From positions 1,054,001 to 1,118,000 of the forward strand of contig NC_022792.1 in NCBI RefSeq assembly GCF_000504085.1: a DNA stretch of 64,000 bases, read 5' to 3'. Below are positions 1-64,000 of this stretch, piece after piece. Both the position numbers and the translations under genes were made by a program. Numbering within the stretch: position 1 is the stretch's first letter; each line of letters starts with the position of its first letter. The notes beneath the pieces are model-generated. The model was not told the origin of the DNA. It saw only the letters and a program-made list of their open reading frames with translations, and searched no databases. The DNA comes from Pseudothermotoga elfii DSM 9442 = NBRC 107921 (GTDB lineage: Bacteria > Thermotogota > Thermotogae > Thermotogales > DSM-5069).

Positions 1-6
1 TTGCAT
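1..6 (-). CDS. 5' end of a minus-strand gene leaving the window
   Basis: An ATG on the minus strand at 6-4 follows a strong ribosome binding site (AAGGAGGGG, about 11-19) at four bases spacing. Only two codons (Met-Gln) lie in the window, so nothing can be said about the product. It lies downstream of the GH130 gene on the same strand and is separated from it by a strong terminator. It therefore probably starts its own transcript; a loose TTGTTT/TAAAAT promoter overlaps the terminator T-tract. Confidence 0.45.
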
Positions 7-53
7 GAAACCCCTCCTTTTCGTTCGCATTAAGTACTATTTTATCACTGCGA

Positions 54-89
54 TAGAAAAAAACAAAACCCGTGCCATAAGGCACGGGG
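54..89 (-). terminator. Rho-independent terminator of the GH130/sugar transport operon
   Basis: Read on the minus strand, CCCGTGCC-TTAT-GGCACGGG forms a perfect 8 bp GC-rich stem with a 4 nt loop (69-88), followed by TTTTGTTTTTTT. It lies 23 bases after the GH130 stop codon and closes the lacI-ABC-GH130 operon. Confidence 0.92.
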
Positions 90-111
90 AGTAGAATTTC
101 CATTTTTGATG

Positions 112-996
112 TCAGTTTTCACACCAATTCAAAACTTCCTGAACATCTATTGTGGCTAAGGCAATATGGTTGTCCGCTGCTCCGTAATAGACAAAATATT
201 TTCCTCCAAATTCAACCATGGCATCACTAAATACGACATTTGGAACTCCTCCAAAGATCTCCCAATCTTCCTTTGGTTCAAGAATTGGTTGTTCGCTTCT
301 TTTAAGAACAACCCGGGGGTCGTTCAAATCAAGCAATATAAAACCAAGTCTATATACAGGCCTTTCACTTTTCTCAACACCATGGTACAGTAAGAGCCAT
401 CCATACGGTGTCTTCAAAGGTGGCGCACCGGCACCAATTTTAAGATTGTCCCAGTAATCTGGCCTTGGCTTGGCTATGCTGACGAAATTATTCCAGTGGA
501 CCAGATCGTCTGAATAAGCTATCCAGATATCTGGTTCTATTCTATGCAACATTACATATTTTCCATCTATCTTTTCTGGGAACAATGCGGCATCTTTGTT
601 GTTCATATCCGGCAAAACCACGTTATACCTTTTCCAGGTTATAAAGTTCTTTGTCGATGCCAATGACACACGCGTCCCTCTGGGAGAATAGGCTGTGTAA
701 ACCATATAATACTCCTCGCCAATTTTGGTAATTCTCGGATCTTCTACACCGTACAATTCCCATTGAGAAGCAGGTTTAAATACTGGTTTTTCCAATCTGT
801 TGAAATTCACGCCATCAATACTTACAGCATAACCCAGTCTTGATACCATATCTTCTCCTTGAGCCCTGTAAATCATGTGGAACAGTTCGCCATCAAAAAC
901 AACAGCGCAGTTGAAGACAAATTTGTTTTCCCATCCATGGTAAGAAACAGGACTCAATAATGGATTTGCTGGGTGTCTTAAGAGTTTCAACTCCAT
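112..996 (-). CDS. GH130 family glycosidase/phosphorylase (beta-mannoside type)
   Basis: A 294-residue protein of the GH130 (DUF377) five-bladed beta-propeller family. These enzymes act by phosphorolysis, or in some members hydrolysis, of beta-1,2- or beta-1,4-mannosides in the cytoplasm. Visible hallmarks are the NPLLSP N-terminus, the GVEDPRIT block (83-90) with the family's key acidic residues, repeated blade motifs such as DPR and GVEKSERPVYRLG, and no signal peptide. The ATG follows GAGGAGGTATATCA. It is the last gene of an operon with a LacI regulator and a CUT1 sugar importer, which fits intracellular breakdown of imported manno-oligosaccharides. The exact linkage cannot be read from the sequence. 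Calling it a phosphorylase rather than a hydrolase is inference from the family. Confidence 0.85.
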   Translation of the reverse strand: MELKLLRHPANPLLSPVSYHGWENKFVFNCAVVFDGELFHMIYRAQGEDMVSRLGYAVSIDGVNFNRLEKPVFKPASQWELYGVEDPRITKIGEEYYMVYTAYSPRGTRVSLASTKNFITWKRYNVVLPDMNNKDAALFPEKIDGKYVMLHRIEPDIWIAYSDDLVHWNNFVSIAKPRPDYWDNLKIGAGAPPLKTPYGWLLLYHGVEKSERPVYRLGFILLDLNDPRVVLKRSEQPILEPKEDWEIFGGVPNVVFSDAMVEFGGKYFVYYGAADNHIALATIDVQEVLNWCEN

Positions 997-1009
997 TGAT
1001 ATACCTCCT

Positions 1010-1834
1010 CTATTTGAATGACATCGAGATTCCTTGAAGGAAATATTTTCTCAACAACAAAAATATTAAAACCATAGGCATCATTTGTAAAACAGAACCG
1101 GCAAATATTGGTCCGACATAACTTGCGTACTCATGATTGAAGGCAGCAAGTAATACAGAAAGTGGCATTTTGTTATAGTCTTTTATCACCATCAAAGGCC
1201 AGAGAAAGTTGTCCCATATTCCTATGAATGTAAACAATCCAACGATTGATGCAGTTGATCTGCTGAGTGGTAGCATCACTCTCAAAACTATCCAGATGCG
1301 ATTCGCACCATCTATTTTTGCCGCATCTATGTAATCGTCAGGTATAGATTTAAAAGATTGACTGAACATGAAAACACCCCATGCACTTACCAGGCTTGGA
1401 ACAATCAAAGCACTGTATGTATTTAGCATCCCGAGATTTTTCATCAGCACAAATAAAGGTATCAGGAACATAAACCCGGGAAAGAGCATCTGGTATATTA
1501 TGAAATTAAATGTATATCTGCTCAACCTGAATCTAACTTTTGATATGGCAAAACCAATGAAGGCAGATGTTATCACTACGGAAAATGTTACGGTACTCGA
1601 GATGAATATGCTGTTCATCAATGCCTTTACGAAGGGTCTTCCTATCTTTTCAGACATGAAGAAAATAAATCTATAGTGCTCAAGGGTGAAGTTTGAAGGA
1701 ATAAATGTCGTAAATATTTCTCTGGCGGGTTTAAAAGATGAAAAAACGAGCCAGAAGTATGGATATATCCAAACCACAGCCAATAAAAGCATCACAACGT
1801 GCAGAACAACTGAGGCAGATCTTTTTTTTCTCAT
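1010..1834 (-). CDS. Sugar ABC transporter permease, MalG/CUT1 type
   Basis: A 274-residue inner-membrane permease with about six hydrophobic segments and the cytoplasmic EAA-loop signature (DAAKIDGANRIWIVLRVMLP), which docks the ATPase. The N-terminus is short and basic (MRKKR), as in MalG-like subunits. It overlaps the preceding MalF-type gene by four bases (ATGA), implying translational coupling, and is followed after 13 bases by the GH130 gene. It would pair with the upstream permease and binding protein to import an oligosaccharide. No ATP-binding subunit is encoded nearby, so a shared MsmX/MsmK-type ATPase elsewhere is likely (inference). Confidence 0.9.
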   Translation of the reverse strand: MRKKRSASVVLHVVMLLLAVVWIYPYFWLVFSSFKPAREIFTTFIPSNFTLEHYRFIFFMSEKIGRPFVKALMNSIFISSTVTFSVVITSAFIGFAISKVRFRLSRYTFNFIIYQMLFPGFMFLIPLFVLMKNLGMLNTYSALIVPSLVSAWGVFMFSQSFKSIPDDYIDAAKIDGANRIWIVLRVMLPLSRSTASIVGLFTFIGIWDNFLWPLMVIKDYNKMPLSVLLAAFNHEYASYVGPIFAGSVLQMMPMVLIFLLLRKYFLQGISMSFK

Positions 1835-2715
1835 TGAAAACTCACTTCCCTCTCAAAGATGCGGCGAATCAGCATTACTATGCCATAACTCATAAAAGCT
1901 GTCACTATTGCAACAGTGGTTGCATACGAGGGGTTAATCCTTCTGAACGCTGTGTCGTACATATATATTAGAAAAGTGGTTGTTTTTTGCATTGGACCGC
2001 CACCTGTTATCATATAAGGTTCCGTGAAAATTCCAAAGGTGAGTGTTATAACCAGAACGAGCACAGTAATCAACGATGGATTTATCAGAGGAAGTGTTAT
2101 TCGCCAGAATATCGTTCTGCGATTCGCACCGTCTAACTGTGCTGCTTCGAATAAATTTTTTGGAATTGCTTGAAGTCCCGCGTATAATATCAATCCATAG
2201 TAACCAATAAATTTCCAGCATATCATCAAGCAAATCGAGAATATTGCAAGCTGTGGATCACTGAACCATGGAATAGTTTTTCCAAATACCAAATAGACCA
2301 ATCTATTAATTGGCCCATTTACAGAAAACAGGTTTGAAAACATTATTGAGTAGGCCACTCCAGATGAAACATTTGCCACTAAAAACGAAAGCACGATAAA
2401 GGTTTTGAAGTACTTTATTTTATTCAATGCAAGAGCAAATAGTAAAGATGATATCAAAACCATTGGCACTAAGTAAGCAAGAAAGTTAAGCGTATTCAAA
2501 ACAATTCTTAAAAATGTGGGGTCCTGAAAAATTCTAACGAAATTTGCAAAACCTGTAATTTTTGGTTTTCCAAAAAAGTTCCATTTCGAGAATGCAAGCA
2601 TTACCATCCAAACAAAAGGATAACCCCAGAAAACGGCAGTATATCCAAAATAAGTACATATAACACCAGTTGCAAATATTTTATCTTTACTTTTCAAAGA
2701 AGGCACAGTCATCAC
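1831..2715 (-). CDS. Sugar ABC transporter permease, MalF/CUT1 type
   Basis: A 294-residue membrane permease with six or seven hydrophobic helices. The EAA loop FEAAQLDGANRRTIFWRITL sits in the C-terminal half, followed by the INPSLITVLVLVITLTF helix typical of UgpA/MalF-like subunits. It is the partner of the MalG-type gene with which it overlaps by four bases. It lies ten bases downstream of the binding-protein gene, so all three are one transport unit. The substrate is probably a mannoside, judged only from the GH130 neighbour. Confidence 0.9.
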   Translation of the reverse strand: MMTVPSLKSKDKIFATGVICTYFGYTAVFWGYPFVWMVMLAFSKWNFFGKPKITGFANFVRIFQDPTFLRIVLNTLNFLAYLVPMVLISSLLFALALNKIKYFKTFIVLSFLVANVSSGVAYSIMFSNLFSVNGPINRLVYLVFGKTIPWFSDPQLAIFSICLMICWKFIGYYGLILYAGLQAIPKNLFEAAQLDGANRRTIFWRITLPLINPSLITVLVLVITLTFGIFTEPYMITGGGPMQKTTTFLIYMYDTAFRRINPSYATTVAIVTAFMSYGIVMLIRRIFEREVSFQ

Positions 2716-2725
2716 CCTTCTTAGC

Positions 2726-3973
2726 TTAGAAAATTATCTTATTAACTTCTTTTACTGCGGTTGTCAGGGCATCGTTTGGCGATTTTTTCAGATACATCAA
2801 TGGCTCAATCAAGTGAATGGTCATGGCATTTTGAACATCTATGGTTTCGCCCAGAAGTGCAGGTGGTACTGCATACCCTACAGCTTCGGCATATGCTTTG
2901 AAAAATTCATCTGACATGTATTTCGTGAAAGCCGGGTTTTCAGCAAGGTCTTCTCTTGCAGGTGGCATTTTCGTTTTTTCAATCCACATAACGTCGTGTT
3001 CTACCTTAGAAAATACCCAGGAGATAAATTCAAAGGCAGCCTTCTTATCTTTGCATGTCTCATATATCACTAAGCCTTTTGTATCAGCAAAAGTGTAAAT
3101 TGGTTTTCCTTCCGGAAAATCATCAGGAACAGGTGGGGGAGAAATCCACATGTGCTCCATTACATCTGGAAAAGTTTCCCTTGCCCAATTAATTTCCCAT
3201 GGGCCAGTTATTTTACCCAGAACGACACCCATATACAGTGGATTTGTACCAAGTTCTACGGCTGTATAACCATTCTCAAACATTTTGTATATGAACTCAG
3301 CTACTTTTAAACCATATTCGTCATTGAAAACTGCTTTCTTTTTTCCAATGTCTATATAGTTTTTCCCATTGCTTGCGGCGTAGTAATATGTTATGAAATC
3401 GAACCAGCGGTCCCACCAGTTCCGGCCAGCTATCACCTGGACACCGTATTTTTCACTCGGTACAGTGAACTTCTGGCTGATTTCATAAATTTCACTGTAA
3501 GTTCTTGGTGGTTTACTATAGCCAAGTTGACTTAGAAGATCTCCCCGCCACCAGAAAAGCATTGGGTTTGAATAAATTGGTATGACATAATAATGACCGT
3601 TGTACTGCCATTTTTCAATTATATTTTTCATTTTTCTGCTCTCAACCATTTTCCAGAAATCATCGCCAAATGAATCAAGTGGATATATTGCGCCAATTTC
3701 AGCAAGCTGGGCTGCGAATCCACTAAAGATGTTTTCGGATATATCTGGTGCGTTTCCTGCGGCTATGGCTGTTAGAATTGCTTCTTCAGAACTTGCCGCT
3801 GCGGGAATAACAGCCAGTTCTATCTCTATATCGGGCCTAACTGTTTTCCACTCTTCAACTATAGCCTTCCAGAATTCCTCCTGTAATGGGTTGGGAGCAG
3901 TCCAGAAAACAAGTTTTACACCAAAAGTAGTAATAATTGAGCAGAGAATGAGAATTGTTAATAGTTTTTTCAT
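2726..3973 (-). CDS. Extracellular solute-binding protein family 1 (sugar)
   Basis: A 415-residue binding protein with a signal peptide (about 1-18, MKKLLTILILCSIITTFG), then VKLVFWTAPNPLQEEFWKAI, the classic start of family 1 sugar-binding lobes. Later segments (GPWEINWARETFPD, and a C-terminal region with KAAFEFISWVFSK) fit CUT1 binding proteins. It lacks a lipobox cysteine, as is usual for Thermotogae binding proteins. It is the first structural gene after the LacI regulator, with a GGAGGGG ribosome binding site. It delivers an oligosaccharide to the two permeases downstream. The ligand is unproven; the GH130 gene suggests manno-oligosaccharides. Confidence 0.88.
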   Translation of the reverse strand: MKKLLTILILCSIITTFGVKLVFWTAPNPLQEEFWKAIVEEWKTVRPDIEIELAVIPAAASSEEAILTAIAAGNAPDISENIFSGFAAQLAEIGAIYPLDSFGDDFWKMVESRKMKNIIEKWQYNGHYYVIPIYSNPMLFWWRGDLLSQLGYSKPPRTYSEIYEISQKFTVPSEKYGVQVIAGRNWWDRWFDFITYYYAASNGKNYIDIGKKKAVFNDEYGLKVAEFIYKMFENGYTAVELGTNPLYMGVVLGKITGPWEINWARETFPDVMEHMWISPPPVPDDFPEGKPIYTFADTKGLVIYETCKDKKAAFEFISWVFSKVEHDVMWIEKTKMPPAREDLAENPAFTKYMSDEFFKAYAEAVGYAVPPALLGETIDVQNAMTIHLIEPLMYLKKSPNDALTTAVKEVNKIIF

Positions 3974-3988
3974 TTTTCCCCTCCTTCC

Positions 3989-4951
3989 TCAAATTGATGA
4001 ATCCCGCTTAACGAACATCGTGTACAAACACAATCTAAACGGGTGATGACTGTGCCCCATTAATAGTTCATAAAGCCTTTTAACAGCATTGAAACCCATT
4101 TCGTACTTTTGAACCCTCAGGGTAGAAAGCGATTCTGCTTCAGCTTGAGGGATGTCATCAAAACCTACCACGCTAATTTCTTCCGGTATCCTATATTTCC
4201 ACTCTCTCAACTTGCGCAGTACTTTTATAGCAATGATATCGTTGGAGCAGAGTATTACTTCTGGTTTCCTGTCCCTTAGAATTTTTCTCAATACTGGTTC
4301 TACCTCTTCATTCAAATCATCATATTCGTAACAAATGGGTAGCAAAGAATGTTTTTGCATGGCAGCAATGTATCCAGTATATCGGTCTTTAAATCCATAG
4401 TATTTGAGTGGCCCATGTAAGTGGATAATGTTCTTTATTCCTTTGTTGATGAATCTCTCGGTTACGCGAAAAATACCATCATAGCCATCACTCAAGATAC
4501 AGTCAATTCCCAACCCATCTATGTAATGGTCGACGAGAACGATTTTTCCCATTTTTTCCAATGGTTTGATTTGTTCTTCGCTTGCATCACTTCCGATTAT
4601 TAGGTAGCCGTCAAAATTTTTCTGTGGTATTCTTTCTAACATAACAACAGTTGTATTAAAGCGGAAGAACTCTTCATTATCATTTATTGAACTGAGCACA
4701 ACATCGTAAAAAACACCAACTTCGCTCGCTAACAAATTTGCGATCCTCTGGCTTATTACAACTGCCACGTGGAATAATCTTTTGCTGGCGAGTGCACGTG
4801 CAGAAATCTGCGGTTTATAACCAAGTTTTCTCATTGCTTGCCATACTTTAAGACGTGTTTTTTCCGAAACATATCCACTATTATTTAGCACTCTTGAAAC
4901 TGTGGCTGTCGAAACTCTTGCCATTTTAGCCACTTCTTCGATAGTTGCCAT
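3989..4951 (-). CDS. LacI family transcriptional regulator
   Basis: A 320-residue repressor. An N-terminal helix-turn-helix (ATIEEVAKMARVSTATVSRV, with hinge residues VLNNSGYVSEKTR) is followed by a periplasmic-binding-protein-like ligand domain that includes the PEVILCSNDIIAIKVLR and VVGFDDIPQAE segments. The reading frame extends further upstream. The start at 4951 is chosen because AGGTGATAAG lies immediately before it and the HTH begins at residue 2. It heads the operon for the sugar importer and GH130, which it presumably controls in response to the imported sugar. Two promoters and a LacI-type operator lie upstream. Confidence 0.92.
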   Translation of the reverse strand: MATIEEVAKMARVSTATVSRVLNNSGYVSEKTRLKVWQAMRKLGYKPQISARALASKRLFHVAVVISQRIANLLASEVGVFYDVVLSSINDNEEFFRFNTTVVMLERIPQKNFDGYLIIGSDASEEQIKPLEKMGKIVLVDHYIDGLGIDCILSDGYDGIFRVTERFINKGIKNIIHLHGPLKYYGFKDRYTGYIAAMQKHSLLPICYEYDDLNEEVEPVLRKILRDRKPEVILCSNDIIAIKVLRKLREWKYRIPEEISVVGFDDIPQAEAESLSTLRVQKYEMGFNAVKRLYELLMGHSHHPFRLCLYTMFVKRDSSI

Positions 4952-4985
4952 CTTATCACCTCGTTGTGTAATCCTTTTCATATTT

Positions 4986-5013
4986 ATTATACATTTCACA
5001 GATATTATTTCAA
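4986..5013 (-). promoter_or_regulatory. Sigma-A type promoter for the lacI operon
   Basis: On the minus strand TTGAAA (5013-5008) is followed after 16 bases by TATAAT (4991-4986). The predicted start is about 28 bases upstream of the lacI ATG, a short leader with the ribosome binding site in place. Confidence 0.7.
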
Positions 5014-5142
5014 TTAACGTAATATATAACAAAACAGAGCAATCTTAAGCCAGAACAAGAATGGGTTTTATAATAAGCTTTATATAGAATATATTTAGAC
5101 TTGTCGGGTTTTTTACCCGCTTTAGTGAATGGAATATTTATA

Positions 5143-5156
5143 TGTAATCGTTTCCA
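5143..5156. promoter_or_regulatory. LacI-type operator
   Basis: TGTAATCGTTTCCA matches the LacI/CcpA-family consensus TGNAANCGNTTNCA at every fixed position, with the central CG. It lies about 15 bases downstream of a TGTATAAT box on the minus strand. A bound repressor would cover the start site of the distal lacI-operon promoter. Autoregulation by the adjacent LacI protein is inference. Confidence 0.65.
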
Positions 5157-5170
5157 TAAAAACCTCAAAA

Positions 5171-5201
5171 ATTATACAATGCAATAACGAAAGGCCGTCA
5201 G
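5171..5201 (-). promoter_or_regulatory. Distal promoter of the lacI operon, overlapped by the operator
   Basis: An extended -10 (TGTATAAT, core 5176-5171) on the minus strand, with a weak -35 CTGACG (5201-5196) at 19 bases. The start site would fall on or next to the operator at 5143-5156. The -35 match is imperfect. Confidence 0.45.
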
Positions 5202-5205
5202 AGAG

Positions 5206-5748
5206 TCATAGTGGTTGATTTTTATCTAATTGGTTTTTGCTGCGTATTCGAAGTATGAATTTGACCGAGCACAATAGCAATAATCCAATAAGAGTTCCAA
5301 AAATTGCACCTGATATATCTATCATGACATCGTTTATTGAAGACCCACGCTGAAAAAATTGCTGGCTATATTCATCAAAAGAAGCAACTAAGGAAGGTAA
5401 TGATATGCCTATCAAAAGAGCAGATAGAAGTTTTCTGGTATAAAGAAAACCGAATTCAAAAGAAATAATACCCAGAAAAAAATAAAGTCCAAAGTGAGCA
5501 CTTTTCCTAACAAACTCAATAGTTGTGGCTCTATATTTACCAAACCAGAGAATAGTGAAAAATTTTCTCAATTTAATAAACAATTCTGTGTCTGAAAAAT
5601 CAAAAGTTCTGTCCAATTTCTTCAATATGTTGTAAGCAAAATTTGCCTGTCTTGCCGATTCATCTGGAAACCTTGTGGAAAAATAGAATATCAATCCAAT
5701 CCACAAAGTGAACGCCACGAAAAAAATTATCGATAGCCATTTTCTCAA
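5206..5748 (-). CDS. VanZ-like family membrane protein
   Basis: A 180-residue integral membrane protein with an N-terminal helix (4-24), a central KSAHFGLYFFLGI block, and a C-terminal DEYSQQFFQRGSSINDVMID block followed by a last helix. These H-x-x-x-F/Y and DE(x)4-Q(x)n-R-x-x-x-x-x-D-x-x-x-D patterns define the VanZ-like family. The family was named after teicoplanin resistance, but the biochemical role of most members is unknown. The start is TTG at 5748 behind GGAAGTGAGAGC. It follows the FMN-binding gene by 13 bases and is probably co-transcribed. A resistance role should not be assumed. Confidence 0.8.
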   Translation of the reverse strand: MRKWLSIIFFVAFTLWIGLIFYFSTRFPDESARQANFAYNILKKLDRTFDFSDTELFIKLRKFFTILWFGKYRATTIEFVRKSAHFGLYFFLGIISFEFGFLYTRKLLSALLIGISLPSLVASFDEYSQQFFQRGSSINDVMIDISGAIFGTLIGLLLLCSVKFILRIRSKNQLDKNQPL

Positions 5749-5761
5749 GCTCTCACTTCCA

Positions 5762-6166
5762 TTACTGCTTGGTTAGGGCATTCTCTAAAGCTTTAAGTAA
5801 AGCCTTGGTGCTTACAGTGGCACCAGTCACGGCATCTATTCTTAGAGATTGGTTTTTCAAAACTCTACTGATTACTTCATCGTTTAACTGCTTGTACGCA
5901 TTCATGTCTATGAACCCAGATTTCTTATTGAGAATCTCTATGTTCTTTATTTCCCCGCCGGATACAATTACCCTAACCATGTACTGCCATCGTCCACTTG
6001 CATACTGCCCAAGATATTCTCCATCTTTGATCTGGGATAAATCTATATCTTTGATCTCTATTTTCTTGATCTGGTTCATACCCCTGTTGAAAATTAACAC
6101 GAACAAGGTAGCTGAGATCAAAACACAGACTATCACCATTATAACAATTTTGAAAAAACGCCTCAT
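5762..6166 (-). CDS. FMN-binding domain protein, membrane-anchored
   Basis: A 134-residue protein with one N-terminal membrane helix (about 6-27) and an extracytoplasmic FMN_bind domain like those of RnfG/NqrC and NosR. The segment DGEYLGQYASGRWQYMVRVIV opens the domain. The DAVTGATVSTKALLKALENAL segment carries the T-G-A-T-x-S/T motif whose last threonine is covalently flavinylated through a phosphoester in known members. That suggests a surface electron carrier; flavinylation would need an ApbE enzyme elsewhere. The ATG is preceded by GAGGTGATTCGTC. It sits between a hydrophobic mini-ORF upstream and the VanZ-like gene downstream. Confidence 0.82.
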   Translation of the reverse strand: MRRFFKIVIMVIVCVLISATLFVLIFNRGMNQIKKIEIKDIDLSQIKDGEYLGQYASGRWQYMVRVIVSGGEIKNIEILNKKSGFIDMNAYKQLNDEVISRVLKNQSLRIDAVTGATVSTKALLKALENALTKQ

Positions 6167-6177
6167 GACGAATCACC

Positions 6178-6261
6178 TCACAGAGTATGGTTTCTCACAA
6201 AATAGCTGACCAGAACTGTTAAAAGAGCTATCAATAGGACTGTGCAAAAGGTCTTTGACAA
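6178..6261 (-). CDS. Small hydrophobic ORF, 27 codons
   Basis: A TTG-started 27-residue ORF (MSKTFCTVLLIALLTVLVSY, then seven more residues) preceded by a perfect AGGAGG (6278-6273) at 11 bases. The product would be one membrane helix flanked by a positive N-terminus (K3) and a C-terminal RNHTL tail. Its stop codon is followed at once by the ribosome binding site of the FMN-binding gene, suggesting coupling. It could be a real small membrane subunit or a translational leader. No homologue is recognised. The long spacing and the TTG start keep confidence moderate. Confidence 0.45.
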   Translation of the reverse strand: MSKTFCTVLLIALLTVLVSYFVRNHTL

Positions 6262-6403
6262 AACCTTTCTTTCCTCCTTGCATAGACTTTTTGAAAATGA
6301 AATGTATACTCTTTCGTTATTGTCAATTGTACGAGAAAAGCAACGATAATCAACAAGGCAGGTAAAGAAGCGAGAAAACTATTTTCCACAAGACAGGTAT
6401 TTG

Positions 6404-6426
6404 AAAAAACGGCGGCTGTGCCGCCG
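6404..6426 (-). terminator. Rho-independent terminator of the GH3 gene
   Basis: Minus-strand CGGCGGC-ACA-GCCGCCG, a 7 bp all-GC stem, followed by TTTTTT. It lies 17 bases beyond the GH3 stop codon. Confidence 0.9.
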
Positions 6427-6442
6427 CTCGTTCTTTCTCAAA

Positions 6443-9172
6443 TTATTCCCTTATCGCCAATATTTGTGCACATACTCCCTCATTCTCAAGCACACTGTTG
6501 TCTGATGTTCCGCCGACAATAATTGTGTACATACCCGGTTCTACAATCCATTCATGAACAGTTTCATCAAAATAAGCTAAGTCCCTACTGTCAATTACAA
6601 ATGTTATCTGTTCGGATTCTCCGGGGTTTAGTAACTTTGTTTTTGCAAACCCTTTGAGCTCTTTGTAAGGTCTTGCAATCGAACTGTCATTTGCTCTCAC
6701 ATAGAGTTGAACTACTTCCTTACCAGCCATTTCACCAATATTTCTTACTGATACTGTGACCGTTATTTTCTCATTTTTGTTTGAAATATTGAATATCTTA
6801 TTGCTCAATAATATTGATTCGTAGCTGAACTTTGTATAGGAAAGCCCATAACCAAATGGATACTTGACTTTTTCTGGATGTAAATCATAATAACGATATC
6901 CAACATATATATCTTCACTATAGGTCATTTCAACAGTATCTGTTTTTGGCATAGTCCCATACGTTGGTGCATACTCGTATTTCACCGGCCAGCTGTCAAC
7001 CAGTTTTCCTGATGGGTTAGTCTTTCCAACTAATATATCTGTTACAGCAGTAGCCCCATAGGTTCCAGGAAGTCCGATATAAAGAATTGCATCCACATAA
7101 TCATCCCAGTCATCGACTTCGATTGGCAAAGCAACATTCAACAGAACTACAACCTTTTTTCCTAAGTCGTGATATGCTTCAGAAACATTTCGAATCATAC
7201 CAAACTCTTCCTCTGTTAATTTCATGCTTTCGGGTGTGTTATCTGCTCCTTCTGTTCCAGGTCTGCCAATCAATATAAGAGCAACATCGGAATTTTCAGC
7301 TGCATAGATAGCATCTTTCTTACTCATTTTCTCACCGAGGTAATCTCCATTTTCTGTTTTTTGAAGAACATTTAATCCGCCAGATGTCAAAGCTTCAACA
7401 AGGGTGACAACTTCCTCAAAATCTACAACAACAGCCGCGCTGCCTCCTCCTTCAAAGTACATTCCTTTTATAGGACTTCCCCACCCTGATGGCAATTCTG
7501 ATTTGTAGGCTAATTGACCTATTAAAGCAACTGTGTTTACATCTTTCAAAGGTAACGTATAGTCATTTTTGAGGAGAACAATGCCTTCCAATGCCGCTTC
7601 TTTTGACAGTGCAGCATGCTTGTTCGCTAAGGAAGGATCGAGTTTCTGTCGGGCTGCGAATACAGATTTATCGTATATCTGTTTTTTGAAAGTATCGGTT
7701 TTGATTACAATCTTCAAAATAGCTGCTATAGCTCTATCAAGATCTTTTTGCGAAATTATTCCTTGATTTATGGCTTCTTTCAAACTATCCGGTCCTGGGA
7801 GCCGTGTTTCACCACCCGGTGTGTTCAAATCAAAACCATATTTGTAGGCAACGGGATTGTGGTAAGCACCCCAATCTGACATGAGTAGGCCTTTGAATCC
7901 GAAAACATCTTTCAGCATTTTGTTGAGGTATTCATTCTCTGTACACCAGGTCCCGTTGACCTTGTTGTATGCGCCCATGGCAGCCCAGGGATCTGCTTCT
8001 TCAATAGCTATCTCATAACCACGCAGGTATATTTCTCTGAGAGCTCTTTCAGAGATTATTTCATTGATATTCATTCTGTTGTTTTCCGCATTGTTGGCGG
8101 CGTAATGCTTCATTGTGGCTCCAACACCGTTTTCTTGTAGTCCTTTTATCCATGCGGCGGCTATCTTGCCTGTAACGTGTGGATCTTCTGAGTAATATTC
8201 AAAAACACGGCCACCCAGTGGGTCTCTATGAATGTTCATGCCTGGCCCAAGCATAATATCAATGCCGTAGTATTTTGCCTCACTGGCAATAGCCGCACCT
8301 ATTTTTTCAACAATTTCTTCATTCCAGGTTGAAGCAAGCATCATAGGATTTGGCCACGCAGTTGCTTCATGGCCGCCGCTTCCCAACATTCCCAAACGAA
8401 GCCCGGCAGGTCCATCAGCAAGTTCCATGCTTGTTATACCAAGTCTTGGTATTGCATAAGTATTACCTGCTGCCCCAAGTTGAGAAGTTGCAGCGCCCCA
8501 AACCATGCGGACTTTTTCATCAAGCGTCATTTCCAAGATGACTTTCTCAATCACGTAATCAATGTTAGCATTTGGTTTCAACACATCTGTCAATAAGATC
8601 AAGTTGGGGTTTTCTCTGTACTCAAATGTTGCAACATAGCTATCCGGTGATCCATCATCTTTTACTGCTATTGCTTTAATCACATTTAATTTTCCTCTTT
8701 CAAGAATTATAGGATCTGTATATTTATTGCTATGGCGTGTTGGTTCGCTTCCATCAGTGGTGTAATATATTGTTGCTCCTGGCGTGGTAGTTGAAAGGAC
8801 TATTTTTTCAGGAAGTTGTTTCCATTCTCCAGCACCAGGAGAAACCTTTGGTGCCATAACTCGTATCAAATAATTATAAGTAACAACATCGCTTGGTTCC
8901 ATTCCATTTTTGACCGCAGCTACCTTCAAAGTCATAGAAGTATTGATGTTTATGTACCACCTTAAAGTTCGGCGTGTACTGGAAGTTAATGGATCAGTTC
9001 CGTCTGTTGTGTAATATACAACTGCACCGGGCGTTTCAACATTCACAAAAGCAAATTGAGGAAAATCATATGTCCCGCTCTCAACCGAGACTATTGGCGT
9101 TGACACCTTTTCAGCACTGAATGAAACAGTAGCTATGAACACCAATAAGAAAATCCAGACTTTTTTTCCCAC
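6443..9172 (-). CDS. Secreted GH3 family beta-glucosidase with N-terminal beta-sandwich repeats
   Basis: About 909 residues, long for GH3. A signal peptide (about 1-20) is followed by two related modules, each with the core PGA(V/T)(V/I)YYTTDG(T/S)(D/E)P (about 48-62 and 131-145). These resemble the C-terminal chitobiase/Fn3-like repeats that bind or space sugars. The GH3 barrel runs from about 205 with KHYAANNAE and LLMSDWGAY, whose Asp (about 433) is the expected nucleophile. The second GH3 sandwich and a C-terminal Fn3-like domain (YVGYRYYDLHPEKVKYPFGYGLSYTKF...) follow. The start is placed at GTG 9172, eight bases after AGGAGG; the frame continues a few codons upstream. It likely cleaves beta-glucosides outside the cytoplasm, supplying glucose to the divergent ROK-regulated importer. 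Confidence 0.9.
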   Translation of the reverse strand: MGKKVWIFLLVFIATVSFSAEKVSTPIVSVESGTYDFPQFAFVNVETPGAVVYYTTDGTDPLTSSTRRTLRWYININTSMTLKVAAVKNGMEPSDVVTYNYLIRVMAPKVSPGAGEWKQLPEKIVLSTTTPGATIYYTTDGSEPTRHSNKYTDPIILERGKLNVIKAIAVKDDGSPDSYVATFEYRENPNLILLTDVLKPNANIDYVIEKVILEMTLDEKVRMVWGAATSQLGAAGNTYAIPRLGITSMELADGPAGLRLGMLGSGGHEATAWPNPMMLASTWNEEIVEKIGAAIASEAKYYGIDIMLGPGMNIHRDPLGGRVFEYYSEDPHVTGKIAAAWIKGLQENGVGATMKHYAANNAENNRMNINEIISERALREIYLRGYEIAIEEADPWAAMGAYNKVNGTWCTENEYLNKMLKDVFGFKGLLMSDWGAYHNPVAYKYGFDLNTPGGETRLPGPDSLKEAINQGIISQKDLDRAIAAILKIVIKTDTFKKQIYDKSVFAARQKLDPSLANKHAALSKEAALEGIVLLKNDYTLPLKDVNTVALIGQLAYKSELPSGWGSPIKGMYFEGGGSAAVVVDFEEVVTLVEALTSGGLNVLQKTENGDYLGEKMSKKDAIYAAENSDVALILIGRPGTEGADNTPESMKLTEEEFGMIRNVSEAYHDLGKKVVVLLNVALPIEVDDWDDYVDAILYIGLPGTYGATAVTDILVGKTNPSGKLVDSWPVKYEYAPTYGTMPKTDTVEMTYSEDIYVGYRYYDLHPEKVKYPFGYGLSYTKFSYESILLSNKIFNISNKNEKITVTVSVRNIGEMAGKEVVQLYVRANDSSIARPYKELKGFAKTKLLNPGESEQITFVIDSRDLAYFDETVHEWIVEPGMYTIIVGGTSDNSVLENEGVCAQILAIRE

Positions 9173-9307
9173 AATCAACACCTCCTGGCTATTTAATAGA
9201 GATTTAGTAAATTTTCACCTCCTTCTGTAAAGGTTGTCCCCAACGCAGGGCACTTAAATAATGTTTTGATTATTTATCTTTCTGAAAAAGATTTATTTCT
9301 AACGTAG

Positions 9308-9336
9308 ATTAAATTAAAGTTTACATAAAAAAGCAA
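9308..9336 (-). promoter_or_regulatory. Candidate promoter for the GH3 gene
   Basis: Minus-strand TTGCTT (9336-9331), 17 bases, TTTAAT (9313-9308). The match to sigma-A consensus is moderate. The palindrome at 9353-9365 lies just upstream of the -35. Confidence 0.4.
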
Positions 9337-9352
9337 ATATAAATATGCTCGG

Positions 9353-9365
9353 AAACAAATTGTTT
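9353..9365. promoter_or_regulatory. Candidate ROK operator (13-base palindrome)
   Basis: AAACAA-A-TTGTTT is a perfect 6+1+6 palindrome in the divergent region. It is AT-rich like known ROK repressor sites and adjacent to the GH3 promoter candidate. Binding by the neighbouring ROK protein is inference. Confidence 0.35.
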
Positions 9366-9518
9366 TGAAATATATATCGTGGGATTACCTTAATATAATT
9401 TCTTTTCGAACATTTTTGTATATTTTCTAAGAATATCTACGTTTTTTAATCTTTCCCCGGTTATCGGTATTTATCTGTAACAAGATTTCAGTGTGTAATC
9501 CGGATCAATCAGGTTTTT

Positions 9519-9550
9519 CCTGTTCAATTTGTGAAAATTGAAGAAACAGG
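9519..9550. repeat. Imperfect inverted repeat upstream of the ROK gene
   Basis: CCTGTT-CAATTT-GTGA-AAATTG-(four-base bulge)-AACAGG. The inner 6 bp arms and outer 6 bp arms are both perfect. There is no T-tract, so it is more likely an operator or mRNA structure than a terminator. Confidence 0.45.
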
Positions 9551-9737
9551 GAGAAATCTGGAGCTAAATGGAGAACACTCGCATATTTTGCACTTTGAAA
9601 TCAGATTTTGTGGAAGATGAGACTGTAAAAGAAGTAAACTCCAGTTGCTTTTATATGTTAAATCTGCTTTAGTATATCCAGGAAAATCTTTTTTAGAAAG
9701 ATATTTTACAGCTGAGATATGTCAGGGGAGTGTCTAT

Positions 9738-10904
9738 ATGTCGAGTTCAAAAAAGATCGATCCCAGGAGTATGAAAAGACTTAATAAACAGTTGATTTTA
9801 CGGCATTTGATTGAGCGTGGACCTCGCAGTCGAATAGAATTGGTAGCAATGACTGGACTGGCTAATAGTGCTATTTGGAGAATAACTGAAGAACTGATTC
9901 AGGAGGGATTGATTGAACAAAAAGGGTATTTTATGAGAACCAATACAAAGAGGGCATCCGTTTATGGTCCAACGAAGGCTTTTGCAACTTCTTTGATAAT
10001 AGATGTTCAGGTTTTACAGACAACGGTTGCCCTTGGTTTTCTGGATGGAAGTTGGGAGATAATAAGCAGTTTTCCAACAAATGGTTTTGAAGAGTTTCTG
10101 AATAATATTGATTCAATAATGAATTCAAAACTTTTTGATGAGAGGCTGAGAAAGGGAAAAACAAGAATGGTTTTTTCGCTCCCGGGCATCGTTGATGGCA
10201 AAAATTGCACATTGCTGTACGCCCCAAATCTGAAATGGCACAACGTAGATTTCCGAGAGCATTTTGCCAGATATGGCTTTGAGATCCTGATTGATAACGA
10301 TTCTAATTTATCTCTACTTGGTGAATCATTTTTTGCGAAAGATATTAAGAATTCTAACAACGCTTTCTTTTTTTATCTCGGTGAAGGTGTTGGAGGAGCT
10401 TTATTGATAAATTCAAATATTGTTAAGGGCAGTAATTTTGCAGCTGGCGAGATTGGTCATTCTATTTTAATGGTGAAAAATACAATTTTTGAAGTTGAAG
10501 AACTGCTTTCAATTTCAAAACTGGTAAGTATGTTTGAGCAAACAACCGGTGAGAACTTAGAAGGAAGCTTAAAGGAAAGATTTGATGCAATTGTGAGATT
10601 TTGGCTCGCTGGAGATAAAACAACACACCAGCTTATAGATGATTTTCTGAAAAATCTTGTTATAACGATCAGAAATATTGGATATTTCATGAATCCCGAA
10701 ATAATTGTATTTGGGGGAGCAGTTAGCAATCTTTGGGAAACCTTTGGTTCTTTTATTGAAAAAGAGCTTCTGCAAATAGATATTTATGGATTTTTAAGGA
10801 ACATAAAATTTAGAGACACAATTTTCAAGAGTGTTTCGCCATCTCTTCCAGGTTGCAATATTACAGCGATAAACAAAATTCTGGAGGATATGAATAATGC
10901 TTAA
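9738..10904 (+). CDS. ROK family transcriptional regulator
   Basis: A 388-residue regulator. An N-terminal winged helix-turn-helix (about 12-65, with SRIELVAMTGLANSAIWRIT) is followed by a ROK/ASKHA sugar-binding fold with YLGEGVGGALLINSNIVKG and the AGEIGH element. The usual CxCGxxGCxE zinc motif is absent, so the inducer-binding domain is a divergent ROK. The start at 9738 follows AGGGGAGTG; the frame extends upstream without a ribosome binding site. It precedes the second sugar importer by 24 bases and faces the GH3 beta-glucosidase. It probably controls both in response to glucose or a beta-glucoside (inference). Confidence 0.9.
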   Translation: MSSSKKIDPRSMKRLNKQLILRHLIERGPRSRIELVAMTGLANSAIWRITEELIQEGLIEQKGYFMRTNTKRASVYGPTKAFATSLIIDVQVLQTTVALGFLDGSWEIISSFPTNGFEEFLNNIDSIMNSKLFDERLRKGKTRMVFSLPGIVDGKNCTLLYAPNLKWHNVDFREHFARYGFEILIDNDSNLSLLGESFFAKDIKNSNNAFFFYLGEGVGGALLINSNIVKGSNFAAGEIGHSILMVKNTIFEVEELLSISKLVSMFEQTTGENLEGSLKERFDAIVRFWLAGDKTTHQLIDDFLKNLVITIRNIGYFMNPEIIVFGGAVSNLWETFGSFIEKELLQIDIYGFLRNIKFRDTIFKSVSPSLPGCNITAINKILEDMNNA

Positions 10905-10928
10905 CTTTTTAAAAGGGGAGGTGTTTGT

Positions 10929-12155
10929 ATGTTTCGTAAGATGTCTTTGCTTGTAGTAATGCTTTTAGCAGTTGCAGTTTTCGCGGCAAAAATTGAGATT
11001 TTCAGCTGGTGGACAGCTGGTGGGGAAGCAGAAGGGTTGCAGGAGCTGTTCAACATTTTTAGCAAAGCAAATCCGGGTGTAGAGATCATCAACGCAACGG
11101 TTGCTGGGGGTGCTGGTGCTCAAGCTAAAGCCGTTCTCAAAACAAGAATGCTTGGAGGAGATCCACCAGATACCTTCCAGGTACATGCTGGACACGAACT
11201 TATTGACACGTGGGTGAAAACAGGATTCATGGAACCTATTACCTTCCTCTACAAGCAGGAAGGCTGGGACAAAGCAATGCCAAAAGGCATTCTTGATATT
11301 GTTTCTTACAACGGCGAGTTGTGGTCAGTCCCTGTCAATATTCACAGAGCAAATGTACTGTGGTACAACAAAGCAATTTTCGACAAATACGGTTTGAAAC
11401 CACCAACAACTTTCGAAGAATTCTTCCAGGTTGCGGACGTTCTCAAATCTCACGGAGTCATACCATTTGCACTTGGAACAAAAGATGGATGGGAAGCAGC
11501 TCATGCTTTTGAGACAGTTTTGATAGGTAAACTCGGTGCAGAAGGCTACAAAGGTTTGTGGACAGGAGAGACGAAATGGTCTGATCCGCGAGTTACTGAT
11601 GCGCTTGAAACCTTTGCAAAAATGCTAACCTATGTGAACCCAGACCATTCTGCCAGAACCTGGGACGAAGCCTGTGCGTTAATTGCCGAAGGAAAAGCTG
11701 CAATGAATATAATGGGTGACTGGGCAGTTGGATATTTTTATGCAAAGAACTTCAAAGATTTTGGCTGGACTCTGGCACCTGGCAATGCAGGAATTTTTGA
11801 TGCTCTGTCTGACAGCTTTGGCTTGCCTAAGGGTGCAAAAAATAGAGATACTGTGATAGCTTTCCTCAAAGTTCTTGGGTCAAAAGAGGGTCAGGTGGCG
11901 TTCAATCTTAAAAAAGGATCCATACCGGCAAGAACAGATGTTGACAAAAGTTTATTTCCTGAGTATCAGAGATCCGCTATGGATGATTGGCTAAAACATG
12001 AAATTGTTCCAAGTGTTATGCACGGAGCGGCAGCTTCGGAAGGATGGGTAACTGAATTCAAAGATGTTATATCTCTGTTTGTCGCCCGCCCAGATGTAAA
12101 GGTAACGCAAAAAGCTCTGATAAATATTGCTATTTCGCAAGGTGTTGCACAGTAA
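10929..12155 (+). CDS. Sugar ABC transporter substrate-binding protein (glucose/mannose-like family 1)
   Basis: 408 residues with a signal peptide (1-19, ending VAVFAA) and a mature start KIEIFSWWTAGGEAEGLQEL. That opening and GGDPPDTFQVHAGHEL are typical of monosaccharide (glucose/mannose) binding proteins of the CUT1 group. Several tryptophans (GELWSVPVNIHR, WDEACALIAEG, GDWAVGYFY) line the expected pocket. The ribosome binding site is GGGGAGGTG. It follows the ROK regulator and is followed by a strong hairpin and then two permease genes. Its role is capture of a sugar released by the GH3 enzyme; glucose specificity is inferred from family resemblance. Confidence 0.88.
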   Translation: MFRKMSLLVVMLLAVAVFAAKIEIFSWWTAGGEAEGLQELFNIFSKANPGVEIINATVAGGAGAQAKAVLKTRMLGGDPPDTFQVHAGHELIDTWVKTGFMEPITFLYKQEGWDKAMPKGILDIVSYNGELWSVPVNIHRANVLWYNKAIFDKYGLKPPTTFEEFFQVADVLKSHGVIPFALGTKDGWEAAHAFETVLIGKLGAEGYKGLWTGETKWSDPRVTDALETFAKMLTYVNPDHSARTWDEACALIAEGKAAMNIMGDWAVGYFYAKNFKDFGWTLAPGNAGIFDALSDSFGLPKGAKNRDTVIAFLKVLGSKEGQVAFNLKKGSIPARTDVDKSLFPEYQRSAMDDWLKHEIVPSVMHGAAASEGWVTEFKDVISLFVARPDVKVTQKALINIAISQGVAQ

Positions 12156-12158
12156 AAA

Positions 12159-12178
12159 CGGGGAGGCTCTCCTCCCCG
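12159..12178 (+). terminator. Intercistronic stem-loop after the binding-protein gene
   Basis: CGGGGAGG-CTCT-CCTCCCCG, a perfect 8 bp stem, followed by CTTCTT only. With a weak T-tract it is best read as a partial terminator or 3' mRNA stabiliser, giving more binding protein than permease. Confidence 0.7.
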
Positions 12179-12202
12179 CTTCTTAAAGCGGAGGTATTCA
12201 CT

Positions 12203-13090
12203 ATGAAAAAAGATAAACTTATATCCATACTTTTTGTTCTTCCTTCTCTTGTTCTTGTTGGGATTTTTGTTTACATTTTTATAGGATGGACTTCATGGGT
12301 ATCTCTTGTAAACTGGAGAGATATTTTCCCTGATTTCACTTTTGTTGGATTGCAGAACTACGGCCGATTGTTTCAAAATTTTCGATTCGTCACGTCGCTT
12401 AAAAACACAGCGGTTTTCACTGTTTTATTTCTTGTTTCGAGTATTTTTATTGGGTTATTGTTAGCCATTTTACTGGACAGAAAAGTGCGATTTGAAGGGG
12501 TTTTTAGAACAATTTATTTATTTCCAATGGCTATTTCTTTTGTAGTAACAGGCGTGGTGTGGAGGTGGATACTTAATCCTGGACCCGGTGGAGAAAGTGT
12601 AGGATTGAATTTGCTGTTTGAGAAGATAGGATTATCTTTTTTGAAAAGTGGATGGTATACTGATCCAAATATAGGAATTAAAGCAGTTGTTATAGCGGCA
12701 ACCTGGCAGATGTCGGGTTATGTTATGGCTATGTATTTAGCAGGAATAAGGGGAATACCGTCAGAATTGTACGAGGCTGCACAACTTGATGGTGCAAACA
12801 CTTTCCAACTTTACAGACATATTGTTATACCTCTTTTAAGACCTATAACTCTGGGTGCTGTTATCATACTTGGCCATATTTCTTTGAAAATTTTTGATCT
12901 GGTTTTTGCAATGACTGGTAGTGGCATTGGTTTTTCTTGCGATGTTCCCGCACTTTTTATGTATGATACTACTTTTAGAGGAAATTACTTTTCTCAGGGT
13001 GCTTCTGTTGCTGTGATCCTCCTGCTATCAGTTGCAGTACTGGTTGTGCCATATTTAATATACAGTATGAGAACGGAGGTAAGAAGATGA
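12203..13090 (+). CDS. Sugar ABC transporter permease, MalF/UgpA type
   Basis: A 295-residue permease with six helices and the EAA loop ELYEAAQLDGANTFQLYRHI. The N-terminus begins MKKDKLISILFVLPSLVLVG, typical of UgpA-like subunits. It is separated from the binding-protein gene by the hairpin at 12159-12178 and overlaps the next permease gene by four bases (ATGA). Together they form the membrane channel for the sugar captured by the preceding protein. No ATPase gene is present in the operon. Confidence 0.9.
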   Translation: MKKDKLISILFVLPSLVLVGIFVYIFIGWTSWVSLVNWRDIFPDFTFVGLQNYGRLFQNFRFVTSLKNTAVFTVLFLVSSIFIGLLLAILLDRKVRFEGVFRTIYLFPMAISFVVTGVVWRWILNPGPGGESVGLNLLFEKIGLSFLKSGWYTDPNIGIKAVVIAATWQMSGYVMAMYLAGIRGIPSELYEAAQLDGANTFQLYRHIVIPLLRPITLGAVIILGHISLKIFDLVFAMTGSGIGFSCDVPALFMYDTTFRGNYFSQGASVAVILLLSVAVLVVPYLIYSMRTEVRR

Positions 13091-13929
13091 AATTACCGAG
13101 AATTCTCTTATATGCTGTTCTGATACTATTTGCGCTTTTCTACTTAATGCCTGTTTATGTTCTTTTTACCACAAGTATGAAAAGCTTCCAAGAAGTTAGC
13201 CTGAAAGATATGTGGAACCTTCCGAAATCTCTAAGCTTTCAAAGTTTTGCCCGAGCATGGAAAGGTGATCCATCGCGCGGATTGAGAGGACTTTCTGTGA
13301 ATTTTATGAACAGTATTTACTTGGTTGTGCCTGCAACATTAATATCCGCTCTGCTTGGTTCGATGAATGGTTATGTGCTCACTAAATGGAAATTTAAAGG
13401 GTCAAATTTAATTTTCGCACTGATTTTGTTTGGTATGTTTATACCATATCAGAGTATCCTTATACCTCTTGTCCAATTTCTACAAAAAACAAAACTTTAT
13501 GGATCAATACCCGGGTTGATATTTGTTCATTGTGTTTACGGTCTCCCGATAACAACGCTGATTTTCAGAAATTACTATTCTACAATTCCATCAGACATAG
13601 TAGAGGCAGCAAAAATTGACGGAGCTGGCTTTGCAAAGATATATGCAAAAATAATTGTTCCGGTTTCTATGCCAGCATTTGCAGTGGTCATGATCTGGCA
13701 ATTTACATCCATCTGGAATGATTTTCTTTTCGGATTAATTGTCACGCCGAACCCATCTGTGCAACCAATAACCGTGGCTTTAAATAATCTCGCCGGAAGT
13801 TATTTCGTTGAATGGAATATACAAATGGCTGGCGCCTTGATAACTGCGCTGCCGACATTGCTTGTATACATTTTTCTCGGTCGCTTTTTCATGCGCGGTT
13901 TACTTGCAGGTAGTTTAGCTGGAACATAA
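13087..13929 (+). CDS. Sugar ABC transporter permease, MalG/UgpE type
   Basis: A 280-residue permease. The EAA loop is IVEAAKIDGAGFAKIYAKII. The C-terminus YIFLGRFFMRGLLAGSLAGT is typical of MalG-like proteins. It is translationally coupled to the upstream permease (four-base overlap). It is the last gene of the ROK-regulated importer operon; a hairpin begins at its stop codon. Confidence 0.9.
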   Translation: MKLPRILLYAVLILFALFYLMPVYVLFTTSMKSFQEVSLKDMWNLPKSLSFQSFARAWKGDPSRGLRGLSVNFMNSIYLVVPATLISALLGSMNGYVLTKWKFKGSNLIFALILFGMFIPYQSILIPLVQFLQKTKLYGSIPGLIFVHCVYGLPITTLIFRNYYSTIPSDIVEAAKIDGAGFAKIYAKIIVPVSMPAFAVVMIWQFTSIWNDFLFGLIVTPNPSVQPITVALNNLAGSYFVEWNIQMAGALITALPTLLVYIFLGRFFMRGLLAGSLAGT

Positions 13930-13952
13930 AGCGGGTGCGATCTTACCCGCTT
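13929..13952. terminator. Terminator between convergent operons
   Basis: AAGCGGGT (13929-13936) and ACCCGCTT (13945-13952) form an 8 bp stem with an 8-base loop, followed by CGTTT on the plus strand. It lies at the 3' ends of the converging permease and ABC-2 genes and overlaps the stop region of the latter. T-tracts are short on both sides. Confidence 0.6.
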
Positions 13953-14764
13953 CGTTTCAGCAACCCTTTTTTCTTCGCGTATTTTTCTACGTAATTGAAG
14001 ACAACTATGCCTGCCGGCAAAAGTATAACACCGAGAAACAACAATGGTTTTATCTCCTGAAACAGTTGATTGCTGTTTGCACCATTTAGTATGGCGGCTC
14101 TCATGCCCCTGAGTGCATAAGTGGCAGGTGATAAAGCAGCAACTTTTTGCATCCATTCGGGTAGAACATCTATTTCGTAATAAACACCAGAAAACATAAG
14201 CAGAAGTGCTTGAAAAATGTGAACCACCTGAACGCCTTTTTCAGGGGAAATCAGTGGCAATACAGCACCAGCAACCCCGAGTCCTATAAACGAAATCGAG
14301 GCTGTTGCTAAAACAAGACCGGCGCTGGCAAAATTTGCTTCACTCAGATTCAGTTTGAACAGTAAAGAGACAAATACCAAGATTAGTCCACTTCTTAAAA
14401 CACCATACATAACGCTGAAAAAACATACACTCAAAAGATGTGTTATTCGCTTTACAGGAGCCATGAAAGTGTATTCTATGGTATCTTCCCATCTTTCCCA
14501 TGCAACTGTTTCAGCGACTATTTCAAACAGTACAGAAAGATATCCCCATAGAATTGATCCAATAAGCATATACATGATTAAATAATTTACATCAACCGTT
14601 GCTCCAAAACTAACCGCACCTTTGCCAATAAACCCCATCGTGACTGTATTAGCTATTGTGTAAGCAAAAAAAACTATCTCCCACTTCCAATACCTTTTTA
14701 TCAGGTTGAAATTACGCTCTATAAAAGCTAAAGCAGCTCTCAATTCGTGAACAATGAACTCCAT
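13943..14764 (-). CDS. ABC-2 type transporter permease
   Basis: A 273-residue membrane protein with six hydrophobic segments and an ABC-2 fold. The segment VAWERWEDTIEYTFMAPVKR between helices 2 and 3 is the conserved cytoplasmic loop of DrrB/NodJ-like permeases. ALSPATYALRGMRAAIL near the end is the family's C-terminal signature. It overlaps the ATPase gene by one base, so the pair makes one exporter. Such exporters move drugs, lipids or polysaccharides; the cargo here is unknown. Confidence 0.88.
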   Translation of the reverse strand: MEFIVHELRAALAFIERNFNLIKRYWKWEIVFFAYTIANTVTMGFIGKGAVSFGATVDVNYLIMYMLIGSILWGYLSVLFEIVAETVAWERWEDTIEYTFMAPVKRITHLLSVCFFSVMYGVLRSGLILVFVSLLFKLNLSEANFASAGLVLATASISFIGLGVAGAVLPLISPEKGVQVVHIFQALLLMFSGVYYEIDVLPEWMQKVAALSPATYALRGMRAAILNGANSNQLFQEIKPLLFLGVILLPAGIVVFNYVEKYAKKKGLLKRSG

Positions 14765-15546
14765 CAGACCACCTCCAGATCTATCTGTTCAAAATTTTCT
14801 CCGGTGTATTCGAAGAATACAGTCTCAAGTGACGCGTTTGGATACTTCTTTCTAAGGTTTTCCACGAGCTTTTTTGGTTCGCCTATGACAACCAGTTTTC
14901 CCTTATGGATGATCATTATTCTGTGACATAATTTGTACGCCTCATCCATATCATGCGTAGAAAGAAGTATGGTGCTTCCTTCTGTGCTTGCCTTGTGGAC
15001 AAGTTCCTGAACCTCACGTTTGGCTCTTGGATCAAGCCCGGTTGTTGGTTCATCCAGAAGCAGCAAGCTCGGTTTGGTTAAAAACGCTCGAGCAATAGAA
15101 ACCTTCTGTTGCATCCCGCGGGAAAAATCCTCTATAGGATCTTTCAACCTCGAATGATTGAATCCTATTGAAGCCATCAATTCGTGTATCTTTTTTAAAG
15201 CATATTTTTTGGAAAGTCCATAAATTCCTGCCGAAAAGAAGAGGTTTTCATATGCGGACAATTTTTTGAAAAAACTTGCTTCCACCGATACACGATGAAT
15301 CAGTTTTCTAACCTTTTCTGGTTCCTTATTCACGTCGTGCCCGAAAACTTTTATACTACCTTCATCGGGAATAAGAAGCGTTGCTATCATTCTTATGAGG
15401 GTTGATTTTCCTGACCCATTTGGTCCAAGTATTCCAAATATCTCTCCTTTTTGCACGTCAAAAGACATGTTTTCGATTGCTTTCACGACTTCGCCTTTTT
15501 TTCTCTTGAAAAATTTACTGACATTTTTGACAGATACTGCTAACAT
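14764..15546 (-). CDS. ABC-2 type exporter ATP-binding protein
   Basis: A 260-residue ATPase. Walker A is GPNGSGKST (41-49), the signature is FSRGMQQKVSIA, and Walker B is LLLLDEPTTGLD, followed by the switch histidine in STHDMDEA. This matches DrrA/NatA-like export ATPases. The start at 15546 follows AGAGGTGAG. The frame runs further upstream, but that part overlaps the terminator-like hairpin at 15567-15599 and is not coding. Its permease partner follows with a one-base overlap. Expression is probably governed by the leader described at 15582-15763, a layout seen for drug-inducible exporters. Induction by a translation inhibitor is a hypothesis. Confidence 0.9.
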   Translation of the reverse strand: MLAVSVKNVSKFFKRKKGEVVKAIENMSFDVQKGEIFGILGPNGSGKSTLIRMIATLLIPDEGSIKVFGHDVNKEPEKVRKLIHRVSVEASFFKKLSAYENLFFSAGIYGLSKKYALKKIHELMASIGFNHSRLKDPIEDFSRGMQQKVSIARAFLTKPSLLLLDEPTTGLDPRAKREVQELVHKASTEGSTILLSTHDMDEAYKLCHRIMIIHKGKLVVIGEPKKLVENLRKKYPNASLETVFFEYTGENFEQIDLEVV

Positions 15547-15566
15547 GGGCTCACCTCTCTTACAAT

Positions 15567-15599
15567 AAAAAAGGGGTTGTGCACCTTGCACAACCCCTT
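15567..15599 (-). terminator. Strong terminator in the leader of the ABC-2 exporter genes (attenuator candidate)
   Basis: Read on the minus strand, a perfect 13 bp stem (AAGGGGTTGTGCA / TGCACAACCCCTT, loop AGG) is followed by a T-run. It lies downstream of a 23-codon ORF and 20 bases upstream of the exporter ATPase ATG, on the same strand. Transcription from the promoter at 15735-15763 would normally stop here before the exporter genes. Confidence 0.85.
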
Positions 15600-15697
15600 G
15601 TATTTTGACAAGTTTATTTTTAGGAATCTTCCAGGGCTTTTGCAAGGTGTTTTAACATTATGAACTCGAAACGATACATTGTTTTTCTCACCTTGCA
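15582..15697 (-). promoter_or_regulatory. Three complementary 9-mers: possible antiterminator/attenuator
   Basis: In the minus-strand leader the 9-mer TGCAAGGTG occurs twice: over the leader-ORF start codon (15697-15689), and in the descending arm and loop of the terminator (15590-15582). Its exact reverse complement CACCTTGCA occurs once between them (15649-15641). The middle copy can pair with the first copy, hiding the leader start, or with the last copy, disrupting the terminator. The identities are directly visible; the switching function is inference. Confidence 0.55.
15620..15691 (-). CDS. Leader ORF, 23 codons
   Basis: GTG start at 15691, eight bases after AAAGGGGG. It encodes 23 residues (MRKTMYRFEFIMLKHLAKAL, then EDS) and stops 21 bases before the terminator stem. 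An internal ATG at 15679 would give 19 residues. The position between a consensus promoter and an intrinsic terminator is that of a leader peptide whose translation could control termination into the exporter genes. It could instead be an independent microprotein. No homologue is recognised. Confidence 0.55.
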   Translation of the reverse strand: MRKTMYRFEFIMLKHLAKALEDS

Positions 15698-15734
15698 TGC
15701 CCCCTTTCCTGAGATCCAAAAATCGCTATGTGCT

Positions 15735-15763
15735 ATTCTACAATACTTTCAGGAAAAATGCAA
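15735..15763 (-). promoter_or_regulatory. Sigma-A promoter for the leader ORF and ABC-2 exporter
   Basis: Minus-strand TTGCAT (15763-15758), exactly 17 bases, TAGAAT (15740-15735). The predicted start is near 15728, some 35 bases before the leader-ORF start. Confidence 0.72.
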
Positions 15764-15803
15764 GTACTGTTTTTCAGGGCAACACGCAATTTTTTACACT
15801 TGC

Positions 15804-15832
15804 TTGACGATTATAATTTCGTGTATTATATT
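15804..15832 (+). promoter_or_regulatory. Promoter of the BMP transporter operon
   Basis: TTGACG (15804-15809), 17 bases, TATATT (15827-15832). The start is about 30 bases upstream of the ATG at 15870. It is divergent from the exporter-leader promoter about 40 bases away. Confidence 0.7.
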
Positions 15833-15869
15833 CAATGGTAATTTTCTTAAACAATCAGGGAGGCTTTCG

Positions 15870-17795
15870 ATGAAAAAAATAGTCTTCGTATTTTTGCTTG
15901 TCACTGTACAGATTTTTGCTATTGATATGGATCGTTCTTTGGAGATCTACAGAACTCTGGTTGATAATTACGCTGAAGGAAATTATTCGGATGAGTTTTT
16001 GTCGTTCGTGAACAGAGAGATCAAAAACCTGTCACTTTATAGATATTACAGACTGTTGATTGCTGGAAGTATTGATAAACGTGAAGCGACTCCGGATGTT
16101 GGGGATTATCTGGGCGTGATGTATGATCATGTTCAGGCAGACGATGAAGATCAAAAGCTTGCTTATGCGCTTTTTCTTTCATATCTTGTTTCACAAATGG
16201 AAAAGAGTAATTTGAGCGTGGATGTTATAATGAAGAACAACGCTTTTATTAAATTTTTTAGCTCTTACAGAGATATCCTTAGCAAGGAGGCAAGAACATT
16301 TTTCACATGGATAATATGTTACAAATTGGGTTTAACAGACACAGCTCCTCCTGTGGAGACTGCCAGGATAACATCTATAGATAGTGTAACCTATTCATTT
16401 CAACCACCCGAAGATTTACCGCACATAAAAGATCTGAGTCGTTTTTACTATTCGGATCCATCTGTTGTGCAATCTGTTGAAGATGCTGTCAAAAGAATAT
16501 TGGATAACTTCTCGAAAGATCCGAGTCGCCTGTCAGCTTATATAAATAGAGAAGCTGCTTTCCTTGCAAGAGACATATCCAAACCAGTAACTACTTTTCA
16601 AGCTGAAGTTGCACAAAATGCGGTTTTGACGACGCCAAAAAATGTAAATCTCTGGTGGATTCGATATATTGTTTATATTGTATTTATCGTAGTGGCCTTG
16701 AGATATAGAAAGCTTTTTACTGCAGCTCTTTCATTTATTGCCTCAGTAGAAACGATCTACCTGTTGTTGTTTTTTGATTTTCTTTCCTCCTCTGATTCAC
16801 TCATTTATGGTATTCTGGCGGTTTTTGGCTTCGTACTGGCTTTTATTTTGTCGCTGAGAACTGCGTTCAGAAAGAAAAGATTTTTAGACCTGTCCATTGC
16901 TACTGCAATAATTCTTTTTATCTTTATCCCATTTGTACCGGAAAGTAAGGAGCTTTCCATGGAAAACTATGATCTTAGAAATTCCGTTTATTACAGTTTG
17001 TTAAAGAAAGATCTTTTTCAAGACGAATTATCCAAAATCTCGTATTTTGTTCGTGATCTGTCGTCTGTTTTGTATGTCAGCATGGATGAAACCAAGACTG
17101 TTCTCAACGATGTAGCTGATGTTTTGCAGAAAGCCAGAAACCTCGAAGCTATAGATGAGATATCTGTGAATGAAAGCCTTTATCTATTATTTTCTAATAA
17201 AATTGCCTTCTACAATTCTGATAATTTCATGCAAAGAACGAAGCTGTTTTCTGGTTTGGCACAAGATCTTGGAACTTATGTTGCAGACGAGAAAAGTCGA
17301 AAATCTGAATTCGAGTCTGCGTACAGAGATTTCTCGACGCACGTGAAAAGGATTATGACTTATTCTGCCGATTATTTGAGAAAAGATTTTGCCGATTATA
17401 TAGAACAACTCTTTTCGATGAAATATCCAATACTCTCAAATATAGCACCAAAGCTTTCTTTACATGATTACATTAGCACCGAAGTCAAGAAACCAAGTAT
17501 ACCTTTGAGCAGAGAAAAAACAGCTCTTTCGATTGCTCTGGCTGCGATGTTTGTATTTTTTATGACTAAGATATCTGGAGCGAAAGTCAGTTTCTTTCCA
17601 TCACTTATTCTGGCTATTTTTTCAATAGTAAAATGGTTTTCTGCCAGAAGCATGGAGGTGTTTGTCGAACAGGGTCTACCAACACTTGTGTTGAAGGAAT
17701 CAGGCTGGTTTAATCCTGGTATATTTTTTATCGCAGTTCTTATTTTTGGTGTTAACCTGTTCAAACTTTTCAGAAAGGGGGCGGATGTTTTATGA
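15870..17795 (+). CDS. Unrecognised membrane protein, 641 aa, head of the BMP transporter operon
   Basis: The start at 15870 follows CAGGGAGG; the frame extends upstream, but without a ribosome binding site and through the promoter. A signal peptide (1-18) is followed by a helical extracytoplasmic domain (about 19-258). Four membrane helices come next (about 261-278, 283-303, 311-329, 339-357), then a second helical soluble domain (about 360-550), then about three helices at the C-terminus. The family is not recognised. It overlaps the BMP binding-protein gene by four bases, so it belongs to the same operon. It may be an accessory or sensor component of that importer, or an envelope protein that merely shares the transcript. 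Confidence 0.75.
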   Translation: MKKIVFVFLLVTVQIFAIDMDRSLEIYRTLVDNYAEGNYSDEFLSFVNREIKNLSLYRYYRLLIAGSIDKREATPDVGDYLGVMYDHVQADDEDQKLAYALFLSYLVSQMEKSNLSVDVIMKNNAFIKFFSSYRDILSKEARTFFTWIICYKLGLTDTAPPVETARITSIDSVTYSFQPPEDLPHIKDLSRFYYSDPSVVQSVEDAVKRILDNFSKDPSRLSAYINREAAFLARDISKPVTTFQAEVAQNAVLTTPKNVNLWWIRYIVYIVFIVVALRYRKLFTAALSFIASVETIYLLLFFDFLSSSDSLIYGILAVFGFVLAFILSLRTAFRKKRFLDLSIATAIILFIFIPFVPESKELSMENYDLRNSVYYSLLKKDLFQDELSKISYFVRDLSSVLYVSMDETKTVLNDVADVLQKARNLEAIDEISVNESLYLLFSNKIAFYNSDNFMQRTKLFSGLAQDLGTYVADEKSRKSEFESAYRDFSTHVKRIMTYSADYLRKDFADYIEQLFSMKYPILSNIAPKLSLHDYISTEVKKPSIPLSREKTALSIALAAMFVFFMTKISGAKVSFFPSLILAIFSIVKWFSARSMEVFVEQGLPTLVLKESGWFNPGIFFIAVLIFGVNLFKLFRKGADVL

Positions 17796-18874
17796 AAAAA
17801 CTACTGGTGTTATCGTTGTTGATGGGGCTTGTAGTCTTCGCAATGGCATTCAAGGTTATCATGGTTACGGACGTAGGTGGCCTCGGCGACAAATCTTTTA
17901 ACGATGGAACATGGGAAGGTGCTTTAATAGCAGCGAAAGAGATAGGAGCAGAGGCTCAGGTTATTCAGTCGTACGAACAGGCAGATTATATTCCAAACCT
18001 TACTAAAGCGGCTCAGCAAGGTGATGTTGTCTTCGCGGTTGGGTTTATGATGACTGATGCACTTTTCAAGGTTGCAAAGCAATTCCCGGAGACGTATTTC
18101 GTCGGAATTGATATTACTCCACCCGAGGGACAGGATTTACCAAATGTTGTTTGTTACATCTTCAAAGAAGAGCAAGCGGGGTTTTATGCTGGTTACATTG
18201 CTGCGGCCATGACATCAACCGGCAAGATTGGCTTTGTTGGAGGTATCCCAATACCGCCAGTTGAAAGGTTTAGATATGGATTCGAAGCTGGAGCAAAAAC
18301 TTATTCAACACTTCATAAGAAAAAAGTGGATGTTCTGAAAGGTTACACGAATGATTTTGAAGATCCTAAAAAAGGAAAGGATCTCACACTTGCACAGTAT
18401 GCTCAGGGAGCCGACATAGTTTTTCTTGCAGCTGGTGCCTGCGGCAATGGTGGCATAGAAGCAGCGAAAGAGAAAATGACAGCACTTGTAGGATCTGACA
18501 AACTTGTAGATATAATTGATTACTATGCAAAGAATAAAAAAGGATATTTTGCAATAGGTGTGGATGTTGACCAGGATTACATGGCACCAGGCGTCGTTCT
18601 ATGCAGCGCCACAAAAGGAATATCCTCTGCCGCTTATTATGGTGTCAAAGCTGCCTGGGAAGGAACTTTTGAGGGAGGTTTAAAAGTTCTTGGTGTTAAA
18701 GAAAATGGTGCTGGTGTTAGCCCGATGAAATACACCAAAGGTATGGTTGCAAATTCTGTGATCGCTGAACTTGAATATCTAACAAAGCTTATCAAAGATG
18801 GAAAGATAATCATTCCAGATACGGAGGATGCTTTGAAAGCTTTTCAGGTTCCTGAGATAACATTTCCATTTTGA
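17792..18874 (+). CDS. BMP/PnrA family ABC transporter substrate-binding protein
   Basis: A 360-residue binding protein. A signal peptide (1-18, ending FAMA) leads into FKVIMVTDVGGLGDKSFNDG, the strongly conserved opening of the BMP (basic membrane protein, TmpC/PnrA) family, which binds purine nucleosides in studied members. Further family marks are NVVCYIFKEEQAGFYAGYIAA and GIPIPPVERFRYGFEAGA. It is followed by a hairpin, then a double ATPase and two permeases. This is the standard BmpA-NupABC nucleoside importer layout. The nucleoside ligand is inferred from the family. Confidence 0.9.
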   Translation: MKKLLVLSLLMGLVVFAMAFKVIMVTDVGGLGDKSFNDGTWEGALIAAKEIGAEAQVIQSYEQADYIPNLTKAAQQGDVVFAVGFMMTDALFKVAKQFPETYFVGIDITPPEGQDLPNVVCYIFKEEQAGFYAGYIAAAMTSTGKIGFVGGIPIPPVERFRYGFEAGAKTYSTLHKKKVDVLKGYTNDFEDPKKGKDLTLAQYAQGADIVFLAAGACGNGGIEAAKEKMTALVGSDKLVDIIDYYAKNKKGYFAIGVDVDQDYMAPGVVLCSATKGISSAAYYGVKAAWEGTFEGGLKVLGVKENGAGVSPMKYTKGMVANSVIAELEYLTKLIKDGKIIIPDTEDALKAFQVPEITFPF

Positions 18875-18880
18875 TACTTA

Positions 18881-18902
18881 AAGGGGGCAAGATTGCCCCC
18901 TT
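18881..18902 (+). terminator. Intercistronic stem-loop after the BMP gene
   Basis: AAGGGGGCAA-GA-TTGCCCCCTT: a long perfect stem with a minimal loop, followed by TGAGCTTTT. It probably limits read-through or protects the 3' end of the abundant binding-protein message. The ATPase gene starts 22 bases later. Confidence 0.72.
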
Positions 18903-18923
18903 TGAGCTTTTGGAGGTTAGATT

Positions 18924-20447
18924 GTGGAAAAAGCTGTTGAAATGATAGAGATTGTCAAGCAATTTCCTGGTGTTCTTGCCAATGATCATGTGAATCTCAC
19001 TGTAATGAAGGGTGAGATTCATGCAATTGTCGGGGAGAATGGTGCAGGAAAAACAACCCTGATGAACCAGCTGTATGGTTTACTGAGGCCAGATTCCGGA
19101 CAGATAAAAATCTTCGGGAAAACAGTTTCTTTTAAAGGACCTCGAGATGCAATAGCAATAGGAATAGGAATGGTTCATCAACATTTTATGCTTGTCAACA
19201 ATTTAACAGTTGCTGAAAATGTGGTGCTTGGTTCTGAAACCACACGTGGTATACTGTTCGACTTAAAGAGAGCGCAAAAGGAAGTTGATCAACTATCACG
19301 TTCTTATGGTTTGATAGTTGACCCAACTGCAAAGATAGAAGATCTTCCTGTAGGAATGCAACAGAGGGTAGAAATAATCAAGACACTTTACCGTGGAGCA
19401 GAAATCCTGATACTTGATGAACCCACAGCTGTTCTTACTCCCCAAGAAACTGAGGAACTTTTTAATATATTGAGAAGGCTTCGAGAAAATGGGAAAACCA
19501 TTGTTTTTATTTCACATAAATTGAATGAAGTAATGGAAATAAGCGATAGAATAACTGTAATGAGGCAAGGGCGGGTAACAGGAGTTCTAAACAAAAACGA
19601 AACAAATGCAAGGGAAATAGCCCGTTTGATGGTTGGTAGGGATATAGTTTTCACTGTTCAAAAGCCGCCAGCGAAACCATCAGATGTCGTGCTTAGGGTC
19701 GAAAATCTCTGGGTAAAGGATTACAGAAAACTTGATGCTGTCAAGGGCATTAGTTTCGAAGTTAGAGGCGGAGAAATTTATGGGATAGCAGGCGTGGCGG
19801 GGAATGGCCAGACAGAGCTTGTAGAAGCACTAACTGGTTTGAGAAAACCAGAAAGAGGGAGAATTTTTCTTCTTGGCGAAGATGTTACAGGAAAAACAGT
19901 AAAGGACCTCAGAGAAAGTGGCATGGCTCATATTCCAGAGGACAGGCACAGGTATGGATTGGTACTTCAATATCCTGCCTATTACAATATGATACTTGGC
20001 AGACATTACAAGCCTCCTTTTGCAAAAAGTGATTTTCTGAACCTTAAAGAAATACAGAGTTTTTCAAGAAGAGTTTTCTCGCAATTCGATATCAGACCAA
20101 ACAATATAAAAATGGCCGGTATGAACTTTTCTGGTGGGAATCAACAAAAATTGGTAGTAGCCAGAGAAATGAGCGCTAAGCCTAAAATTATAGTAGTTTC
20201 ACAACCAACACGCGGACTGGATGTGGGTGCGATAGAATTTATCCACAAAGCGCTTGTAGAGTTGAGAGATACAGGAGTCGCAATATTGCTTATTTCGATG
20301 GAACTCGATGAAATTATGTCCCTCAGTGATAGAATAGCGGTCATGTACGCTGGTCAGATAATGGGTGAAGTGCGTCCCGAAGAAGTAACTATTGAAGAAA
20401 TTGGATTGATGATGGCAGGACACAAATTTGAAGAAATCAGGAGGTAA
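18924..20447 (+). CDS. Nucleoside-type ABC transporter ATP-binding protein (two ATPase domains)
   Basis: 507 residues with two fused nucleotide-binding domains, as in YufO/NupA and sugar ATPases of the RbsA type. Domain 1 has Walker A GENGAGKTT and ILDEPTAVLTPQE; domain 2 has GVAGNGQTE (degenerate Walker A), NFSGGNQQKLVVAREM and VSQPTRGLDVGAI. The start GTG at 18924 follows TTGGAGG. It lies between the BMP binding protein and two permease genes and powers that importer. Confidence 0.92.
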   Translation: MEKAVEMIEIVKQFPGVLANDHVNLTVMKGEIHAIVGENGAGKTTLMNQLYGLLRPDSGQIKIFGKTVSFKGPRDAIAIGIGMVHQHFMLVNNLTVAENVVLGSETTRGILFDLKRAQKEVDQLSRSYGLIVDPTAKIEDLPVGMQQRVEIIKTLYRGAEILILDEPTAVLTPQETEELFNILRRLRENGKTIVFISHKLNEVMEISDRITVMRQGRVTGVLNKNETNAREIARLMVGRDIVFTVQKPPAKPSDVVLRVENLWVKDYRKLDAVKGISFEVRGGEIYGIAGVAGNGQTELVEALTGLRKPERGRIFLLGEDVTGKTVKDLRESGMAHIPEDRHRYGLVLQYPAYYNMILGRHYKPPFAKSDFLNLKEIQSFSRRVFSQFDIRPNNIKMAGMNFSGGNQQKLVVAREMSAKPKIIVVSQPTRGLDVGAIEFIHKALVELRDTGVAILLISMELDEIMSLSDRIAVMYAGQIMGEVRPEEVTIEEIGLMMAGHKFEEIRR

Positions 20448-20452
20448 GAAAA

Positions 20453-21493
20453 TTGAACAGTAAAGTTTGGGCTTTCATCGTACCAGCGGTTTCAGTGTTA
20501 ATAGCGCTATTGATATCATCTGTCATCATAATGTTAATAGGTCAAAATCCGATAACTGCATATGCTGCCCTTTTCAAAGGAGCATTTGGATCAAAACTGG
20601 CAATAGCTTCAACAATTGTTAAAACTACTCCGTTAATTTTGACTGGGTTGGCAGTTGGATTTGGATTCAGGGCAGGCTTGTTCAACATAGGAGCGGAAGG
20701 TCAAATGATTGTAGGAGCGATGATAGCAACAGCATTTGCAATAAATATAAGCTGGATGCCGGCAGTCTTTGCAATTCCATTGACAATGATAGTTGGTATG
20801 CTTGCAGGAGCAGGATATGCTGCAATAGCTGGCATTTTGAAAGCAAAGACAGGCGCTCATGAGGTTGTGACGACAATCATGCTAAATTGGATAGCTGAAT
20901 ATTTGTCAACTTATGTTGTCACTGTACCGATGGGTGTTGGACTGGGAACACCCAAAAGCCCGGAAATAGCCAACTCAGCCAAATTACCTCCAATTATGAC
21001 TGTTCAGGCTACAGAATTGACTTCTGGAATAATTGTGGCTGTCTTGGCAGCAATAGTTATGTATATAGTACTTGAGAAGACAACAAAAGGATATGAATTG
21101 AAAGCTACCGGTTTCAATATCTATGCTGCCGAGTATGGAGGAATAAGCATATCACGGAATATCGTGCTTGCCATGGCAATTAGTGGAGCTCTATCTGGTT
21201 TGGCTGGAACACTTGAAGTTATGGGGGTTCATCACAGATTTCTTGGTACCCTGTCTGGTGGGAAGGGATTTGATGGTATCTCGATCGCACTTATTGGGCA
21301 AAATAATCCTATTGGTATCGTCTTTGCAGCACTTCTTATGGGATCGTTAAGAACAGGATCAAATGAGATGCAGTTTGTCGGGGTACCCAAGCACATCATT
21401 CTCATTGTGCAGGCCATAGTTATATTTCTTGTAGCTGCTGATAGAATTGTCAGAACGATTCTTATTAGAAAAAAGAAGGTGATGTCACAGTGA
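20453..21493 (+). CDS. Nucleoside-type ABC transporter permease (YufP/NupB-like)
   Basis: A 346-residue membrane protein with eight to ten helices of the BPD_transp_2 family. The GFRAGLFNIGAEGQMIVGA block and ALIGQNNPIGIVFAALLMGSL near the end are typical. The start is TTG at 20453, six bases after AGGAGGTAAG. It overlaps the next permease gene, whose GTG shares bases with its stop. Confidence 0.9.
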   Translation: MNSKVWAFIVPAVSVLIALLISSVIIMLIGQNPITAYAALFKGAFGSKLAIASTIVKTTPLILTGLAVGFGFRAGLFNIGAEGQMIVGAMIATAFAINISWMPAVFAIPLTMIVGMLAGAGYAAIAGILKAKTGAHEVVTTIMLNWIAEYLSTYVVTVPMGVGLGTPKSPEIANSAKLPPIMTVQATELTSGIIVAVLAAIVMYIVLEKTTKGYELKATGFNIYAAEYGGISISRNIVLAMAISGALSGLAGTLEVMGVHHRFLGTLSGGKGFDGISIALIGQNNPIGIVFAALLMGSLRTGSNEMQFVGVPKHIILIVQAIVIFLVAADRIVRTILIRKKKVMSQ

Positions 21494-22443
21494 GGATCTT
21501 TCAAGCACTCGTTGATATATTTGCTAATCCAGCATTTTATAAACTTACTTTGACAGCTGCAACGCCATTTATTTTTGCATCGCTTGGTGGGGTTTTCAGC
21601 GAAATAACAGGTGTTGTTAATATAGCTTTAGAGGGCATTATGCTTATGGGAGCATTTGTATCTGTGGTTTTTACTTATCTTACGGGTAATGCTTGGCTAG
21701 GAGTGTTATTTGCGGTGATTGTTGGATTGGGTATGGCCTGGCTACATGCCTGGGCAAGCATTAAATGGAGAGGCAATCAAATCGTTTCCGGTACGGCTTT
21801 AATACTTCTGGCTCAAGGCGTAACTGGTTTTCTTATGGAACCAATTTTCGGTAGGCCAGGCCAAACAGATATAGTTGGTAAAATCCAGGAACTTCGCATA
21901 CCGTTGTTTATGAAAAATGATTTTCTGGCCCGATCGATCGGAGAGCTCAGTCCCATGATATATATGGCTTTTGGTTGCGTTGCCCTGGCATGGTTTTTGA
22001 TATATAAAACTAAATTAGGATTGAGAATGAGGGCAGTTGGAGAAAATCCCGAAGCGGCTGATACGCTTGGAGTAAATGTTTATCTGATAAGGTACTTTGG
22101 TGTGCTTATGAGCGGTGTTATGGCAGCCCTTGGTGGGGCATTTTTAAGTGTGGGAGAAGTAGGTAATTTCAGAGAATTAATGACCGGCGGAAGAGGATTC
22201 ATAGCACTTGCCGCTATGATTCTTGGCAACTGGAATCCTATTGGAGCAATGTGGGCAAGTTTGTTGTTTGGTTTTTCTGAAGCATTTGCCAATCAGCTTC
22301 AAAGTAGCCCGTTACTTCATGTTGCTTCCTCAACTAAACCATTGTTTAATATGTTTCCTTTCATTGTGACACTGATAGTTATTGCTGGATTTATAGGTAG
22401 AACACGTTCTCCAGCAGCAGATGGGGTACCTTATGAAAAGTGA
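21490..22443 (+). CDS. Nucleoside-type ABC transporter permease (YufQ/NupC-like)
   Basis: A 317-residue permease of the same family as the preceding one. It carries the GGVFSEITGVVNIALEGIMLMGAF block and GFIALAAMILGNWNPIGAMWASLLFG. The GTG start at 21490 overlaps the preceding stop codon and is preceded by AAGGTGATG. The two permeases form the heteromeric channel of the BMP importer. Confidence 0.9.
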   Translation: MRIFQALVDIFANPAFYKLTLTAATPFIFASLGGVFSEITGVVNIALEGIMLMGAFVSVVFTYLTGNAWLGVLFAVIVGLGMAWLHAWASIKWRGNQIVSGTALILLAQGVTGFLMEPIFGRPGQTDIVGKIQELRIPLFMKNDFLARSIGELSPMIYMAFGCVALAWFLIYKTKLGLRMRAVGENPEAADTLGVNVYLIRYFGVLMSGVMAALGGAFLSVGEVGNFRELMTGGRGFIALAAMILGNWNPIGAMWASLLFGFSEAFANQLQSSPLLHVASSTKPLFNMFPFIVTLIVIAGFIGRTRSPAADGVPYEK

Positions 22444-22452
22444 GGTGTTTTT

Positions 22453-23010
22453 GTGAGGACAATTTTGGTAATTTTGATGATTTCTATACCATCTTTTCTC
22501 TTTGCAACCTCCTGGATAATTGGTGGAGGAATGGTATTTGGGGATTTGAGTGGATGGAATTTATCAACAGGACTTGTAGATAATTCGTATTCAGTTGAAG
22601 CTGGGCTGAATTTCGACATAGGTAAAACAATAGAAGGTTCTTCTGTTAATCTTTACAATTTCGAATTTCTCGCTAAAATACCGCTTTACAGGATAGATGG
22701 TTTTCAGTTAGGACCATCTGTGGCTCTGAAGTATGGAAATTATCCGATTGATCAATCTTCCACAGATACAACAATAAAATCTGGCTTTTCGGCAGGTTTT
22801 TATGGATCATATCGTCTGGAAAATTTACTTTTTGACTTTGGATTTCTCTATCCTGTGATTGATGAATTTGATTTTGTTCATTCTCTATATGCATCCGTTA
22901 AATTTTTCGTCAACCCTCCGGAAAAAGGATTCATAGATCAATTGTTTATTGGGTGTGACTTCCTCATGGGGAGAATTCGCATCATGGTTGGTTTGATTGA
23001 ACCTTTTTAA
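22453..23010 (+). CDS. Small beta-barrel-like exported protein, unknown
   Basis: 185 residues. A signal peptide (about 1-18) precedes alternating glycine- and aromatic-rich strands (GGGMVFGDLSGWNLSTGL, FSAGFYGSYRLENLLFDFGF) and a C-terminal phenylalanine after MVGLIEPF, reminiscent of outer-membrane (toga) barrels. The start is GTG at 22453 after GAGGTG, ten bases after the last permease gene, so it is likely part of the operon. Its last 29 bases overlap the 3' end of the converging FtsA-like gene. No family is recognised; the barrel assignment is inference from sequence pattern. Confidence 0.65.
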   Translation: MRTILVILMISIPSFLFATSWIIGGGMVFGDLSGWNLSTGLVDNSYSVEAGLNFDIGKTIEGSSVNLYNFEFLAKIPLYRIDGFQLGPSVALKYGNYPIDQSSTDTTIKSGFSAGFYGSYRLENLLFDFGFLYPVIDEFDFVHSLYASVKFFVNPPEKGFIDQLFIGCDFLMGRIRIMVGLIEPF

Positions 23011-25048
23011 TAATTTCAAATTTGATTTCATCACCGTCTTTTAATTCGTCTACGAATGATGCTGGCTTTCCATTGAGAAAAATCTTATAATCTTTGAATT
23101 CATCAATATTCAGCTGAATTTCAGCCAGAGCATCTGCCACTATTGGTTGCCAGTATATCTGTTCTATTTGCATGCCGTCTTGTAATTCTTTATCGCGGCT
23201 TGTATATTCACCGTTCACTTTTACAGCATCGTTTTTTGGTTTCAACTTAATTGTTTTGCCGTTGAAAATTATCTCGAAAATCTTATCTTGCTTATGAAGA
23301 ATATCGTCAATCTTTACTTTGCGGCCTTCGAAAATATATCGTTGCTCTTTATCGTTTTCTACAAAATTAACGAGATTCAGAACCATTTTCTTAACAGATC
23401 TCGTCTCATTGTTTAAAGTGTAACTCACATAGCCTATTTTTTCTTCCACGATTTTTCTTATTTCATCAATATTTATATCTTTTACAACGATTTTGTCACC
23501 GTCGAGAATTTGATAATTTAGATCTTCCATTAATTTTCCATTGACGAGGACTTGGGGATAAATTTTCATAAAATCTTTCCCGTTTATTTCTATGTTGATT
23601 TCCTTGACAAAGTCCAGAATTTTTGGCGTATATACCTCTTCTTCAGGTTTAGCAAGTATTTCTATTTCATCCCCATTTCTAACTGTCTGGTGAAATGCCG
23701 CTTCTGAACCGTTCAGGATAATTTTTTTGCCTCCGATAATTTTTCCCGGAATCACTCTGGTTTCGCCATTCAGTTCGAACACCAGAGCTGGTAAAGGTTT
23801 GCCCAGCAATTCAGAAAGCTTGAATCCTTTCTGTGTTAATATCTGTAAAATTGTCTGAGTTTGCCCCAGCTTTAGCAGTCTGACTTTCTCACCGTTTATT
23901 TTGACAACATCATATATACTTCCTGAAGCGCTGACACTGCTGTAGGCGATACCCGCTAAGGTTACGTACTCACTCCCGATAAAGTTATCTTTTGTGCTTT
24001 TGACGCAATTTAAATTCTCAACAGTTTTTAATGTAATGTACTCCTCAGGTAAATTCAACGCTTCTGATAGTTTTTTGCGAAAAACGCTGAGTTTTGCTCC
24101 CCCACCCACGAGAAATACCACGCTTGGTTTTCCGAGATTTAATTTTTCAATTCGCTCTGCGATACTTTTTGAAATCGTTTCAACCACAGGGTTTACAACG
24201 TCGAGAATTGATGACCTATCGATAGAAATTTTTCTACCTGTTACATCAACGGCTTCTATTGTTTCCTGCTTATCAATTCTACGTTTAACCTGTTCTGTTG
24301 TAAGGAAGTCAAGCAAATAATGTTGAGCGATGGCTTCCGTTATCTCATCTCCTGCCATGGGCACCATATCGTATCCAACAATTGTGCCCGCTTTAGAAAT
24401 AGCTATATCACTTGTTCCAGCACCAACGTCTATCAGGGCTATGTTGAGGAGTCTGATATCTTCCGGGACAGATATCTGCAATGCTGCCATGGGTTCTAAG
24501 GTCAAAAATGAAGGTTTCAATCCTGCCTTGTGTAAAGCTGATATCATGGCATCTACAACCTGAACAGGTAGAAGTGCTACAACTGCCCGAACATAAAGCT
24601 TCCTTCCTTTATGCCCAGCCGGGTTTTTTATCCAAAAATCATCAAGACGATATTCCATTACAGAATATCCTACGCAATGGAGTTCTGTTCCGGTTTCGTC
24701 GCTTACTGGAGCTTTTGCTACTGCACCAGATTCAAGTTGTCTGATAATTTCTTCGTCTATTGTTTTGTTTGGAATTTCTATTTCATTTTCAACAACTACT
24801 GTTTTTAAAAATCTTCCCGCAACTGCAACCGCGACTTCTTTGAGTTCAATTTCATTCCTTCTCTCTAAACGATCTCTGACAATTTCTATAGTTTTTGCAA
24901 CATTTTTTATGTCATGTATTTGACCATCAAGCATGCTTCGGGTCGAATGTTCTACCACATCAAAATCAACAACATTCAAAATATCGTCTTGAAAATATCC
25001 TATTAGCCCGGCTACTTTCCTGGTTCCAACATCCAGGGCAAATATCAA
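22982..25048 (-). CDS. FtsA-like ASKHA ATPase with beta-grasp-like C-terminal repeats
   Basis: 688 residues. The first ~375 form an FtsA/PilM-like actin fold: FALDVGTRKVAGLIG (phosphate 1), IDVGAGTSDIAI (207-218, phosphate 2) and VFLVGGGAKL (311-320, adenosine). The following ~310 residues contain at least four modules with an N-G ... L/V-x-(D/N)-G-D/M-x-I pattern (about 443-466, 499-524, 609-632, 655-680), resembling ThiS/MoaD-type beta-grasp units. There is no amphipathic C-terminal anchor like true FtsA. The TTG start follows GGAGGTGTAAGG, two bases after the mutS2 stop. A genuine FtsA is encoded about 6 kb away, so this is a paralogue, perhaps for pilus or envelope assembly. Confidence 0.8.
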   Translation of the reverse strand: MIFALDVGTRKVAGLIGYFQDDILNVVDFDVVEHSTRSMLDGQIHDIKNVAKTIEIVRDRLERRNEIELKEVAVAVAGRFLKTVVVENEIEIPNKTIDEEIIRQLESGAVAKAPVSDETGTELHCVGYSVMEYRLDDFWIKNPAGHKGRKLYVRAVVALLPVQVVDAMISALHKAGLKPSFLTLEPMAALQISVPEDIRLLNIALIDVGAGTSDIAISKAGTIVGYDMVPMAGDEITEAIAQHYLLDFLTTEQVKRRIDKQETIEAVDVTGRKISIDRSSILDVVNPVVETISKSIAERIEKLNLGKPSVVFLVGGGAKLSVFRKKLSEALNLPEEYITLKTVENLNCVKSTKDNFIGSEYVTLAGIAYSSVSASGSIYDVVKINGEKVRLLKLGQTQTILQILTQKGFKLSELLGKPLPALVFELNGETRVIPGKIIGGKKIILNGSEAAFHQTVRNGDEIEILAKPEEEVYTPKILDFVKEINIEINGKDFMKIYPQVLVNGKLMEDLNYQILDGDKIVVKDINIDEIRKIVEEKIGYVSYTLNNETRSVKKMVLNLVNFVENDKEQRYIFEGRKVKIDDILHKQDKIFEIIFNGKTIKLKPKNDAVKVNGEYTSRDKELQDGMQIEQIYWQPIVADALAEIQLNIDEFKDYKIFLNGKPASFVDELKDGDEIKFEIIKKVQSNQP

Positions 25049-25050
25049 CC

Positions 25051-27363
25051 TTACACCTCCACAACAGTTACTCCAGTACCGCCTTCGCTCGGGGTACCGA
25101 ATCTGTACTTCTTAACCCTTCCATCTCGCCTGAGCACTTCCCATATTCCTACTGCTAATCTCCCTGTCCCTTTTCCATGAATCACGTACCCTACCTTAAA
25201 TTCAGATAGAACCAGCTTGTCTATGAAATCCTCTACCAGAGGTTCTGCTTCTTCAACAGTCAGACCTCTTACATCTATTTCTGGTTTGCTCAGGGGGTTG
25301 TAATAAGAAAAAACAGGATGGGGATTTGATGAATCTTTGAGTTTTTCAGGAGGTATTTTAACAAGTGACGATGAATATGCCTCAATTTTTATGCCAGAAA
25401 AATCAACTACGAACTTTTCGCCTCTCATTCCAACAACTTTACCAATAGCTCCTCCATTTTTCAATTGAACAGTATCTCCTGTTGTTATATTTTCTGAGAG
25501 AGCTGTTTCCCCAAGCATTTCCATTTTTCTGATTGTTCTTGACTGCCTTTCAAAGATTTTTGACGCATTCCTGAGTGCTTCAAGATCTCTATCGCGCTTT
25601 CTCACATTACTTATTGCCTCGTCAATTTGCTTTTTCATTTCCTTTATATAGTTGTACATATTTTTCAATTCTTCGTCAAGTTCTTCAACTCTTCCTTTTT
25701 TGAGCCTTTCATATTTTTTCTTGTATTCTTCTTTAATTTTCTTGAGTTCTTCCTGTTCTTCCTCAAGAGCTCTGATTTTCTCCTGGAGAATAATACTTTG
25801 CTTTTGATATTTTTCGATAGCTTTCTCAATATTCATGTAATCTTCGCCCATCAAACGGCGGGCGTTTTCAAGAATAGTTTCATCAACTCCCAGCTTTCTC
25901 GCAATCTCAAATGCATGCGAGGCACCTGGAACTCCCATCAGAACGCGGTATGTTGGTTTCAGTGTTTCTGGATCAAATTCAACTGAAGCACTGACAAAGT
26001 TATCATCATTGGCAGCATAAACTTTCACCGGTGTCAGATGAGTTGTTGCGATGAATTTGCAGCCTGATTGTTTAAGTTTATCCATTATTGCCAGGGCTAA
26101 TGCCGCGCCCTCCATTGGATCAGTTCCTGACCCAAGCTCGTCAAGCAGCACCAGCGTTGTTTGATCTGCTATACTCAGCGCTCTGGCTATATTTGCCATA
26201 TGAGATGAAAAAGTACTCAGGTTCTGTTGAATATCCTGTTCATCGCCAACATCTATTACAATTTTTGAAAAACCCGGCAATTTTGAGTTTTTGTCGCAGG
26301 TCAGAGGAAATCCAGCCATCATCATACTGCAGAACAAACCAACGGTTTTCAGTGTCACTGTTTTCCCGCCCGTATTTGGTCCAGTAATCACAAGACCACA
26401 TTTATCTTTTGCGAGTTCTACGTCAATAGCAACAACTTTTTGTGGATCTATAAGTGGATGCCTTGCAGAAATGAGCTTGATCACACCTTCCTGTGAGGGA
26501 TAGATGACATGTGCATTGTATTTAAGAGCAAACACAGCTCTTGCGTACAATGAATCTATGTATGCAAGAGTTTGCAAATCAGATTTGATTTTACGCCAGT
26601 TGTCAAATAACCTCAAAGTCAGATCCCTTAATATTTTGTTGATTTCATCCTGCTCTTGGTCTCTAAGTTCTCTAATGTTATTGTTCAATGGAACAAATTG
26701 CTCTGGTTCAACAAAATATGTTACAGCTGTAGAGGAAACAGAATGCACTATTCCTTTGATTTGAGATTTATATGAAGCTTTAACAGGAAAGACATGCCTT
26801 CCATCTCTGATGGTTGCAACCGGCTCTTGCAAAAAATTCCTGTGAGAGTTAACGAAATTCTCAATTTCTTTGCGAATTTTCTTTGTAATTTTTTTCTGTT
26901 CGTCTCTTATTTCTTTTAGTTTTTCAGATGCGTTATCACGAACCCATCCGTTTTCATCTATACACTTGTGTATTTCTTCAACCATCTTTGTGTAATTACC
27001 GAGAGAACCACTCAGTTGTTTTGTTCGAAAATCATCAGCAAGATCAGATAAGTTCTTTTTGACGACCCCAATAATAGATAGCAAATCAGCCATTTTTAGC
27101 AATTCTTCAGAACCAAGGGTTTGCGCGCTTTCTATTTTTTCGAAAATATCATCCTGGTCTATCAATGTCAGATTTGATGGCAGAATATCATATTCACTTT
27201 TGACAATTTTTATAAACTCGTCAACTGCATTTAATTCATCATGAGGATTGTCTACTGGTTTGAAGCTTTCAAGTAGTTTTTTTCCACAATTGCTCAGCGC
27301 GAATTTTTTAACTATAGAGACAATTTTGTCGAAATCGAGTCGTTCAAGTGTATAAACCTCTAT
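25051..27363 (-). CDS. mutS2: MutS2 ATPase/endonuclease
   Basis: About 770 residues, the normal MutS2 length. An N-terminal clamp-like region is followed by the MutS ATPase core with Walker A GPNTGGKT and LLDELGSGTDPMEGAAL. A long coiled coil comes next (about 510-600), then a C-terminal Smr nuclease domain (DVRGLTVEEAEPLVEDFID, HGKGTGRLAVGIWE). Family members suppress recombination or act on collided ribosomes. The family's N-terminus (TLERLDFDKIVSIVKKFALS) is encoded in frame upstream of the first ordinary start, TTG at 27165. No ATG, GTG or TTG exists there. An ATA at 27363 sits six bases after GGAGGTG, with an in-frame TAA two codons before, so initiation at AUA is proposed. Confidence 0.9.
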   Translation of the reverse strand: MEVYTLERLDFDKIVSIVKKFALSNCGKKLLESFKPVDNPHDELNAVDEFIKIVKSEYDILPSNLTLIDQDDIFEKIESAQTLGSEELLKMADLLSIIGVVKKNLSDLADDFRTKQLSGSLGNYTKMVEEIHKCIDENGWVRDNASEKLKEIRDEQKKITKKIRKEIENFVNSHRNFLQEPVATIRDGRHVFPVKASYKSQIKGIVHSVSSTAVTYFVEPEQFVPLNNNIRELRDQEQDEINKILRDLTLRLFDNWRKIKSDLQTLAYIDSLYARAVFALKYNAHVIYPSQEGVIKLISARHPLIDPQKVVAIDVELAKDKCGLVITGPNTGGKTVTLKTVGLFCSMMMAGFPLTCDKNSKLPGFSKIVIDVGDEQDIQQNLSTFSSHMANIARALSIADQTTLVLLDELGSGTDPMEGAALALAIMDKLKQSGCKFIATTHLTPVKVYAANDDNFVSASVEFDPETLKPTYRVLMGVPGASHAFEIARKLGVDETILENARRLMGEDYMNIEKAIEKYQKQSIILQEKIRALEEEQEELKKIKEEYKKKYERLKKGRVEELDEELKNMYNYIKEMKKQIDEAISNVRKRDRDLEALRNASKIFERQSRTIRKMEMLGETALSENITTGDTVQLKNGGAIGKVVGMRGEKFVVDFSGIKIEAYSSSLVKIPPEKLKDSSNPHPVFSYYNPLSKPEIDVRGLTVEEAEPLVEDFIDKLVLSEFKVGYVIHGKGTGRLAVGIWEVLRRDGRVKKYRFGTPSEGGTGVTVVEV

Positions 27364-27384
27364 TTCTTACACCTCCATATGACC

Positions 27385-28590
27385 CTATTCTAATATTTGA
27401 ATATGGCTTTCGAATTCTCGTGTTTTTCCTGACGAATGAATTCGAACAATTAGTTTATATATTCCCGGCTGAGTGATCGCCGATGAATTTTTCGGAAGAA
27501 ATTTAAAAATTTCATACCTTGCATAAGGGTCCAACCATATTCTAACAGAGGTCTTCTGAAAATCAAGGGCGCTTGGTGGCAGTAAAACTTCCAGTTTATC
27601 CAGAAGTAGAAAAATATCTTTTGCTGTGGGATTTTGAAGATATACAGAAAAAGACATCTTAGCACCTAATGGATTTTGCTTTGGTGCATCAGTATAAAAA
27701 TCTACCTTTTCTATATTACTGCCGTAATCATATTCGCGAACGCAGGCTACTGGAAGCGATAAAGAAGTCAGTGAGCCATTCACTTCAGCTTGAATGGAAA
27801 GAATATAACGCCCCTCCTGCTGAAATTGAAATTTCAAATCGTCTTCGATCAAGACACTTTTACCTACACCCACTTCTGACCACATTTTCTGATCAAAAGA
27901 ATCTTCTTGCCAGATAATTTCATTGTTTTTTTTCAGAGTAACTTTCAAAGATTTTACTTCCAGATCTCTCAAATGTGCAGTATTATTGATTAAATAAACA
28001 GATAACTTCATAATTTCTCCCGGAAAATAGAAATCCATTAGTCCATCAACATCTACCTGATATTTTTCAACACTTAAAAAAGTTTTCTGGGCAGTAATCT
28101 GCTGGCCGTTAACATTAACTTTTACGTGTACAATGTACTCTCCAGCCTCGAGAGATGTAAGTTCTACCTCTCTTTTCAGGTCGAAAAGCAAACGGCTTGT
28201 GAATGGTTCGAGGCTGGCACTTACTGTGTCCTTTTGAACAAAACTGTAGACAGTTTTATCCCCTTTGTTTATACTCAGTGTAAACCCGTCGAGAATCACT
28301 TCACGTTCTTTATTATAGTTGTTGTAGAGCCTTACCTGCAAATCAAGTGGTAAACCTGAATTATAGGGGCTTTCTACCTGTAAGAGGAGCTGGTTAATAT
28401 CTGATTCTTCCGACGGAAGTTGAGCATAATACAATCTCAAACCAAAAAAGAAAATCAGCACAACGACTAAATTAAATATTAAAAAATAAAAACCTTGCCT
28501 GCGATATTTCTTTGTGTTTTCCTTTTCTCTCTTGAGAAATTCCTGCTCCTGTTTTTTCCAATCGTCAGGGTCTCTGGAAAAATATTTCAT
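27385..28590 (-). CDS. Membrane-anchored protein with Ig-like repeats, unknown
   Basis: 401 residues. A charged cytoplasmic segment (1-30, rich in K, E, R) precedes a single membrane helix (about 32-52). The extracytoplasmic region of about 340 residues is built of beta-rich repeats with recurring patterns (EAGEYIVHVKVNVNGQ, QEGRYILSIQAEVNG, QPGIYKLIVRIHSSG) that look like three Ig-like or BsuPI-like modules. It overlaps pilB by four bases and precedes mutS2 by about 20 bases. Given PilB next door it may be an envelope component of the pilus or secretion machine; this is only contextual. Confidence 0.65.
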   Translation of the reverse strand: MKYFSRDPDDWKKQEQEFLKREKENTKKYRRQGFYFLIFNLVVVLIFFFGLRLYYAQLPSEESDINQLLLQVESPYNSGLPLDLQVRLYNNYNKEREVILDGFTLSINKGDKTVYSFVQKDTVSASLEPFTSRLLFDLKREVELTSLEAGEYIVHVKVNVNGQQITAQKTFLSVEKYQVDVDGLMDFYFPGEIMKLSVYLINNTAHLRDLEVKSLKVTLKKNNEIIWQEDSFDQKMWSEVGVGKSVLIEDDLKFQFQQEGRYILSIQAEVNGSLTSLSLPVACVREYDYGSNIEKVDFYTDAPKQNPLGAKMSFSVYLQNPTAKDIFLLLDKLEVLLPPSALDFQKTSVRIWLDPYARYEIFKFLPKNSSAITQPGIYKLIVRIHSSGKTREFESHIQILE

Positions 28591-30278
28591 GTCCCGGTCG
28601 TCACCCTAAGGACTTCTTCAAAAGAAGTAATTCCTTTTAAAACTTTTTCAAATCCATCTATGAACATGGGGCGCATTCCCATTCGAAGTGCCAGATCATA
28701 AATCTCCCTTTCGCCACCACCTGAGACTATAAGATCTTTCACATCTCTATTAACTATTAATACCTCTCCTACTGCTACACGACCTTTGTAACCGGTGCCG
28801 TTGCATTCAGCACAACCATTTCCGGCAACATATTCAACAGGTTCTATTTCAGGAAAGGCTGCTTTCCACATTTCAGTATATTCTTTTCTTAGCTCGGTTT
28901 TTATTCTGCAGTTTTCACACAATTTTCTGACAAGGCGCTGGCTTATCACACCTATCAGCGAAGTTGCAATCATGTGCCTGTCAATACCCATGTTAACCAT
29001 CCTGTCAATTGCTGCGGCAGCGCTGTTCGTATGCAAAGTACTTAAAACCAGATGGCCGGTAAGAGAAGCCTCGATTGCAAGGCCTGCCGTTTCTTTATCT
29101 CTCATCTCTCCAACCATAATAATATCTGGATCCTGTCTTAAAAAGGATCTCAAATATCTTGCAAATGTCAACCCAATTTCAGGATTCACCTGACATTGAG
29201 TAACGCCATCTATTGTGTACTCCACTGGGTCTTCAGCGGTTATTATATTCAATGTAACATCTTTCAGCTTATTTATCATTGCAACTAAAGTGGTAGATTT
29301 TCCACTTCCGGTAGGACCAGTTACAAGAATTATTCCATTTGGACGTTTAAGAAGATTCGATATATGTTTATAGTTGAATTCGCTGAAGCCAAGTTCCTCA
29401 AGTTGTTTGTACGCGCCTGATACTTTCAATATTCTCATAACTATTTTTTCGCCATGAACAGATGGCATCGTTGAAACACGAAAATCATACTGGTCCCCCT
29501 GAATGTTCATGTAAAACTTGCCATCTTGGGGCAATCTCTTCTCAGATATATCAAGGCCTGACATGATTTTTATTCTTGTGGCAACAGCGCCATGTTGAGA
29601 TTTAGAATAATCGGTTATTTTTCTCAAAAGACCATCTACTCTGTAGCGAACTCTTACGTAATTTCTGAATGGCTCAATATGAATATCGCTCGCTTCCATT
29701 TGAACAGCTTTTTGAACTATGGCATTGACCATTCTAACGACAGGCGCTTCCACGTCTGCAAAAGTCTCTTCCGTTTCTTCCTCTACAATTTCAAACTGCT
29801 CAACAGGTATTTCTTCCGCCAGAGCCATAGGAGCTCCTTTAACATGCTGTTCATACATTAATGAGAAAAGTGTGGGAGTTATAAGGTAGATTACAGGGTC
29901 TTTACCTGTCAAAAATTTTATTTCGCTGGTAATACGTGATATGTTGTACACGCTATCTGTTACAACAACTATTTTGTCATCTTTTTTATCAACAGGAATA
30001 GCTCTTAATTCATCAATCATGGCTTTTGGTATACCTCTCAGCACGTCAACCGGAATTGCACGAGGTGGGTCTTTTAGCATTGGAATGTTGTATTGCTGGC
30101 TTAAGGCTTCTGTAATTTCTTCCCAGGTGATAATACCCATTTCGACAAGAATTTCACCTATGGCTTTTCGATTCTTTCTTTGCTCATCTAAAGCCTTTAT
30201 TAACTCTTCTTTGGTTATTAAACCCTTTTCAACCAATATTTCACCAAGTCTTTTATATCTTGGCTTATCCAATGCCAT
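28587..30278 (-). CDS. pilB: Type IV pilus/type II secretion ATPase, PilB/GspE family
   Basis: 563 residues. An N-terminal MshEN domain (about 1-150, with RLGEILVEKGLITKEEL and two similar repeats) is followed by ASDIHIEPF, Walker A GPTGSGKST, the Asp box EDPVEY, Walker B IIMVGEMRDKET, and the His box LHTNSAAAAIDR. A zinc-binding tetracysteine (CENC ... CAEC) is also present. It powers pilus assembly or DNA uptake from the inner membrane. It overlaps ftsZ by 14 bases and the anchored protein by four, so it is co-transcribed with division genes. Confidence 0.93.
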   Translation of the reverse strand: MALDKPRYKRLGEILVEKGLITKEELIKALDEQRKNRKAIGEILVEMGIITWEEITEALSQQYNIPMLKDPPRAIPVDVLRGIPKAMIDELRAIPVDKKDDKIVVVTDSVYNISRITSEIKFLTGKDPVIYLITPTLFSLMYEQHVKGAPMALAEEIPVEQFEIVEEETEETFADVEAPVVRMVNAIVQKAVQMEASDIHIEPFRNYVRVRYRVDGLLRKITDYSKSQHGAVATRIKIMSGLDISEKRLPQDGKFYMNIQGDQYDFRVSTMPSVHGEKIVMRILKVSGAYKQLEELGFSEFNYKHISNLLKRPNGIILVTGPTGSGKSTTLVAMINKLKDVTLNIITAEDPVEYTIDGVTQCQVNPEIGLTFARYLRSFLRQDPDIIMVGEMRDKETAGLAIEASLTGHLVLSTLHTNSAAAAIDRMVNMGIDRHMIATSLIGVISQRLVRKLCENCRIKTELRKEYTEMWKAAFPEIEPVEYVAGNGCAECNGTGYKGRVAVGEVLIVNRDVKDLIVSGGGEREIYDLALRMGMRPMFIDGFEKVLKGITSFEEVLRVTTGT

Positions 30279-31329
30279 TCATATCCTCCAAGCCCAGTCG
30301 ATAGACAGCGGGGATTTCGCTCTCCGGGAAAAGATATCTATCCTCTTCATCAAAACCTGTTGCTATTAGAGTTACTCTCAATTCATCGTTTTCAAGTTCA
30401 TCGTCGATTATCAAACCAAATTTTACATCGGCATCTTCACTGCAGTTTTCTCTAATAATCGCAGCTGCTACATGCATCTCCCTTAATTGTACAGTTCGTG
30501 GTGCTGAAACATTTAAAATAATCGCCTTTGCATTTTCCACCGGACGATCCATAAGCTTGCTTTCCATAGCTCTCTTAGCAGCTTCTACTGCTCTGTTTTC
30601 GCCCTTTCCGAGCCCTATACCAAGCATGGCTGCTCCGGCATTTCTCATAACTGATTCCACATCGGCAAAATCGAGATTGATATAACCCCGTTTAGTTATC
30701 AATTCTGATATACCCTTCACACCCTGATGAAGCGTTTCATCAGCTTTCAAGAACGCATTTACTACTGTTACATCAGGTGGCAATTCTTCAAGCAGTTTGT
30801 TGTTTGAGATCCTGATCAAAGTATCTACGTTTTTTCTTAATTTTCTTAACCCCTCTACTGCAACATTCCAGCGTTCTTTTCCTTCAAAATAAAACGGAGT
30901 TGTGATGACGGCGACGGTGAGCGCTCCCATACTTTTAGCAATTTCGGCTATGACTGGTGTGGCGCCTGTTCCTGTACCACCACCGAATCCAGCAGTAATG
31001 AAGAGCATGTCAGCATCTTGCAAAGCTTGCTCAAGTTCTTCTCTGCTCTCTTCCGCTGCTTCTTCACCAACTTGCGGGTCACCTCCTGCTCCAAGCCCGC
31101 GAGTTCTCTTTTCGCCAATTTGTATCTTTATGTTCGCTTTGTTTTCCTCCAGCACTTGAACATCTGTGTTTACAGCAATAAAAGAAACATCTTTTATACC
31201 TATTTCCACCATTCTATTGATGGCATTATTCCCAGCGCCCCCAACACCTATCACTTTTATTACAGGGATACGCTTTTTAGTGAATCTATCTGATCCGTTT
31301 GTTTTTGATTTTCCCAGTTCAAATGGCAT
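30265..31329 (-). CDS. ftsZ: Cell division protein FtsZ
   Basis: 354 residues. The tubulin-like GTPase carries GVGGAGNNAINRM, the tubulin signature GGGTGTGATPVIA, and NLDFADVESVMRNAGAAMLGIG (T7 loop). A short C-terminal tail, rather than a long linker, ends GLEDMNGIG. It polymerises into the division ring at midcell. The start follows AAGGGGAGGTAG, with ftsA 21 bases upstream. Standard ftsQ-ftsA-ftsZ order is retained. Confidence 0.97.
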   Translation of the reverse strand: MPFELGKSKTNGSDRFTKKRIPVIKVIGVGGAGNNAINRMVEIGIKDVSFIAVNTDVQVLEENKANIKIQIGEKRTRGLGAGGDPQVGEEAAEESREELEQALQDADMLFITAGFGGGTGTGATPVIAEIAKSMGALTVAVITTPFYFEGKERWNVAVEGLRKLRKNVDTLIRISNNKLLEELPPDVTVVNAFLKADETLHQGVKGISELITKRGYINLDFADVESVMRNAGAAMLGIGLGKGENRAVEAAKRAMESKLMDRPVENAKAIILNVSAPRTVQLREMHVAAAIIRENCSEDADVKFGLIIDDELENDELRVTLIATGFDEEDRYLFPESEIPAVYRLGLEDMNGIG

Positions 31330-31350
31330 GGAATCTACCTCCCCTTTTTA

Positions 31351-32622
31351 TTACCAGAGGTTCTTGAATATCTCAACAAGTCGCTTGAAGAAACCCTGAG
31401 CAACTTCCTTTTTCTGGTACTTGGCAACCGGAAGCTCAAGGTTTTTTTCTTCCTGAATCAAAGAGATAAAGCCGCCAAATGCTGATACATAAGAAGGATC
31501 GTCGAGTATTTCTTCTGAATTGTTTATCACGACATTTGTTGATGTGTTGTATGTTCCTATTCGCACTGGATTCTTGAAAACGTCCAGTGCTAAATCAAGT
31601 AACCTTGGCACCTTTGCTCCCCCGCCAAGCAAAACCACACCGCCTGGCAGCCCTTTGGTAGAAAACTCTGGTATCGTCATAATTGTTTCTTTATAAACTC
31701 GCTTTACTTTTGTTAATATCTCTCTGAGCCGTGCATGTATCACCTTTGCAAGGTCGTTTTTACTTATGCTTCTAATTGTTCTGCCATCGAGTCCTCTAAA
31801 TTCAACTTCCTGTTGATCAAATGCCATGTCACCATACATAGCATTTCCATGAGTTTTTAACAACCTTTCGGCTTCTTCCAGAGATGTGTTAAAAACTATA
31901 GAGATATCTTTTATAACATTTTTCATGCCAAGGGATACAGTTTCAAACCTTATAGGCACTCCCATTCCAAAAATAACAATTGCTGAACTGGAATGCCCTA
32001 ATTTTACAACACAAACCCCATCTTCTTTTTCATTATCCGTCAGAACACCTTCTGAAGCTGTTATGAGCGACGATGCAAAATCGAAATCCACTGGAATTAA
32101 ATCTTGAAGAAATTCATATAGAGCATTTGTTGATTTATCTATGGTTACCGTAGTTACATCCATCTGCAAATGATTTGCAAGCATGCCAAGCGGATTGAAA
32201 ACTGCTTTTGATCTATCTATCATATATCTTTTAGGATAAATATGCAGAACCTGATAACTATCTCCAAAATTTTCAATTATCGATTGCCTCAAACTGTCAA
32301 TTACATTTTCGTCAATTGTTCTCTTTTCGCTTTCAGAAATATTCATTTCTTTGCTTACCTCGTGAAGAGAAAATCTACCGCAACTTGTTGAGATAATTAC
32401 GCTGGCTCGGTTTAAATTAACTACTTCATCAATTTGACTCAACATCTGATTGAAACTTTCTCTGAAAGCAATCACATCTTTGATTTCCCCACTGTCAATT
32501 CCCCTTGAGTGCGTTGTTGAATGAACCGCAAGCTCATATCCTTCTGGTGTTTTCGATACCACCAGTCCTTTAATTGAATAAGAACCTATATCGATAGAAA
32601 CGTATGTTTCACTTTTCCTCAC
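31351..32622 (-). CDS. ftsA: Cell division protein FtsA
   Basis: 423 residues. The actin-like fold begins YVSIDIGSYSIKG, with VVLLGGGAKVPRL in the adenosine loop. It includes the SHS2/1C insertion and a C-terminal amphipathic anchor (FFKRLVEIFKNLW) that tethers FtsZ filaments to the membrane. The start is set at GTG 32622 behind AGAGGTGG; the frame extends nine codons further. It overlaps the FtsQ-like gene by 14 bases and precedes ftsZ. Confidence 0.93.
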   Translation of the reverse strand: MRKSETYVSIDIGSYSIKGLVVSKTPEGYELAVHSTTHSRGIDSGEIKDVIAFRESFNQMLSQIDEVVNLNRASVIISTSCGRFSLHEVSKEMNISESEKRTIDENVIDSLRQSIIENFGDSYQVLHIYPKRYMIDRSKAVFNPLGMLANHLQMDVTTVTIDKSTNALYEFLQDLIPVDFDFASSLITASEGVLTDNEKEDGVCVVKLGHSSSAIVIFGMGVPIRFETVSLGMKNVIKDISIVFNTSLEEAERLLKTHGNAMYGDMAFDQQEVEFRGLDGRTIRSISKNDLAKVIHARLREILTKVKRVYKETIMTIPEFSTKGLPGGVVLLGGGAKVPRLLDLALDVFKNPVRIGTYNTSTNVVINNSEEILDDPSYVSAFGGFISLIQEEKNLELPVAKYQKKEVAQGFFKRLVEIFKNLW

Positions 32623-33115
32623 CGCCACCACCTCTGATCTTATAGACAAGCCCCGAAGACGAGAGAAAATACTCTGTTCTGGGCTCCATTGTTTTGAGCA
32701 ATTTTTCCAGCTTTGAACTGTGCCTTATCAAATCATCCCATTCATTGAAATATAATACAACACCTTTTAACAAAATTGCACTTTTATTACTTAATTTAAT
32801 CTCAGCAATGTATGGATTTTTCAGGACATCCTCGATTCTTTGAATTATATTGACATCATTTGCATCGACTATCAGGCTATTGACATTAACATCTGTTATA
32901 AATGCTTGTTTAACAATATCATCAATGGAAGCGGTATGCAAGAGAAACCCCTTTTCAGAAATCCACCAGAATCTATTTTTATAAAATATAATACAATAAT
33001 CTTCCCCTCGGTCAGGATACAGAACCTTGTCCGGGAAGAAGTTCAAAAATCCGAAAAATGTAATGACAAAACATATTGCTCCTGTAAAATATATTGCTTT
33101 TTGTGAGTTATACAT
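32609..33115 (-). CDS. FtsQ/DivIB-like division protein (reduced)
   Basis: 168 residues: an N-terminal membrane helix (about 8-26) and a small extracytoplasmic domain. Its end (VVLYFNEWDDLIRHSSKLEKLLKT ... YFLSSSGLVYKI) resembles the FtsQ beta-domain, where a length-measuring segment ends in a strand pair. A POTRA-like segment may be IDDIVKQAFITDVNVNSLIV. It is shorter than typical FtsQ (about 250). Assignment rests on position directly upstream of ftsA and on topology, with weak sequence similarity. It overlaps gyrB by eight bases. Confidence 0.6.
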   Translation of the reverse strand: MYNSQKAIYFTGAICFVITFFGFLNFFPDKVLYPDRGEDYCIIFYKNRFWWISEKGFLLHTASIDDIVKQAFITDVNVNSLIVDANDVNIIQRIEDVLKNPYIAEIKLSNKSAILLKGVVLYFNEWDDLIRHSSKLEKLLKTMEPRTEYFLSSSGLVYKIRGGGGEEK

Positions 33116-35000
33116 CCAAATAGGTCACCTTCAATGCGTGCCTCTCTATAAAACGTCTCCTCTCTGATGGACTTTCACCCATTAATATTTCAAACAATGC
33201 ATCTGCTTCTTCGGCATTTTCAATATTTACTTGTATCAACTTCCGAGTTTCTGGATTCATTGTTGTTTCCCACAATTGTTCAGGATTCATTTCCCCTAAT
33301 CCTTTGTATCTTTGAACTTCCAGCTTTCTTTCTTCACCAAGCTCGCGTCTCAAAGCCTGGAAATCCTCTTCTGTGTAAACATACACGGAATTCGAAGAAA
33401 AAGATACTTTATACAATGGTGGAACAGCTATGTATATTCTTCCGTCCTCTATTAGAGGTTTCATATACCTGAAAAAGAATGTGAGTAACAGTGTTCTTAT
33501 ATGCGCACCATCAATGTCTGCATCTGTCATAATAATTATTTTCCCGTACCGTAGTTTTGAAGAATCAAAACTATCACCAATACCAGTCCCAACTGCAACA
33601 ATAATATCTTTAATCTGCTCGTTTGCAAGCAATTTTTGCATTGAGGATTTCTCAACATTCAGGATTTTACCCCTTAATGGAAGTATGGCCTGATATTCTC
33701 TATCTCGAGCCTGTTTTGCTGAACCACCAGCGGAATCTCCCTCTACTATGAATAATTCCGAATTTTCGACATTTGATGAAACGCAATCTGCAAGTTTGCC
33801 TGGTAAAGATAAGTTTTCCATGGCATTTTTTCGTCTGGCCAACTCTCTGGCTTTACGCGCTGCCTCTCTTGCCCTCATAGTTTTTAATACTTTCTCAAGA
33901 ATCACCTTTAAAACCTGCTTATTCACTTCAAAATATTCCGATAATTTCTCCTTTAGTATTCTTGAAACAGCTATTCCAGCACTTTCACTGCCAAGTTTTG
34001 ATTTGGTTTGCCCTTCGAATTCTGGCTCTTTCATAAGTACAGTTACAATAGCTATCAATCCTTCCCGCACATCTTCTCCAGAAAAGGATTCATCTTTCTT
34101 CAATATGCCAAGAGATCTTGCATACTCATTCAGCATCTTTGTAAAGGTGTTTTTAAAAGCGGTAACGTGAGTACCATGGTCAATAGTTCTTATGTTGTTT
34201 GCATAAGAATATATCTTCTCTTCTTCGTAAGAATCTGTGTACATGATTGCTATTTTGACGATTATTTCGTCCAGTTCGCCAGAAACTTCGATTGTTTCAT
34301 GAATGGGTTTTCTTCCAGACGCAAGGTAGCGGGCATATTCACGTAAACCCCCTTCATAATGCATTGTAACGGTATATTCGTTTGCCAGGTCCTCAAATAT
34401 TATTTTTACCTGAGGGTTGAGAAAAGCTAATTCTCTAAGTTTGTTCTCAATTAAATCGGGGTCGAATTTGAGGATTGAAAATATCTGATCATCAGGTTTA
34501 AATCTCACGATTGTACCCTGTTTATCTGTTTCGCCAATAACGGTAACTTCGCATTGTGGAAATCCTCTTGAATATTTTTGATAATATATCTTACCTTCTT
34601 TGTGGATCCAAACTTCGAGAATTTCCGATAGAGCATTTACCACGGAAGCACCGACACCATGTAAACCCCCACTGACCTTATAAATATTTTTTGAGAACTT
34701 ACCACCTGCGTGAAGCGTTGTCATGACAACTTCAAGCGCGCTTCGGCCAGTTTCCGGATGCGTGTCAACAGGTATACCTCTTCCGTTGTCCTCGATCTCA
34801 ACCGTGTTGTCTTCGAAAAGTGTTACACGGATCGTGTTGCAAAAACCAGCCATTACCTCATCTATGCTGTTGTCTACTATTTCATACACCAAATGATGTA
34901 ATCCACTTTTTCCTGTGGAACCAATGTACATACCGGGTCTTAACCTGACTGCTTCTAATCCCTTCAATATTCGAATACTTTCAGCTTTGTAATCTGTCAT
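33108..35000 (-). CDS. gyrB: DNA gyrase subunit B
   Basis: 630 residues. A GHKL ATPase domain (VYEIVDNSIDEVMAGF, DNGRGIPVDTH, GGLHGVGASVVNALS) and transducer are followed by a TOPRIM domain (EGDSAGGSAKQARDR, ILPLRGKILNVEK, MTDADIDGAHIRTLLLTFFFR) and the QRYKGLGEMNPEQLWETTM tail that contacts GyrA. The start at 35000 is six bases after AGGAGGTG and shares the ATGA overlap with dciA; a GTG at 35009 lies inside that ribosome binding site. ParE is possible in principle, but the dciA link and tail motif favour GyrB. Confidence 0.95.
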   Translation of the reverse strand: MTDYKAESIRILKGLEAVRLRPGMYIGSTGKSGLHHLVYEIVDNSIDEVMAGFCNTIRVTLFEDNTVEIEDNGRGIPVDTHPETGRSALEVVMTTLHAGGKFSKNIYKVSGGLHGVGASVVNALSEILEVWIHKEGKIYYQKYSRGFPQCEVTVIGETDKQGTIVRFKPDDQIFSILKFDPDLIENKLRELAFLNPQVKIIFEDLANEYTVTMHYEGGLREYARYLASGRKPIHETIEVSGELDEIIVKIAIMYTDSYEEEKIYSYANNIRTIDHGTHVTAFKNTFTKMLNEYARSLGILKKDESFSGEDVREGLIAIVTVLMKEPEFEGQTKSKLGSESAGIAVSRILKEKLSEYFEVNKQVLKVILEKVLKTMRAREAARKARELARRKNAMENLSLPGKLADCVSSNVENSELFIVEGDSAGGSAKQARDREYQAILPLRGKILNVEKSSMQKLLANEQIKDIIVAVGTGIGDSFDSSKLRYGKIIIMTDADIDGAHIRTLLLTFFFRYMKPLIEDGRIYIAVPPLYKVSFSSNSVYVYTEEDFQALRRELGEERKLEVQRYKGLGEMNPEQLWETTMNPETRKLIQVNIENAEEADALFEILMGESPSERRRFIERHALKVTYLDV

Positions 35001-35287
35001 AACTTGCACCTCCTAAGGACTATGTCTTTAACCATTTGTTGATGAAACAATTCGTTTATTTTATCTTTTATCTTTCTTTTCATAAAATTGGCCTCAGTAA
35101 GCCAGATTGGATCATCACATTCCAGATACAGAACGCCCTCTTTGAATTGTAAGAATTTGCAATGCCTTGCCAAAGCCTCTCCCAAGAAACTGCTTAATTC
35201 ATATTGAAAAAACGATCTGAGCTTCAATTCTTTGAATAGTGGGTCTTTAAATGAAAGCATATCGAAAATCTCGTTTATTTTCTTCAT
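34997..35287 (-). CDS. dciA: DciA/DUF721 family protein
   Basis: A 96-residue protein. The C-terminal half (FKEGVLYLECDDPIWLTEANF, MKRKIKDKINELF) has the conserved DUF721 pattern, including the W after the strand pair. DciA-type proteins load the replicative helicase in bacteria without DnaC/DnaI. It often lies next to gyrB. It overlaps gyrB and the aminotransferase gene by four bases on either side. Confidence 0.78.
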   Translation of the reverse strand: MKKINEIFDMLSFKDPLFKELKLRSFFQYELSSFLGEALARHCKFLQFKEGVLYLECDDPIWLTEANFMKRKIKDKINELFHQQMVKDIVLRRCKL

Positions 35288-36138
35288 AACCAGTTTTCCT
35301 CTATGGAGCCTATGTATTCTTCAAATTTCGATACGAGAAATCTTCCAACAGATTTTGAGTAAGTTTTGCAACTGCTTAACTCATCAACAGGCACAACGCC
35401 TCTACTCGTATGAGTCAAGAAAAGCTCGTCTGCATCGCATAACTCTATTGGTTCAACCCATCGTTCTTCCACAGTTATTCCCAGCGATTTACACAGATCT
35501 ATCACATTTTTTCTCGTTATCCCGGGCAGAATACCACTATCAAGACTGGGCGTAACAACAGTGTTGTTCTTCACTAAAAACACATTTGAAAAAGTCCCTT
35601 CACAAACCTGTCCCTTACTTCCAAGCATGATAACATCGTAGGCATCTCCTTTTTCCATTTTTGCCAGTAATATATCTGTTCTGCCAGCAATTTTTAAATA
35701 CGCAGGTGTGGCTAAATCATCTATCTTTCTAACTTTGCTCAACGATACTTTTACTTTTTCCGGAAATTTCGAAATGTTCAATTTCTCGAGAAAAATGATT
35801 AATTCATAAGATTTTGTCTCAAACCCAAAAGCACTTATATTGCCACGGGGCAACAACATGATTCTTACAGATACATCGCAGTTTACCTTCTCAACACCTT
35901 CAGAGATGATCTTCCGAAAATTTTCATAATCCATATCTATTTTTATATGCAAACAACCTGCTGATGCTTTGAGTCTGTCAAAATGATATTTACCAGCAAA
36001 TAGTTTCCTATTATAGGTTCTCAGTGTTTCATAAACCAAACCTCCGTATAAAAGGCATGGTTCCTCTAAGGAAATATACGCTTCATGCTTTTCAAGCCAG
36101 CGCCCCTTCCAGATCAGCAAGTACCGACACCACCCCAT
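35284..36138 (-). CDS. Class IV aminotransferase (branched-chain aminotransferase/aminodeoxychorismate lyase-like)
   Basis: A 284-residue PLP enzyme of fold type IV. Hallmarks are LLYGGLVYETLRTYN, a lysine in TPAYLKIAGRTDILLAK (expected PLP lysine), the GQVCEGTFSNVFLVKN block and GILPGITRKNVIDL. It could be a branched-chain or D-amino acid aminotransferase, or aminodeoxychorismate lyase (PabC). The sequence alone does not decide. The ATG at 36138 overlaps mtaB by 47 bases; a TTG at 36120 (LLIWKGRW) downstream of GGGGTGGTG is an alternative start. Confidence 0.82.
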   Translation of the reverse strand: MGWCRYLLIWKGRWLEKHEAYISLEEPCLLYGGLVYETLRTYNRKLFAGKYHFDRLKASAGCLHIKIDMDYENFRKIISEGVEKVNCDVSVRIMLLPRGNISAFGFETKSYELIIFLEKLNISKFPEKVKVSLSKVRKIDDLATPAYLKIAGRTDILLAKMEKGDAYDVIMLGSKGQVCEGTFSNVFLVKNNTVVTPSLDSGILPGITRKNVIDLCKSLGITVEERWVEPIELCDADELFLTHTSRGVVPVDELSSCKTYSKSVGRFLVSKFEEYIGSIEENWL

Positions 36139-37393
36139 TAGTGCTTACGCACTTTACGATTACTCTCTCGATATTCCCAATATCGCCATCGGCAAACTCA
36201 TGGCGCACATAATATTCGTCGTAACCGGAACATATACCCGATCTGTTATGCTCAACAAGAACATGCCTGATTTTTCCAATACTTTTCTTTCGATATTTTT
36301 CTGAAATCTCTTTACACAAAGCTGCAAGTTCTTTTGCTCTTCTCTCTTTTTCATCATTTGATATATGGTAACCAAGTTTACTTGCTACTGTCCCGGGTCT
36401 GGATGAATATTTAAAAATGTGCACCTTCACAAAGCCGATTTCCTTGATTAATTCTTGCGTTTGCAAAAAATCGCCAATTGTTTCTCCGGGGAAACCAACG
36501 ATTACGTCTGTTGTAAAAGAAAAATACTGATTAATTGATTTCAGCTTTTCAAAGATGTCGAGAGCTTCTTCAACAGTATATTTTCTGTTCATCTTCTGCA
36601 GAATTCTATTTGAACCGCTTTGCAGAGGTATATGAAGGTGAGGGCATAATTTGTTACTCAAGGCAAATAGCGATATCAATTCGTCTGATAAATCTTGAAC
36701 ATTTATTGAGCTAAGCCGAATTCTCGAATCATCATGAATCTGATTTAGCAGAGTCCTTAATAACATGCTTAAAGATGTTCCTATGTCCCGACCATATTTT
36801 CCCAGATTCACGCCTGTAAGTACAATTTCTTTGTACCCATTATTCAAAAGATCGTTCATTTCTTTAATTACAACTTCAACAGGCTTACTTCTTATTTGCT
36901 TTCCTCGTGTTTTGGGGACTATACAGTAACTGCAAAATTCATTGCAACCATCCTCAAGTTTTATATACGCCCTGGTTCTATCTGAGAGAAAGCTTTTAAC
37001 TTTTTCCAAAACTTCCTGATCTGGTTCGCTCACATCTACAAAATTCGAAGAATTTTCAAAGTACCTCGCTATGTAATTAACTAAATTGCGTTTTTCATTG
37101 TTTCCAATGATTATATTTGCTCCGATATCAATGAGACTTTGCGCATCTATGTGAGCATAGCATCCTGTTGCTACTATTACAGCATCCGGATTTGATCTTC
37201 TTAATTTTCTAATCAATTGTCTCGATTTTCTTGCAGCCTCAGAAGTGACGGCACAGGTATTTAGCACACAAAGATCAGCTTCCGAAAAATTTGGTGACAT
37301 TACAAACCCGTGCTGCTCAAGTTGTTCAATCATATACTCAGATTCATACTGATTGACTTTACAGCCAAGGAAAGTAACATAAGCTCTTTTCAT
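36092..37393 (-). CDS. mtaB: tRNA t6A37 methylthiotransferase MtaB-type
   Basis: 433 residues. It carries an N-terminal UPF0004 domain with three cysteines (FLGCKVNQYE, LNTCAVTSEAARK, ATGCYAH). The radical-SAM core has CNEFCSYCIVPKTRG (CxxxCxxC) and a GVNLGKYG block. A TRAM-like C-terminus with VLVEHNRSGICSGYDEYYVR follows. It converts t6A to ms2t6A at position 37 of ANN-decoding tRNAs using two iron-sulfur clusters. The FLGCKVNQYE start and overall pattern distinguish MtaB from MiaB and RimO. Confidence 0.9.
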   Translation of the reverse strand: MKRAYVTFLGCKVNQYESEYMIEQLEQHGFVMSPNFSEADLCVLNTCAVTSEAARKSRQLIRKLRRSNPDAVIVATGCYAHIDAQSLIDIGANIIIGNNEKRNLVNYIARYFENSSNFVDVSEPDQEVLEKVKSFLSDRTRAYIKLEDGCNEFCSYCIVPKTRGKQIRSKPVEVVIKEMNDLLNNGYKEIVLTGVNLGKYGRDIGTSLSMLLRTLLNQIHDDSRIRLSSINVQDLSDELISLFALSNKLCPHLHIPLQSGSNRILQKMNRKYTVEEALDIFEKLKSINQYFSFTTDVIVGFPGETIGDFLQTQELIKEIGFVKVHIFKYSSRPGTVASKLGYHISNDEKERRAKELAALCKEISEKYRKKSIGKIRHVLVEHNRSGICSGYDEYYVRHEFADGDIGNIERVIVKCVSTNGVVSVLADLEGALA

Positions 37394-37394
37394 T

Positions 37395-37841
37395 TTACAG
37401 AGCCCCTTCCATTGCTGCTTTTAAAATATTAGTGCGGCCGATCATACCGACCAATCTGCCAAGATCATCAACCACAGGTATGACTTTTATGTTATGCCTG
37501 ATCATAATGTCTGCAACATGTATCAAATTAGCATGCTCATTCACAACTATCGGTGGAGAAGACATGTATTCAAAAACAGGCTTATCTTTTACAAGTTTGG
37601 CATTTCTGAGAAATTGGTTCATGTCAGGTATGAAAGAAGCTGATTGAAGAAGAGAAAAATAACTTGGCACCGTCGCTCTAATTATATCGCTTTCACTTAT
37701 AAACCCAATAACTCTCATATCCTCAGAAACTACAGGTATTCCAGAGAGTAATTGACTCGACATTATGCGTAATACGTTCTCAACACTTTCATCTTTGGTT
37801 ACAGCTGTTACATCGCGGGTCATCACATCAAATACACGCAC
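37395..37841 (-). CDS. CBS-domain pair protein
   Basis: About 148 residues consisting of two CBS domains (VFDVMTRDVTAVTKDESVE ... GIPVVSEDMRVIGFISESDI, and FEYMSSPPIVVNEHANLI ... VIPVVDDLGRLVGMIGRTNI). Such pairs bind adenine nucleotides and sense energy state. The start at GTG 37841 (MRVFDV) fits AGGTGATC best; GTG at 37850 is an alternative. It sits between a sugar-kinase gene and mtaB with one- or two-base gaps. Confidence 0.85.
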   Translation of the reverse strand: MRVFDVMTRDVTAVTKDESVENVLRIMSSQLLSGIPVVSEDMRVIGFISESDIIRATVPSYFSLLQSASFIPDMNQFLRNAKLVKDKPVFEYMSSPPIVVNEHANLIHVADIMIRHNIKVIPVVDDLGRLVGMIGRTNILKAAMEGAL

Positions 37842-37850
37842 AGCGATCAC

Positions 37851-38813
37851 CTACCTGAGTCTCTTAATTTCGCAGTTATTCAAACATTCGTTGATTTCGT
37901 TATATTCTGGCATTTCTTTCGGCAGTTTTTTGGTTTTTGCTAAAGCAGCTGCGTAGCCAAATTTCGCTACTTCTAAGTGATCGCAATTTGGACAGGTTAG
38001 CCTCTTATAAACCATGGCGGCTATATAAGCATCTCCAGCGCCAAGGAGATTCGATATTTCTATCTCTAATGGGGTTGAAATAATCCATACTCCATCACTT
38101 GTTGCTACAATATCACTTTTAATTTGGTATGAGATTATTGCCATTTCGGCTCCCATATCGACAAGCTCAGAAGCAGTGTCAACATAATCCTCAAGAGAGA
38201 TTAGTTTTTTTCCAAGAACAACTGCTTTTTGTCTCACATCCGGTTTTATTACATTCGGAACTTGAATATCGAAAGCAGATCTAATGTAGTCGTCGGTTAT
38301 TTCCATGAAGACCTGTTTCCCTTTTTCCTTAGCCATCTTTGCCAACATCCCGTAAATTTCTCCACCAAGATTTGGCGGGAGGCTACCTGACAGAACAACT
38401 GCCTCTGCTCTTGAAAGAAGCATCTGGTATCTTTTTACAAGAAAATCGACAGTTCTTTTTTCAACGGTTGGCCCGGGGGAGTTGATTTCTGTAATTGTAT
38501 GATCCTTAGGATCCAAAATAGCTATGTTTTCCCGGGTTTCATGATCAATGTGCACGAAACTCGTGCTTATCAACGGACTTAGTTTGCTTAATTCGGTCAG
38601 AAGCACTCTTCCAATATAACCTCCAAGAACACCTATTGCAACCGATTGCACTCTGAGCTTTGCAAGTGCAATAGAAACATTTATTCCTTTTCCGCCTGGA
38701 GACATTTGCATATCTTCACGGTGTAAAATTCTGTGTAATTTATTCACTTGAAAATCCTCGATTATAAACTCTCTGTCTAAGGCAGGATTGAAAGTGACTG
38801 TTATAACTTTCAA
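37851..38813 (-). CDS. PfkB family kinase, 1-phosphofructokinase/tagatose-6-phosphate kinase type
   Basis: A 320-residue ribokinase-fold enzyme. TVTFNPALDREFIIEDF and SPGGKGINVSIALAKL at the N-terminus are typical of the 1-phosphofructokinase/LacC subgroup. VLSGSLPPNL is the second motif and LLGAGDAYIAAMVYK carries the catalytic Asp (GAGD). A Cys-rich stretch (CPNCDHLE, ECLNNCE) follows. The start is TTG at 38813 after GAGGTGAAAAT. Its substrate is uncertain; no fructose PTS genes are nearby. Confidence 0.85.
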   Translation of the reverse strand: MKVITVTFNPALDREFIIEDFQVNKLHRILHREDMQMSPGGKGINVSIALAKLRVQSVAIGVLGGYIGRVLLTELSKLSPLISTSFVHIDHETRENIAILDPKDHTITEINSPGPTVEKRTVDFLVKRYQMLLSRAEAVVLSGSLPPNLGGEIYGMLAKMAKEKGKQVFMEITDDYIRSAFDIQVPNVIKPDVRQKAVVLGKKLISLEDYVDTASELVDMGAEMAIISYQIKSDIVATSDGVWIISTPLEIEISNLLGAGDAYIAAMVYKRLTCPNCDHLEVAKFGYAAALAKTKKLPKEMPEYNEINECLNNCEIKRLR

Positions 38814-38817
38814 ATTT

Positions 38818-39561
38818 TCACCTCTTCAGTACTAATTCTCTTGGAGCCCCTTTGTATTCAATTCTACCATCTTTTATTGCTACAAACAAATCTGCCATTG
38901 GGAGGAAACGGCTTTGATGCCTTGTACTGAGTATTACGACTCTATCTTCTTTTATTGAAGAAAGTTCCCTAACAACCGGGACTATGGCATCATCATCGAC
39001 GTGGTCAAGAATACAATCTAAAACAATTATTGAAGATTTTCTGACTATTGCCGCAAATAGAAGGACCATTATTTTTTCCATAGTGTAGAATTCCCTGAGA
39101 GGGGTTCGCATTTCCCGTTTCAGCAATCTTAATATTCCAAGCCTGTCAAGTTCAGTAGATAGTTCGTCCAGTGAAACTTGCTTTTCCGCCAGAACTAAAT
39201 TGATAAATTCACCGAATCTGAGATGATCAAGGGCTTCAACAAAAGAAGGCTCTACATAGGTTACGAGTCGCCTCAATGTCTTTTTGTCATAAGCATTAAC
39301 TGGCTTTCCGTTTACTTTTAATTCACCCGATCGTTCTACATTATCATATATTTCTCTGTTCAATCTGAGGAGGGATCTTAAAAGCGCGGATTTACCAGCC
39401 CCTCGAGGGCCGTAGACAATAGCCAACTCACCTGATTTCATTACCAGATCGATATTCCTCAGCACATCTATTCCATCGATAGACAAGGAAAAATTAATAA
39501 ACTCCACAGAACTACGATCGCTGTTTACTTTCTGCTGTTCTTGCTTGATTGGTTTCTCCAT
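38818..39561 (-). CDS. Degenerate ABC ATPase-like protein (PstB-like)
   Basis: A 247-residue protein with an intact Walker A (GPRGAGKSALLRSLLRLN, from 51) whose context resembles PstB. The LSGGQ signature is replaced by FYTMEKIM (about 158-165). Walker B reads IIVLDCILDHVD, with Cys183 where the catalytic Glu should be. The switch region LSTRHQ keeps a His. ATP binding is plausible; normal hydrolysis and dimer closure are not. No permease or binding protein lies nearby, so a regulatory or non-transport role is likely. Its start lies inside the 54-codon ORF upstream, in another frame. Confidence 0.75.
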   Translation of the reverse strand: MEKPIKQEQQKVNSDRSSVEFINFSLSIDGIDVLRNIDLVMKSGELAIVYGPRGAGKSALLRSLLRLNREIYDNVERSGELKVNGKPVNAYDKKTLRRLVTYVEPSFVEALDHLRFGEFINLVLAEKQVSLDELSTELDRLGILRLLKREMRTPLREFYTMEKIMVLLFAAIVRKSSIIVLDCILDHVDDDAIVPVVRELSSIKEDRVVILSTRHQSRFLPMADLFVAIKDGRIEYKGAPRELVLKR

Positions 39562-39676
39562 CAGAAAGAGTCATCCTCCTTCGCAGTTCCTCTTTCGCAC
39601 CTTCTTCACCATCTTTCAGCATACGAAGGAGTTCAATTTGTGATACTGTTTTTGGGTTTTTCGGGTTTTTCTTCAT
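39512..39676 (-). CDS. Small charged protein, 54 aa, first gene of the division/gyrase operon
   Basis: ATG at 39676 with AAGGGGTG at six bases and a promoter about 30 bases upstream. The product is rich in Lys, Glu and Arg (MKKNPKNPKTVSQIELLRML ... EELRRRMTLSDGE...), with a likely helix at about 12-36. The last 50 bases overlap the start of the ABC-like gene in a different frame. No family is recognised. It may be a genuine small protein or a leader that couples translation of the next gene, whose own Shine-Dalgarno (AAGGAGG) lies within this ORF. Confidence 0.55.
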   Translation of the reverse strand: MKKNPKNPKTVSQIELLRMLKDGEEGAKEELRRRMTLSDGETNQARTAESKQRS

Positions 39677-39704
39677 CTTTTCACCCCTTGTATACTTATC
39701 AATT

Positions 39705-39732
39705 ATTATTTTACGGTTATTGAATTACTCAA
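39705..39732 (-). promoter_or_regulatory. Promoter at the head of the 15-gene minus-strand operon
   Basis: Minus-strand TTGAGT (39732-39727), 16 bases, AATAAT (39710-39705). The start would be about 22 bases before the ATG of the 54-codon gene. Confidence 0.5.
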
Positions 39733-39833
39733 AGTTGTAGCAAATATTACAGAAAAAAGAGTAGGTGATCTTAACATCTGGTTTCTACGAATTTCAAAGT
39801 ATAGTGTATATTAAAAGCTTAGGAGGTGTTGTT

Positions 39834-40241
39834 ATGAAATTCACAGATTTTTATCCAGGCCAGAGTCATGTTGAAAAATTTGTCATCACAGATGAGATGG
39901 TCAGAAGTTATGCAGAATTAATCGGCGACAGGAATCCAGTTCATCTGGATGAAAATTACGCACAAACCACTCGTTTTAAGAAAAGAATTTGTCATGGTAT
40001 GCTTGTTGCTTCATTAATATCTAAGGTGCTCGGAATGGATTTTCCCGGGCCGGGTACAATTCTTGTAAAGCAGCAAATCAAATATAAATCGCCTGTCTAT
40101 ATAGATGAAGAAATAGAAATACATGTGAAAGTTAATCAAGTAATTCCCGAGAAACATAGACTTTTGTTAGATACACCTGTGATTAAGAAAGATGGTACAA
40201 CTGTGATAGAGGCTCAAGCAGAGGTATTGTTTGAACAATGA
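39834..40241 (+). CDS. MaoC-like (R)-specific enoyl-CoA hydratase
   Basis: A 135-residue hot-dog fold protein. The hydratase motif is complete: Asp32 and His37 in GDRNPVHLDE, then RFKKRICHGMLVASLIS. This subgroup (PhaJ-like) interconverts trans-2-enoyl-CoA and (R)-3-hydroxyacyl-CoA. The start at 39834 follows AGGAGGTGTTGTT; a TATATT box lies about 27 bases upstream. It overlaps rsmA by four bases. It may feed (R)-3-hydroxyacyl-CoA to the FabG-like enzyme of the cluster at 44-59 kb, but that link is conjecture. Confidence 0.85.
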   Translation: MKFTDFYPGQSHVEKFVITDEMVRSYAELIGDRNPVHLDENYAQTTRFKKRICHGMLVASLISKVLGMDFPGPGTILVKQQIKYKSPVYIDEEIEIHVKVNQVIPEKHRLLLDTPVIKKDGTTVIEAQAEVLFEQ

Positions 40242-40984
40242 GGCCTTATGGACAGCATTTTTTGAATGATAAGTCCACGGCCATTAAGTTAGTTGAATTG
40301 ATCTCTCACGATGTTTCGAATAGACGAGTAGTTGAGATAGGAGCCGGGAAAGGTTTTATAACAGGTTTTCTACTGCAAGCTGGGTTTCAGGTCCTGGCAT
40401 ACGAGATAGACCAGAAACTTGCAAAACAGCTTTGTCAGAAATTCGCCAGTCCTGGTTTAAAAGTGTATGTGAAAGATTTTTTGCAGTCAACGCCGGAAGA
40501 AATAGAGAATATCAATTTATGTATAGGTAGCATACCTTATCAAATATCTTCAAAAATAATTATAAAATTAATCGAGCTCGGTTTTCAGAAAGTTGTACTG
40601 ATTGTTCAAAAAGAATTTGCTGAAAAGCTTGTTGCTGAACCCGGTGAAAAGAGATACAGCTTCATAACTGTACTTGCACAAAGCTTCTATGATGTGCAAA
40701 AAGTCAGCAATTTACCAAAATCGTGTTTTTCACCAGCTCCGAAAGTGGATTCTGCAATACTCTCAATGTGCAGAAATCATGTGTCAATTAAGATTGATGA
40801 GTATATTCTATTTCTTCGAAAGATTTTTGTATCTCCAAACAAAATGGTACATAATATGATCCACTCGGCTATCAAAAAAAGAGTGCGTGAACTCCCGGCT
40901 GATGAATTTTTGCGTCTTTTTTTTGAGGAGGGCCAGAATGGACAGAGCGGAGTTGTTTCAAACAGTTCTGGATTCAATAATTGA
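40238..40984 (+). CDS. rsmA: 16S rRNA dimethyladenosine transferase RsmA/KsgA
   Basis: 248 residues. YGQHFLNDKSTAIKLVELI and VVEIGAGKGFITGFLL (SAM motif I) match KsgA. It methylates two adjacent adenosines in helix 45 of 16S rRNA. The catalytic (N)-(L/I)-P-Y motif reads Ser98-Ile-Pro-Tyr (GSIPYQISS), so the usual Asn is Ser. FSPAPKVDSAIL is typical of the family. It is coupled to the MaoC gene by ATGA and overlapped at its 3' end (47 bases) by the NtrC-type regulator. Confidence 0.88.
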   Translation: MRPYGQHFLNDKSTAIKLVELISHDVSNRRVVEIGAGKGFITGFLLQAGFQVLAYEIDQKLAKQLCQKFASPGLKVYVKDFLQSTPEEIENINLCIGSIPYQISSKIIIKLIELGFQKVVLIVQKEFAEKLVAEPGEKRYSFITVLAQSFYDVQKVSNLPKSCFSPAPKVDSAILSMCRNHVSIKIDEYILFLRKIFVSPNKMVHNMIHSAIKKRVRELPADEFLRLFFEEGQNGQSGVVSNSSGFNN

Positions 40985-42650
40985 AGGTGTAATACTGATA
41001 GACAAAGACTCCAAGATAACATTTATGAATAAACAGGCATCACTCATGCTTGGCATACCTGTTTCTCAGGTGATTAATAAATCCGTGACAGATGCGATAC
41101 CAAACACACGCTTACATATTGTTCTGAAAACAGGTGTGCCGGAGGTGAATAGAATCCAACAACTTGGCAACACGAAGATAATTACGACAAGGATTCCCAT
41201 AAGAGACAAAACTGGAGCAATCATAGGCGCAGTGGCAATCTTCCGTGATATAACGAGTGTTCAAAAGATGGCAGAGGAAGTAACAAATTTGCGGGAAATT
41301 GAAGTTCTTCTGAAAACGATAATTGAATCAACAAGCGACGCTATATCCGTAGCAGATGAAAATGGAAGAATTGTTATGGTAAATAAGGCATATACTAAAA
41401 TCACTGGTTTTTCTGCTCAAGATGTCATAGGCAAACTCGCCACGGTTGATATAGCTCAGGGTGAAAGCATGCATTTGCGCGTAGCACAGACACGGCAACC
41501 TATTTATGGTGCAAGACTGCTTGTGGGTCCCGGAAAGCGAGAAGTTATCGTTGATGTAACTCCATTATTTGTCAGAGGAGAATTCAAAGGAAGCGTGGGT
41601 GTAATTCATGATGTATCAGAAATAGCAAAATTGACTAAGGAACTTGATGAAGTAAAAAGATTGATACGCAGAATGGGTGCAAAGTACTCTTTTGAAGACA
41701 TAATAGCTGAAAGCTCAAAAATGAAGATAGCTGTTACGCAAGCTATTAAAGTTGCATCAACTCCTGCCACAGTACTTCTCAGAGGAGAAAGCGGAACTGG
41801 AAAAGAGTTATTTGCTCATGCTATTCACAATGCAAGCGATAGGCGTGATAAACCTTTTGTAAGTGTTAATTGTGCTGCAATTCCTGAATCAATACTCGAA
41901 TCAGAGCTTTTTGGCTATACCTCCGGAGCTTTCACTGGCGCAAAAAAGGAAGGAAAAAAAGGCTTGCTGGAAGAAGCTCACCGTGGCACGATTTTTTTTG
42001 ATGAAATTGGCAAAATGCCTCTTCTTCTTCAATCAAAATTGTTGAGATTCCTGGAGAGCAAAGAAATTGTTCCGGTTGGTGGAACAAAACCTGTGAGGAT
42101 AGATGCAAGGATAATAGCTGCAACAAACATGAATTTGGAAAAGATGGTTCAGGAAGGATCTTTTCTGCCAGATTTGTATTTTCGACTAAATGTTTTTCCC
42201 ATCTTTTTACCGCCTTTGAGAGAAAGAAAAGAAGATATACCATATCTCGCACAGCACATAATAAAAAAATTGAATCAACAATATGGAAGACTTGTCGAAG
42301 GTATTTCATCGGATGCACTTCGTAAGTTGATACATTACGATTGGCCGGGAAATGTTAGAGAGCTTGAGAATATAATGGGCAGGGCTATGATAAATATGGA
42401 GGCTGACGAAAGGATTATAAAATTGCATCATATTCCACCTCTTGAGGAAATTCGCCACATTTCGTCAATCACAAAGGCCGGGAGTCATAAACAATTGCTT
42501 TTGGAATACGAGAAAGGAGTGATACTCAAGGCACTTGAAGAGAATTCGTGGAATGTTCAAAAAACTGCCGAAAACCTGAAAATCAGCATCAGGACGCTTT
42601 ATTACAGAATGAAAATGCTTGGAATAAAGAGAGAAGGAAGGCGCACATAA
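40938..42650 (+). CDS. PAS-containing sigma-54-dependent transcriptional activator (NtrC type)
   Basis: 570 residues. Two PAS domains (about 1-110 and 120-240) precede an AAA+ domain with Walker A GESGTGKE, the sigma-54 contact loop GAFTGA (330-335), Walker B TIFFDEIGKMPL, and the LPPLRERKEDIPYL sensor region. A C-terminal Fis-type HTH (VQKTAENLKISIRTLYYRMK) follows. The intact GAFTGA loop implies that sigma-54 is used in this organism. The start at 40938 has GAGGAGGG ahead of it. The PAS domains suggest a cytoplasmic small-molecule or redox signal. Targets are unknown; the acyl-compound cluster downstream is one possibility. Confidence 0.9.
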   Translation: MDRAELFQTVLDSIIEGVILIDKDSKITFMNKQASLMLGIPVSQVINKSVTDAIPNTRLHIVLKTGVPEVNRIQQLGNTKIITTRIPIRDKTGAIIGAVAIFRDITSVQKMAEEVTNLREIEVLLKTIIESTSDAISVADENGRIVMVNKAYTKITGFSAQDVIGKLATVDIAQGESMHLRVAQTRQPIYGARLLVGPGKREVIVDVTPLFVRGEFKGSVGVIHDVSEIAKLTKELDEVKRLIRRMGAKYSFEDIIAESSKMKIAVTQAIKVASTPATVLLRGESGTGKELFAHAIHNASDRRDKPFVSVNCAAIPESILESELFGYTSGAFTGAKKEGKKGLLEEAHRGTIFFDEIGKMPLLLQSKLLRFLESKEIVPVGGTKPVRIDARIIAATNMNLEKMVQEGSFLPDLYFRLNVFPIFLPPLRERKEDIPYLAQHIIKKLNQQYGRLVEGISSDALRKLIHYDWPGNVRELENIMGRAMINMEADERIIKLHHIPPLEEIRHISSITKAGSHKQLLLEYEKGVILKALEENSWNVQKTAENLKISIRTLYYRMKMLGIKREGRRT

Positions 42651-42684
42651 ATATAGTATAATGGGATCAATTGGGGGAACATCT

Positions 42685-43878
42685 GTGCGCAGACAACCTA
42701 AAAGATCAGATGGAAAGAAAACTTTGAGCAATCTTTTGAATAGTGCCACAAGGCTTTTTGCAGATCGTGGATACTACGGTGTATCGATACCTATGATCGC
42801 GCGTGAAGCAAATGTGAAAAACGCAACATTTTATCAGTACTTTAAAGATAAGGAATCTATTTATAGAAAAATACTTGAAGATTCTTTCAACAAATTCTTC
42901 AACCTCATGATTAAAATTGACGGAAGGGACACAGAGGAAATTCTGGAGTCTTTTTTGATGAATTATCTTGCTTTCTTTTCCAGAAATAGGCAACATTATA
43001 GAATTTTGCATGAGGCAGTTTATTTAAGAAAGGCTACTTTTCGGCGGGTAGAGAAAACTTTGAATGAAGTTTTGCACAGGTTTTTTCCAGAAACACTTGA
43101 CAAAACAAAAGAGATGATTCTCAGATGGTTTATTACAGGTCCGATTCGTTTTATAGCCATATATAAATCTCTTCACGCCGACTACGAAGTTGACAGGAGA
43201 ACCATTGACGACTTGGTTGAATTTCTCATGAAGGGATTTGATCCTGATGCCCATGAACTTGACAGGTCTGTTTTCTATATAGACGTTAAACCCCTTAAAA
43301 TAGAGGTAACTTCTACGAGAATGAAGCTCTTACAGGCTGCTGAAAAACTTTTTGGAACAAGGGGATATAGAAACACAATGATTAGCGATATCACAAGAGC
43401 CGCTAATGTGGCTTCTGGAACATTTTATGTGCACTTTAAAAGTAAGGAAGAGATTCTCGAGGAGCTGGTTATGACTACAAATAAAAATTTGAGAATAACA
43501 CTTTCGACGGCTATAAAAAGATTTCATGATAGGCGCGACGCAGAAATAGCAGGCTTCATGGCATTTCTTAAGTTTTTTATGTTGCACCCGGAAATGTATC
43601 TTATAGTCAGGCAAGCGGAATTTTTTAATCCATCTATATCGCGCAACTATTATGAAAAAATTTTTAACAGCTATCTTTCTCCTTTGAGTGAGGCAATTCA
43701 ATCTGGTCAGTTAAAAAACTATTCACCAAATAATCTGGCTCTTTTCCTCATGGGAATTGGTCATTTCATGGGTGAAGATCTTGTTGTTCAAAAACACGGC
43801 AATATTCAGGAAACAACAGTATATCTTCAAAAGCTCGCCCCTCTTCTTTTCAAAGGTATATCGTTTCTTAAATCATAA
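42685..43878 (+). CDS. Tandem TetR-family regulator (two TetR units in one chain)
   Basis: About 397 residues, twice the usual TetR size. The first HTH (ATRLFADRGYYGVSIPMIAR ... KNATFYQYFKDKESIYRKIL) starts near residue 15. A second HTH (AAEKLFGTRGYRNTMISDIT ... ASGTFYVHFKSKEEILEELV) starts near 215. Each is followed by its own helical ligand domain. The GTG at 42685 is preceded by GGGGGAAC; an isolated TATAAT lies at 42657-42662. One chain could act like a TetR dimer. It lies directly upstream of, and in line with, the cluster at 44-59 kb and is the best candidate to bind the palindrome at 43973. Confidence 0.88.
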   Translation: MRRQPKRSDGKKTLSNLLNSATRLFADRGYYGVSIPMIAREANVKNATFYQYFKDKESIYRKILEDSFNKFFNLMIKIDGRDTEEILESFLMNYLAFFSRNRQHYRILHEAVYLRKATFRRVEKTLNEVLHRFFPETLDKTKEMILRWFITGPIRFIAIYKSLHADYEVDRRTIDDLVEFLMKGFDPDAHELDRSVFYIDVKPLKIEVTSTRMKLLQAAEKLFGTRGYRNTMISDITRAANVASGTFYVHFKSKEEILEELVMTTNKNLRITLSTAIKRFHDRRDAEIAGFMAFLKFFMLHPEMYLIVRQAEFFNPSISRNYYEKIFNSYLSPLSEAIQSGQLKNYSPNNLALFLMGIGHFMGEDLVVQKHGNIQETTVYLQKLAPLLFKGISFLKS

Positions 43879-43886
43879 TGATTTAA
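43868..43886. repeat. Perfect 19-base palindrome over the tandem-TetR stop codon
   Basis: TTAAATCAT-A-ATGATTTAA, 9+1+9, spanning the TAA at 43876-43878. No T-tract follows and the stem is AT-only, so it is a weak terminator at best. It could be a protein-binding site. Confidence 0.4.
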
Positions 43887-43971
43887 AGAGCAACAGAGAG
43901 TAATAACGAGTTTTTACATCCCCTACCAGATTTTACGCCCGAAAACCTGCCTTCCTTTTGGCATATTTAAA

Positions 43972-44001
43972 TTGACTTACTTAAGTCAGCTGTGTTATCA
44001 T
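43972..44001 (+). promoter_or_regulatory. Promoter of the 15-gene acyl/LIV transporter cluster
   Basis: TTGACT (43972-43977), 18 bases, TATCAT (43996-44001). It is the only good promoter in the gap between the tandem-TetR gene and the first KAS III-like gene, giving a leader of about 50 bases. Confidence 0.62.
43973..43988. promoter_or_regulatory. Operator-like palindrome inside the cluster promoter
   Basis: TGACTTA-CT-TAAGTCA, a perfect 7+2+7 inverted repeat overlapping the -35 and the promoter spacer. A protein bound here would block RNA polymerase. TetR-family sites are typically palindromes of this size. Binding by the tandem TetR 95 bases upstream is inference. Confidence 0.62.
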
Positions 44002-44059
44002 TTAACCTGAATCATCTTTCATATTGATAAATGAGTCACATGTTATTGGAGGTGCTTCA

Positions 44060-45091
44060 GTGGAGCAACATGCAGGTATAGTAAGCGTAGGAACGTATCT
44101 TCCCCAAAAGTACATGACCGCCGAAGATCTGAGTCATCTGGCGTGTATCCCTGTTGATATAATTGTTGAAAAGTTTGGTATAAGAGGGAAATACATTCCG
44201 CGTGATAATGAAACGACAAGTTTCATGGGAATTATGGCTGCAAAAGAAGCTTTGAAAAATGCCGGTATTTCACCTGAAGAAATAGATGTTGTCATCTGGA
44301 ACGGTGCGCAACACAAAGATTATCCGTGCTGGCTTGCAAGCACAAAGGTAGCTCATGAAATAGGCGCAAAAAACGCCTGGGCTTTTGACATGGAAGCGAT
44401 GTGCGGCTCGATGATAGTTGGTCTTCAGGTTGCGCGATCACTCATGCTTTCTGAGAAAAACATAGATACTATTTTACTTGTAAGTGGGTACAGAAACGTA
44501 GATCTTGTGAATTACCAATACAAACACACTTCTTTCATGTTTGATATTGGGGCAAGCGGTTCGGCAATGGTACTAAAGAAGAATTCAGGAAGAAACGTGT
44601 TATTAGGTATCTCAAGCATAGTCGATGGATCTTTCGCCGAAGACTGTGTAGTACCAGTTGGCGGGACAAAAAAATGGCCTTTACAACCTCAAGATCTTGA
44701 AAACTATTATTTTCAGATAAAAGATCCAGAGAATTTCAAAAATCGACTGAATGAAGTGACACTCAAAAATTTCTATTTTGTAATTGATGATGCCCTCAGA
44801 AAAAGCAATTTATCTCGAAAAGACATCTCATATCTGGCAATGCTGCATTTTAAGAGATCTGCTCATCTCTCGGTGCTCAGAGAACTTGGTCTTAGAGAAG
44901 ATCAGACTACTTATTTGGAGAAATATGGGCACATGGGCCAGAACGATCAGGTTTTTTCAATAAAAGAAGGATTACTTTCTGGAAAGATAAAAGATGGCGA
45001 CGTTGTTGTCCTTGTGGGAGCTGGAGTGGGTTGGACTTGGAATGCCGCAGTTGTTCGTTGGGGTAGCTTGAGAGAACCGATTAATTGGTAG
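44060..45091 (+). CDS. KAS III-like (FabH/thiolase superfamily) condensing enzyme, copy 1
   Basis: About 343 residues. The N-terminal GIVSVGTYLPQKYMTAEDL fold resembles FabH and archaeal HMG-CoA synthase. The nucleophilic Cys is in DMEAMCGSMIVGL (about Cys115). The catalytic His region is LHFKRSAH (His263), but the Asn of the usual GN(T/S) motif is replaced in YGHMGQND. It probably makes or breaks a C-C bond in acyl-CoA/ketoacyl-CoA rather than starting fatty-acid synthesis. The start GTG at 44060 follows GGAGGTG. It heads the cluster and lies 11 bases before the CoA-transferase gene. Confidence 0.82.
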   Translation: MEQHAGIVSVGTYLPQKYMTAEDLSHLACIPVDIIVEKFGIRGKYIPRDNETTSFMGIMAAKEALKNAGISPEEIDVVIWNGAQHKDYPCWLASTKVAHEIGAKNAWAFDMEAMCGSMIVGLQVARSLMLSEKNIDTILLVSGYRNVDLVNYQYKHTSFMFDIGASGSAMVLKKNSGRNVLLGISSIVDGSFAEDCVVPVGGTKKWPLQPQDLENYYFQIKDPENFKNRLNEVTLKNFYFVIDDALRKSNLSRKDISYLAMLHFKRSAHLSVLRELGLREDQTTYLEKYGHMGQNDQVFSIKEGLLSGKIKDGDVVVLVGAGVGWTWNAAVVRWGSLREPINW

Positions 45092-45102
45092 GAGGGATTG
45101 CT

Positions 45103-46404
45103 GTGAATTGGAACGATGTTTATAATTCCAAAGTTGTTGATATTGAGAAAATACTGAGTATTGTAAAGTCAAATCAAACAATAGTTGTTGGAATGACACC
45201 GGCAGAACCGAAACTCTTTCTTAGAAATTTACACAAAATAGCTAATAGAGTGAGCAATGTCACGGTATTTACATGTCTAAATATGGAAAGTTATCCATTC
45301 TACATGGATAAATCTTTCAATAATATTTTTGAGAACGCGTCTTGGTATTTTGGTCAATCGAATAGAGAGGCAATGAAAGCTGATTTTGGTACCGTAAGTT
45401 ATGTTCCAAACAATTTACACCAATCAGGGACAAATCTACTTGACAGTCGTCCGATAGACATCTTTGTGGGTGTTGCATCACCAATAGACAAGAATGGTTT
45501 TCTGACCTTGTCTGCATCGGTAGTTTATGAAAAAGATATCGTTGAACAGGCAAAGAATATCGTTTTGGAGGTCAATCCCAACGCTCCAAGAACTCATGGT
45601 GATACTCATATTCACATAAAAGATGTTCATTATGTAGTTGAAGTGGATTATGAACTCCCACAAATTGAACTGGTTGAACCTACAGAAACTGAAGCGCTGA
45701 TTGCACAGCATATAAGTAACTTGATTGAAGATGGTTCGACGATTCAACTTGGTATTGGGGGAATACCAAACGCCGTTGCGAAGTTTTTGACAAACAAAAA
45801 AGATCTGGGTGTTCATACAGAGATGTTTACTGAATCTATGATAGATTTGTTTGAATCTGGTGTGATCACTAATAAAAAGAAAAGCGTTTGGAGAGATAAA
45901 TTCATCTGTGCTTTTGCTTTTGGTACAAAGAGGATGTACCAGTTTGTTGATGATAATCCATCAGTGTTTTTCCTCAGAGGAAGGTATGTCAACGATCCTT
46001 ATGTCATATGCCAGAATGACAAAATGGTGAGTATTAATACAGCATTAATGGTCGATTTAACTGGAAATGTCTGTTCAGAGGCATTGGGCACTCAGCATTA
46101 CAGTGGCACAGGTGGTCAACTCGATACGCATAGGGGTGCTGTCAAGAGCAGGGGAGGTAAAGGGATAATAGCGCTGAGATCAACGGCAAAAGGTGGAACG
46201 GTTTCAACGATAGTTCCCATTTTACCGGCTGGTTCACCGATAACCGTGCCGCGGCAGGAAGTGGATTATGTAGTTACAGAATGGGGTGTGGCATGGTTAA
46301 GAGGTAAAACTGTCAGGGAAAGAGCAAAGGCTTTGATCGAAATTGCACATCCGGATTTTCGAGAAACTCTCAAAAGTGAAGCTCGTAGGTTACAAATTCT
46401 ATAA
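45103..46404 (+). CDS. Acetyl-CoA hydrolase/CoA-transferase family protein
   Basis: 433 residues of the 4-hydroxybutyrate/acetate:acyl-CoA transferase family. DGSTIQLGIGGIPNAVAKFL, then HTEMFTESMIDLF (containing the likely catalytic Glu), GTQHYSGTGGQLD, and RGGKGIIALRSTAKGGTVS are family landmarks. It would move CoA from acetyl-CoA or another acyl-CoA onto a carboxylic acid, activating or releasing it. The start is GTG at 45103 after TAGGAGGG. Its neighbours (condensing enzyme, importers, reductase) suggest activation of an imported acid. Confidence 0.87.
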   Translation: MNWNDVYNSKVVDIEKILSIVKSNQTIVVGMTPAEPKLFLRNLHKIANRVSNVTVFTCLNMESYPFYMDKSFNNIFENASWYFGQSNREAMKADFGTVSYVPNNLHQSGTNLLDSRPIDIFVGVASPIDKNGFLTLSASVVYEKDIVEQAKNIVLEVNPNAPRTHGDTHIHIKDVHYVVEVDYELPQIELVEPTETEALIAQHISNLIEDGSTIQLGIGGIPNAVAKFLTNKKDLGVHTEMFTESMIDLFESGVITNKKKSVWRDKFICAFAFGTKRMYQFVDDNPSVFFLRGRYVNDPYVICQNDKMVSINTALMVDLTGNVCSEALGTQHYSGTGGQLDTHRGAVKSRGGKGIIALRSTAKGGTVSTIVPILPAGSPITVPRQEVDYVVTEWGVAWLRGKTVRERAKALIEIAHPDFRETLKSEARRLQIL

Positions 46405-46425
46405 AAACGAGGGGAGGTGTTTTTT

Positions 46426-47655
46426 GTGAGAAGGCTTTTTGTGTTTCTTGTGTTATTGGTCGCACTCTTTGTCCTGGCTGAAAAACCGATAAAGATCGGT
46501 GCAATCTTGCCATTATCCGATATCACCGGTAGACAAGCAGCCAATGCAATGAAATTAGCCGTCAAAGAAATCAACGATTCTGGCGGTGTACTTGGTAGAC
46601 CCATTGAATTGGTCATAGTAGATGATGAAATGAAACCCGAGAAGGGTGCTGCTGCCGTGGATAAACTCGCCACAGTCGACAAAGTGGATTTCTTTGTTGG
46701 TGGGATGTCAAGCGGTGTTCATCTTGCACAAATTCCAATTTTGAAAAAGTACAAGAAAATCACTGTTTGGATAGGAGCTGCGTCTTACAAATGTGAAGAA
46801 GCCATTGGTGCTGATGCAGATTGGTATTTTCACTTACATCCTTGGGATTATCTACAAGGTGAAAGTTACGCAATAGGTTGGAAAGCCATAACAGAGAAAT
46901 ATCCTCAGGTGAAGATCGAAAAAATATTTTTGGCTTATGAAGAAGGTGCTTTTGGTACGTCATCTTTTAAATCTTACTTGGATGAATTTGAGCTTGCCAA
47001 AAAAGGTACTGGCGTTTGGGCAGGATTGATGAAAGATTTAAAAGGTGCACCATTCAAAAGTGCAGCTCTTGGTGGAGGAGACTACAGAGCCATGCTTTTG
47101 CAAGCAAAACAATATGACCCAGATTTGTTCATTTGGGCAGGTTATGATGCCGATGCGATACCAATGTTGACTCAAGCTAAGGAAATAGGTTTTGCTCCGA
47201 AACTCTTTGTTGGAGCGCCTCCAGGATGGCCTGCCGATTTTGGCAAAAATCCACTATCAAATGGAGTCGTTCTCTATGGCATGTGGGCTCCCGCATTAAA
47301 AGATGTCAGTGCGATTGCAAGACATTTTTGGGATGCATATGTGAAAGAGTTCAACGAAGAACCCGCAACATACTTTGCACCACTTGGTTATACAAACATT
47401 TATTTCTTAATCGAAGCAATCAAGAAGGCTGGTACACTTGATGATAAAGCAATAATTCAAGCCTTAAGAGAGATAGAATATGAATCTCCAGTTGGTGGAG
47501 TATTAAAGATCTCACCAAGTAGAATCATTAAGAATCAAGGTTTCCGAGCACAAAAAATTCTTCAATGGCAGAATGGTGTGCAACATGTAATTTGGCCATT
47601 TGAATATGCCACAGCCGAACTCATCTATCCATTTCCGAGTTGGTCAGGTAAATGA
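46426..47655 (+). CDS. LIV-type ABC transporter substrate-binding protein, system 1
   Basis: About 409 residues. A signal peptide (1-17) precedes KPIKIGAILPLSDITGRQAANAMKLAV and GRPIELVIVDDEMKPEKGAAAVDKL, the classic LivJ/amide-binding fold. Family members carry branched-chain amino acids, amides, urea or short organic acids, including aromatic ones. The GTG at 46426 is chosen because GGGGAGGTG precedes it by six bases. Its ligand is not predictable; the enzymes around it argue for a carboxylic or acyl compound rather than an amino acid. Confidence 0.88.
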   Translation: MRRLFVFLVLLVALFVLAEKPIKIGAILPLSDITGRQAANAMKLAVKEINDSGGVLGRPIELVIVDDEMKPEKGAAAVDKLATVDKVDFFVGGMSSGVHLAQIPILKKYKKITVWIGAASYKCEEAIGADADWYFHLHPWDYLQGESYAIGWKAITEKYPQVKIEKIFLAYEEGAFGTSSFKSYLDEFELAKKGTGVWAGLMKDLKGAPFKSAALGGGDYRAMLLQAKQYDPDLFIWAGYDADAIPMLTQAKEIGFAPKLFVGAPPGWPADFGKNPLSNGVVLYGMWAPALKDVSAIARHFWDAYVKEFNEEPATYFAPLGYTNIYFLIEAIKKAGTLDDKAIIQALREIEYESPVGGVLKISPSRIIKNQGFRAQKILQWQNGVQHVIWPFEYATAELIYPFPSWSGK

Positions 47656-47661
47656 AACAGA

Positions 47662-47685
47662 AAGGCTGGGCGACAGCCCAGCCTT
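47662..47685 (+). terminator. Intercistronic stem-loop after LIV binding protein 1
   Basis: AAGGCTGGGC-GACA-GCCCAGCCTT, a perfect 10 bp stem, followed by only TT then GCC. It likely partially terminates or protects the binding-protein message; the permease ribosome binding site follows 12 bases later. Confidence 0.75.
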
Positions 47686-47707
47686 TTGCCTACAGAGAGG
47701 TGAAAAG

Positions 47708-48622
47708 ATGAAAAAAATCTTCAACTGGAAAATATTCTTTTTGTTGATGTTGATTGCAGTTGCAATTTTTCGTCCATATGCTTTCTTTTATGGACTACAG
47801 AGAGGGAGTCTTTATTCTTTGGTTGCCTTACCACTCGCTTTGATCCTTGGAATAGTCGGATTGTTGAATCTTGCACACGGTGATTTCCTGACCCTTGGAA
47901 TGTACATGGGTTATGTGATTTTCAACCAATTTCATTTTGATCCAATCGTTTCGATGATTTTTATAGGACCATTTCTCTTTCTGATCGGTTTTGCTGTTTA
48001 TAAATCAACGATTGAAAGAGTTTTGAAATCACACCATTTGAATCTCTTACTCATAACCTTTGGAATATCGATCACCTTTGTTGAACTGGTGAACGTATTC
48101 TGGACTTCAAGACCAAGGAATATTTACGTGCCATATGCTGCTCGATCTGTAAATATCTTAGGAATAAGTGTCGGTGCATATGAATTTTTATATGTCATCG
48201 CGGCTATTTTAATTTTGCTCGCGATAATGTTCATTTTGAAAAAAACACGGTTTGGGCAAGCGGCTTTTGCCGTGGGACAGAACCCCAAAGGAGCAGCTAT
48301 AGTAGGTATAAACGTAAAACTGGTTTACACTATCACCTTTAGTTTGGCAACTGCTATGACAGCTGTTTCTGCAGCGTTGATGATGCCAAGAGTTTCCATT
48401 TTTCCAACTGTAGGCGGACCTTTTACCATGAAATCTTTCTGTCTTACTGCAATGGCTGGTCTTGGAAACCTTCCAGGTATCTTGATCTCTGGTATTACTC
48501 TCGGAGTAGTAGAAGCAATAGTACAATCAATTCCCGGTTACAGTGGCTGGTCCGATCTTGTGTTTTTCGGCGTCTTGATCTTGGTGATAGCGATTAGGGC
48601 TTATCGGAGGGCTGAAAGATGA
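47708..48622 (+). CDS. LIV-type ABC permease (LivH-like), system 1
   Basis: 304 residues with about eight helices. The family block LQRGSLYSLVALPLALILGIVGLLNLAHGDFLTLGMYMG and a C-terminal GGPFTMKSFCLTAMAGLGNL region are LivH-like. The start at 47708 follows AGAGGTGAAAAG; the frame reads further upstream through the hairpin without signal. The stop overlaps the LivM-type gene by four bases. Confidence 0.88.
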   Translation: MKKIFNWKIFFLLMLIAVAIFRPYAFFYGLQRGSLYSLVALPLALILGIVGLLNLAHGDFLTLGMYMGYVIFNQFHFDPIVSMIFIGPFLFLIGFAVYKSTIERVLKSHHLNLLLITFGISITFVELVNVFWTSRPRNIYVPYAARSVNILGISVGAYEFLYVIAAILILLAIMFILKKTRFGQAAFAVGQNPKGAAIVGINVKLVYTITFSLATAMTAVSAALMMPRVSIFPTVGGPFTMKSFCLTAMAGLGNLPGILISGITLGVVEAIVQSIPGYSGWSDLVFFGVLILVIAIRAYRRAER

Positions 48623-49530
48623 GAAAAGTTCTTCTCATTATTGGTATACTGGTTTTCATTACATTTCTTCCGATTTTTGTAGATATGTATCTGATTCATG
48701 TTGCCAGCTCGATAATGTTGTTCATGTGCCTTGCACTTAGCTGGGACATGATGTTGAGAACTGGACAACTGTCATTTGGCACAGCTGGTTTTTTCGGACT
48801 CGGTGCTTACGCTGCGGTGATAGCCGTTGATGATTTTGCAATAACTCCCATCATGAGCATATTCATTGGCGCTGTATTTGCCGCAATTGTAGCATTGGGT
48901 GTTGGGATTGCTGTTCTAAAACTCCGAGAAATGTACTTTGCCATCACGACCCTTGCCCTTACCAGTGTTTTCTTGGTACTTGCTCGAAATCTTTCAGATC
49001 TCACTGGTGGTGCAGCAGGCAAAGTGCTTTTCAATGCGATATTCGATGGCGATCCAAAAAAAACTTATTGGTTGATAATGGTTTTTACATTGTTGGTCAT
49101 AGGCATTTCTGAAATCTTTCAGAGGACCAGAATAAGATATGCTATAAGCTCGATAAGAAACGATGAACTTGTTGCGAAATCCAGTGGGATAAATATTTTC
49201 AAGTATTTGCTATTCGTTTTTATTGTTACTTCTGCCATACAGGGAGCGGCAGGAGCTATTTATGCCCAGCAATATGCTTTCGTTGAACCAGAAAGTACTT
49301 TTTCAGCAAATTTCTTATTGCTACCTATCGCCATGGCATTAGTCGGCGGTATCCATTCAACACTTGGACCGATAGTGGGAGCTATAATTTTGGGATTTGC
49401 TTCGGAATATCTGAAGTTGCTGATGCCTTATGGGCACTTGATAATATACGGGATAATAATCATTTTGGTCATAATCTTTTTGCGTAAAGGTGTTTATGGA
49501 ACGATAGTAGATAAAATCAGATCAAATTGA
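48619..49530 (+). CDS. LIV-type ABC permease (LivM-like), system 1
   Basis: 303 residues with about nine helices and the LivM landmarks DMMLRTGQLSFGTAGFFGLGAYAA, KLREMYFAITTLAL and RIRYAISSIRNDELVAKSSG (cytoplasmic coupling loop). It is a plain LivM without an extra C-terminal domain, unlike its system 2 counterpart. It is coupled to LivH by ATGA and followed by the LivG-like ATPase gene. Confidence 0.9.
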   Translation: MRKVLLIIGILVFITFLPIFVDMYLIHVASSIMLFMCLALSWDMMLRTGQLSFGTAGFFGLGAYAAVIAVDDFAITPIMSIFIGAVFAAIVALGVGIAVLKLREMYFAITTLALTSVFLVLARNLSDLTGGAAGKVLFNAIFDGDPKKTYWLIMVFTLLVIGISEIFQRTRIRYAISSIRNDELVAKSSGINIFKYLLFVFIVTSAIQGAAGAIYAQQYAFVEPESTFSANFLLLPIAMALVGGIHSTLGPIVGAIILGFASEYLKLLMPYGHLIIYGIIIILVIIFLRKGVYGTIVDKIRSN

Positions 49531-49544
49531 TCGGAGGTTTTTCT

Positions 49545-50261
49545 ATGGAACTATTGCGACTTGAAAATGTGACAAAATATTTCGGAGGACTTGTGGCAGT
49601 AAACAATGTGAGTTTTGAAATACAGGAAAATGAAATCTTAGGCATAATAGGGCCCAACGGTGCGGGTAAAACTACTCTTACCAGTTTGGTGGCAGGAACA
49701 CTTCAACCTTCTGCTGGAAGAATCTTTTTCAATAGCAAAGATATCACTGGAATACCTGCACATATAAGAGCCCAACTGGGTATCTCAAGGACTTTCCAAA
49801 CTGTGAGACCACTGAGAGACTTTACAGCACTTGAAAACATTGTTGTTGGAGCACTTTTTGCAAAAGGTGAAAAACTCAGCAAAGCGATCGAGAGCGCAGA
49901 AAAAGTATGTGAATTTCTCAAACTCGAGCGTAAGGATTTTTACCCCGACAAACTCACCGTCTTTGAGTTGAAAAAATTGGAGATAGCAAGGGCAATTGTT
50001 TCAGATCCAAAAGTACTCTTTTTGGACGAAGTGATGGCTGGTTTAAATCATGAAGAGATGAAAGAGATGATAGAGATAGTTAAAGCTTTGAGAAATAAAG
50101 GCATGGCAATTTGCGTCATAGAACACGTTATGAGCGTTATAAGCGAACTAACCGACAGAGTCGTAGTCCTTGACAGAGGTGAGATAATTGCCCAAGGTCC
50201 ATACCAAGAGGTTTCTCAGGACAAGCGTGTCATAACGGCGTACTTGGGGGAGGAAGATTAA
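49545..50261 (+). CDS. LIV-type ABC ATPase (LivG-like), system 1
   Basis: 238 residues. Walker A is GPNGAGKTT, followed by the LivG-typical LGISRTFQTVRPLRDFTALENI. The signature region reads LTVFELKKLEIARAI rather than a standard LSxGxQ, and Walker B is LFLDEVMAGL. The start is ATG 49545 after CGGAGG; the frame starts slightly upstream but lacks a ribosome binding site. The atypical signature (VFELKK) and DEVMAGL are seen in part of the LivG family. It is overlapped by one base with the next ATPase gene. Confidence 0.88.
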   Translation: MELLRLENVTKYFGGLVAVNNVSFEIQENEILGIIGPNGAGKTTLTSLVAGTLQPSAGRIFFNSKDITGIPAHIRAQLGISRTFQTVRPLRDFTALENIVVGALFAKGEKLSKAIESAEKVCEFLKLERKDFYPDKLTVFELKKLEIARAIVSDPKVLFLDEVMAGLNHEEMKEMIEIVKALRNKGMAICVIEHVMSVISELTDRVVVLDRGEIIAQGPYQEVSQDKRVITAYLGEED

Positions 50262-50965
50262 TGCTTGAAATAAAAGATCTCAATGTTGCTTATGGTAAGA
50301 TTCCAGTTATCTGGGACCTATCGTTAAATATAGATTCAGAGGCTGTTGGATTGTTTGGACCAAATGGTGCAGGTAAGACAACTCTGATAAACTGTATCCT
50401 TGGCTTGATCAGACCGGTGAGTGGTACTATAAACTTTGAAGGGCAAAATATAGTTGGAATGGAAACTCACAAGATTGCACGTCTTGGCATTGCTTTAGTA
50501 CCTCAAGAAAGAGAACTCTTCCCACTCATGAGTGTTGAAGAAAATCTCAAAGTCGGCGCAGCCTATATTCCACATGCGAGAAATCACATTGTTGATAGTA
50601 TGAACTTTGTTTTCACAATTTTTCCAGTTCTCAAGGAAAGGCTTTCTCAAAAGGCAGGTACAATGAGCGGAGGAGAACAAAGAATGCTCGCGGTAGGTAG
50701 GGCTTTGATGGCTCGTCCAAAGTTATTGATCCTTGATGAACCTTCTGTTGGACTTCAACCGTCGATAGTAATAGAGATGTTCGCAAAGCTCAGACAGATA
50801 AAAAATGAAGGAGTGGCAATACTTTTGACTGAACAAAATGTCAAACAAGGTTTAAAGGTAATCGATAGGGGTTATGTAATCGAAAACGGTAGAATAGTAC
50901 TCGAGGACGAATCAAAAAATCTTGCTCAAAATGAGCACGTGAAGAAAGCATATCTCGGTGTATGA
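50261..50965 (+). CDS. LIV-type ABC ATPase (LivF-like), system 1
   Basis: 234 residues. Walker A is GPNGAGKTT, the signature MSGGEQRMLAVGRALM, Walker B LLILDEPSVGLQPS. IGLIRPVSGTINFEGQNIVGMETH ... LVPQERELFPLMSVEENL is the LivF pattern. With the LivG-like partner it forms the ATPase pair of system 1. It is followed 13 bases later by the FabG-like reductase gene. Confidence 0.9.
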   Translation: MLEIKDLNVAYGKIPVIWDLSLNIDSEAVGLFGPNGAGKTTLINCILGLIRPVSGTINFEGQNIVGMETHKIARLGIALVPQERELFPLMSVEENLKVGAAYIPHARNHIVDSMNFVFTIFPVLKERLSQKAGTMSGGEQRMLAVGRALMARPKLLILDEPSVGLQPSIVIEMFAKLRQIKNEGVAILLTEQNVKQGLKVIDRGYVIENGRIVLEDESKNLAQNEHVKKAYLGV

Positions 50966-50978
50966 AAGGAGTGGATTT

Positions 50979-51725
50979 ATGAGACTTGAAGGAAAGGTTT
51001 GTATTATCACTGGTGCAGCAAGTGGTATAGGTAGGGAGGCATCATTGCTCTTTGCAAAGGAGGGTGCAATAGTTTGTGCTTGTGATCTGGCAAAAGAGCA
51101 GTTGGACAAGTTGGTTGAAGATGCGAATAATTTACCCGGAAAGATCGATCCATACCTTTTGAATGTTACAAAAAGGGAAGATGTCTTCAAGGTCGTCGAG
51201 CAAATCGCCACGAAATACGGTAAGATCGATGTGCTTGTGAACAACGCCGGTATAACAAGAGATGCTTTGTTGGTGAAGATGACCGAGGAAGAATGGGATG
51301 CAGTAATCAATGTAAACCTCAAAGGTGTTTTCAACATGACTCAAGCTGTTGCACCTTACATGATCAGAGCTCAAAAAGGTTCTATCATAAACACATCTTC
51401 AGTTGTTGGCATATACGGGAATGTCGGACAGACCAACTACGCTGCCACAAAAGGTGGCGTGATAGCTATGACCAAGACTTGGGCAAAAGAACTCGCACGC
51501 AAAGGAGCCCAAATAAGAGTCAATGCAGTTGCACCCGGTTTCATCAAGACACCGATGACCGAGAAGGTACCTGACAAGATCATCGAAGCTGTTACGACTC
51601 GAACTGCACTGGCGAGAATGGGAGAACCTGAGGAGGTCGCAAATGTCTATCTGTTCCTTGCAAGCGATGAGTCTTCATTTGTAACAGGCCAGGTCATAGG
51701 TGTCGACGGTGGTTTACAACTCTGA
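50979..51725 (+). CDS. Short-chain dehydrogenase, FabG/3-hydroxyacyl-CoA reductase-like
   Basis: 248 residues of the classical SDR type. The cofactor motif TGAASGIG is at 11-18 and NNAG at 88-91. The catalytic residues are Ser140/141, Tyr154 and Lys158 (NYAATKGG), with a C-terminal TGQVIGVDGGLQL. It is closest to FabG/PhaB (3-oxoacyl-thioester reductase). In this cluster it would interconvert 3-hydroxyacyl- and 3-oxoacyl-CoA. The start at 50979 follows AAAGGAGTG. It sits between the two LIV transporter sets on the same strand. Confidence 0.88.
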   Translation: MRLEGKVCIITGAASGIGREASLLFAKEGAIVCACDLAKEQLDKLVEDANNLPGKIDPYLLNVTKREDVFKVVEQIATKYGKIDVLVNNAGITRDALLVKMTEEEWDAVINVNLKGVFNMTQAVAPYMIRAQKGSIINTSSVVGIYGNVGQTNYAATKGGVIAMTKTWAKELARKGAQIRVNAVAPGFIKTPMTEKVPDKIIEAVTTRTALARMGEPEEVANVYLFLASDESSFVTGQVIGVDGGLQL

Positions 51726-51739
51726 AAGGGGGTATTTTC

Positions 51740-52903
51740 ATGAAGAAGTTTTTAACTCTTCTGGCAGCGCTGGTTTGCATCCTTGTTCTGGCTGAAGTTG
51801 GTGTATACAGCGACAAAATAGTCGTAGGTTCTTTCCAGGCTCTTTCTGGTTCTTACGCAATAATTGGGCAGGAGATGTCTAAGGGAATGAAAGCCTATTT
51901 TAACTGGGTCAACAAGAACTCTGGTGTCTATGGAAGGAAAATCGAACTCATAATAGCAGATGATCAACTTAATCCATCAAAAACTGTGGTAGAAGTGAAA
52001 AGGCTTGTTGAATCCGACAAAGTCTTTGCAATCGTAGGAGGGCTTGGCACATACGGTTGTCTTGCTGTTATGGATTATTTAGAGCAGAATAAAGTACCAT
52101 TTGTGTATCAGGGAGCCGGGACCAGTTTACTTGTTATGCCACCCAAGAAATATATTTTTGGGGTGCAGCCAGATTACACCCTCGAGGGACAGCTCATAGC
52201 TAAATTTCTTGTTAAAGAGCTTGGTAAGAAAAAAATAGCGATTCTTTACATGGCAAACGATATAGGAAAAGAAGGATATGCAGCAGCTCTCAGCAGATTA
52301 CAATCGTACAATTTGAAACCTGTCGTTGAAATAAGTTACAACCCGGCCGAAACAGATTACAGTGCTCTCGCCGTAGATGTTCTGAATGCGAATCCCGAAG
52401 CAATTATTATATATGGGCTCATAACAGATACCATAAGATGGATCAAGACGCTGAGAGATTATGGTGTGACAAGTGATATAGTCACTATCTATCCAAACGC
52501 GGATCCAAGCCTTGTTACATTGGGAGGAAAATATGTGGAAGGAATTTATCTAACGGGCTGGGTCCCACTTGCAACGCCAGACAAACCTGAATTTGTCAGG
52601 GATTATGAACGAGCTGTTGCAATATTTCAGGAGACTTATCCCAAAGAAATTCCATCCTCATATGCCGTTGCCGGATTCATTGCTGCGGAAGTTTTTGTAC
52701 AGGGGCTGCTTCGAGCAGGTTCTGATTTAACCAGAGAAGGACTTGTAAAAGCTCTTGAGACCTTTGATCATTGGAATGGCATCCTGGCAAAAGATATAAC
52801 CTGGGGCCCGAATTTGAGGCGAGGAAAGTCCAGTATGTATTTCATAAAAATCGAAAACGGCGTCTTTGTCCCAGTAACAGATCTCATCTCATTGCAGGAT
52901 TAG
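51740..52903 (+). CDS. LIV-type ABC transporter substrate-binding protein, system 2
   Basis: 387 residues. A signal peptide (1-19) precedes DKIVVGSFQALSGSYAIIGQEMSKG and RKIELIIADDQLNPSKTVVEVKRLV. The fold is that of LivJ-like proteins, but the sequence differs strongly from the system 1 protein. It includes VPFVYQGAGTSLLVMPPKKYIFGVQP and a hinge region YSALAVDVLNANPEAI. The ribosome binding site is AAAGGGGG. It is followed by a long hairpin and the second ATPase-permease set. Confidence 0.88.
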   Translation: MKKFLTLLAALVCILVLAEVGVYSDKIVVGSFQALSGSYAIIGQEMSKGMKAYFNWVNKNSGVYGRKIELIIADDQLNPSKTVVEVKRLVESDKVFAIVGGLGTYGCLAVMDYLEQNKVPFVYQGAGTSLLVMPPKKYIFGVQPDYTLEGQLIAKFLVKELGKKKIAILYMANDIGKEGYAAALSRLQSYNLKPVVEISYNPAETDYSALAVDVLNANPEAIIIYGLITDTIRWIKTLRDYGVTSDIVTIYPNADPSLVTLGGKYVEGIYLTGWVPLATPDKPEFVRDYERAVAIFQETYPKEIPSSYAVAGFIAAEVFVQGLLRAGSDLTREGLVKALETFDHWNGILAKDITWGPNLRRGKSSMYFIKIENGVFVPVTDLISLQD

Positions 52904-52912
52904 TTTTTTTGG

Positions 52913-52939
52913 AATGAAGGGGCAAATTGCCCCTTCATT
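52913..52939 (+). terminator. Intercistronic stem-loop after LIV binding protein 2
   Basis: Nearly uninterrupted inverted repeat AATGAAGGGGCAA / TTGCCCCTTCATT around a single A; in practice an 8-11 bp stem with a small loop. It has no T-tract. It lies 15 bases before the TTG start of the next gene. Confidence 0.75.
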
Positions 52940-52953
52940 ATGGAGGTGAAAAA

Positions 52954-53724
52954 TTGTCACTTCTGGATATTAGGAACTTAACTGTCAAATTTGGAGGCTT
53001 AACGGCCATTGAAGATTTTTCTATGAATGTAAAAGAAGGTGAAATTCATTCTCTTATAGGTCCCAACGGTGCTGGAAAGACAACGGTCTTTAATGTCATA
53101 ACAGGGGTTGTCAAACCAGTAGCTGGAAGAATATTATTTGACGGTACCGATATAACAAAAGAAGAAACACATAAAATTGTCAAATTTGGTATAAGCAGGA
53201 CTTTTCAAAGTGTTGTTGTGTTTAAATATATGACTGTCCTGGAAAATTTGTACCTTGGTTATCACAGCAGGTTGAATATCAGTATGCTGAATGAGATTAT
53301 TCCAAATAAAAAAAGTTCAGAACAAATCTGGAATATGTACAGATCTGCCCTCGAAATAGCAGATTTTCTTGATTTAAAAACAAGGCTCTTGAGTTATGCC
53401 GGAATGATTCCATTTGCCGCCCAAAAAATGGTCGAAATTGGCAGGGCATTGATGAGCAAACCAAAACTGCTGCTTCTTGACGAACCAGCTGCTGGCTTGA
53501 CAGAAGTTGAAACAGAAAAGCTCAAGAAAATAATCAGATTAATAAGAGACAAATTGAAGATAACCATCTTGCTTGTTGAACATGATATGCCCATCGTTAT
53601 GAGTATTTCAGACAAAATAACAGTCCTGGACTTTGGCAGAAAGATAAGTGAAGGTGCACCTGAGCAGGTTAGAAAAGATCCGAAAGTTATAAAGGCATAT
53701 TTGGGAGAGAGTGAAAGTGCTTGA
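52954..53724 (+). CDS. LIV-type ABC ATPase (LivG-like), system 2
   Basis: 256 residues. Walker A is GPNGAGKTT; FGISRTFQSVVVFKYMTVLENLYLGYHSR is the LivG pattern. The signature region is MIPFAAQKMVEIGRALM and Walker B is LLLLDEPAAGLTEVE. The start is TTG at 52954 after TGGAGGTGAAAAA; the frame reads upstream into the hairpin. It overlaps the LivF-like gene by eight bases. Confidence 0.88.
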   Translation: MSLLDIRNLTVKFGGLTAIEDFSMNVKEGEIHSLIGPNGAGKTTVFNVITGVVKPVAGRILFDGTDITKEETHKIVKFGISRTFQSVVVFKYMTVLENLYLGYHSRLNISMLNEIIPNKKSSEQIWNMYRSALEIADFLDLKTRLLSYAGMIPFAAQKMVEIGRALMSKPKLLLLDEPAAGLTEVETEKLKKIIRLIRDKLKITILLVEHDMPIVMSISDKITVLDFGRKISEGAPEQVRKDPKVIKAYLGESESA

Positions 53725-54415
53725 GATAAAAAGTATAACAGTACAATATGGACCTGTCATTGCTGTGAAGGAAATTTCCATGGATATACGGCAAAAAGGT
53801 ATTACTGTATTACTTGGGGCAAATGGAGCGGGCAAGACATCTACTTTAATGGCAATTGCTGGTTTGAATGATCTTTCTCATGGCTCAATATTTTTTGAAG
53901 GGAAAAGAATAGACAGGTTGCCAGCCTATGAAAGAGTGAGAAAAGGCATTGTTCTCTGCCCCGAGAGCAGATTGGTTTTTCAAAAAATGACCGTTATGGA
54001 AAATTTGAAAGCAGGTGCATATACGAGAAAAGGTGGTATTTCAGGGGAGTTTGACCTTGTTTTTTCTATTTTTCCGAAACTCAAAGACAGAGCGAAGCAA
54101 CTTGCAGGGACACTTTCTGGAGGAGAAAGACAAATGCTCGCCATAGCAAGAGCTTTGATGAGTAAACCAAAGCTTCTGATGCTTGACGAACCTTCAATGG
54201 GCTTAGCACCAAATCTGGTTGTTGAAATGATGGCAGCAATCAAACAGATCAATGAAACAGGTGTAACTGTGCTTTTAGTTGAGCAAAACGCGTTCAGCGC
54301 GTTAAAAATTGCCGATTATGCGTATGTTCTTCAAACAGGAAAAGTGGTTCTTGAAGGATCTGCAGAAGATTTATTACAAGATAAAACAATTGTTGAGCAG
54401 TATCTGGGAGGATGA
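53717..54415 (+). CDS. LIV-type ABC ATPase (LivF-like), system 2
   Basis: 232 residues. Walker A is GANGAGKTS, the signature LSGGERQMLAIARALM, Walker B LLMLDEPSMGLAPN, with VLCPESRLVFQKMTVMENL before them. GTG at 53717 fits the GGGAG ribosome binding site (nine bases); GTG at 53711 is an alternative. It partners the preceding LivG-like ATPase. Confidence 0.88.
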   Translation: MLEIKSITVQYGPVIAVKEISMDIRQKGITVLLGANGAGKTSTLMAIAGLNDLSHGSIFFEGKRIDRLPAYERVRKGIVLCPESRLVFQKMTVMENLKAGAYTRKGGISGEFDLVFSIFPKLKDRAKQLAGTLSGGERQMLAIARALMSKPKLLMLDEPSMGLAPNLVVEMMAAIKQINETGVTVLLVEQNAFSALKIADYAYVLQTGKVVLEGSAEDLLQDKTIVEQYLGG

Positions 54416-54417
54416 TT

Positions 54418-55296
54418 ATGATATTAAATAGACTGATTCTCGGATTGTCGACAGGTTCTTTTTATTCGTTAGTAGCCCTCGGTATTGTAATTATATACAA
54501 AACAACCGGGTTGATGAATTTCGCTTTTGGAAATATGGCCATGTTCATGGCTTATATAGCATACACCTTCGTAACAATTGGAGTAGGGCCAGTCTGGGCT
54601 TTGCTTTTCACAATACCTGTAGCTGCTCTATTCGGTTTTGCTGTTGAAAAATATACCCTCAGGCCAATAAGAAATCTTTCACACAGTTCGATGTTGATTA
54701 TCACGCTTGGAATTCTTATGATTCTGGAAGGTCTTGTGGTTCAAATATGGGGTACACAATATAAATCTTTTCCAGAGCTTGTAACGGGACGCCCGTTCAT
54801 CTTGAGGGGAAATTTCGGCATAGTTGTGTTCAGAAGGCAGGATATACTTGTTTTCAGCATCTTGATAGCTGTATCTGTAGCGATTTTTTTCATTCTGAAA
54901 TATACAAGATCAGGTATTGCCATCAAAGCTGTTTCAGAAAATGAAAATGTAGCTCAATTAATGGGTATTAATCCTTCGCGTGTATTTTCTATTTCCTGGA
55001 TGATCGGTACCGCTGTCGGTACTGTTGTCGCTCTGCTTGGGGCACCAAAAACATATGTTTCACCAACCATGATGCTTTTTTATCAGCTCCAAGGATTCAC
55101 AGCAGCTGTTTTAGGGGGATTCGACAGTTTTGCCGGTGCGATTTTGGGAGGCCTCACCCTCGGTGTTATAGAGACTTTCGTTGGTGGATATATAAGCAAT
55201 GAATTAAAAACAACTTTTTCGCTGGCATTGATAATTGCCGTTTTGCTCATCAGACCGCAGGGATTTTTTGGAAGCCGGGAAGTCAGGAGAGTGTGA
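54418..55296 (+). CDS. LIV-type ABC permease (LivH-like), system 2
   Basis: 292 residues with eight helices. LILGLSTGSFYSLVALGIVI and YKTTGLMNFAFGNMAMFMAY at the N-terminus and LQGFTAAVLGGFDSFAGAILGG near the end match LivH. The start is ATG 54418, six bases after GGGAGG; an ATG at 54412 overlaps that ribosome binding site. It precedes the unusual LivM-hydrolase fusion by a few bases. Confidence 0.9.
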   Translation: MILNRLILGLSTGSFYSLVALGIVIIYKTTGLMNFAFGNMAMFMAYIAYTFVTIGVGPVWALLFTIPVAALFGFAVEKYTLRPIRNLSHSSMLIITLGILMILEGLVVQIWGTQYKSFPELVTGRPFILRGNFGIVVFRRQDILVFSILIAVSVAIFFILKYTRSGIAIKAVSENENVAQLMGINPSRVFSISWMIGTAVGTVVALLGAPKTYVSPTMMLFYQLQGFTAAVLGGFDSFAGAILGGLTLGVIETFVGGYISNELKTTFSLALIIAVLLIRPQGFFGSREVRRV

Positions 55297-55299
55297 AAA

Positions 55300-56985
55300 A
55301 TGCATTGGCTTTTATTGATAATTACACTTGTTGTCCTTCCATTTATTTTCAAATCAAGCACCTTCATTTTAACTATCATGAATCTGACAATGATTTACAC
55401 AATGGCTGGTATGGGATTGAATTTGATAATGGGTTATACGGGACAGGTATCCATAGGTCACGCAGCTTTTATGAGTATAGGTGCGTATACTTCAGCAATA
55501 TTAACACAAAGACTATCAATACCATTGCCACTGAGCTTGATATGTGCTACAGCTATTGGTGGTATTTTCGGGCTGGCCCTGGGTTTTCCAGCACTCAGGC
55601 TTGCTGGTTTTTACTTGGCGATAGCCACGATGGGTTTTGGTATAGCAATAGAGCAACTTTTTGGCGCTCTCGAAAATTTTACAGGTGGTCACATAGGAAT
55701 TCGCAACATAACAAAATTAGGTAGTGAGCTCGAAAGCTATTACATCATTCTGATATTAATTATCGTTGCATTCTATTTTTTCAACAAACTTGTCAATGGA
55801 AAAACCGGGAGGGCATTGAAAGCCATTAGAGAAAACGAATTGGTAGCAAATGTTTTGGGTGTCAATCTAACTCATTACAAAGTACTTTCTTTTGTAATAG
55901 GTTCTGCTTACGCTGGTTTGGCAGGAGCTTTATATGCCCACGTTATTGGGTATATATCACCAGCTGATTTTGGTCTTGGTAAATCTTTAGAATTGCTCGC
56001 TGTAGTAGTTATTGGCGGAATGGGTATGGTATCCGGGCCGATTTTTGGCGCTGTGTTCTATACAGTTTTACCTTTTTTCCTGAGCCGGGTAGGTTTCTCA
56101 CTTTCAATCATTTTTGGTTCGGTTCTTGTTCTTGTTGTGCTCTTTATGCCAAGAGGTATAGCATATTACGCGCAACGTTTTTGGTTTAACTGGGCCGAAC
56201 TACCGCTGATAATCTTCAAGCGAAAAAAAGTATCACCCGATGGAGATTATGTGGAACTCAGTTTTGGAAAAATGCATTATGTTCAAAGTGGAGATGGAGA
56301 AAAGGTTATTCTGTGTATTCATGGAAATTTTGGTTCTTACAGATGGTACAAACCAATGATGGAAAAAGTTCATGGGTATAAAATAATAGCCATAGATTTG
56401 CCAAATTTCGGCGATTCGTCACGATCAACAGTTTCGCTCGATTTTTACGCAGATTCCGTACATGAATTTATCGAGAAGATGCAAATAAAACCATCTGTTA
56501 TTGCCCATTCCCTTGGTGGCGCAGTGGCAATGTTACTTGCCAAGAAATACCCAGATTCGATTGCTTCTCTTATACTGGTTGATCCATGCCCTGCCGACGG
56601 ACTTGTTACTCCAAATGAGAATCTCCCATATCTGAAATTTTACAAAAGAAGCAGGATTTTGCTTAAAAAATCATTAACTGGCCTTCTGAGGAAACTTAAA
56701 GATAAAAAGTATTTCGAGCAACTTGTTGACGATGCCCTCAAAATGAATCCGGAAAGTATATACACTCACGCGATAGAACTTGGAAAGTTCAGATTATCTA
56801 TCGATACTTATTCTGTTCCAACTGTTGTTGTTTATGGAGATTTAGATCCGCTTCTGACAAAAGAACAGATGTTAAAAACAGCCGAAGTACTGAAAGCAAA
56901 GTTAATTGTGCTTGAAAATGTCGGGCATACTCCATTTGTTGAAGTTCCAGATCTTTTCATAGAAACTGTTAAAAATTATCTGTGA
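55300..56985 (+). CDS. LivM-like permease fused to a cytoplasmic alpha/beta hydrolase, system 2
   Basis: 561 residues in one uninterrupted frame. Residues 1-290 are a LivM permease (GYTGQVSIGHAAFMSIGAYTS, LRLAGFYLAIATMGFG, coupling loop GRALKAIRENELVANVLGVN). After a short linker (about 291-315) comes an alpha/beta hydrolase. It has oxyanion HGNFG (341-345), nucleophile Ser404 in AHSLGGA, acid Asp514 or Asp516 in GDLDPLL, and His543 in VGHTPFVEVP. LivM C-termini normally face the cytoplasm, so the hydrolase would meet substrate as it enters. All catalytic residues are present. A sequencing frameshift is unlikely, because no stop or overlap separates the halves and no second start is needed. 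Confidence 0.92.
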   Translation: MHWLLLIITLVVLPFIFKSSTFILTIMNLTMIYTMAGMGLNLIMGYTGQVSIGHAAFMSIGAYTSAILTQRLSIPLPLSLICATAIGGIFGLALGFPALRLAGFYLAIATMGFGIAIEQLFGALENFTGGHIGIRNITKLGSELESYYIILILIIVAFYFFNKLVNGKTGRALKAIRENELVANVLGVNLTHYKVLSFVIGSAYAGLAGALYAHVIGYISPADFGLGKSLELLAVVVIGGMGMVSGPIFGAVFYTVLPFFLSRVGFSLSIIFGSVLVLVVLFMPRGIAYYAQRFWFNWAELPLIIFKRKKVSPDGDYVELSFGKMHYVQSGDGEKVILCIHGNFGSYRWYKPMMEKVHGYKIIAIDLPNFGDSSRSTVSLDFYADSVHEFIEKMQIKPSVIAHSLGGAVAMLLAKKYPDSIASLILVDPCPADGLVTPNENLPYLKFYKRSRILLKKSLTGLLRKLKDKKYFEQLVDDALKMNPESIYTHAIELGKFRLSIDTYSVPTVVVYGDLDPLLTKEQMLKTAEVLKAKLIVLENVGHTPFVEVPDLFIETVKNYL

Positions 56986-56998
56986 GGAGGTAAAAACG

Positions 56999-57982
56999 AT
57001 GAAATATGCGAAAATAATCTCTTCTGGTATGTATGTCCCACAAAAAATAATGACTAACAAAGAATTTGAACAAATCACCAATATGGTCATCGATCCATAT
57101 TTTACCGAGCAGATAGGTATAAATCACAGGCACATATCTCAATCTCATGAAACGCCAACATTTATGGCAGCAGAGGCTGCAAAAAAAGCTCTTGAGAGGA
57201 TCAATATGAAACCAGAGCAGATCGATTTGATAATACTTGGTACAGATACACCTGAAGCTGTTTCTCCACCTGATGCTGCTCGAGTTCAATATCTGATTGG
57301 TGCAAATAAAGCTGAACCACTGGCCTTTAACGTTAATGCCTCATGCGCAAATGGTGCTTTATTACTTGACATAGCATCTCGATACATCGCACTCGGAGAT
57401 TACAAAAATGTTTTAGTCATAGGTGTCTATGCTATGACAAAGTTTTTGAACTGGAAATATTCCTGGGAAGCTCTGTTTTCCGATGGTGCTGGTGCTTTGA
57501 TATTGACGGCAGATGATAAACCAGGCTATCTTGGAAGTGTTTCAAGATGTGATGGAAGCTGGTGGCATAACTGGGGCATCTACATGGGTGCTGGAACTAT
57601 GAATATCGAAGGCATTGATAGAGGTCTTCACAAACTCGACTTGAGGGCGGCTTATCCTGCTACTGTGAACGAAGAAGGCTGGCCTGTACTAATCAACAAA
57701 TTAATTGAAAAATGTAAGATCTCAAAAGAAGAAATCGGAATGATGTTTTTCACACAGGTGAGAAAGAAAACCATACTGAAAGTCATGGAAATTCTTGGCA
57801 TGAGTGAAGACAAAACTCATATGATAATGGACAAATATGGTTATACAGGTTCTGCATGTGTTTACATGGCTTATGATGATGCTTTCGACTGTGGGAAGAT
57901 GAGAAACATGGAGGGTAAGGTTCTGATCTTTTTGACTTCAGGAGTTGGATTTCAGCAGGTTGCGGTAGCTTTCAGGTGGTAG
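56999..57982 (+). CDS. KAS III-like protein, copy 2, with altered active site
   Basis: 327 residues of the FabH/thiolase superfamily. KIISSGMYVPQKIMTNKEFE, LIILGTDTPEAVSPPDAARV and NVNASCANGALLLDIA (nucleophile Cys116) are present. The His of the KAS III triad is Gln253 in MFFTQVRKKT. The Asn position reads GYTGSA (Tyr282) instead of GNTxxA. Decarboxylative condensation as in FabH is therefore unlikely; acyl transfer or another Cys-only reaction is possible. The start follows GAGGAGG. It is distinct from copy 1 at 44 kb. Confidence 0.83.
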   Translation: MKYAKIISSGMYVPQKIMTNKEFEQITNMVIDPYFTEQIGINHRHISQSHETPTFMAAEAAKKALERINMKPEQIDLIILGTDTPEAVSPPDAARVQYLIGANKAEPLAFNVNASCANGALLLDIASRYIALGDYKNVLVIGVYAMTKFLNWKYSWEALFSDGAGALILTADDKPGYLGSVSRCDGSWWHNWGIYMGAGTMNIEGIDRGLHKLDLRAAYPATVNEEGWPVLINKLIEKCKISKEEIGMMFFTQVRKKTILKVMEILGMSEDKTHMIMDKYGYTGSACVYMAYDDAFDCGKMRNMEGKVLIFLTSGVGFQQVAVAFRW

Positions 57983-57984
57983 GT

Positions 57985-58779
57985 ATGTTCAAAACAAGTG
58001 ATGGAATTATGATAGATTACAAAGTTCAGGGTGAATCAGAAGAAGTTGTTGTTTTTCTCAACGGTATTTTCATGGATTACAACAGCTGGTTTTTTATCAC
58101 AGAGCAGCTTAAAGGTCAATATAGAATCATTCTTCACAATTTCAGGTGTCAGTGGAGCTCGCAAAACGGTTCGTGTAGTTTCGAAAGGCACGTTGAAGAT
58201 CTCAAAGAACTCCTTGATTATTTAAAGATCAGCAAAGTGCATCTGGTTGGAACATCTTATGGTGCAGAAGTTGGAATGTTTTTCGCTGTCAGATATCCAG
58301 AGTTGGTAAAATCTCTCACGATTATAACCGCGACAGCCCGTATAACGCCATCTATCAAATACAAAGCTCTGAGATGGAAAGATGGTGCGATGAGTAAAAA
58401 TAAAGAGATATTTGTCAGAAGCTGGATCAACGATGTCTACAGCGAGCAATTTCTTGACAGATATCCAAACCTGTTCGGCACAATTATTCAACGAATGTCG
58501 CAGTTCAATTACGAAGGAGCAGTAAAATTGCTGGATGCCTTCCTTGAGCTTGAGCGAAAACCTTTGTTAAATCAACTTTCGAAGATAGGTGCACCTGCGC
58601 TTGTTGTTTCTGCCCAATTTGATAACATAAAACCAGTGAACTTTTCACAGGAAATAGCACAGCAAATACCCGGCGCTAAGCATGTGTGCATTCCAGATTG
58701 TGGCCATGCCGCGGTAATTGAAAAGCCAAAGGAGGTACTTTTTCTGATAAAAGCGCATCTGTTTTTCCTGAAAAACTAA
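57985..58779 (+). CDS. Alpha/beta hydrolase, stand-alone
   Basis: 264 residues. Nucleophile Ser91 in VGTSYGAEVG, acid Asp213 in SAQFDNIKP, His241 in DCGHAAVIEKP. The usual HG oxyanion is LNGIFMDYNSW. It belongs to the same broad fold as the permease-fused hydrolase but is only distantly similar, so it is not a recent duplicate. No signal peptide, so it is cytoplasmic. The start at 57985 follows AGGTGGTAGGT and is one base after the preceding stop. It is the last gene of the cluster. An esterase or C-C hydrolase role is possible; the substrate is unknown. Confidence 0.85.
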   Translation: MFKTSDGIMIDYKVQGESEEVVVFLNGIFMDYNSWFFITEQLKGQYRIILHNFRCQWSSQNGSCSFERHVEDLKELLDYLKISKVHLVGTSYGAEVGMFFAVRYPELVKSLTIITATARITPSIKYKALRWKDGAMSKNKEIFVRSWINDVYSEQFLDRYPNLFGTIIQRMSQFNYEGAVKLLDAFLELERKPLLNQLSKIGAPALVVSAQFDNIKPVNFSQEIAQQIPGAKHVCIPDCGHAAVIEKPKEVLFLIKAHLFFLKN

Positions 58780-58793
58780 AAGAGATTAGACCT

Positions 58794-58943
58794 ATGCCAA
58801 GATACGGCAACTTTACCAGGATCCCGGTTGACATTCTCCATAATATATATATACGAAAATATAAAATCTCAAAAATAACTAAAAAGCTTTTGGAGAAATG
58901 TTTTGAGTCAAAAAACACGTTAAAAATCTTTCAGGATGCCTGA
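58794..58943 (+). CDS. Small ORF, 49 aa, uncertain
   Basis: ATG at 58794, 49 codons (MPRYGNFTRIPVDILHNIYI ... KIFQDA), basic and AT-rich. No clear ribosome binding site (AGAGATTAG). RYGNFTRIPVDIL loosely resembles the start of phage replication-protein N-terminal domains, so it may be a gene remnant. It lies in the gap after the transporter/hydrolase cluster. It could equally be chance. Confidence 0.25.
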   Translation: MPRYGNFTRIPVDILHNIYIRKYKISKITKKLLEKCFESKNTLKIFQDA

Positions 58944-58950
58944 GATAGAA

Positions 58951-58978
58951 CTTAGTTTCAACTAAGATAGAATTTTTT
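58951..58978 (+). terminator. Weak terminator candidate after the cluster
   Basis: CTTAGT-TTCA-ACTAAG followed a few bases later by a run of six T. It is AT-rich and short, so it is weak. It is the only hairpin with a T-run found downstream of the last cluster gene. The rest of the ~310-base gap up to cutA holds no other recognisable feature. Confidence 0.35.
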
Positions 58979-59092
58979 AATTCTGTTCTGAATTTGACAA
59001 TCTTTTTTGATAGAAACTCCCTGCACAAGCAAAGTTTCACACCCCGGTGATGCTGATTATGTTGTAAACAACTTCATACATCCCGGTTAAAA

Positions 59093-59413
59093 TTATTGAT
59101 TGTCTGTATTACTGAGGCTTTCTTCAAGCCATTGTTTGTAGTTTGCATCAACAGTTTTTATTTCAACGCTGAAAATTGCCGGAACAGAATAGGGGTGAAG
59201 CTCTTTCAACTTTTTGAACACTTCTTGTTCTTTGAAGTTGCTGGTTTTCAAAATTGCCGCAAATTCTTTATCTTGAGAGACTTTCCCATCCCACCAGTAG
59301 CCTGAGTCAATTTGAAAGACATTAAAACAAGCTATGAGTTTTTCCAAAAGCAGGTTTTTACAAATCTCCAGGGCTTTTTCTCTGTCGGGAAAAGTTGTGT
59401 AGATTATTATCAT
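59093..59413 (-). CDS. cutA: CutA1 family divalent-cation tolerance protein
   Basis: 106 residues, the usual CutA length. IIIYTTFPDREKALEICKNLLLEKLIACFNV and the conserved DSGYWWDGKVSQDKEFAAILKT block match CutA1, a ferredoxin-like trimer linked to copper tolerance. HPYSVPAIFSVEI is the third landmark. The start is ATG 59413 (AAGGAG at eight bases). It is transcribed opposite to the preceding cluster and separated from htpX by about 85 bases. Confidence 0.93.
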   Translation of the reverse strand: MIIIYTTFPDREKALEICKNLLLEKLIACFNVFQIDSGYWWDGKVSQDKEFAAILKTSNFKEQEVFKKLKELHPYSVPAIFSVEIKTVDANYKQWLEESLSNTDNQ

Positions 59414-59499
59414 CGCAATCACTCCTTAATTTATATTGATTTTTCCCGGCTCTATAAATGTGATTTGTCTCTTTCAGAGAAAGCTTTCTTCTGGATTTC

Positions 59500-60474
59500 T
59501 CAGGAATAAAGTTCTTTAAAGACAGTTTCCGGCGGTATGTTTTCAAGCACTGCTATTCTTTTGTGAATGGGAGGATGAGTGCTGAACAGATCAGCAAAAA
59601 AACCTTCTTTGTTGTTCACATTTCGCCTGAGAGGATCAGATATAAAGAGATGTGCAGTTGCTATTGTTGCCCCTTTGGTTTTACCGCGAATTTTCTGCAG
59701 TTTGGCTATCTTTCTCAATGCGCCCGATAAACCTCGAGGGTTCCTTGTCAATTCAACTGCTTTCGCATCAGCAAGGTATTCGCGAGTTCGAGAAACAGCA
59801 AAAACTGTTATCCTCCCAATTAGAGAGAACAGGGTGGCAACAACAGCAATCACAAGAAGTGCAAGTATTATGTAGGCACCACTATCTTTTTCTTTTCTCT
59901 TCGAGCCTTTTGGCCCAAGCCATCCCACAAATTTGAGTGATCGCCAGGCAAAAAGTTGTACCAGTACCATTGTTCCAAGAATAGCGCTAACTGTTGTCAT
60001 TAATAATGTGTCTTTGTTTATTATATGACTCACTTCATGAGCAATTACGCCCTCTGTTTCTTCCCGGTTCAGGTTATTTAACAAGCCCCGCGTCACACAA
60101 ATGACGCTATCTTCCTGTTTGAATCCTGCTGCAAAAGCATTTATATTTTCGTCTTCCATTATATATACCTTTGGAACATTTTTTATTCCGCAAGCAATAG
60201 AAATTTCCTCAACTATGTTTTTGAGCTGTCTCTCCTCAAGTTCTTTTTCATTAATTGGTTTAGCTCCCACAGATCTGAGTACAAGTGATGAACCAGCCTG
60301 TGTCCCAATTAAAACCTGTATTGATGCTATCAGTGCTAAAATAAGTGTTCCAGCAGGGAAGCTTGAGAACATAACATCTACGAGAAATCCAAGAAGCATC
60401 ATCAAAACTATGAAAAAGAATATTAAAAGGTACGTTCTACGCAAATTTTTTGCCTGCTGGGCGAAATAATTCAT
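59500..60474 (-). CDS. htpX: Membrane zinc metalloprotease HtpX (M48)
   Basis: 324 residues. Two N-terminal membrane helices (about 14-34 and 42-62) and two after the zinc site are visible. Zinc motif HEVSH (146-150) in GVIAHEVSHIINKD, and VSRTREYLADAKAVELTRNP supplies the third ligand Glu. It degrades misfolded membrane proteins with the active site facing the cytoplasm. It follows lemA by nine bases, a very common pairing. Confidence 0.95.
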   Translation of the reverse strand: MNYFAQQAKNLRRTYLLIFFFIVLMMLLGFLVDVMFSSFPAGTLILALIASIQVLIGTQAGSSLVLRSVGAKPINEKELEERQLKNIVEEISIACGIKNVPKVYIMEDENINAFAAGFKQEDSVICVTRGLLNNLNREETEGVIAHEVSHIINKDTLLMTTVSAILGTMVLVQLFAWRSLKFVGWLGPKGSKRKEKDSGAYIILALLVIAVVATLFSLIGRITVFAVSRTREYLADAKAVELTRNPRGLSGALRKIAKLQKIRGKTKGATIATAHLFISDPLRRNVNNKEGFFADLFSTHPPIHKRIAVLENIPPETVFKELYS

Positions 60475-60483
60475 TAAACCACC

Positions 60484-61041
60484 TCAGAGGCTAAGGTCAA
60501 CTTTCGGGGTTTCTTTCTCATCACTTGTAGCTTCGAAAAATGGATAGGCTTTAAATCCAAACATATTTGCTACTATGTTGACTGGAAAAATCTCTATTGA
60601 AGTGTTGTATTTCATCACGGTGTCATTATAAAACTGCCTCGCATAGGTTATCCTGTTTTCTGTGCTCGTCAATTCTTCCATTAATTGGCTGACCTGTTGA
60701 TTTGATTTCAGGTCAGGATATTTTTCAAAAACAGCGAGCAATCTTGACAGAGCTCCAGAGAGTTCACCTTCAGCTTTGATTCGGTCGCCGATAGAACCAC
60801 CAGAAATGGCTTTAGATCTTGCATTTATAACTGCTTCGAGTGTTTCTTTCTCAAATTTCATGTATCCCTTAACCGCATTTACCAGATTTGGTATAAGATC
60901 ATGTCGCCTTTTTAGTTGAACATCTATTTGGCTCCATGCATTCTCCACACGCTTTTTCTTTCCCACAAGGGAGTTGTATGCACCGATGAACCATACAACT
61001 AAGATGACTATAATTACAAGAATTACACCAAAAATTACCAT
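60484..61041 (-). CDS. lemA: LemA family protein
   Basis: 185 residues. An N-terminal membrane helix (about 2-22) is followed by YNSLVGKKKRVENAWSQIDVQLKRRHDLIPNL, the LemA signature, and an all-helical bundle ending FPVNIVANMFGFKAYPFFEA. Membrane-anchored, function poorly known, usually paired with HtpX as here. The ribosome binding site is GAGGAGGTGTCGTT. Repeated GATACAATT boxes upstream on the minus strand may hold its promoter, but no clean -35/-10 pair was found. Confidence 0.95.
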   Translation of the reverse strand: MVIFGVILVIIVILVVWFIGAYNSLVGKKKRVENAWSQIDVQLKRRHDLIPNLVNAVKGYMKFEKETLEAVINARSKAISGGSIGDRIKAEGELSGALSRLLAVFEKYPDLKSNQQVSQLMEELTSTENRITYARQFYNDTVMKYNTSIEIFPVNIVANMFGFKAYPFFEATSDEKETPKVDLSL

Positions 61042-61272
61042 AACGACACCTCCTCAATAACTATACCACAATTGTATCTTATTGATTTTTGAAATTGTAT
61101 CAAAGCAATCACGAAAAATGGCAATTTTGGTGCAATCAGTCTCTTTTGGTACTTTTATGGATTGAACTTTAATTAAGATTCAGCAGCCTAAGGTATGAGT
61201 AAACATGGTAATATCAAAATAGAAAAAAGCTATGCATGTGCAACACAGTTTATCTTTAATGGAGGTTATTCT

Positions 61273-61857
61273 GTGACACGCGAAGAACTTATGAAAATTG
61301 TTGCAAGCAGGATCGAAAAGTGCACATCTTGCCCTTTATTCAATACCAGAACAAATGTCGTTGTAGGTGAAGGCAATCTTTATGCGCCCATTATGTTTGT
61401 TGGAGAAGGTCCTGGTGAAGAAGAGGATAAGACAGGGAGACCTTTTGTTGGAAGAGCTGGGCAGCTTCTTACAAAAATTCTCGAGTCGGTAAACATCGAC
61501 CGTGAGGATGTTTACATATGCAATATTGTGAAATGCAGGCCTCCCGAGAACAGAGTTCCAAAGGCAGAGGAACAAAAAGCATGTGGCCATTATTTAATGG
61601 CACAGATAATGATTGTAGATCCAGCTATTATAGTTCCTCTTGGTAGCACAGCTTTATCTTTTTTTCTTGGCCAGAATGTATCCATAACGGAATTCCGTGG
61701 AAAGGAACTTGACTGGAAAGCTGGTAAAAAATTATTCCCAATGTTTCATCCCAGTTATTTGTTGAGAAATCCATCTAAAGCCAAGGGATCTCCCAAGGAT
61801 TTAACCTGGCAAGATATCAAAAAAGTTCGGGAATTTTTCGACCAAAAAAGGAGGTAA
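61273..61857 (+). CDS. Type 4 (family 4) uracil-DNA glycosylase, 4Fe-4S
   Basis: 194 residues, matching Thermotoga family 4 UDGs. The motif A region is FVGEGPGEEEDKTGRPFVG, with a later FHPSYLLRN (motif B). Cluster cysteines are C17-x2-C20 and C88-x15-C104. It removes uracil arising from cytosine deamination, important at high temperature. The GTG at 61273 after GGAGGTTATTCT is chosen; the frame extends 26 codons upstream without a ribosome binding site. Confidence 0.93.
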   Translation: MTREELMKIVASRIEKCTSCPLFNTRTNVVVGEGNLYAPIMFVGEGPGEEEDKTGRPFVGRAGQLLTKILESVNIDREDVYICNIVKCRPPENRVPKAEEQKACGHYLMAQIMIVDPAIIVPLGSTALSFFLGQNVSITEFRGKELDWKAGKKLFPMFHPSYLLRNPSKAKGSPKDLTWQDIKKVREFFDQKRR

Positions 61858-61861
61858 AAAT

Positions 61862-62392
61862 ATGGCAAGGGGAAGAAAGAAAATTTTAACACCGGCTCTT
61901 GAAGATTATCTTACAGTAATTTATGAAATCCAGCAAAAACAGCCCGCTGCGAGAATAAGTACAGTTGCCCGCAAAGTTGGTGTCAGCCTTCCGAGTGTTA
62001 CAAATGCAATGAGGCGCCTTGCTGACCTTGGATATGTGGAATATGAAAAATATGGCCTCATAATTCTAACGAATAAAGGAAAAAGAAAAGCTCAAACTAT
62101 GAGAACTCTTCAGCAAAGAATATGCAACTTCTTCTACTACGTTTTGGGTATACCAATAGAGGTGTCCGAGAAACTTTCAAAACATTTGTCACATTATTTG
62201 ACGGCCCGGACAAGAGACAGAATCAAAGATTTTTATAAGATTATAATTGATTTCGACGAAACCAAGGCAAAAGATCTCAGAAATTTCATTGAAGAAAGCA
62301 GGCAATTGATCAATGTCACGCATTTGCCAGCAGAGGTTCTTGAAGACATTAAAGCTGTTGAAACAGAAGAAGACGAAGAAGAAGGTGAATGA
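61862..62392 (+). CDS. DtxR/MntR-family regulator, metal ligands mostly missing
   Basis: 176 residues. The winged HTH (LEDYLTVIYEIQQ ... ISTVARKVGVSLPSVTNAMRRLADLGYVEYEKYGLIILTNKGKR) is typical DtxR/MntR. In the dimerisation domain most ligand positions known from MntR are changed (for example the EH pair appears as LSH in LSKHLSHYLTAR). Metal sensing may be lost or altered. The acidic C-terminal tail (ETEEDEEEGE) is unusual. It follows the glycosylase gene by four bases. Confidence 0.8.
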   Translation: MARGRKKILTPALEDYLTVIYEIQQKQPAARISTVARKVGVSLPSVTNAMRRLADLGYVEYEKYGLIILTNKGKRKAQTMRTLQQRICNFFYYVLGIPIEVSEKLSKHLSHYLTARTRDRIKDFYKIIIDFDETKAKDLRNFIEESRQLINVTHLPAEVLEDIKAVETEEDEEEGE

Positions 62393-62394
62393 TT

Positions 62395-63312
62395 ATGGCT
62401 TCCGTTCTGGTGACTGGTGGGGCTGGTTTTATAGGATCACATCTTGTTGATGCCTTAATTGAAAAAGGACATCGTGTTGTTGTAGTTGATAATTTAGTCA
62501 GCGGAAAGATAGAAAATTTAAACAAAAATGCGCTTTTTTATCAACAGAGTATAGAAGATGATGAAATGATGGAACGTGTTTTCATGCTGCACAGATTTGA
62601 CTTTGTTTTTCACCTCGCGGCTCAGGCAAGTGTCAGTGTTTCTGTGAAAGAACCCATTAAGGATGCAAAAACTAACATCTTGGGCAGTCTTGTTTTACTT
62701 GAGAAAAGTGTTAAGCATGGCGTCAAAAAATTTATCTTTTCTTCCACTGGTGGAGCTATCTATGGTGACAACGTACCCTTACCGACAAATGAAGCAATTG
62801 GCCCAAATCCTGCGTCACCTTACGGAATTGCCAAAAGATCTGTGGAAATGTATTTAGAATTCTATAAAAATGAAAAGTCGTTGAATTATATTGCGCTGAG
62901 ATATGGAAATGTTTATGGACCTCGTCAGGATCCGAATGGAGAAGCGGGAGTCATTGCAATATTTTCTTCAAGAATGCTTAAAGGCGAGGATGTTCATATA
63001 TTTGGCGATGGAGAATATGTAAGAGATTACGTATATGTAAAAGATGTTGTGACGGCGAATTTGCTTGCCATGGAAAAAGATTTCACGGGAATTTACAATA
63101 TAGGTACTGGCGTGGGAACATCTGTGAACGCTCTCTTCAAAATGCTTTCAACGATAACTGGTTACTCGAAGCAACCAATTTACTCATCTCCGAGGAAAGG
63201 GGATTTGAGAAAGAGTATTCTTGATTCAAAAAAGGCAGAGTTAGAGCTTGGTTGGCATCCAGTCACGGAACTTTCCGACGGTTTAAAGATGACAGTTGAG
63301 TTTTTCAGATGA
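62395..63312 (+). CDS. NAD-dependent sugar epimerase (UDP-glucose 4-epimerase type)
   Basis: 305 residues of the extended SDR family. VLVTGGAGFIGSHLVDALIE binds NAD, FIFSSTGGAIYGDN supplies Ser/Thr, and SPYGIAKRSVEMYL holds Tyr and Lys. RYGNVYGPRQDPNGEAGVI and the RDYVYVKDVV end are GalE-like. It supplies nucleotide sugars for envelope polymers. Start 62395 after GAAGGTGA; the gene overlaps nothing substantial. rarA follows after 16 bases. Confidence 0.9.
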   Translation: MASVLVTGGAGFIGSHLVDALIEKGHRVVVVDNLVSGKIENLNKNALFYQQSIEDDEMMERVFMLHRFDFVFHLAAQASVSVSVKEPIKDAKTNILGSLVLLEKSVKHGVKKFIFSSTGGAIYGDNVPLPTNEAIGPNPASPYGIAKRSVEMYLEFYKNEKSLNYIALRYGNVYGPRQDPNGEAGVIAIFSSRMLKGEDVHIFGDGEYVRDYVYVKDVVTANLLAMEKDFTGIYNIGTGVGTSVNALFKMLSTITGYSKQPIYSSPRKGDLRKSILDSKKAELELGWHPVTELSDGLKMTVEFFR

Positions 63313-63328
63313 TTCTGGGGGCTTCCGC

Positions 63329-64000
63329 ATGCCAGAGAATTTGAGCAATGTTCCGCTTGCTGAAAGAGTGAGACCGAAAAATGTAGAAGATTTGGTCGGT
63401 CAGCAACATGTGATGGGAAAAGAAGGTATACTACGGAAAGCCCTTGAAAAAGGGATGATGTTTTCTTGTGTACTCTATGGTCCACCCGGATGTGGAAAGA
63501 GTTCAATAGCAGAACTCATAAGAAAACATGTGGATGCGGAATTTTTCTTCTTCAGCGGGGCTCTACACGGCGCAAACGACATAAAGCAAGCGATGAACAG
63601 AGCTCAAGAGATGAAAAGATATGGCAAACAAACTATTATTTTCATAGATGAAATCCACAGACTTAACAAAGCTCAGCAGGACCTTCTTTTGTCGAAAGTA
63701 GAGGATGGTACTATAACACTGATTGGAGCGACAACTGAAAATCCATCCTTTGAGATAATTCCTCCTCTCCTCTCGAGATGTCGGGTGATCTTTTTAAAAC
63801 CCCTTTCTAACGAGGAATTGATAAAAATTATGAAAAGAGCAATTATAGTAGACGAGAAAATAGCAAGTTACGAGATCAATGTAACTGACGAGGTTTTTCA
63901 GGCTATAGCCCAGATGTCTCAAGGAGATGCGCGATTCGCCTTGAATACTCTTGAAATAGCTATCGAAGCTGCTCGAGGAATGAATCAAAAAATAGTTGAT
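63329..64000 (+). CDS. rarA: Replication-associated recombination protein RarA (MgsA), N-terminal part
   Basis: 224 codons to the window edge. NVPLAERVRPKNVEDLVGQQ, Walker A YGPPGCGKSS, Walker B IIFIDEIHRLNKAQQD, sensor 1 LIGATTENPSFE and LSRCRVIFLKPL are the RarA/WRNIP1 clamp-loader-like motifs. It acts at stalled forks. The ATG at 63329 is seven bases after GGGGG. The gene is open at the end of the window; its C-terminal oligomerisation domain is not seen. Confidence 0.9.
   Translation, partial: MPENLSNVPLAERVRPKNVEDLVGQQHVMGKEGILRKALEKGMMFSCVLYGPPGCGKSSIAELIRKHVDAEFFFFSGALHGANDIKQAMNRAQEMKRYGKQTIIFIDEIHRLNKAQQDLLLSKVEDGTITLIGATTENPSFEIIPPLLSRCRVIFLKPLSNEELIKIMKRAIIVDEKIASYEINVTDEVFQAIAQMSQGDARFALNTLEIAIEAARGMNQKIVD

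Follow-up and report, generated by a model that had tools for sequence, protein, structure and literature searches.

What decides whether the two-component ABC-2 exporter encoded on the minus strand of this stretch of Pseudothermotoga elfii DNA (64,000 nt, hereafter the window) is transcribed, and what part does the short leader ORF upstream of it play? Along the minus strand from 15763 to 15546 one meets in turn a promoter-like site, a ribosome-binding sequence, the leader ORF, a terminator and the exporter ATPase gene, and we interpret this arrangement as a ribosome-mediated, cis-acting transcription attenuator of the exporter, a reading to which we give a probability of roughly 0.83. The features involved are as follows.

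15735..15763, minus strand: putative promoter, TTGCAT (15763-15758), 17 nt, TAGAAT (15740-15735); from the sequence, 8 of 12 consensus positions
15700..15710, minus strand: leader ribosome-binding (SD) sequence AGGAAAGGGGG; anti-SD duplex of -10.6 kcal/mol
15620..15691, minus strand: leader ORF of 23 codons, GTG start at 15691, stop at 15622-15620, peptide (M)RKTMYRFEFIMLKHLAKALEDS; from the sequence
15689..15697, minus strand: strand A, TGCAAGGTG, overlapping the leader start codon; sequence and folding
15641..15649, minus strand: strand B, CACCTTGCA, the complement of TGCAAGGTG, in codons 15-17 of the leader ORF, partner of either A or A'; sequence, helix search and folding
15582..15590, minus strand: strand A', TGCAAGGTG, at the terminator apex; sequence, helix search and folding
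15571..15599, minus strand: intrinsic terminator, 13 bp with a loop of 3, then TTTTATT; termination predicted from sequence only
14764..15546, minus strand: exporter ATPase, ABC_tran, best NCBIfam match DrrA, below cut-off; profile search
13943..14764, minus strand: exporter permease, ABC2_membrane; profile search

The two copies of the 9-mer (15697-15689 and 15590-15582) and the complement between them (15649-15641), as located by the original prediction, proved exact on the minus strand, and the 23-codon ORF with its strong ribosome-binding sequence and the 13-bp terminator (15599-15571) in line with the exporter genes (ATPase ATG at 15546) were likewise confirmed. The description of the promoter as 'consensus' was generous: the TTGCAT-17-TAGAAT site is present, but it matches only 8 of 12 positions and is absent from the 30 sites given by a promoter scan of the window. 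The pairing of A reaches further than the 9-mer, into the GGGG of the SD, and the likeness between A and A' also exceeds nine bases (A, AAAGGGGGCATGCAAGGTG; A', AAGGGGTTGTGCAAGGTG), which means that the terminator arm copies the SD and start of the leader. Two other frames touch the region. A second minus-strand frame (15698-15540), opening with an ATG at 15698, continues for 52 codons across the terminator and into the ATPase start, probably by chance. A divergent ORF of 711 aa on the plus strand (15660-17795) matched nothing in Pfam or NCBIfam; it probably begins well beyond 15660, in which case it does not overlap the leader.

Arrangement and folding both stand out against shuffled sequence. 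The order 9-mer, complement, 9-mer again arose in 3 of 5000 dinucleotide shuffles of the 197 nt from 15567 to 15763, and the leader RNA folds at -59.7 kcal/mol, compared with -40.1 ± 4.0 kcal/mol in shuffles (z = -4.95). Scanning the 64-kb window returned 51 terminator-like hairpins and three leader-terminator pairs, of which this pair alone had overlapping A/B/A' helices. Across the whole genome the pattern GCAAGGTG-N30..60-CACCTTGC occurs in one place (the pattern is self-complementary, hence the single site is listed once per strand). A:B and B:A' are the best ungapped helices of the window element and are mutually exclusive; the two pairings that had been proposed, one sequestering the leader start and the other breaking the terminator, thus both exist, and both are replaced in concert in distant relatives (see below).

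How might these pairings control the exporter? RNA polymerase would make the short leader ORF and then the strong terminator. With no ribosome on the leader, B would fold onto the leader SD and start (A:B), the terminator would form and transcription would stop. A freely reading ribosome would cover B and leave at the stop codon, some 20 nt before the terminator, which would form again. A ribosome held on the first codons, by comparison, would cover A and leave B free to pair with A' at the emerging terminator apex (B:A'), allowing polymerase to continue into the exporter. The ribosome is probably held by a drug acting on early elongation, either slowing or arresting it; a macrolide/ketolide-type arrest motif is rightly placed in about half of the relatives. 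Drug induction as such we infer.

Folding models bear on these steps: in 10 elements, a ribosome footprint reaching from 15 nt upstream to 17 nt downstream of the first P-site base was masked at each codon. In nascent RNA whose terminator apex had just been released, a P site on codons 1-4 gave B:A' at 0.67-1.00 in all 10 elements, and B:A' fell to zero with the ribosome over B. For the window, the modelled nascent RNA went from A:B at 0.96 with no ribosome to B:A' at 0.96-0.99 with a ribosome on codons 1-6, so that in the model it is a ribosome on the first codons that shifts B to the terminator. The modelled switch in the window's nascent RNA holds from 37 to 80 °C, with B:A' at 0.93 at 80 °C for a P site on codons 1-4. 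A reading of the element as a thermosensor is not favoured, since A:B was still 0.87 formed at 80 °C in nascent RNA with no ribosome. With the complete terminator at equilibrium, B:A' in the window reached 0.41-0.57 at 37 °C with the ribosome on codons 3-5 and no more than 0.18 at 80 °C, and termination was favoured in most states, suggesting that the switch must act kinetically. Uncovered nascent RNA already favoured B:A' in 5 of the 10 elements (L004, L056, L066, L105, L151). These two results together imply that the decision would fall during transcription, as is usual for attenuators, with A:B forming before A' is made.

Relatives were sought with the exporter permease as probe. It had matches in 25 of 103 genomes from Thermotogota, the phylum of the window (E ≤ 1e-40), 2 of 54 from Caldisericota, the phylum of Caldisericia (E ≤ 1e-60), 65 of 396 from the class Anaerolineae (E ≤ 1e-60) and 178 of 400 taken from the phylum of Anaerolineae, presumably Chloroflexota (E ≤ 1e-55). 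A DNA-level search of 41 genomes gave matches mostly to the ATPase P-loop region. Before counting, we left out near-identical copies where two collections contained the same genome, loci with less than 60 nt upstream and ATPases of less than 42% identity. A fixed procedure, calling a leader of 15-40 codons with an SD and a stop at most 70 nt from the hairpin, plus a terminator, returned both in 56 of 80 upstream regions of the orthologous exporter. Dropping L161, a spurious leader in a repeat-like stretch, left 55 positive loci, 22 from Thermotogota/Caldisericota and 33 from Anaerolineae, with leaders of 17-35 codons. The paralogues L008 and L009 (43% ATPases) were kept among the 80 and scored as misses, as were L087 and L101, which look positive by eye. 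Among the 25 Thermotogota genomes, 20 were positive by the procedure and one by eye (G068), two were without the element (G006, G007) and two were cut by contig ends (G004, G082). Upstream of the orthologous exporter the same plan is therefore present in 21 of the 23 Thermotogota genomes that could be assessed, in 2 Caldisericota and in 33 of 53 Anaerolineae loci.

Loss of the complementarity in relatives that retain the exporter had been named as the case against an attenuator. Two of the 23 assessable Thermotogota lack the attenuator, but these two have lost leader and terminator altogether; a few loci (L110, L059) do keep both, with helices that are weak or do not overlap. In a held-out set of 60 Chloroflexota loci fetched later, 53 were assessable and 21 had a called leader and terminator. 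Only 4 of these 21 showed overlapping A/B/A' helices, which suggests that some held-out leaders are probably miscalled or differently built.

Several of these loci carry additional parts. Many in Anaerolineae have two terminators in a row between leader and exporter (GCCGTGGGC...GCCCACGGC, e.g. L085, L092, L102), and only the first was used in the A' analysis. Family f11 (L065, L067-L070, L072, L073, L077) has one or two extra short ORFs with good SDs between terminator and ATPase, the last of which is conserved (MKNKIRGSKSVFIDGLVDKQKIEIESRFSRPHYL-like), adjoins the exporter ATPase and is possibly a small subunit or a second leader. L055 and L059 also have extra short SD-preceded ORFs 3' of the terminator, directly before the exporter (MFKMRQPN..., MYSHNYITLEGSS...).

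The letters of the pairing strands differ from clade to clade: TGCAAGGTG in the window, GGCGAGGCAGA/GGCGAAGC in G024, GTGGACAGAG/GGCCGTGGA in G047, GGTGAATACG/GTGAACATG in G046 and GGTGTGGCA/CGTGGCGA in G069. If the pairings were accidental, B of one locus should fit A and A' of other loci as well as its own, and we therefore compared own with swapped partners. The comparison with one locus per clade (n = 8) is the fairest because related loci share letters, and in it own B:A' gave -17.3 against -12.4 kcal/mol for swapped partners and own A:B -19.3 against -12.0 kcal/mol (1 of 20,000 permutations each), the own B:A' partner being the best in 7 of the 8 loci. Own partners were also better over all 55 loci (0 of 20,000 for each pairing), over the 22 Thermotogota/Caldisericota (0 of 20,000 each) and over the 33 Anaerolineae (B:A', 14 of 20,000; A:B, 0 of 20,000). 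Judged locus by locus against shuffles (≤0.05), A:B was significant in 37 of 55 loci and B:A' in only 21 of 55; 34 of 55 had helices overlapping by 4 nt or more, and 26 of 55 passed a joint shuffle test (≤3/300). Ungapped helices, shuffles and swaps were used in place of RNAduplex energies, which permit long bulges; bulged helices, of which family f11 has examples, escape the ungapped method. Among the four sequences of the clade closest to the window, B:A' is 100% paired and has two compensated pairs, and A:B is fully paired with zero compensated pairs. The sequences thus support a concerted rewriting of A, B and A' between clades while the pairing logic stays. The mutually exclusive antiterminator and anti-antiterminator pairings are conserved across the family, more weakly in the held-out set (4 of 21).

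This replacement of letters bears on two other explanations. A riboswitch, a T-box or an RNA-binding protein could control the antiterminator in response to a metabolite or protein, and alternative hairpins before a terminator are indeed common to these classes; we consider this very improbable, since the replacement between clades leaves no fixed binding site, a translatable leader with a strong SD is kept, and no Rfam family matched at gathering score in the window or in 18 related loci apart from one match, in L151, which is a tRNA. The element might also be a stand-alone gene for a short RNA or microprotein with its own terminator, the exporter being transcribed separately. The promoter-like site and terminator could bound a transcript of about 160 nt, and leader peptides are somewhat conserved within family f11, but between clades the peptides vary while the RNA pairings are kept; moreover, the ATPase ATG follows the terminator stem after only 24 nt, with no minus-strand promoter there in the scan, and the element accompanies one exporter in three phyla, all of which makes a separate gene quite unlikely.

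What, then, would hold the ribosome of the proposed attenuator? In the part of the leader encoded before B, the motif [RK]x[RK] occurs in 31 of the 55 leaders, compared with 13.9 ± 2.8 when the residues were shuffled (none of 2000 shuffles reaching it), and in 20 of 38 after dereplication (9.9 ± 2.4), while [RK] pairs at spacings 1, 3 and 4 showed no enrichment in the 55. In each of the 31, the predicted stall site comes before the codons from which a ribosome would cover B. In the text available from two sources, Arg/Lys-X-Arg/Lys is the motif at which ketolides cause arrest and is among those at which macrolides do so, with X in the P site (PMC8298421; PMC6851288). As the idea of the motif had arisen from the 55 leaders themselves, it was tested on the 60 later-fetched loci, where 12 of the 21 leaders had it (6.7 ± 1.7 in shuffles, p = 0.003), or 10 of 19 after dereplication (p = 0.017). 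A control set of 718 further ORFs with an SD, taken from the same loci, had no excess of [RK]x[RK] (232 vs. 223.8), although [RK]xx[RK] was in excess there. The enrichment goes beyond the original prediction and supports its idea of ribosome-targeting drugs. Examples include Lys-X-Arg at codons 3-5 in G049 and G059, whose attenuators are closest to that of the window, RTR at codons 4-6 in L068 and RVR at codons 10-12 in L150. A motif at codons 8-16 would leave A uncovered by the stalled ribosome itself, and the switch would then need hindered pairing across the ribosome or a second, queued ribosome.

The leaders of the window and of G002 lack [RK]x[RK]. This leaves room for a switch that responds to initiation on the leader or to the overall capacity for translation (ribosome availability, cold or energy stress) rather than to a drug, such that any slow early ribosome opens the exporter; in the mask model a ribosome on codon 1 of the window's nascent RNA is also as good as one on codon 5. 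We think this rather unlikely, given that the motif is enriched in relatives, was replicated in held-out loci and shows no excess in control ORFs. A trp/his-type attenuator responding to amino-acid starvation would have the same layout of leader ORF and terminator, but there is no run of codons for a single amino acid in the window leader and none is evident in the relatives' peptides, and its target here would be an exporter; such a response is extremely improbable. Tentatively, and at somewhat less than even odds, we suggest a wider reading of the drug-responsive attenuator: a drug-sensing class common to Thermotogota, Caldisericota and Chloroflexota, in which the 5' arm of the terminator copies the leader SD and start so that one strand either silences the leader or breaks the terminator, the three strands are rewritten together, and the leader carries a macrolide/ketolide-type motif. 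For hot and anaerobic habitats, such a class would imply an old pressure from macrolide-like ribosome inhibitors, or from endogenous compounds that share their site of action, with the ABC-2 exporter removing them.

Ribosome-mediated transcription attenuators are described as controlling ermK and mef/mel (PMC4335068), bmrCD (PMC4191407), and vmlR and lmo0919 (PMC5418344), as far as the available text of these sources goes. On sequence grounds alone, the window element shares with the ermK/mef/bmrCD kind a short SD-led leader ORF upstream and an intrinsic terminator between leader and gene. From what is available of PMC4335068, ermK/ermD and mef(E)/mel (leaders MTHSMRLR and MTASMRLR) likewise combine a leader ORF, an intrinsic terminator, an alternative pairing freed by stalling and a downstream resistance or efflux gene, and have the R/K-X-R/K arrest motif found here in about half of the relatives' leaders. 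They differ in that the middle strand of the present element is located towards the end of the leader ORF and can pair with the SD and start of that same leader, the terminator arm copies the start region, the leaders are longer (17-35 codons), and the exporter family and phyla are other ones. In Bacillus subtilis, bmrB-bmrCD places an ABC exporter, induced by translation inhibitors, under a ribosome-mediated terminator, antiterminator and anti-antiterminator, but the bmr terminator lies inside the 162-nt bmrB coding region and the role of the anti-antiterminator is left open by its authors (PMC4191407, available part). The B. subtilis tlrB (yxjB) leader has an RYR motif of the same R/K-X-R/K kind, with the P site stalled on the middle residue, and a hairpin that also silences the leader; in the portion of PMC6851288 at hand, however, no overlapping antiterminator was found for tlrB, translation control adds to termination, and the target is an rRNA methyltransferase. 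A uORF candidate from comparative genomics, uORFC-6-1 before hflX, shares a conserved Arg-Leu-Arg, but it belongs to Firmicutes and hflX, and the accessible text of PMC8632094 names no Thermotogota or Chloroflexota exporter. That survey includes Thermotogae and does not use 'ABC transporter' in its main text as available, and the main text of a survey of premature terminators and structured RNAs (PMC2965389), to the same extent, contains no word beginning Thermotog- or Chloroflex-. Among the papers listed by literature searches for this exporter-linked element, none described it. The kind of mechanism is thus already known from ermK, mef and bmrCD, while the lineage, the association with this exporter and the start-site-copying terminator appear to be new.

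In the literature surveyed, ribosome-mediated attenuation of resistance genes is described mainly in Firmicutes and Actinobacteria, and here the pairings change letters, not logic, before one exporter in three remote phyla. The arrest specificity of the leaders would offer a handle, readable from sequence, on what an uncharacterised pump exports, and the element itself would be a ready drug-responsive reporter. Tests of own versus swapped pairings can find such switches where Rfam-type sequence families have nothing.

The exporter is nearest to DrrA/DrrB in NCBIfam, below cut-off; neither of the two daunorubicin exporter (DrrAB) models was reached (TIGR01188, 248.8 against a cut-off of 312.45; TIGR01247, 39 against 223.05). 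The bmrCD exporter is of another ABC type. PADLOC gave only generic ATPase matches, and a plasmid search with the ATPase was swamped by generic ABC matches. A detoxification role is plausible. In a PDB search the ATPase was nearest to domains of ABCA-type lipid transporters and the permease had zero matches; the substrate is therefore not readable from structure. In at least one Anaerolineae genome (L126:2452-4447; also noted for L060), two GNAT acetyltransferase genes, one of them two-domain, lie between the ATPase and the permease.

Follow-up and report, generated by a model that had tools for sequence, protein, structure and literature searches.

Does the gene for the second LivM permease of Pseudothermotoga elfii, which runs on without interruption into an alpha/beta hydrolase, encode a genuine fusion protein, and what would such a protein do for the cell? 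We addressed this question in a window of 64,000 nucleotides (the whole stretch of DNA that was analysed) and followed the fusion and its parts into related genomes.

A LivM permease joined to an alpha/beta hydrolase

The fusion gene occupies 55300..56985 on the plus strand, with an ATG at 55300, a stop codon at 56983-56985 and 561 open codons. The preliminary description of this DNA had claimed a single uninterrupted 561-residue frame with a LivM permease and a hydrolase, and this was borne out by the reading frame and by Pfam. The LivM part (BPD_transp_2, PF02653; residues 23-266, 55366..56097, plus strand) matches its model with an E value of 3.5e-42 and with 144.8 bits against a curated cut-off of 26.8, and the operon supplies LivH, LivG, LivF and a substrate-binding protein (SBP). 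The hydrolase domain (residues 336-555, 56305..56964, plus strand) matches Abhydrolase_1 (E 6.5e-25) and Abhydrolase_6 (E 4.5e-20), is modelled by AlphaFold2 with a pLDDT of 93, and combines the correct fold with the nucleophile elbow, acid, histidine and oxyanion motif of a serine alpha/beta hydrolase. On the plus strand, these are the oxyanion motif H341-G342-N343 (56320..56328), the nucleophile Ser404 within H403-S404-L405-G406 (56509..56511), the acid Asp516 (56845..56847) and the catalytic His543 (56926..56928). All six residues (H341, G342, N343, S404, D516 and H543) are unchanged in 26 of 26 aligned full-length fusions; the oxyanion motif, Ser404 and His543 had been recognised from the start, and the acid, then left unnumbered, is Asp516. 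The LivM of the paralogous system 1 (48619-49530, 303 aa) lacks the extension, as had been described. A free hydrolase could possibly start internally at an in-frame GTG at 56251 (residue 318), which is preceded at five bases by GGAG; because I or L frequently occupies this residue in relatives, we do not think that the start is conserved.

A whole-genome search found a full-length in-frame fusion, spanning query residues from 12 or earlier to 545 or later and with no internal stop, in 46 of 103 Thermotogota genomes. Six more genomes carry an in-frame fusion that is partial or reaches a contig end, so that the joint recurs in 52 of the 103, and the earlier claim of a fusion proved genuine. The homologues (38-66% identity) are spread over many genera and families; the fusion is missing from several others, including genus g5, with seven genomes and from the same order as the query. 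In close pairs with usable estimates, dN/dS was 0.07-0.13 for the LivM half and mostly 0.08-0.20 for the hydrolase half. Values of about 0.1 in both parts indicate that both halves are under purifying selection. The fusion is a phylum-wide architecture in about half of the Thermotogota and no oddity of one genome. An assembly or sequencing artefact that joined two adjacent genes might be suspected from the separate adjacent genes of some relatives (G058, G061, G062 and G063); its probability is negligible, as the joint is uninterrupted in independent genomes of many genera, and its recurrence across the phylum rules it out.

Domains tethered to ABC importers sometimes have regulatory roles, and the hydrolase might accordingly be a catalytically dead domain with a regulatory or scaffold role in the importer. 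We regard this as very improbable, because the triad and oxyanion residues are retained in all 26 fusions, dN/dS is about 0.1 and the domain is linked with an acyl-CoA pathway.

Two loci depart from the intact frame. The fusion of G030 (L058, 9560-11033) has frame breaks in both halves and is likely a pseudogene or the product of sequencing errors. In G006 (L019, about 2662-3165), an insertion of ~0.45 kb, whose two ends resemble each other in inverted orientation (TGTTGGACCTGTCAACTTAAG ... CTTAAGTTGACACCTCCCAATGTTTGGACC), breaks the hydrolase half and leaves the LivM half intact; this locus is a natural transporter-only variant of the fusion.

In phylogenetic trees, the LivM domains taken from fusions group in one clade (support 95/97), in keeping with a single origin of the fusion. 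One clade (95/99) likewise unites the hydrolases of Thermotogota, Spirochaetota and Trueperaceae, and in it fused and standalone enzymes are intermixed. The simplest reading would be a single fusion event, later fission, and transfer or loss of the hydrolase. In genus g26 (the four genomes with separate genes named above), LivM and the hydrolase are adjacent genes, an arrangement that may be either pre-fusion or re-split; the LivM of G058 lies at or near the base of the fused-LivM clade. The gap between the two genes of G058 (L060, 7050-7347) consists of repeat-like DNA with inverted stretches (GTCATCCC...GGGATGAC), and looks as if a repeat element had split the fusion. Outside the Thermotogota, a fusion was found among the matches listed in a Spirochaetales MAG (L092), possibly through transfer or mis-binning.

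Membrane side and substrate of the hydrolase

Between the two domains lies a positively charged linker (residues 283-316, 56146..56247, plus strand), which across 26 fusions has a mean of 7.2 K+R against 1.1 D+E; the LivM loop 165-192 has means of 4.5 and 2.0, respectively. The C-terminus of this permease class is cytoplasmic. Together with the positive-inside rule applied to the linker charge, this suggests that the hydrolase is cytoplasmic, and the inner face, where the preliminary description had placed it, is supported as its most likely location. The AlphaFold2 model of the whole fusion (pLDDT 76, pTM 0.61) is good for the hydrolase and weak for the LivM part, because the alignment is shallow, and it places a low-confidence helix at 287-310 in the linker. 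LivM-LivG fusions were sought as topology evidence with a concatenated query, which returned, among the best 40 plasmid matches, only adjacent separate genes, and the LivM/LivG pair of the query genome is split by a stop; the topology thus rests on charge and family knowledge.

The closest solved match of the hydrolase by profile is the PHB depolymerase PhaZ of Bacillus thuringiensis (E 5e-45), which is also the top solved match by single sequence and the top Foldseek match (8ynv, E 1.3e-21, TM 0.83), with aryl and thermophilic esterases close behind in the fold search. The NCBIfam model of intracellular scl-PHA depolymerases, NF050089, matches 23 of 23 members and is the top model for the window protein, which scores 107 bits and thus falls below the curated cut-off of 300. 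The PcaD, MenH, BioH and RutD families also match. The lipase box of the hydrolase is A/G-H-S-L-G, with no Trp before the nucleophile, whereas that of the intracellular scl-PHA depolymerase family is G-W-S-x-G (PMC2666664). The score and the lipase box together indicate that the hydrolase is not PhaZ itself.

A PHA synthase (PhaC) was found in none of the 41 genomes searched, and a secreted Esterase_PHB depolymerase was not found in the query genome. A role as depolymerase for the cell's own PHA granules was also considered, and is ruled out by the absence of PhaC from these 41 genomes. Because both enzymes are lacking, small esters taken up from outside, not granules, should be the substrate; with no secreted PHB depolymerase in the genome, any oligomers would have to come from other organisms. 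The preliminary description had listed hydroxyalkanoate oligomers among candidate substrates, which was a good guess in that PhaZ is the nearest solved enzyme and the islands described below supply enzymes that would lead from 3-hydroxybutyrate to acetyl-CoA. Of the bonds that it had considered, an ester is probably the one cleaved; amide or C-C cleavage has nothing in its favour beyond distant family resemblance.

The genomic island and a proposed import pathway

The fusion lies in an island of genes on the plus strand. Its genes include a double-domain TetR-type regulator (42661..43878), named from its sequence and recurring in the islands of relatives, followed by the KASIII-like KAS1 (44024..45091; above the cut-off of NCBIfam PRK06840), a CoA-transferase resembling butyryl-CoA:acetate CoA-transferase (45085..46404), Liv system 1 (LivK1, H1, M1, G1 and F1; 46417..50965; reading frames and Pfam) and a dehydrogenase resembling FabG or acetoacetyl-CoA reductase (50958..51725). 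The importer of the fusion comprises the substrate-binding protein LivK2 (51740..52903; Peripla_BP_6, E 3.8e-69; synteny kept), the ATPases LivG2 (52927..53724) and LivF2 (53711..54415), assigned by reading frame and neighbourhood, and LivH2 (54412..55296), the partner permease of LivM2, which is separated from the start of the fusion by 3 bases. Directly downstream of the fusion are the KASIII-like KAS2 (56999..57982) and a second alpha/beta hydrolase with PcaD-like scores, HYD2 (57976..58779); these two, like the CoA-transferase and the dehydrogenase, were assigned by family searches. The solved SBP matches of LivK1 and LivK2 were uninformative, those of LivK2 being solely SBPs without informative ligands.

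The islands of relatives recur with a similar set, namely a CoA-transferase of the butyryl-CoA:acetate type, a FabG-type dehydrogenase, an acetyl-CoA acetyltransferase, KASIII-like proteins, a second hydrolase and the double-domain TetR. The cleanest island, L159, runs on one strand in the order HYD2-KAS1-FabG-TetR-CoA-transferase-thiolase-LivK-LivG-LivF-LivH-LivM:hydrolase; an AMP-forming acyl-CoA ligase is present in L072 and L078, and the thiolase of the query genome is located elsewhere than in the island. A cell growing on 3-hydroxybutyrate oligomers would require just such a set of genes. A MaoC-type hydratase (39765-40241), encoded about 4 kb upstream of the island, may also belong to this 3-hydroxyacyl-CoA metabolism. 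Inspection of KAS2 by eye revealed the KASIII cysteine (NASCAN) and the absence of the HQANxRI histidine (TQVRKKT) and the NYGNT asparagine (KYGYTG); KAS1 keeps the Cys and an LH motif, but has HMGQND. It may be that neither KAS1 nor KAS2 is a decarboxylating synthase; acyl transfer or thiolysis could be their role.

The hydrolase also accompanies Liv cassettes as a standalone gene. Among the matches listed, it lies directly behind LivKHMGF in six Spirochaetota loci (L069, L075, L076, L082, L083 and L085), several of which have HYD2 interposed between cassette and hydrolase. It is found directly behind a complete LivKHMGF in a Kosmotogaceae MAG (L081), and behind thiolase-LivKHMGF in three genomes of the Thermotogota genus g31 (L150-L152). 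In Trueperaceae (L078), it immediately precedes the cassette. This recurrent adjacency makes the hydrolase a steady partner of Liv-type import. The neighbouring Liv systems are of subtype 1, and the fusion involves subtype 2; the pairing is therefore kept with two different Liv subtypes, and the fusion turns a gene neighbourhood into a covalent bond. In a Bacillota MAG (L095, 48-1286), one protein joins a relative of the hydrolase to a MaoC-type hydratase domain, which would connect the hydrolase with 3-hydroxyacyl-CoA chemistry a second time.

We propose that LivK2 binds a small ester outside the cell, that LivH2, LivM2, LivG2 and LivF2 would import it with ATP, and that the tethered serine hydrolase at the inner mouth would split it to free (hydroxy)acids. 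The acids could be CoA-activated by the island CoA-transferase, or by the acyl-CoA ligase in some relatives, after which FabG would oxidise the 3-hydroxyacyl-CoA and thiolase would cleave the product to acetyl-CoA. The likeliest cargo would be short-chain 3-hydroxyalkanoate oligomers, for example dimers to oligomers of 3-hydroxybutyrate from other organisms. The general part of this proposal, in which a Liv importer carries a tethered, active cytoplasmic hydrolase that acts on the imported cargo, is in our view very probable; the full explanation, with oligomers of the 3-hydroxybutyrate type feeding the CoA/thiolase route, is one that we favour with considerable reserve. It is possible, with distinctly lower probability, that the same tethered machine serves another cargo, such as lactones, acyl esters or other short-acid esters. 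The PcaD, MenH, BioH and RutD matches and the esterases close to PhaZ in Foldseek would fit such a cargo, and the FabG and thiolase route suits any 3-hydroxyacyl or 3-oxoacyl unit; however, PhaZ tops both the sequence and the fold lists, and the CoA-transferase and acetyl-CoA acetyltransferase suggest C4 units.

Capture of the cargo at the inner mouth would be the benefit of the tether and should be a kinetic one. The preliminary description had gone further and suggested that cleavage is coupled to passage through the membrane and traps the product, which may hold; as a whole, its interpretation is supported in part. Alternatively, the tether may merely co-express or stabilise the two proteins at 1:1, with transport and hydrolysis uncoupled, a reading to which we give a substantial but minority chance. 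It is compatible with the proposed cargo and pathway and denies the tethering benefit alone. The standalone hydrolases beside Liv cassettes and the separate genes of genus g26 speak for it, and imply that some lineages do without the covalent link; such lineages, and the broken hydrolase beside an intact LivM in G006, also count against tethering as an essential element of the explanation that we favour. On the other hand, the fusion, once formed, has been retained in about half of the phylum and in many families. At the opposite extreme, the LivH/LivM channel might pass the ester directly on to the tethered active site, and cleavage at the membrane would then make uptake irreversible. Such vectorial hydrolysis, which would be a hydrolytic counterpart of group translocation, we consider rather unlikely.

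The fusion and known systems

No description of a LivM-hydrolase fusion was found in the open-access literature searched, in which any fusion of an ABC importer permease to an enzyme that breaks down what it presumably imports also appears to be undescribed. The fusion hints directly at the function of a Liv-type importer whose routine annotation would be amino acid transport, and points to a pathway by which thermophiles without PHA synthesis of their own would scavenge short polyesters. Its fused, split and insertion-broken natural variants provide a clean system for studying the effect of tethering on uptake, and, if the cargo is confirmed, it would constitute a thermostable module for the uptake and use of polyester breakdown products.

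Like the branched-chain amino acid ABC importer LivFGHM-J/K of the HAAT family, the system combines an SBP, LivH, LivM, LivG and LivF in one operon, but its LivM has a C-terminal hydrolase and its operon is accompanied by genes for acyl-CoA enzymes, which suggests a cargo other than amino acids. With PhaZ of B. thuringiensis (PDB 8ynv; NF050089) the hydrolase shares the Ser-Asp-His triad and the His-Gly-Asn oxyanion motif, whereas it is shorter, has His instead of Trp at position x1 of the lipase box, falls far below the family cut-off, and is tied to a membrane permease in a host without PHA synthase. The standalone hydrolases of Spirochaetota, unfused Thermotogota and Trueperaceae belong to the same clade and are accompanied by the same island enzymes, and differ in being encoded by a separate gene where here the enzyme is joined to LivM. 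In LplT-Aas fusions, an MFS-type membrane transporter is joined to an acyltransferase, which modifies in the cytoplasm what the transporter has brought in. The LivM-hydrolase fusion resembles them in linking a transporter to a cytoplasmic enzyme that would act on the import, although the proteins are unrelated.
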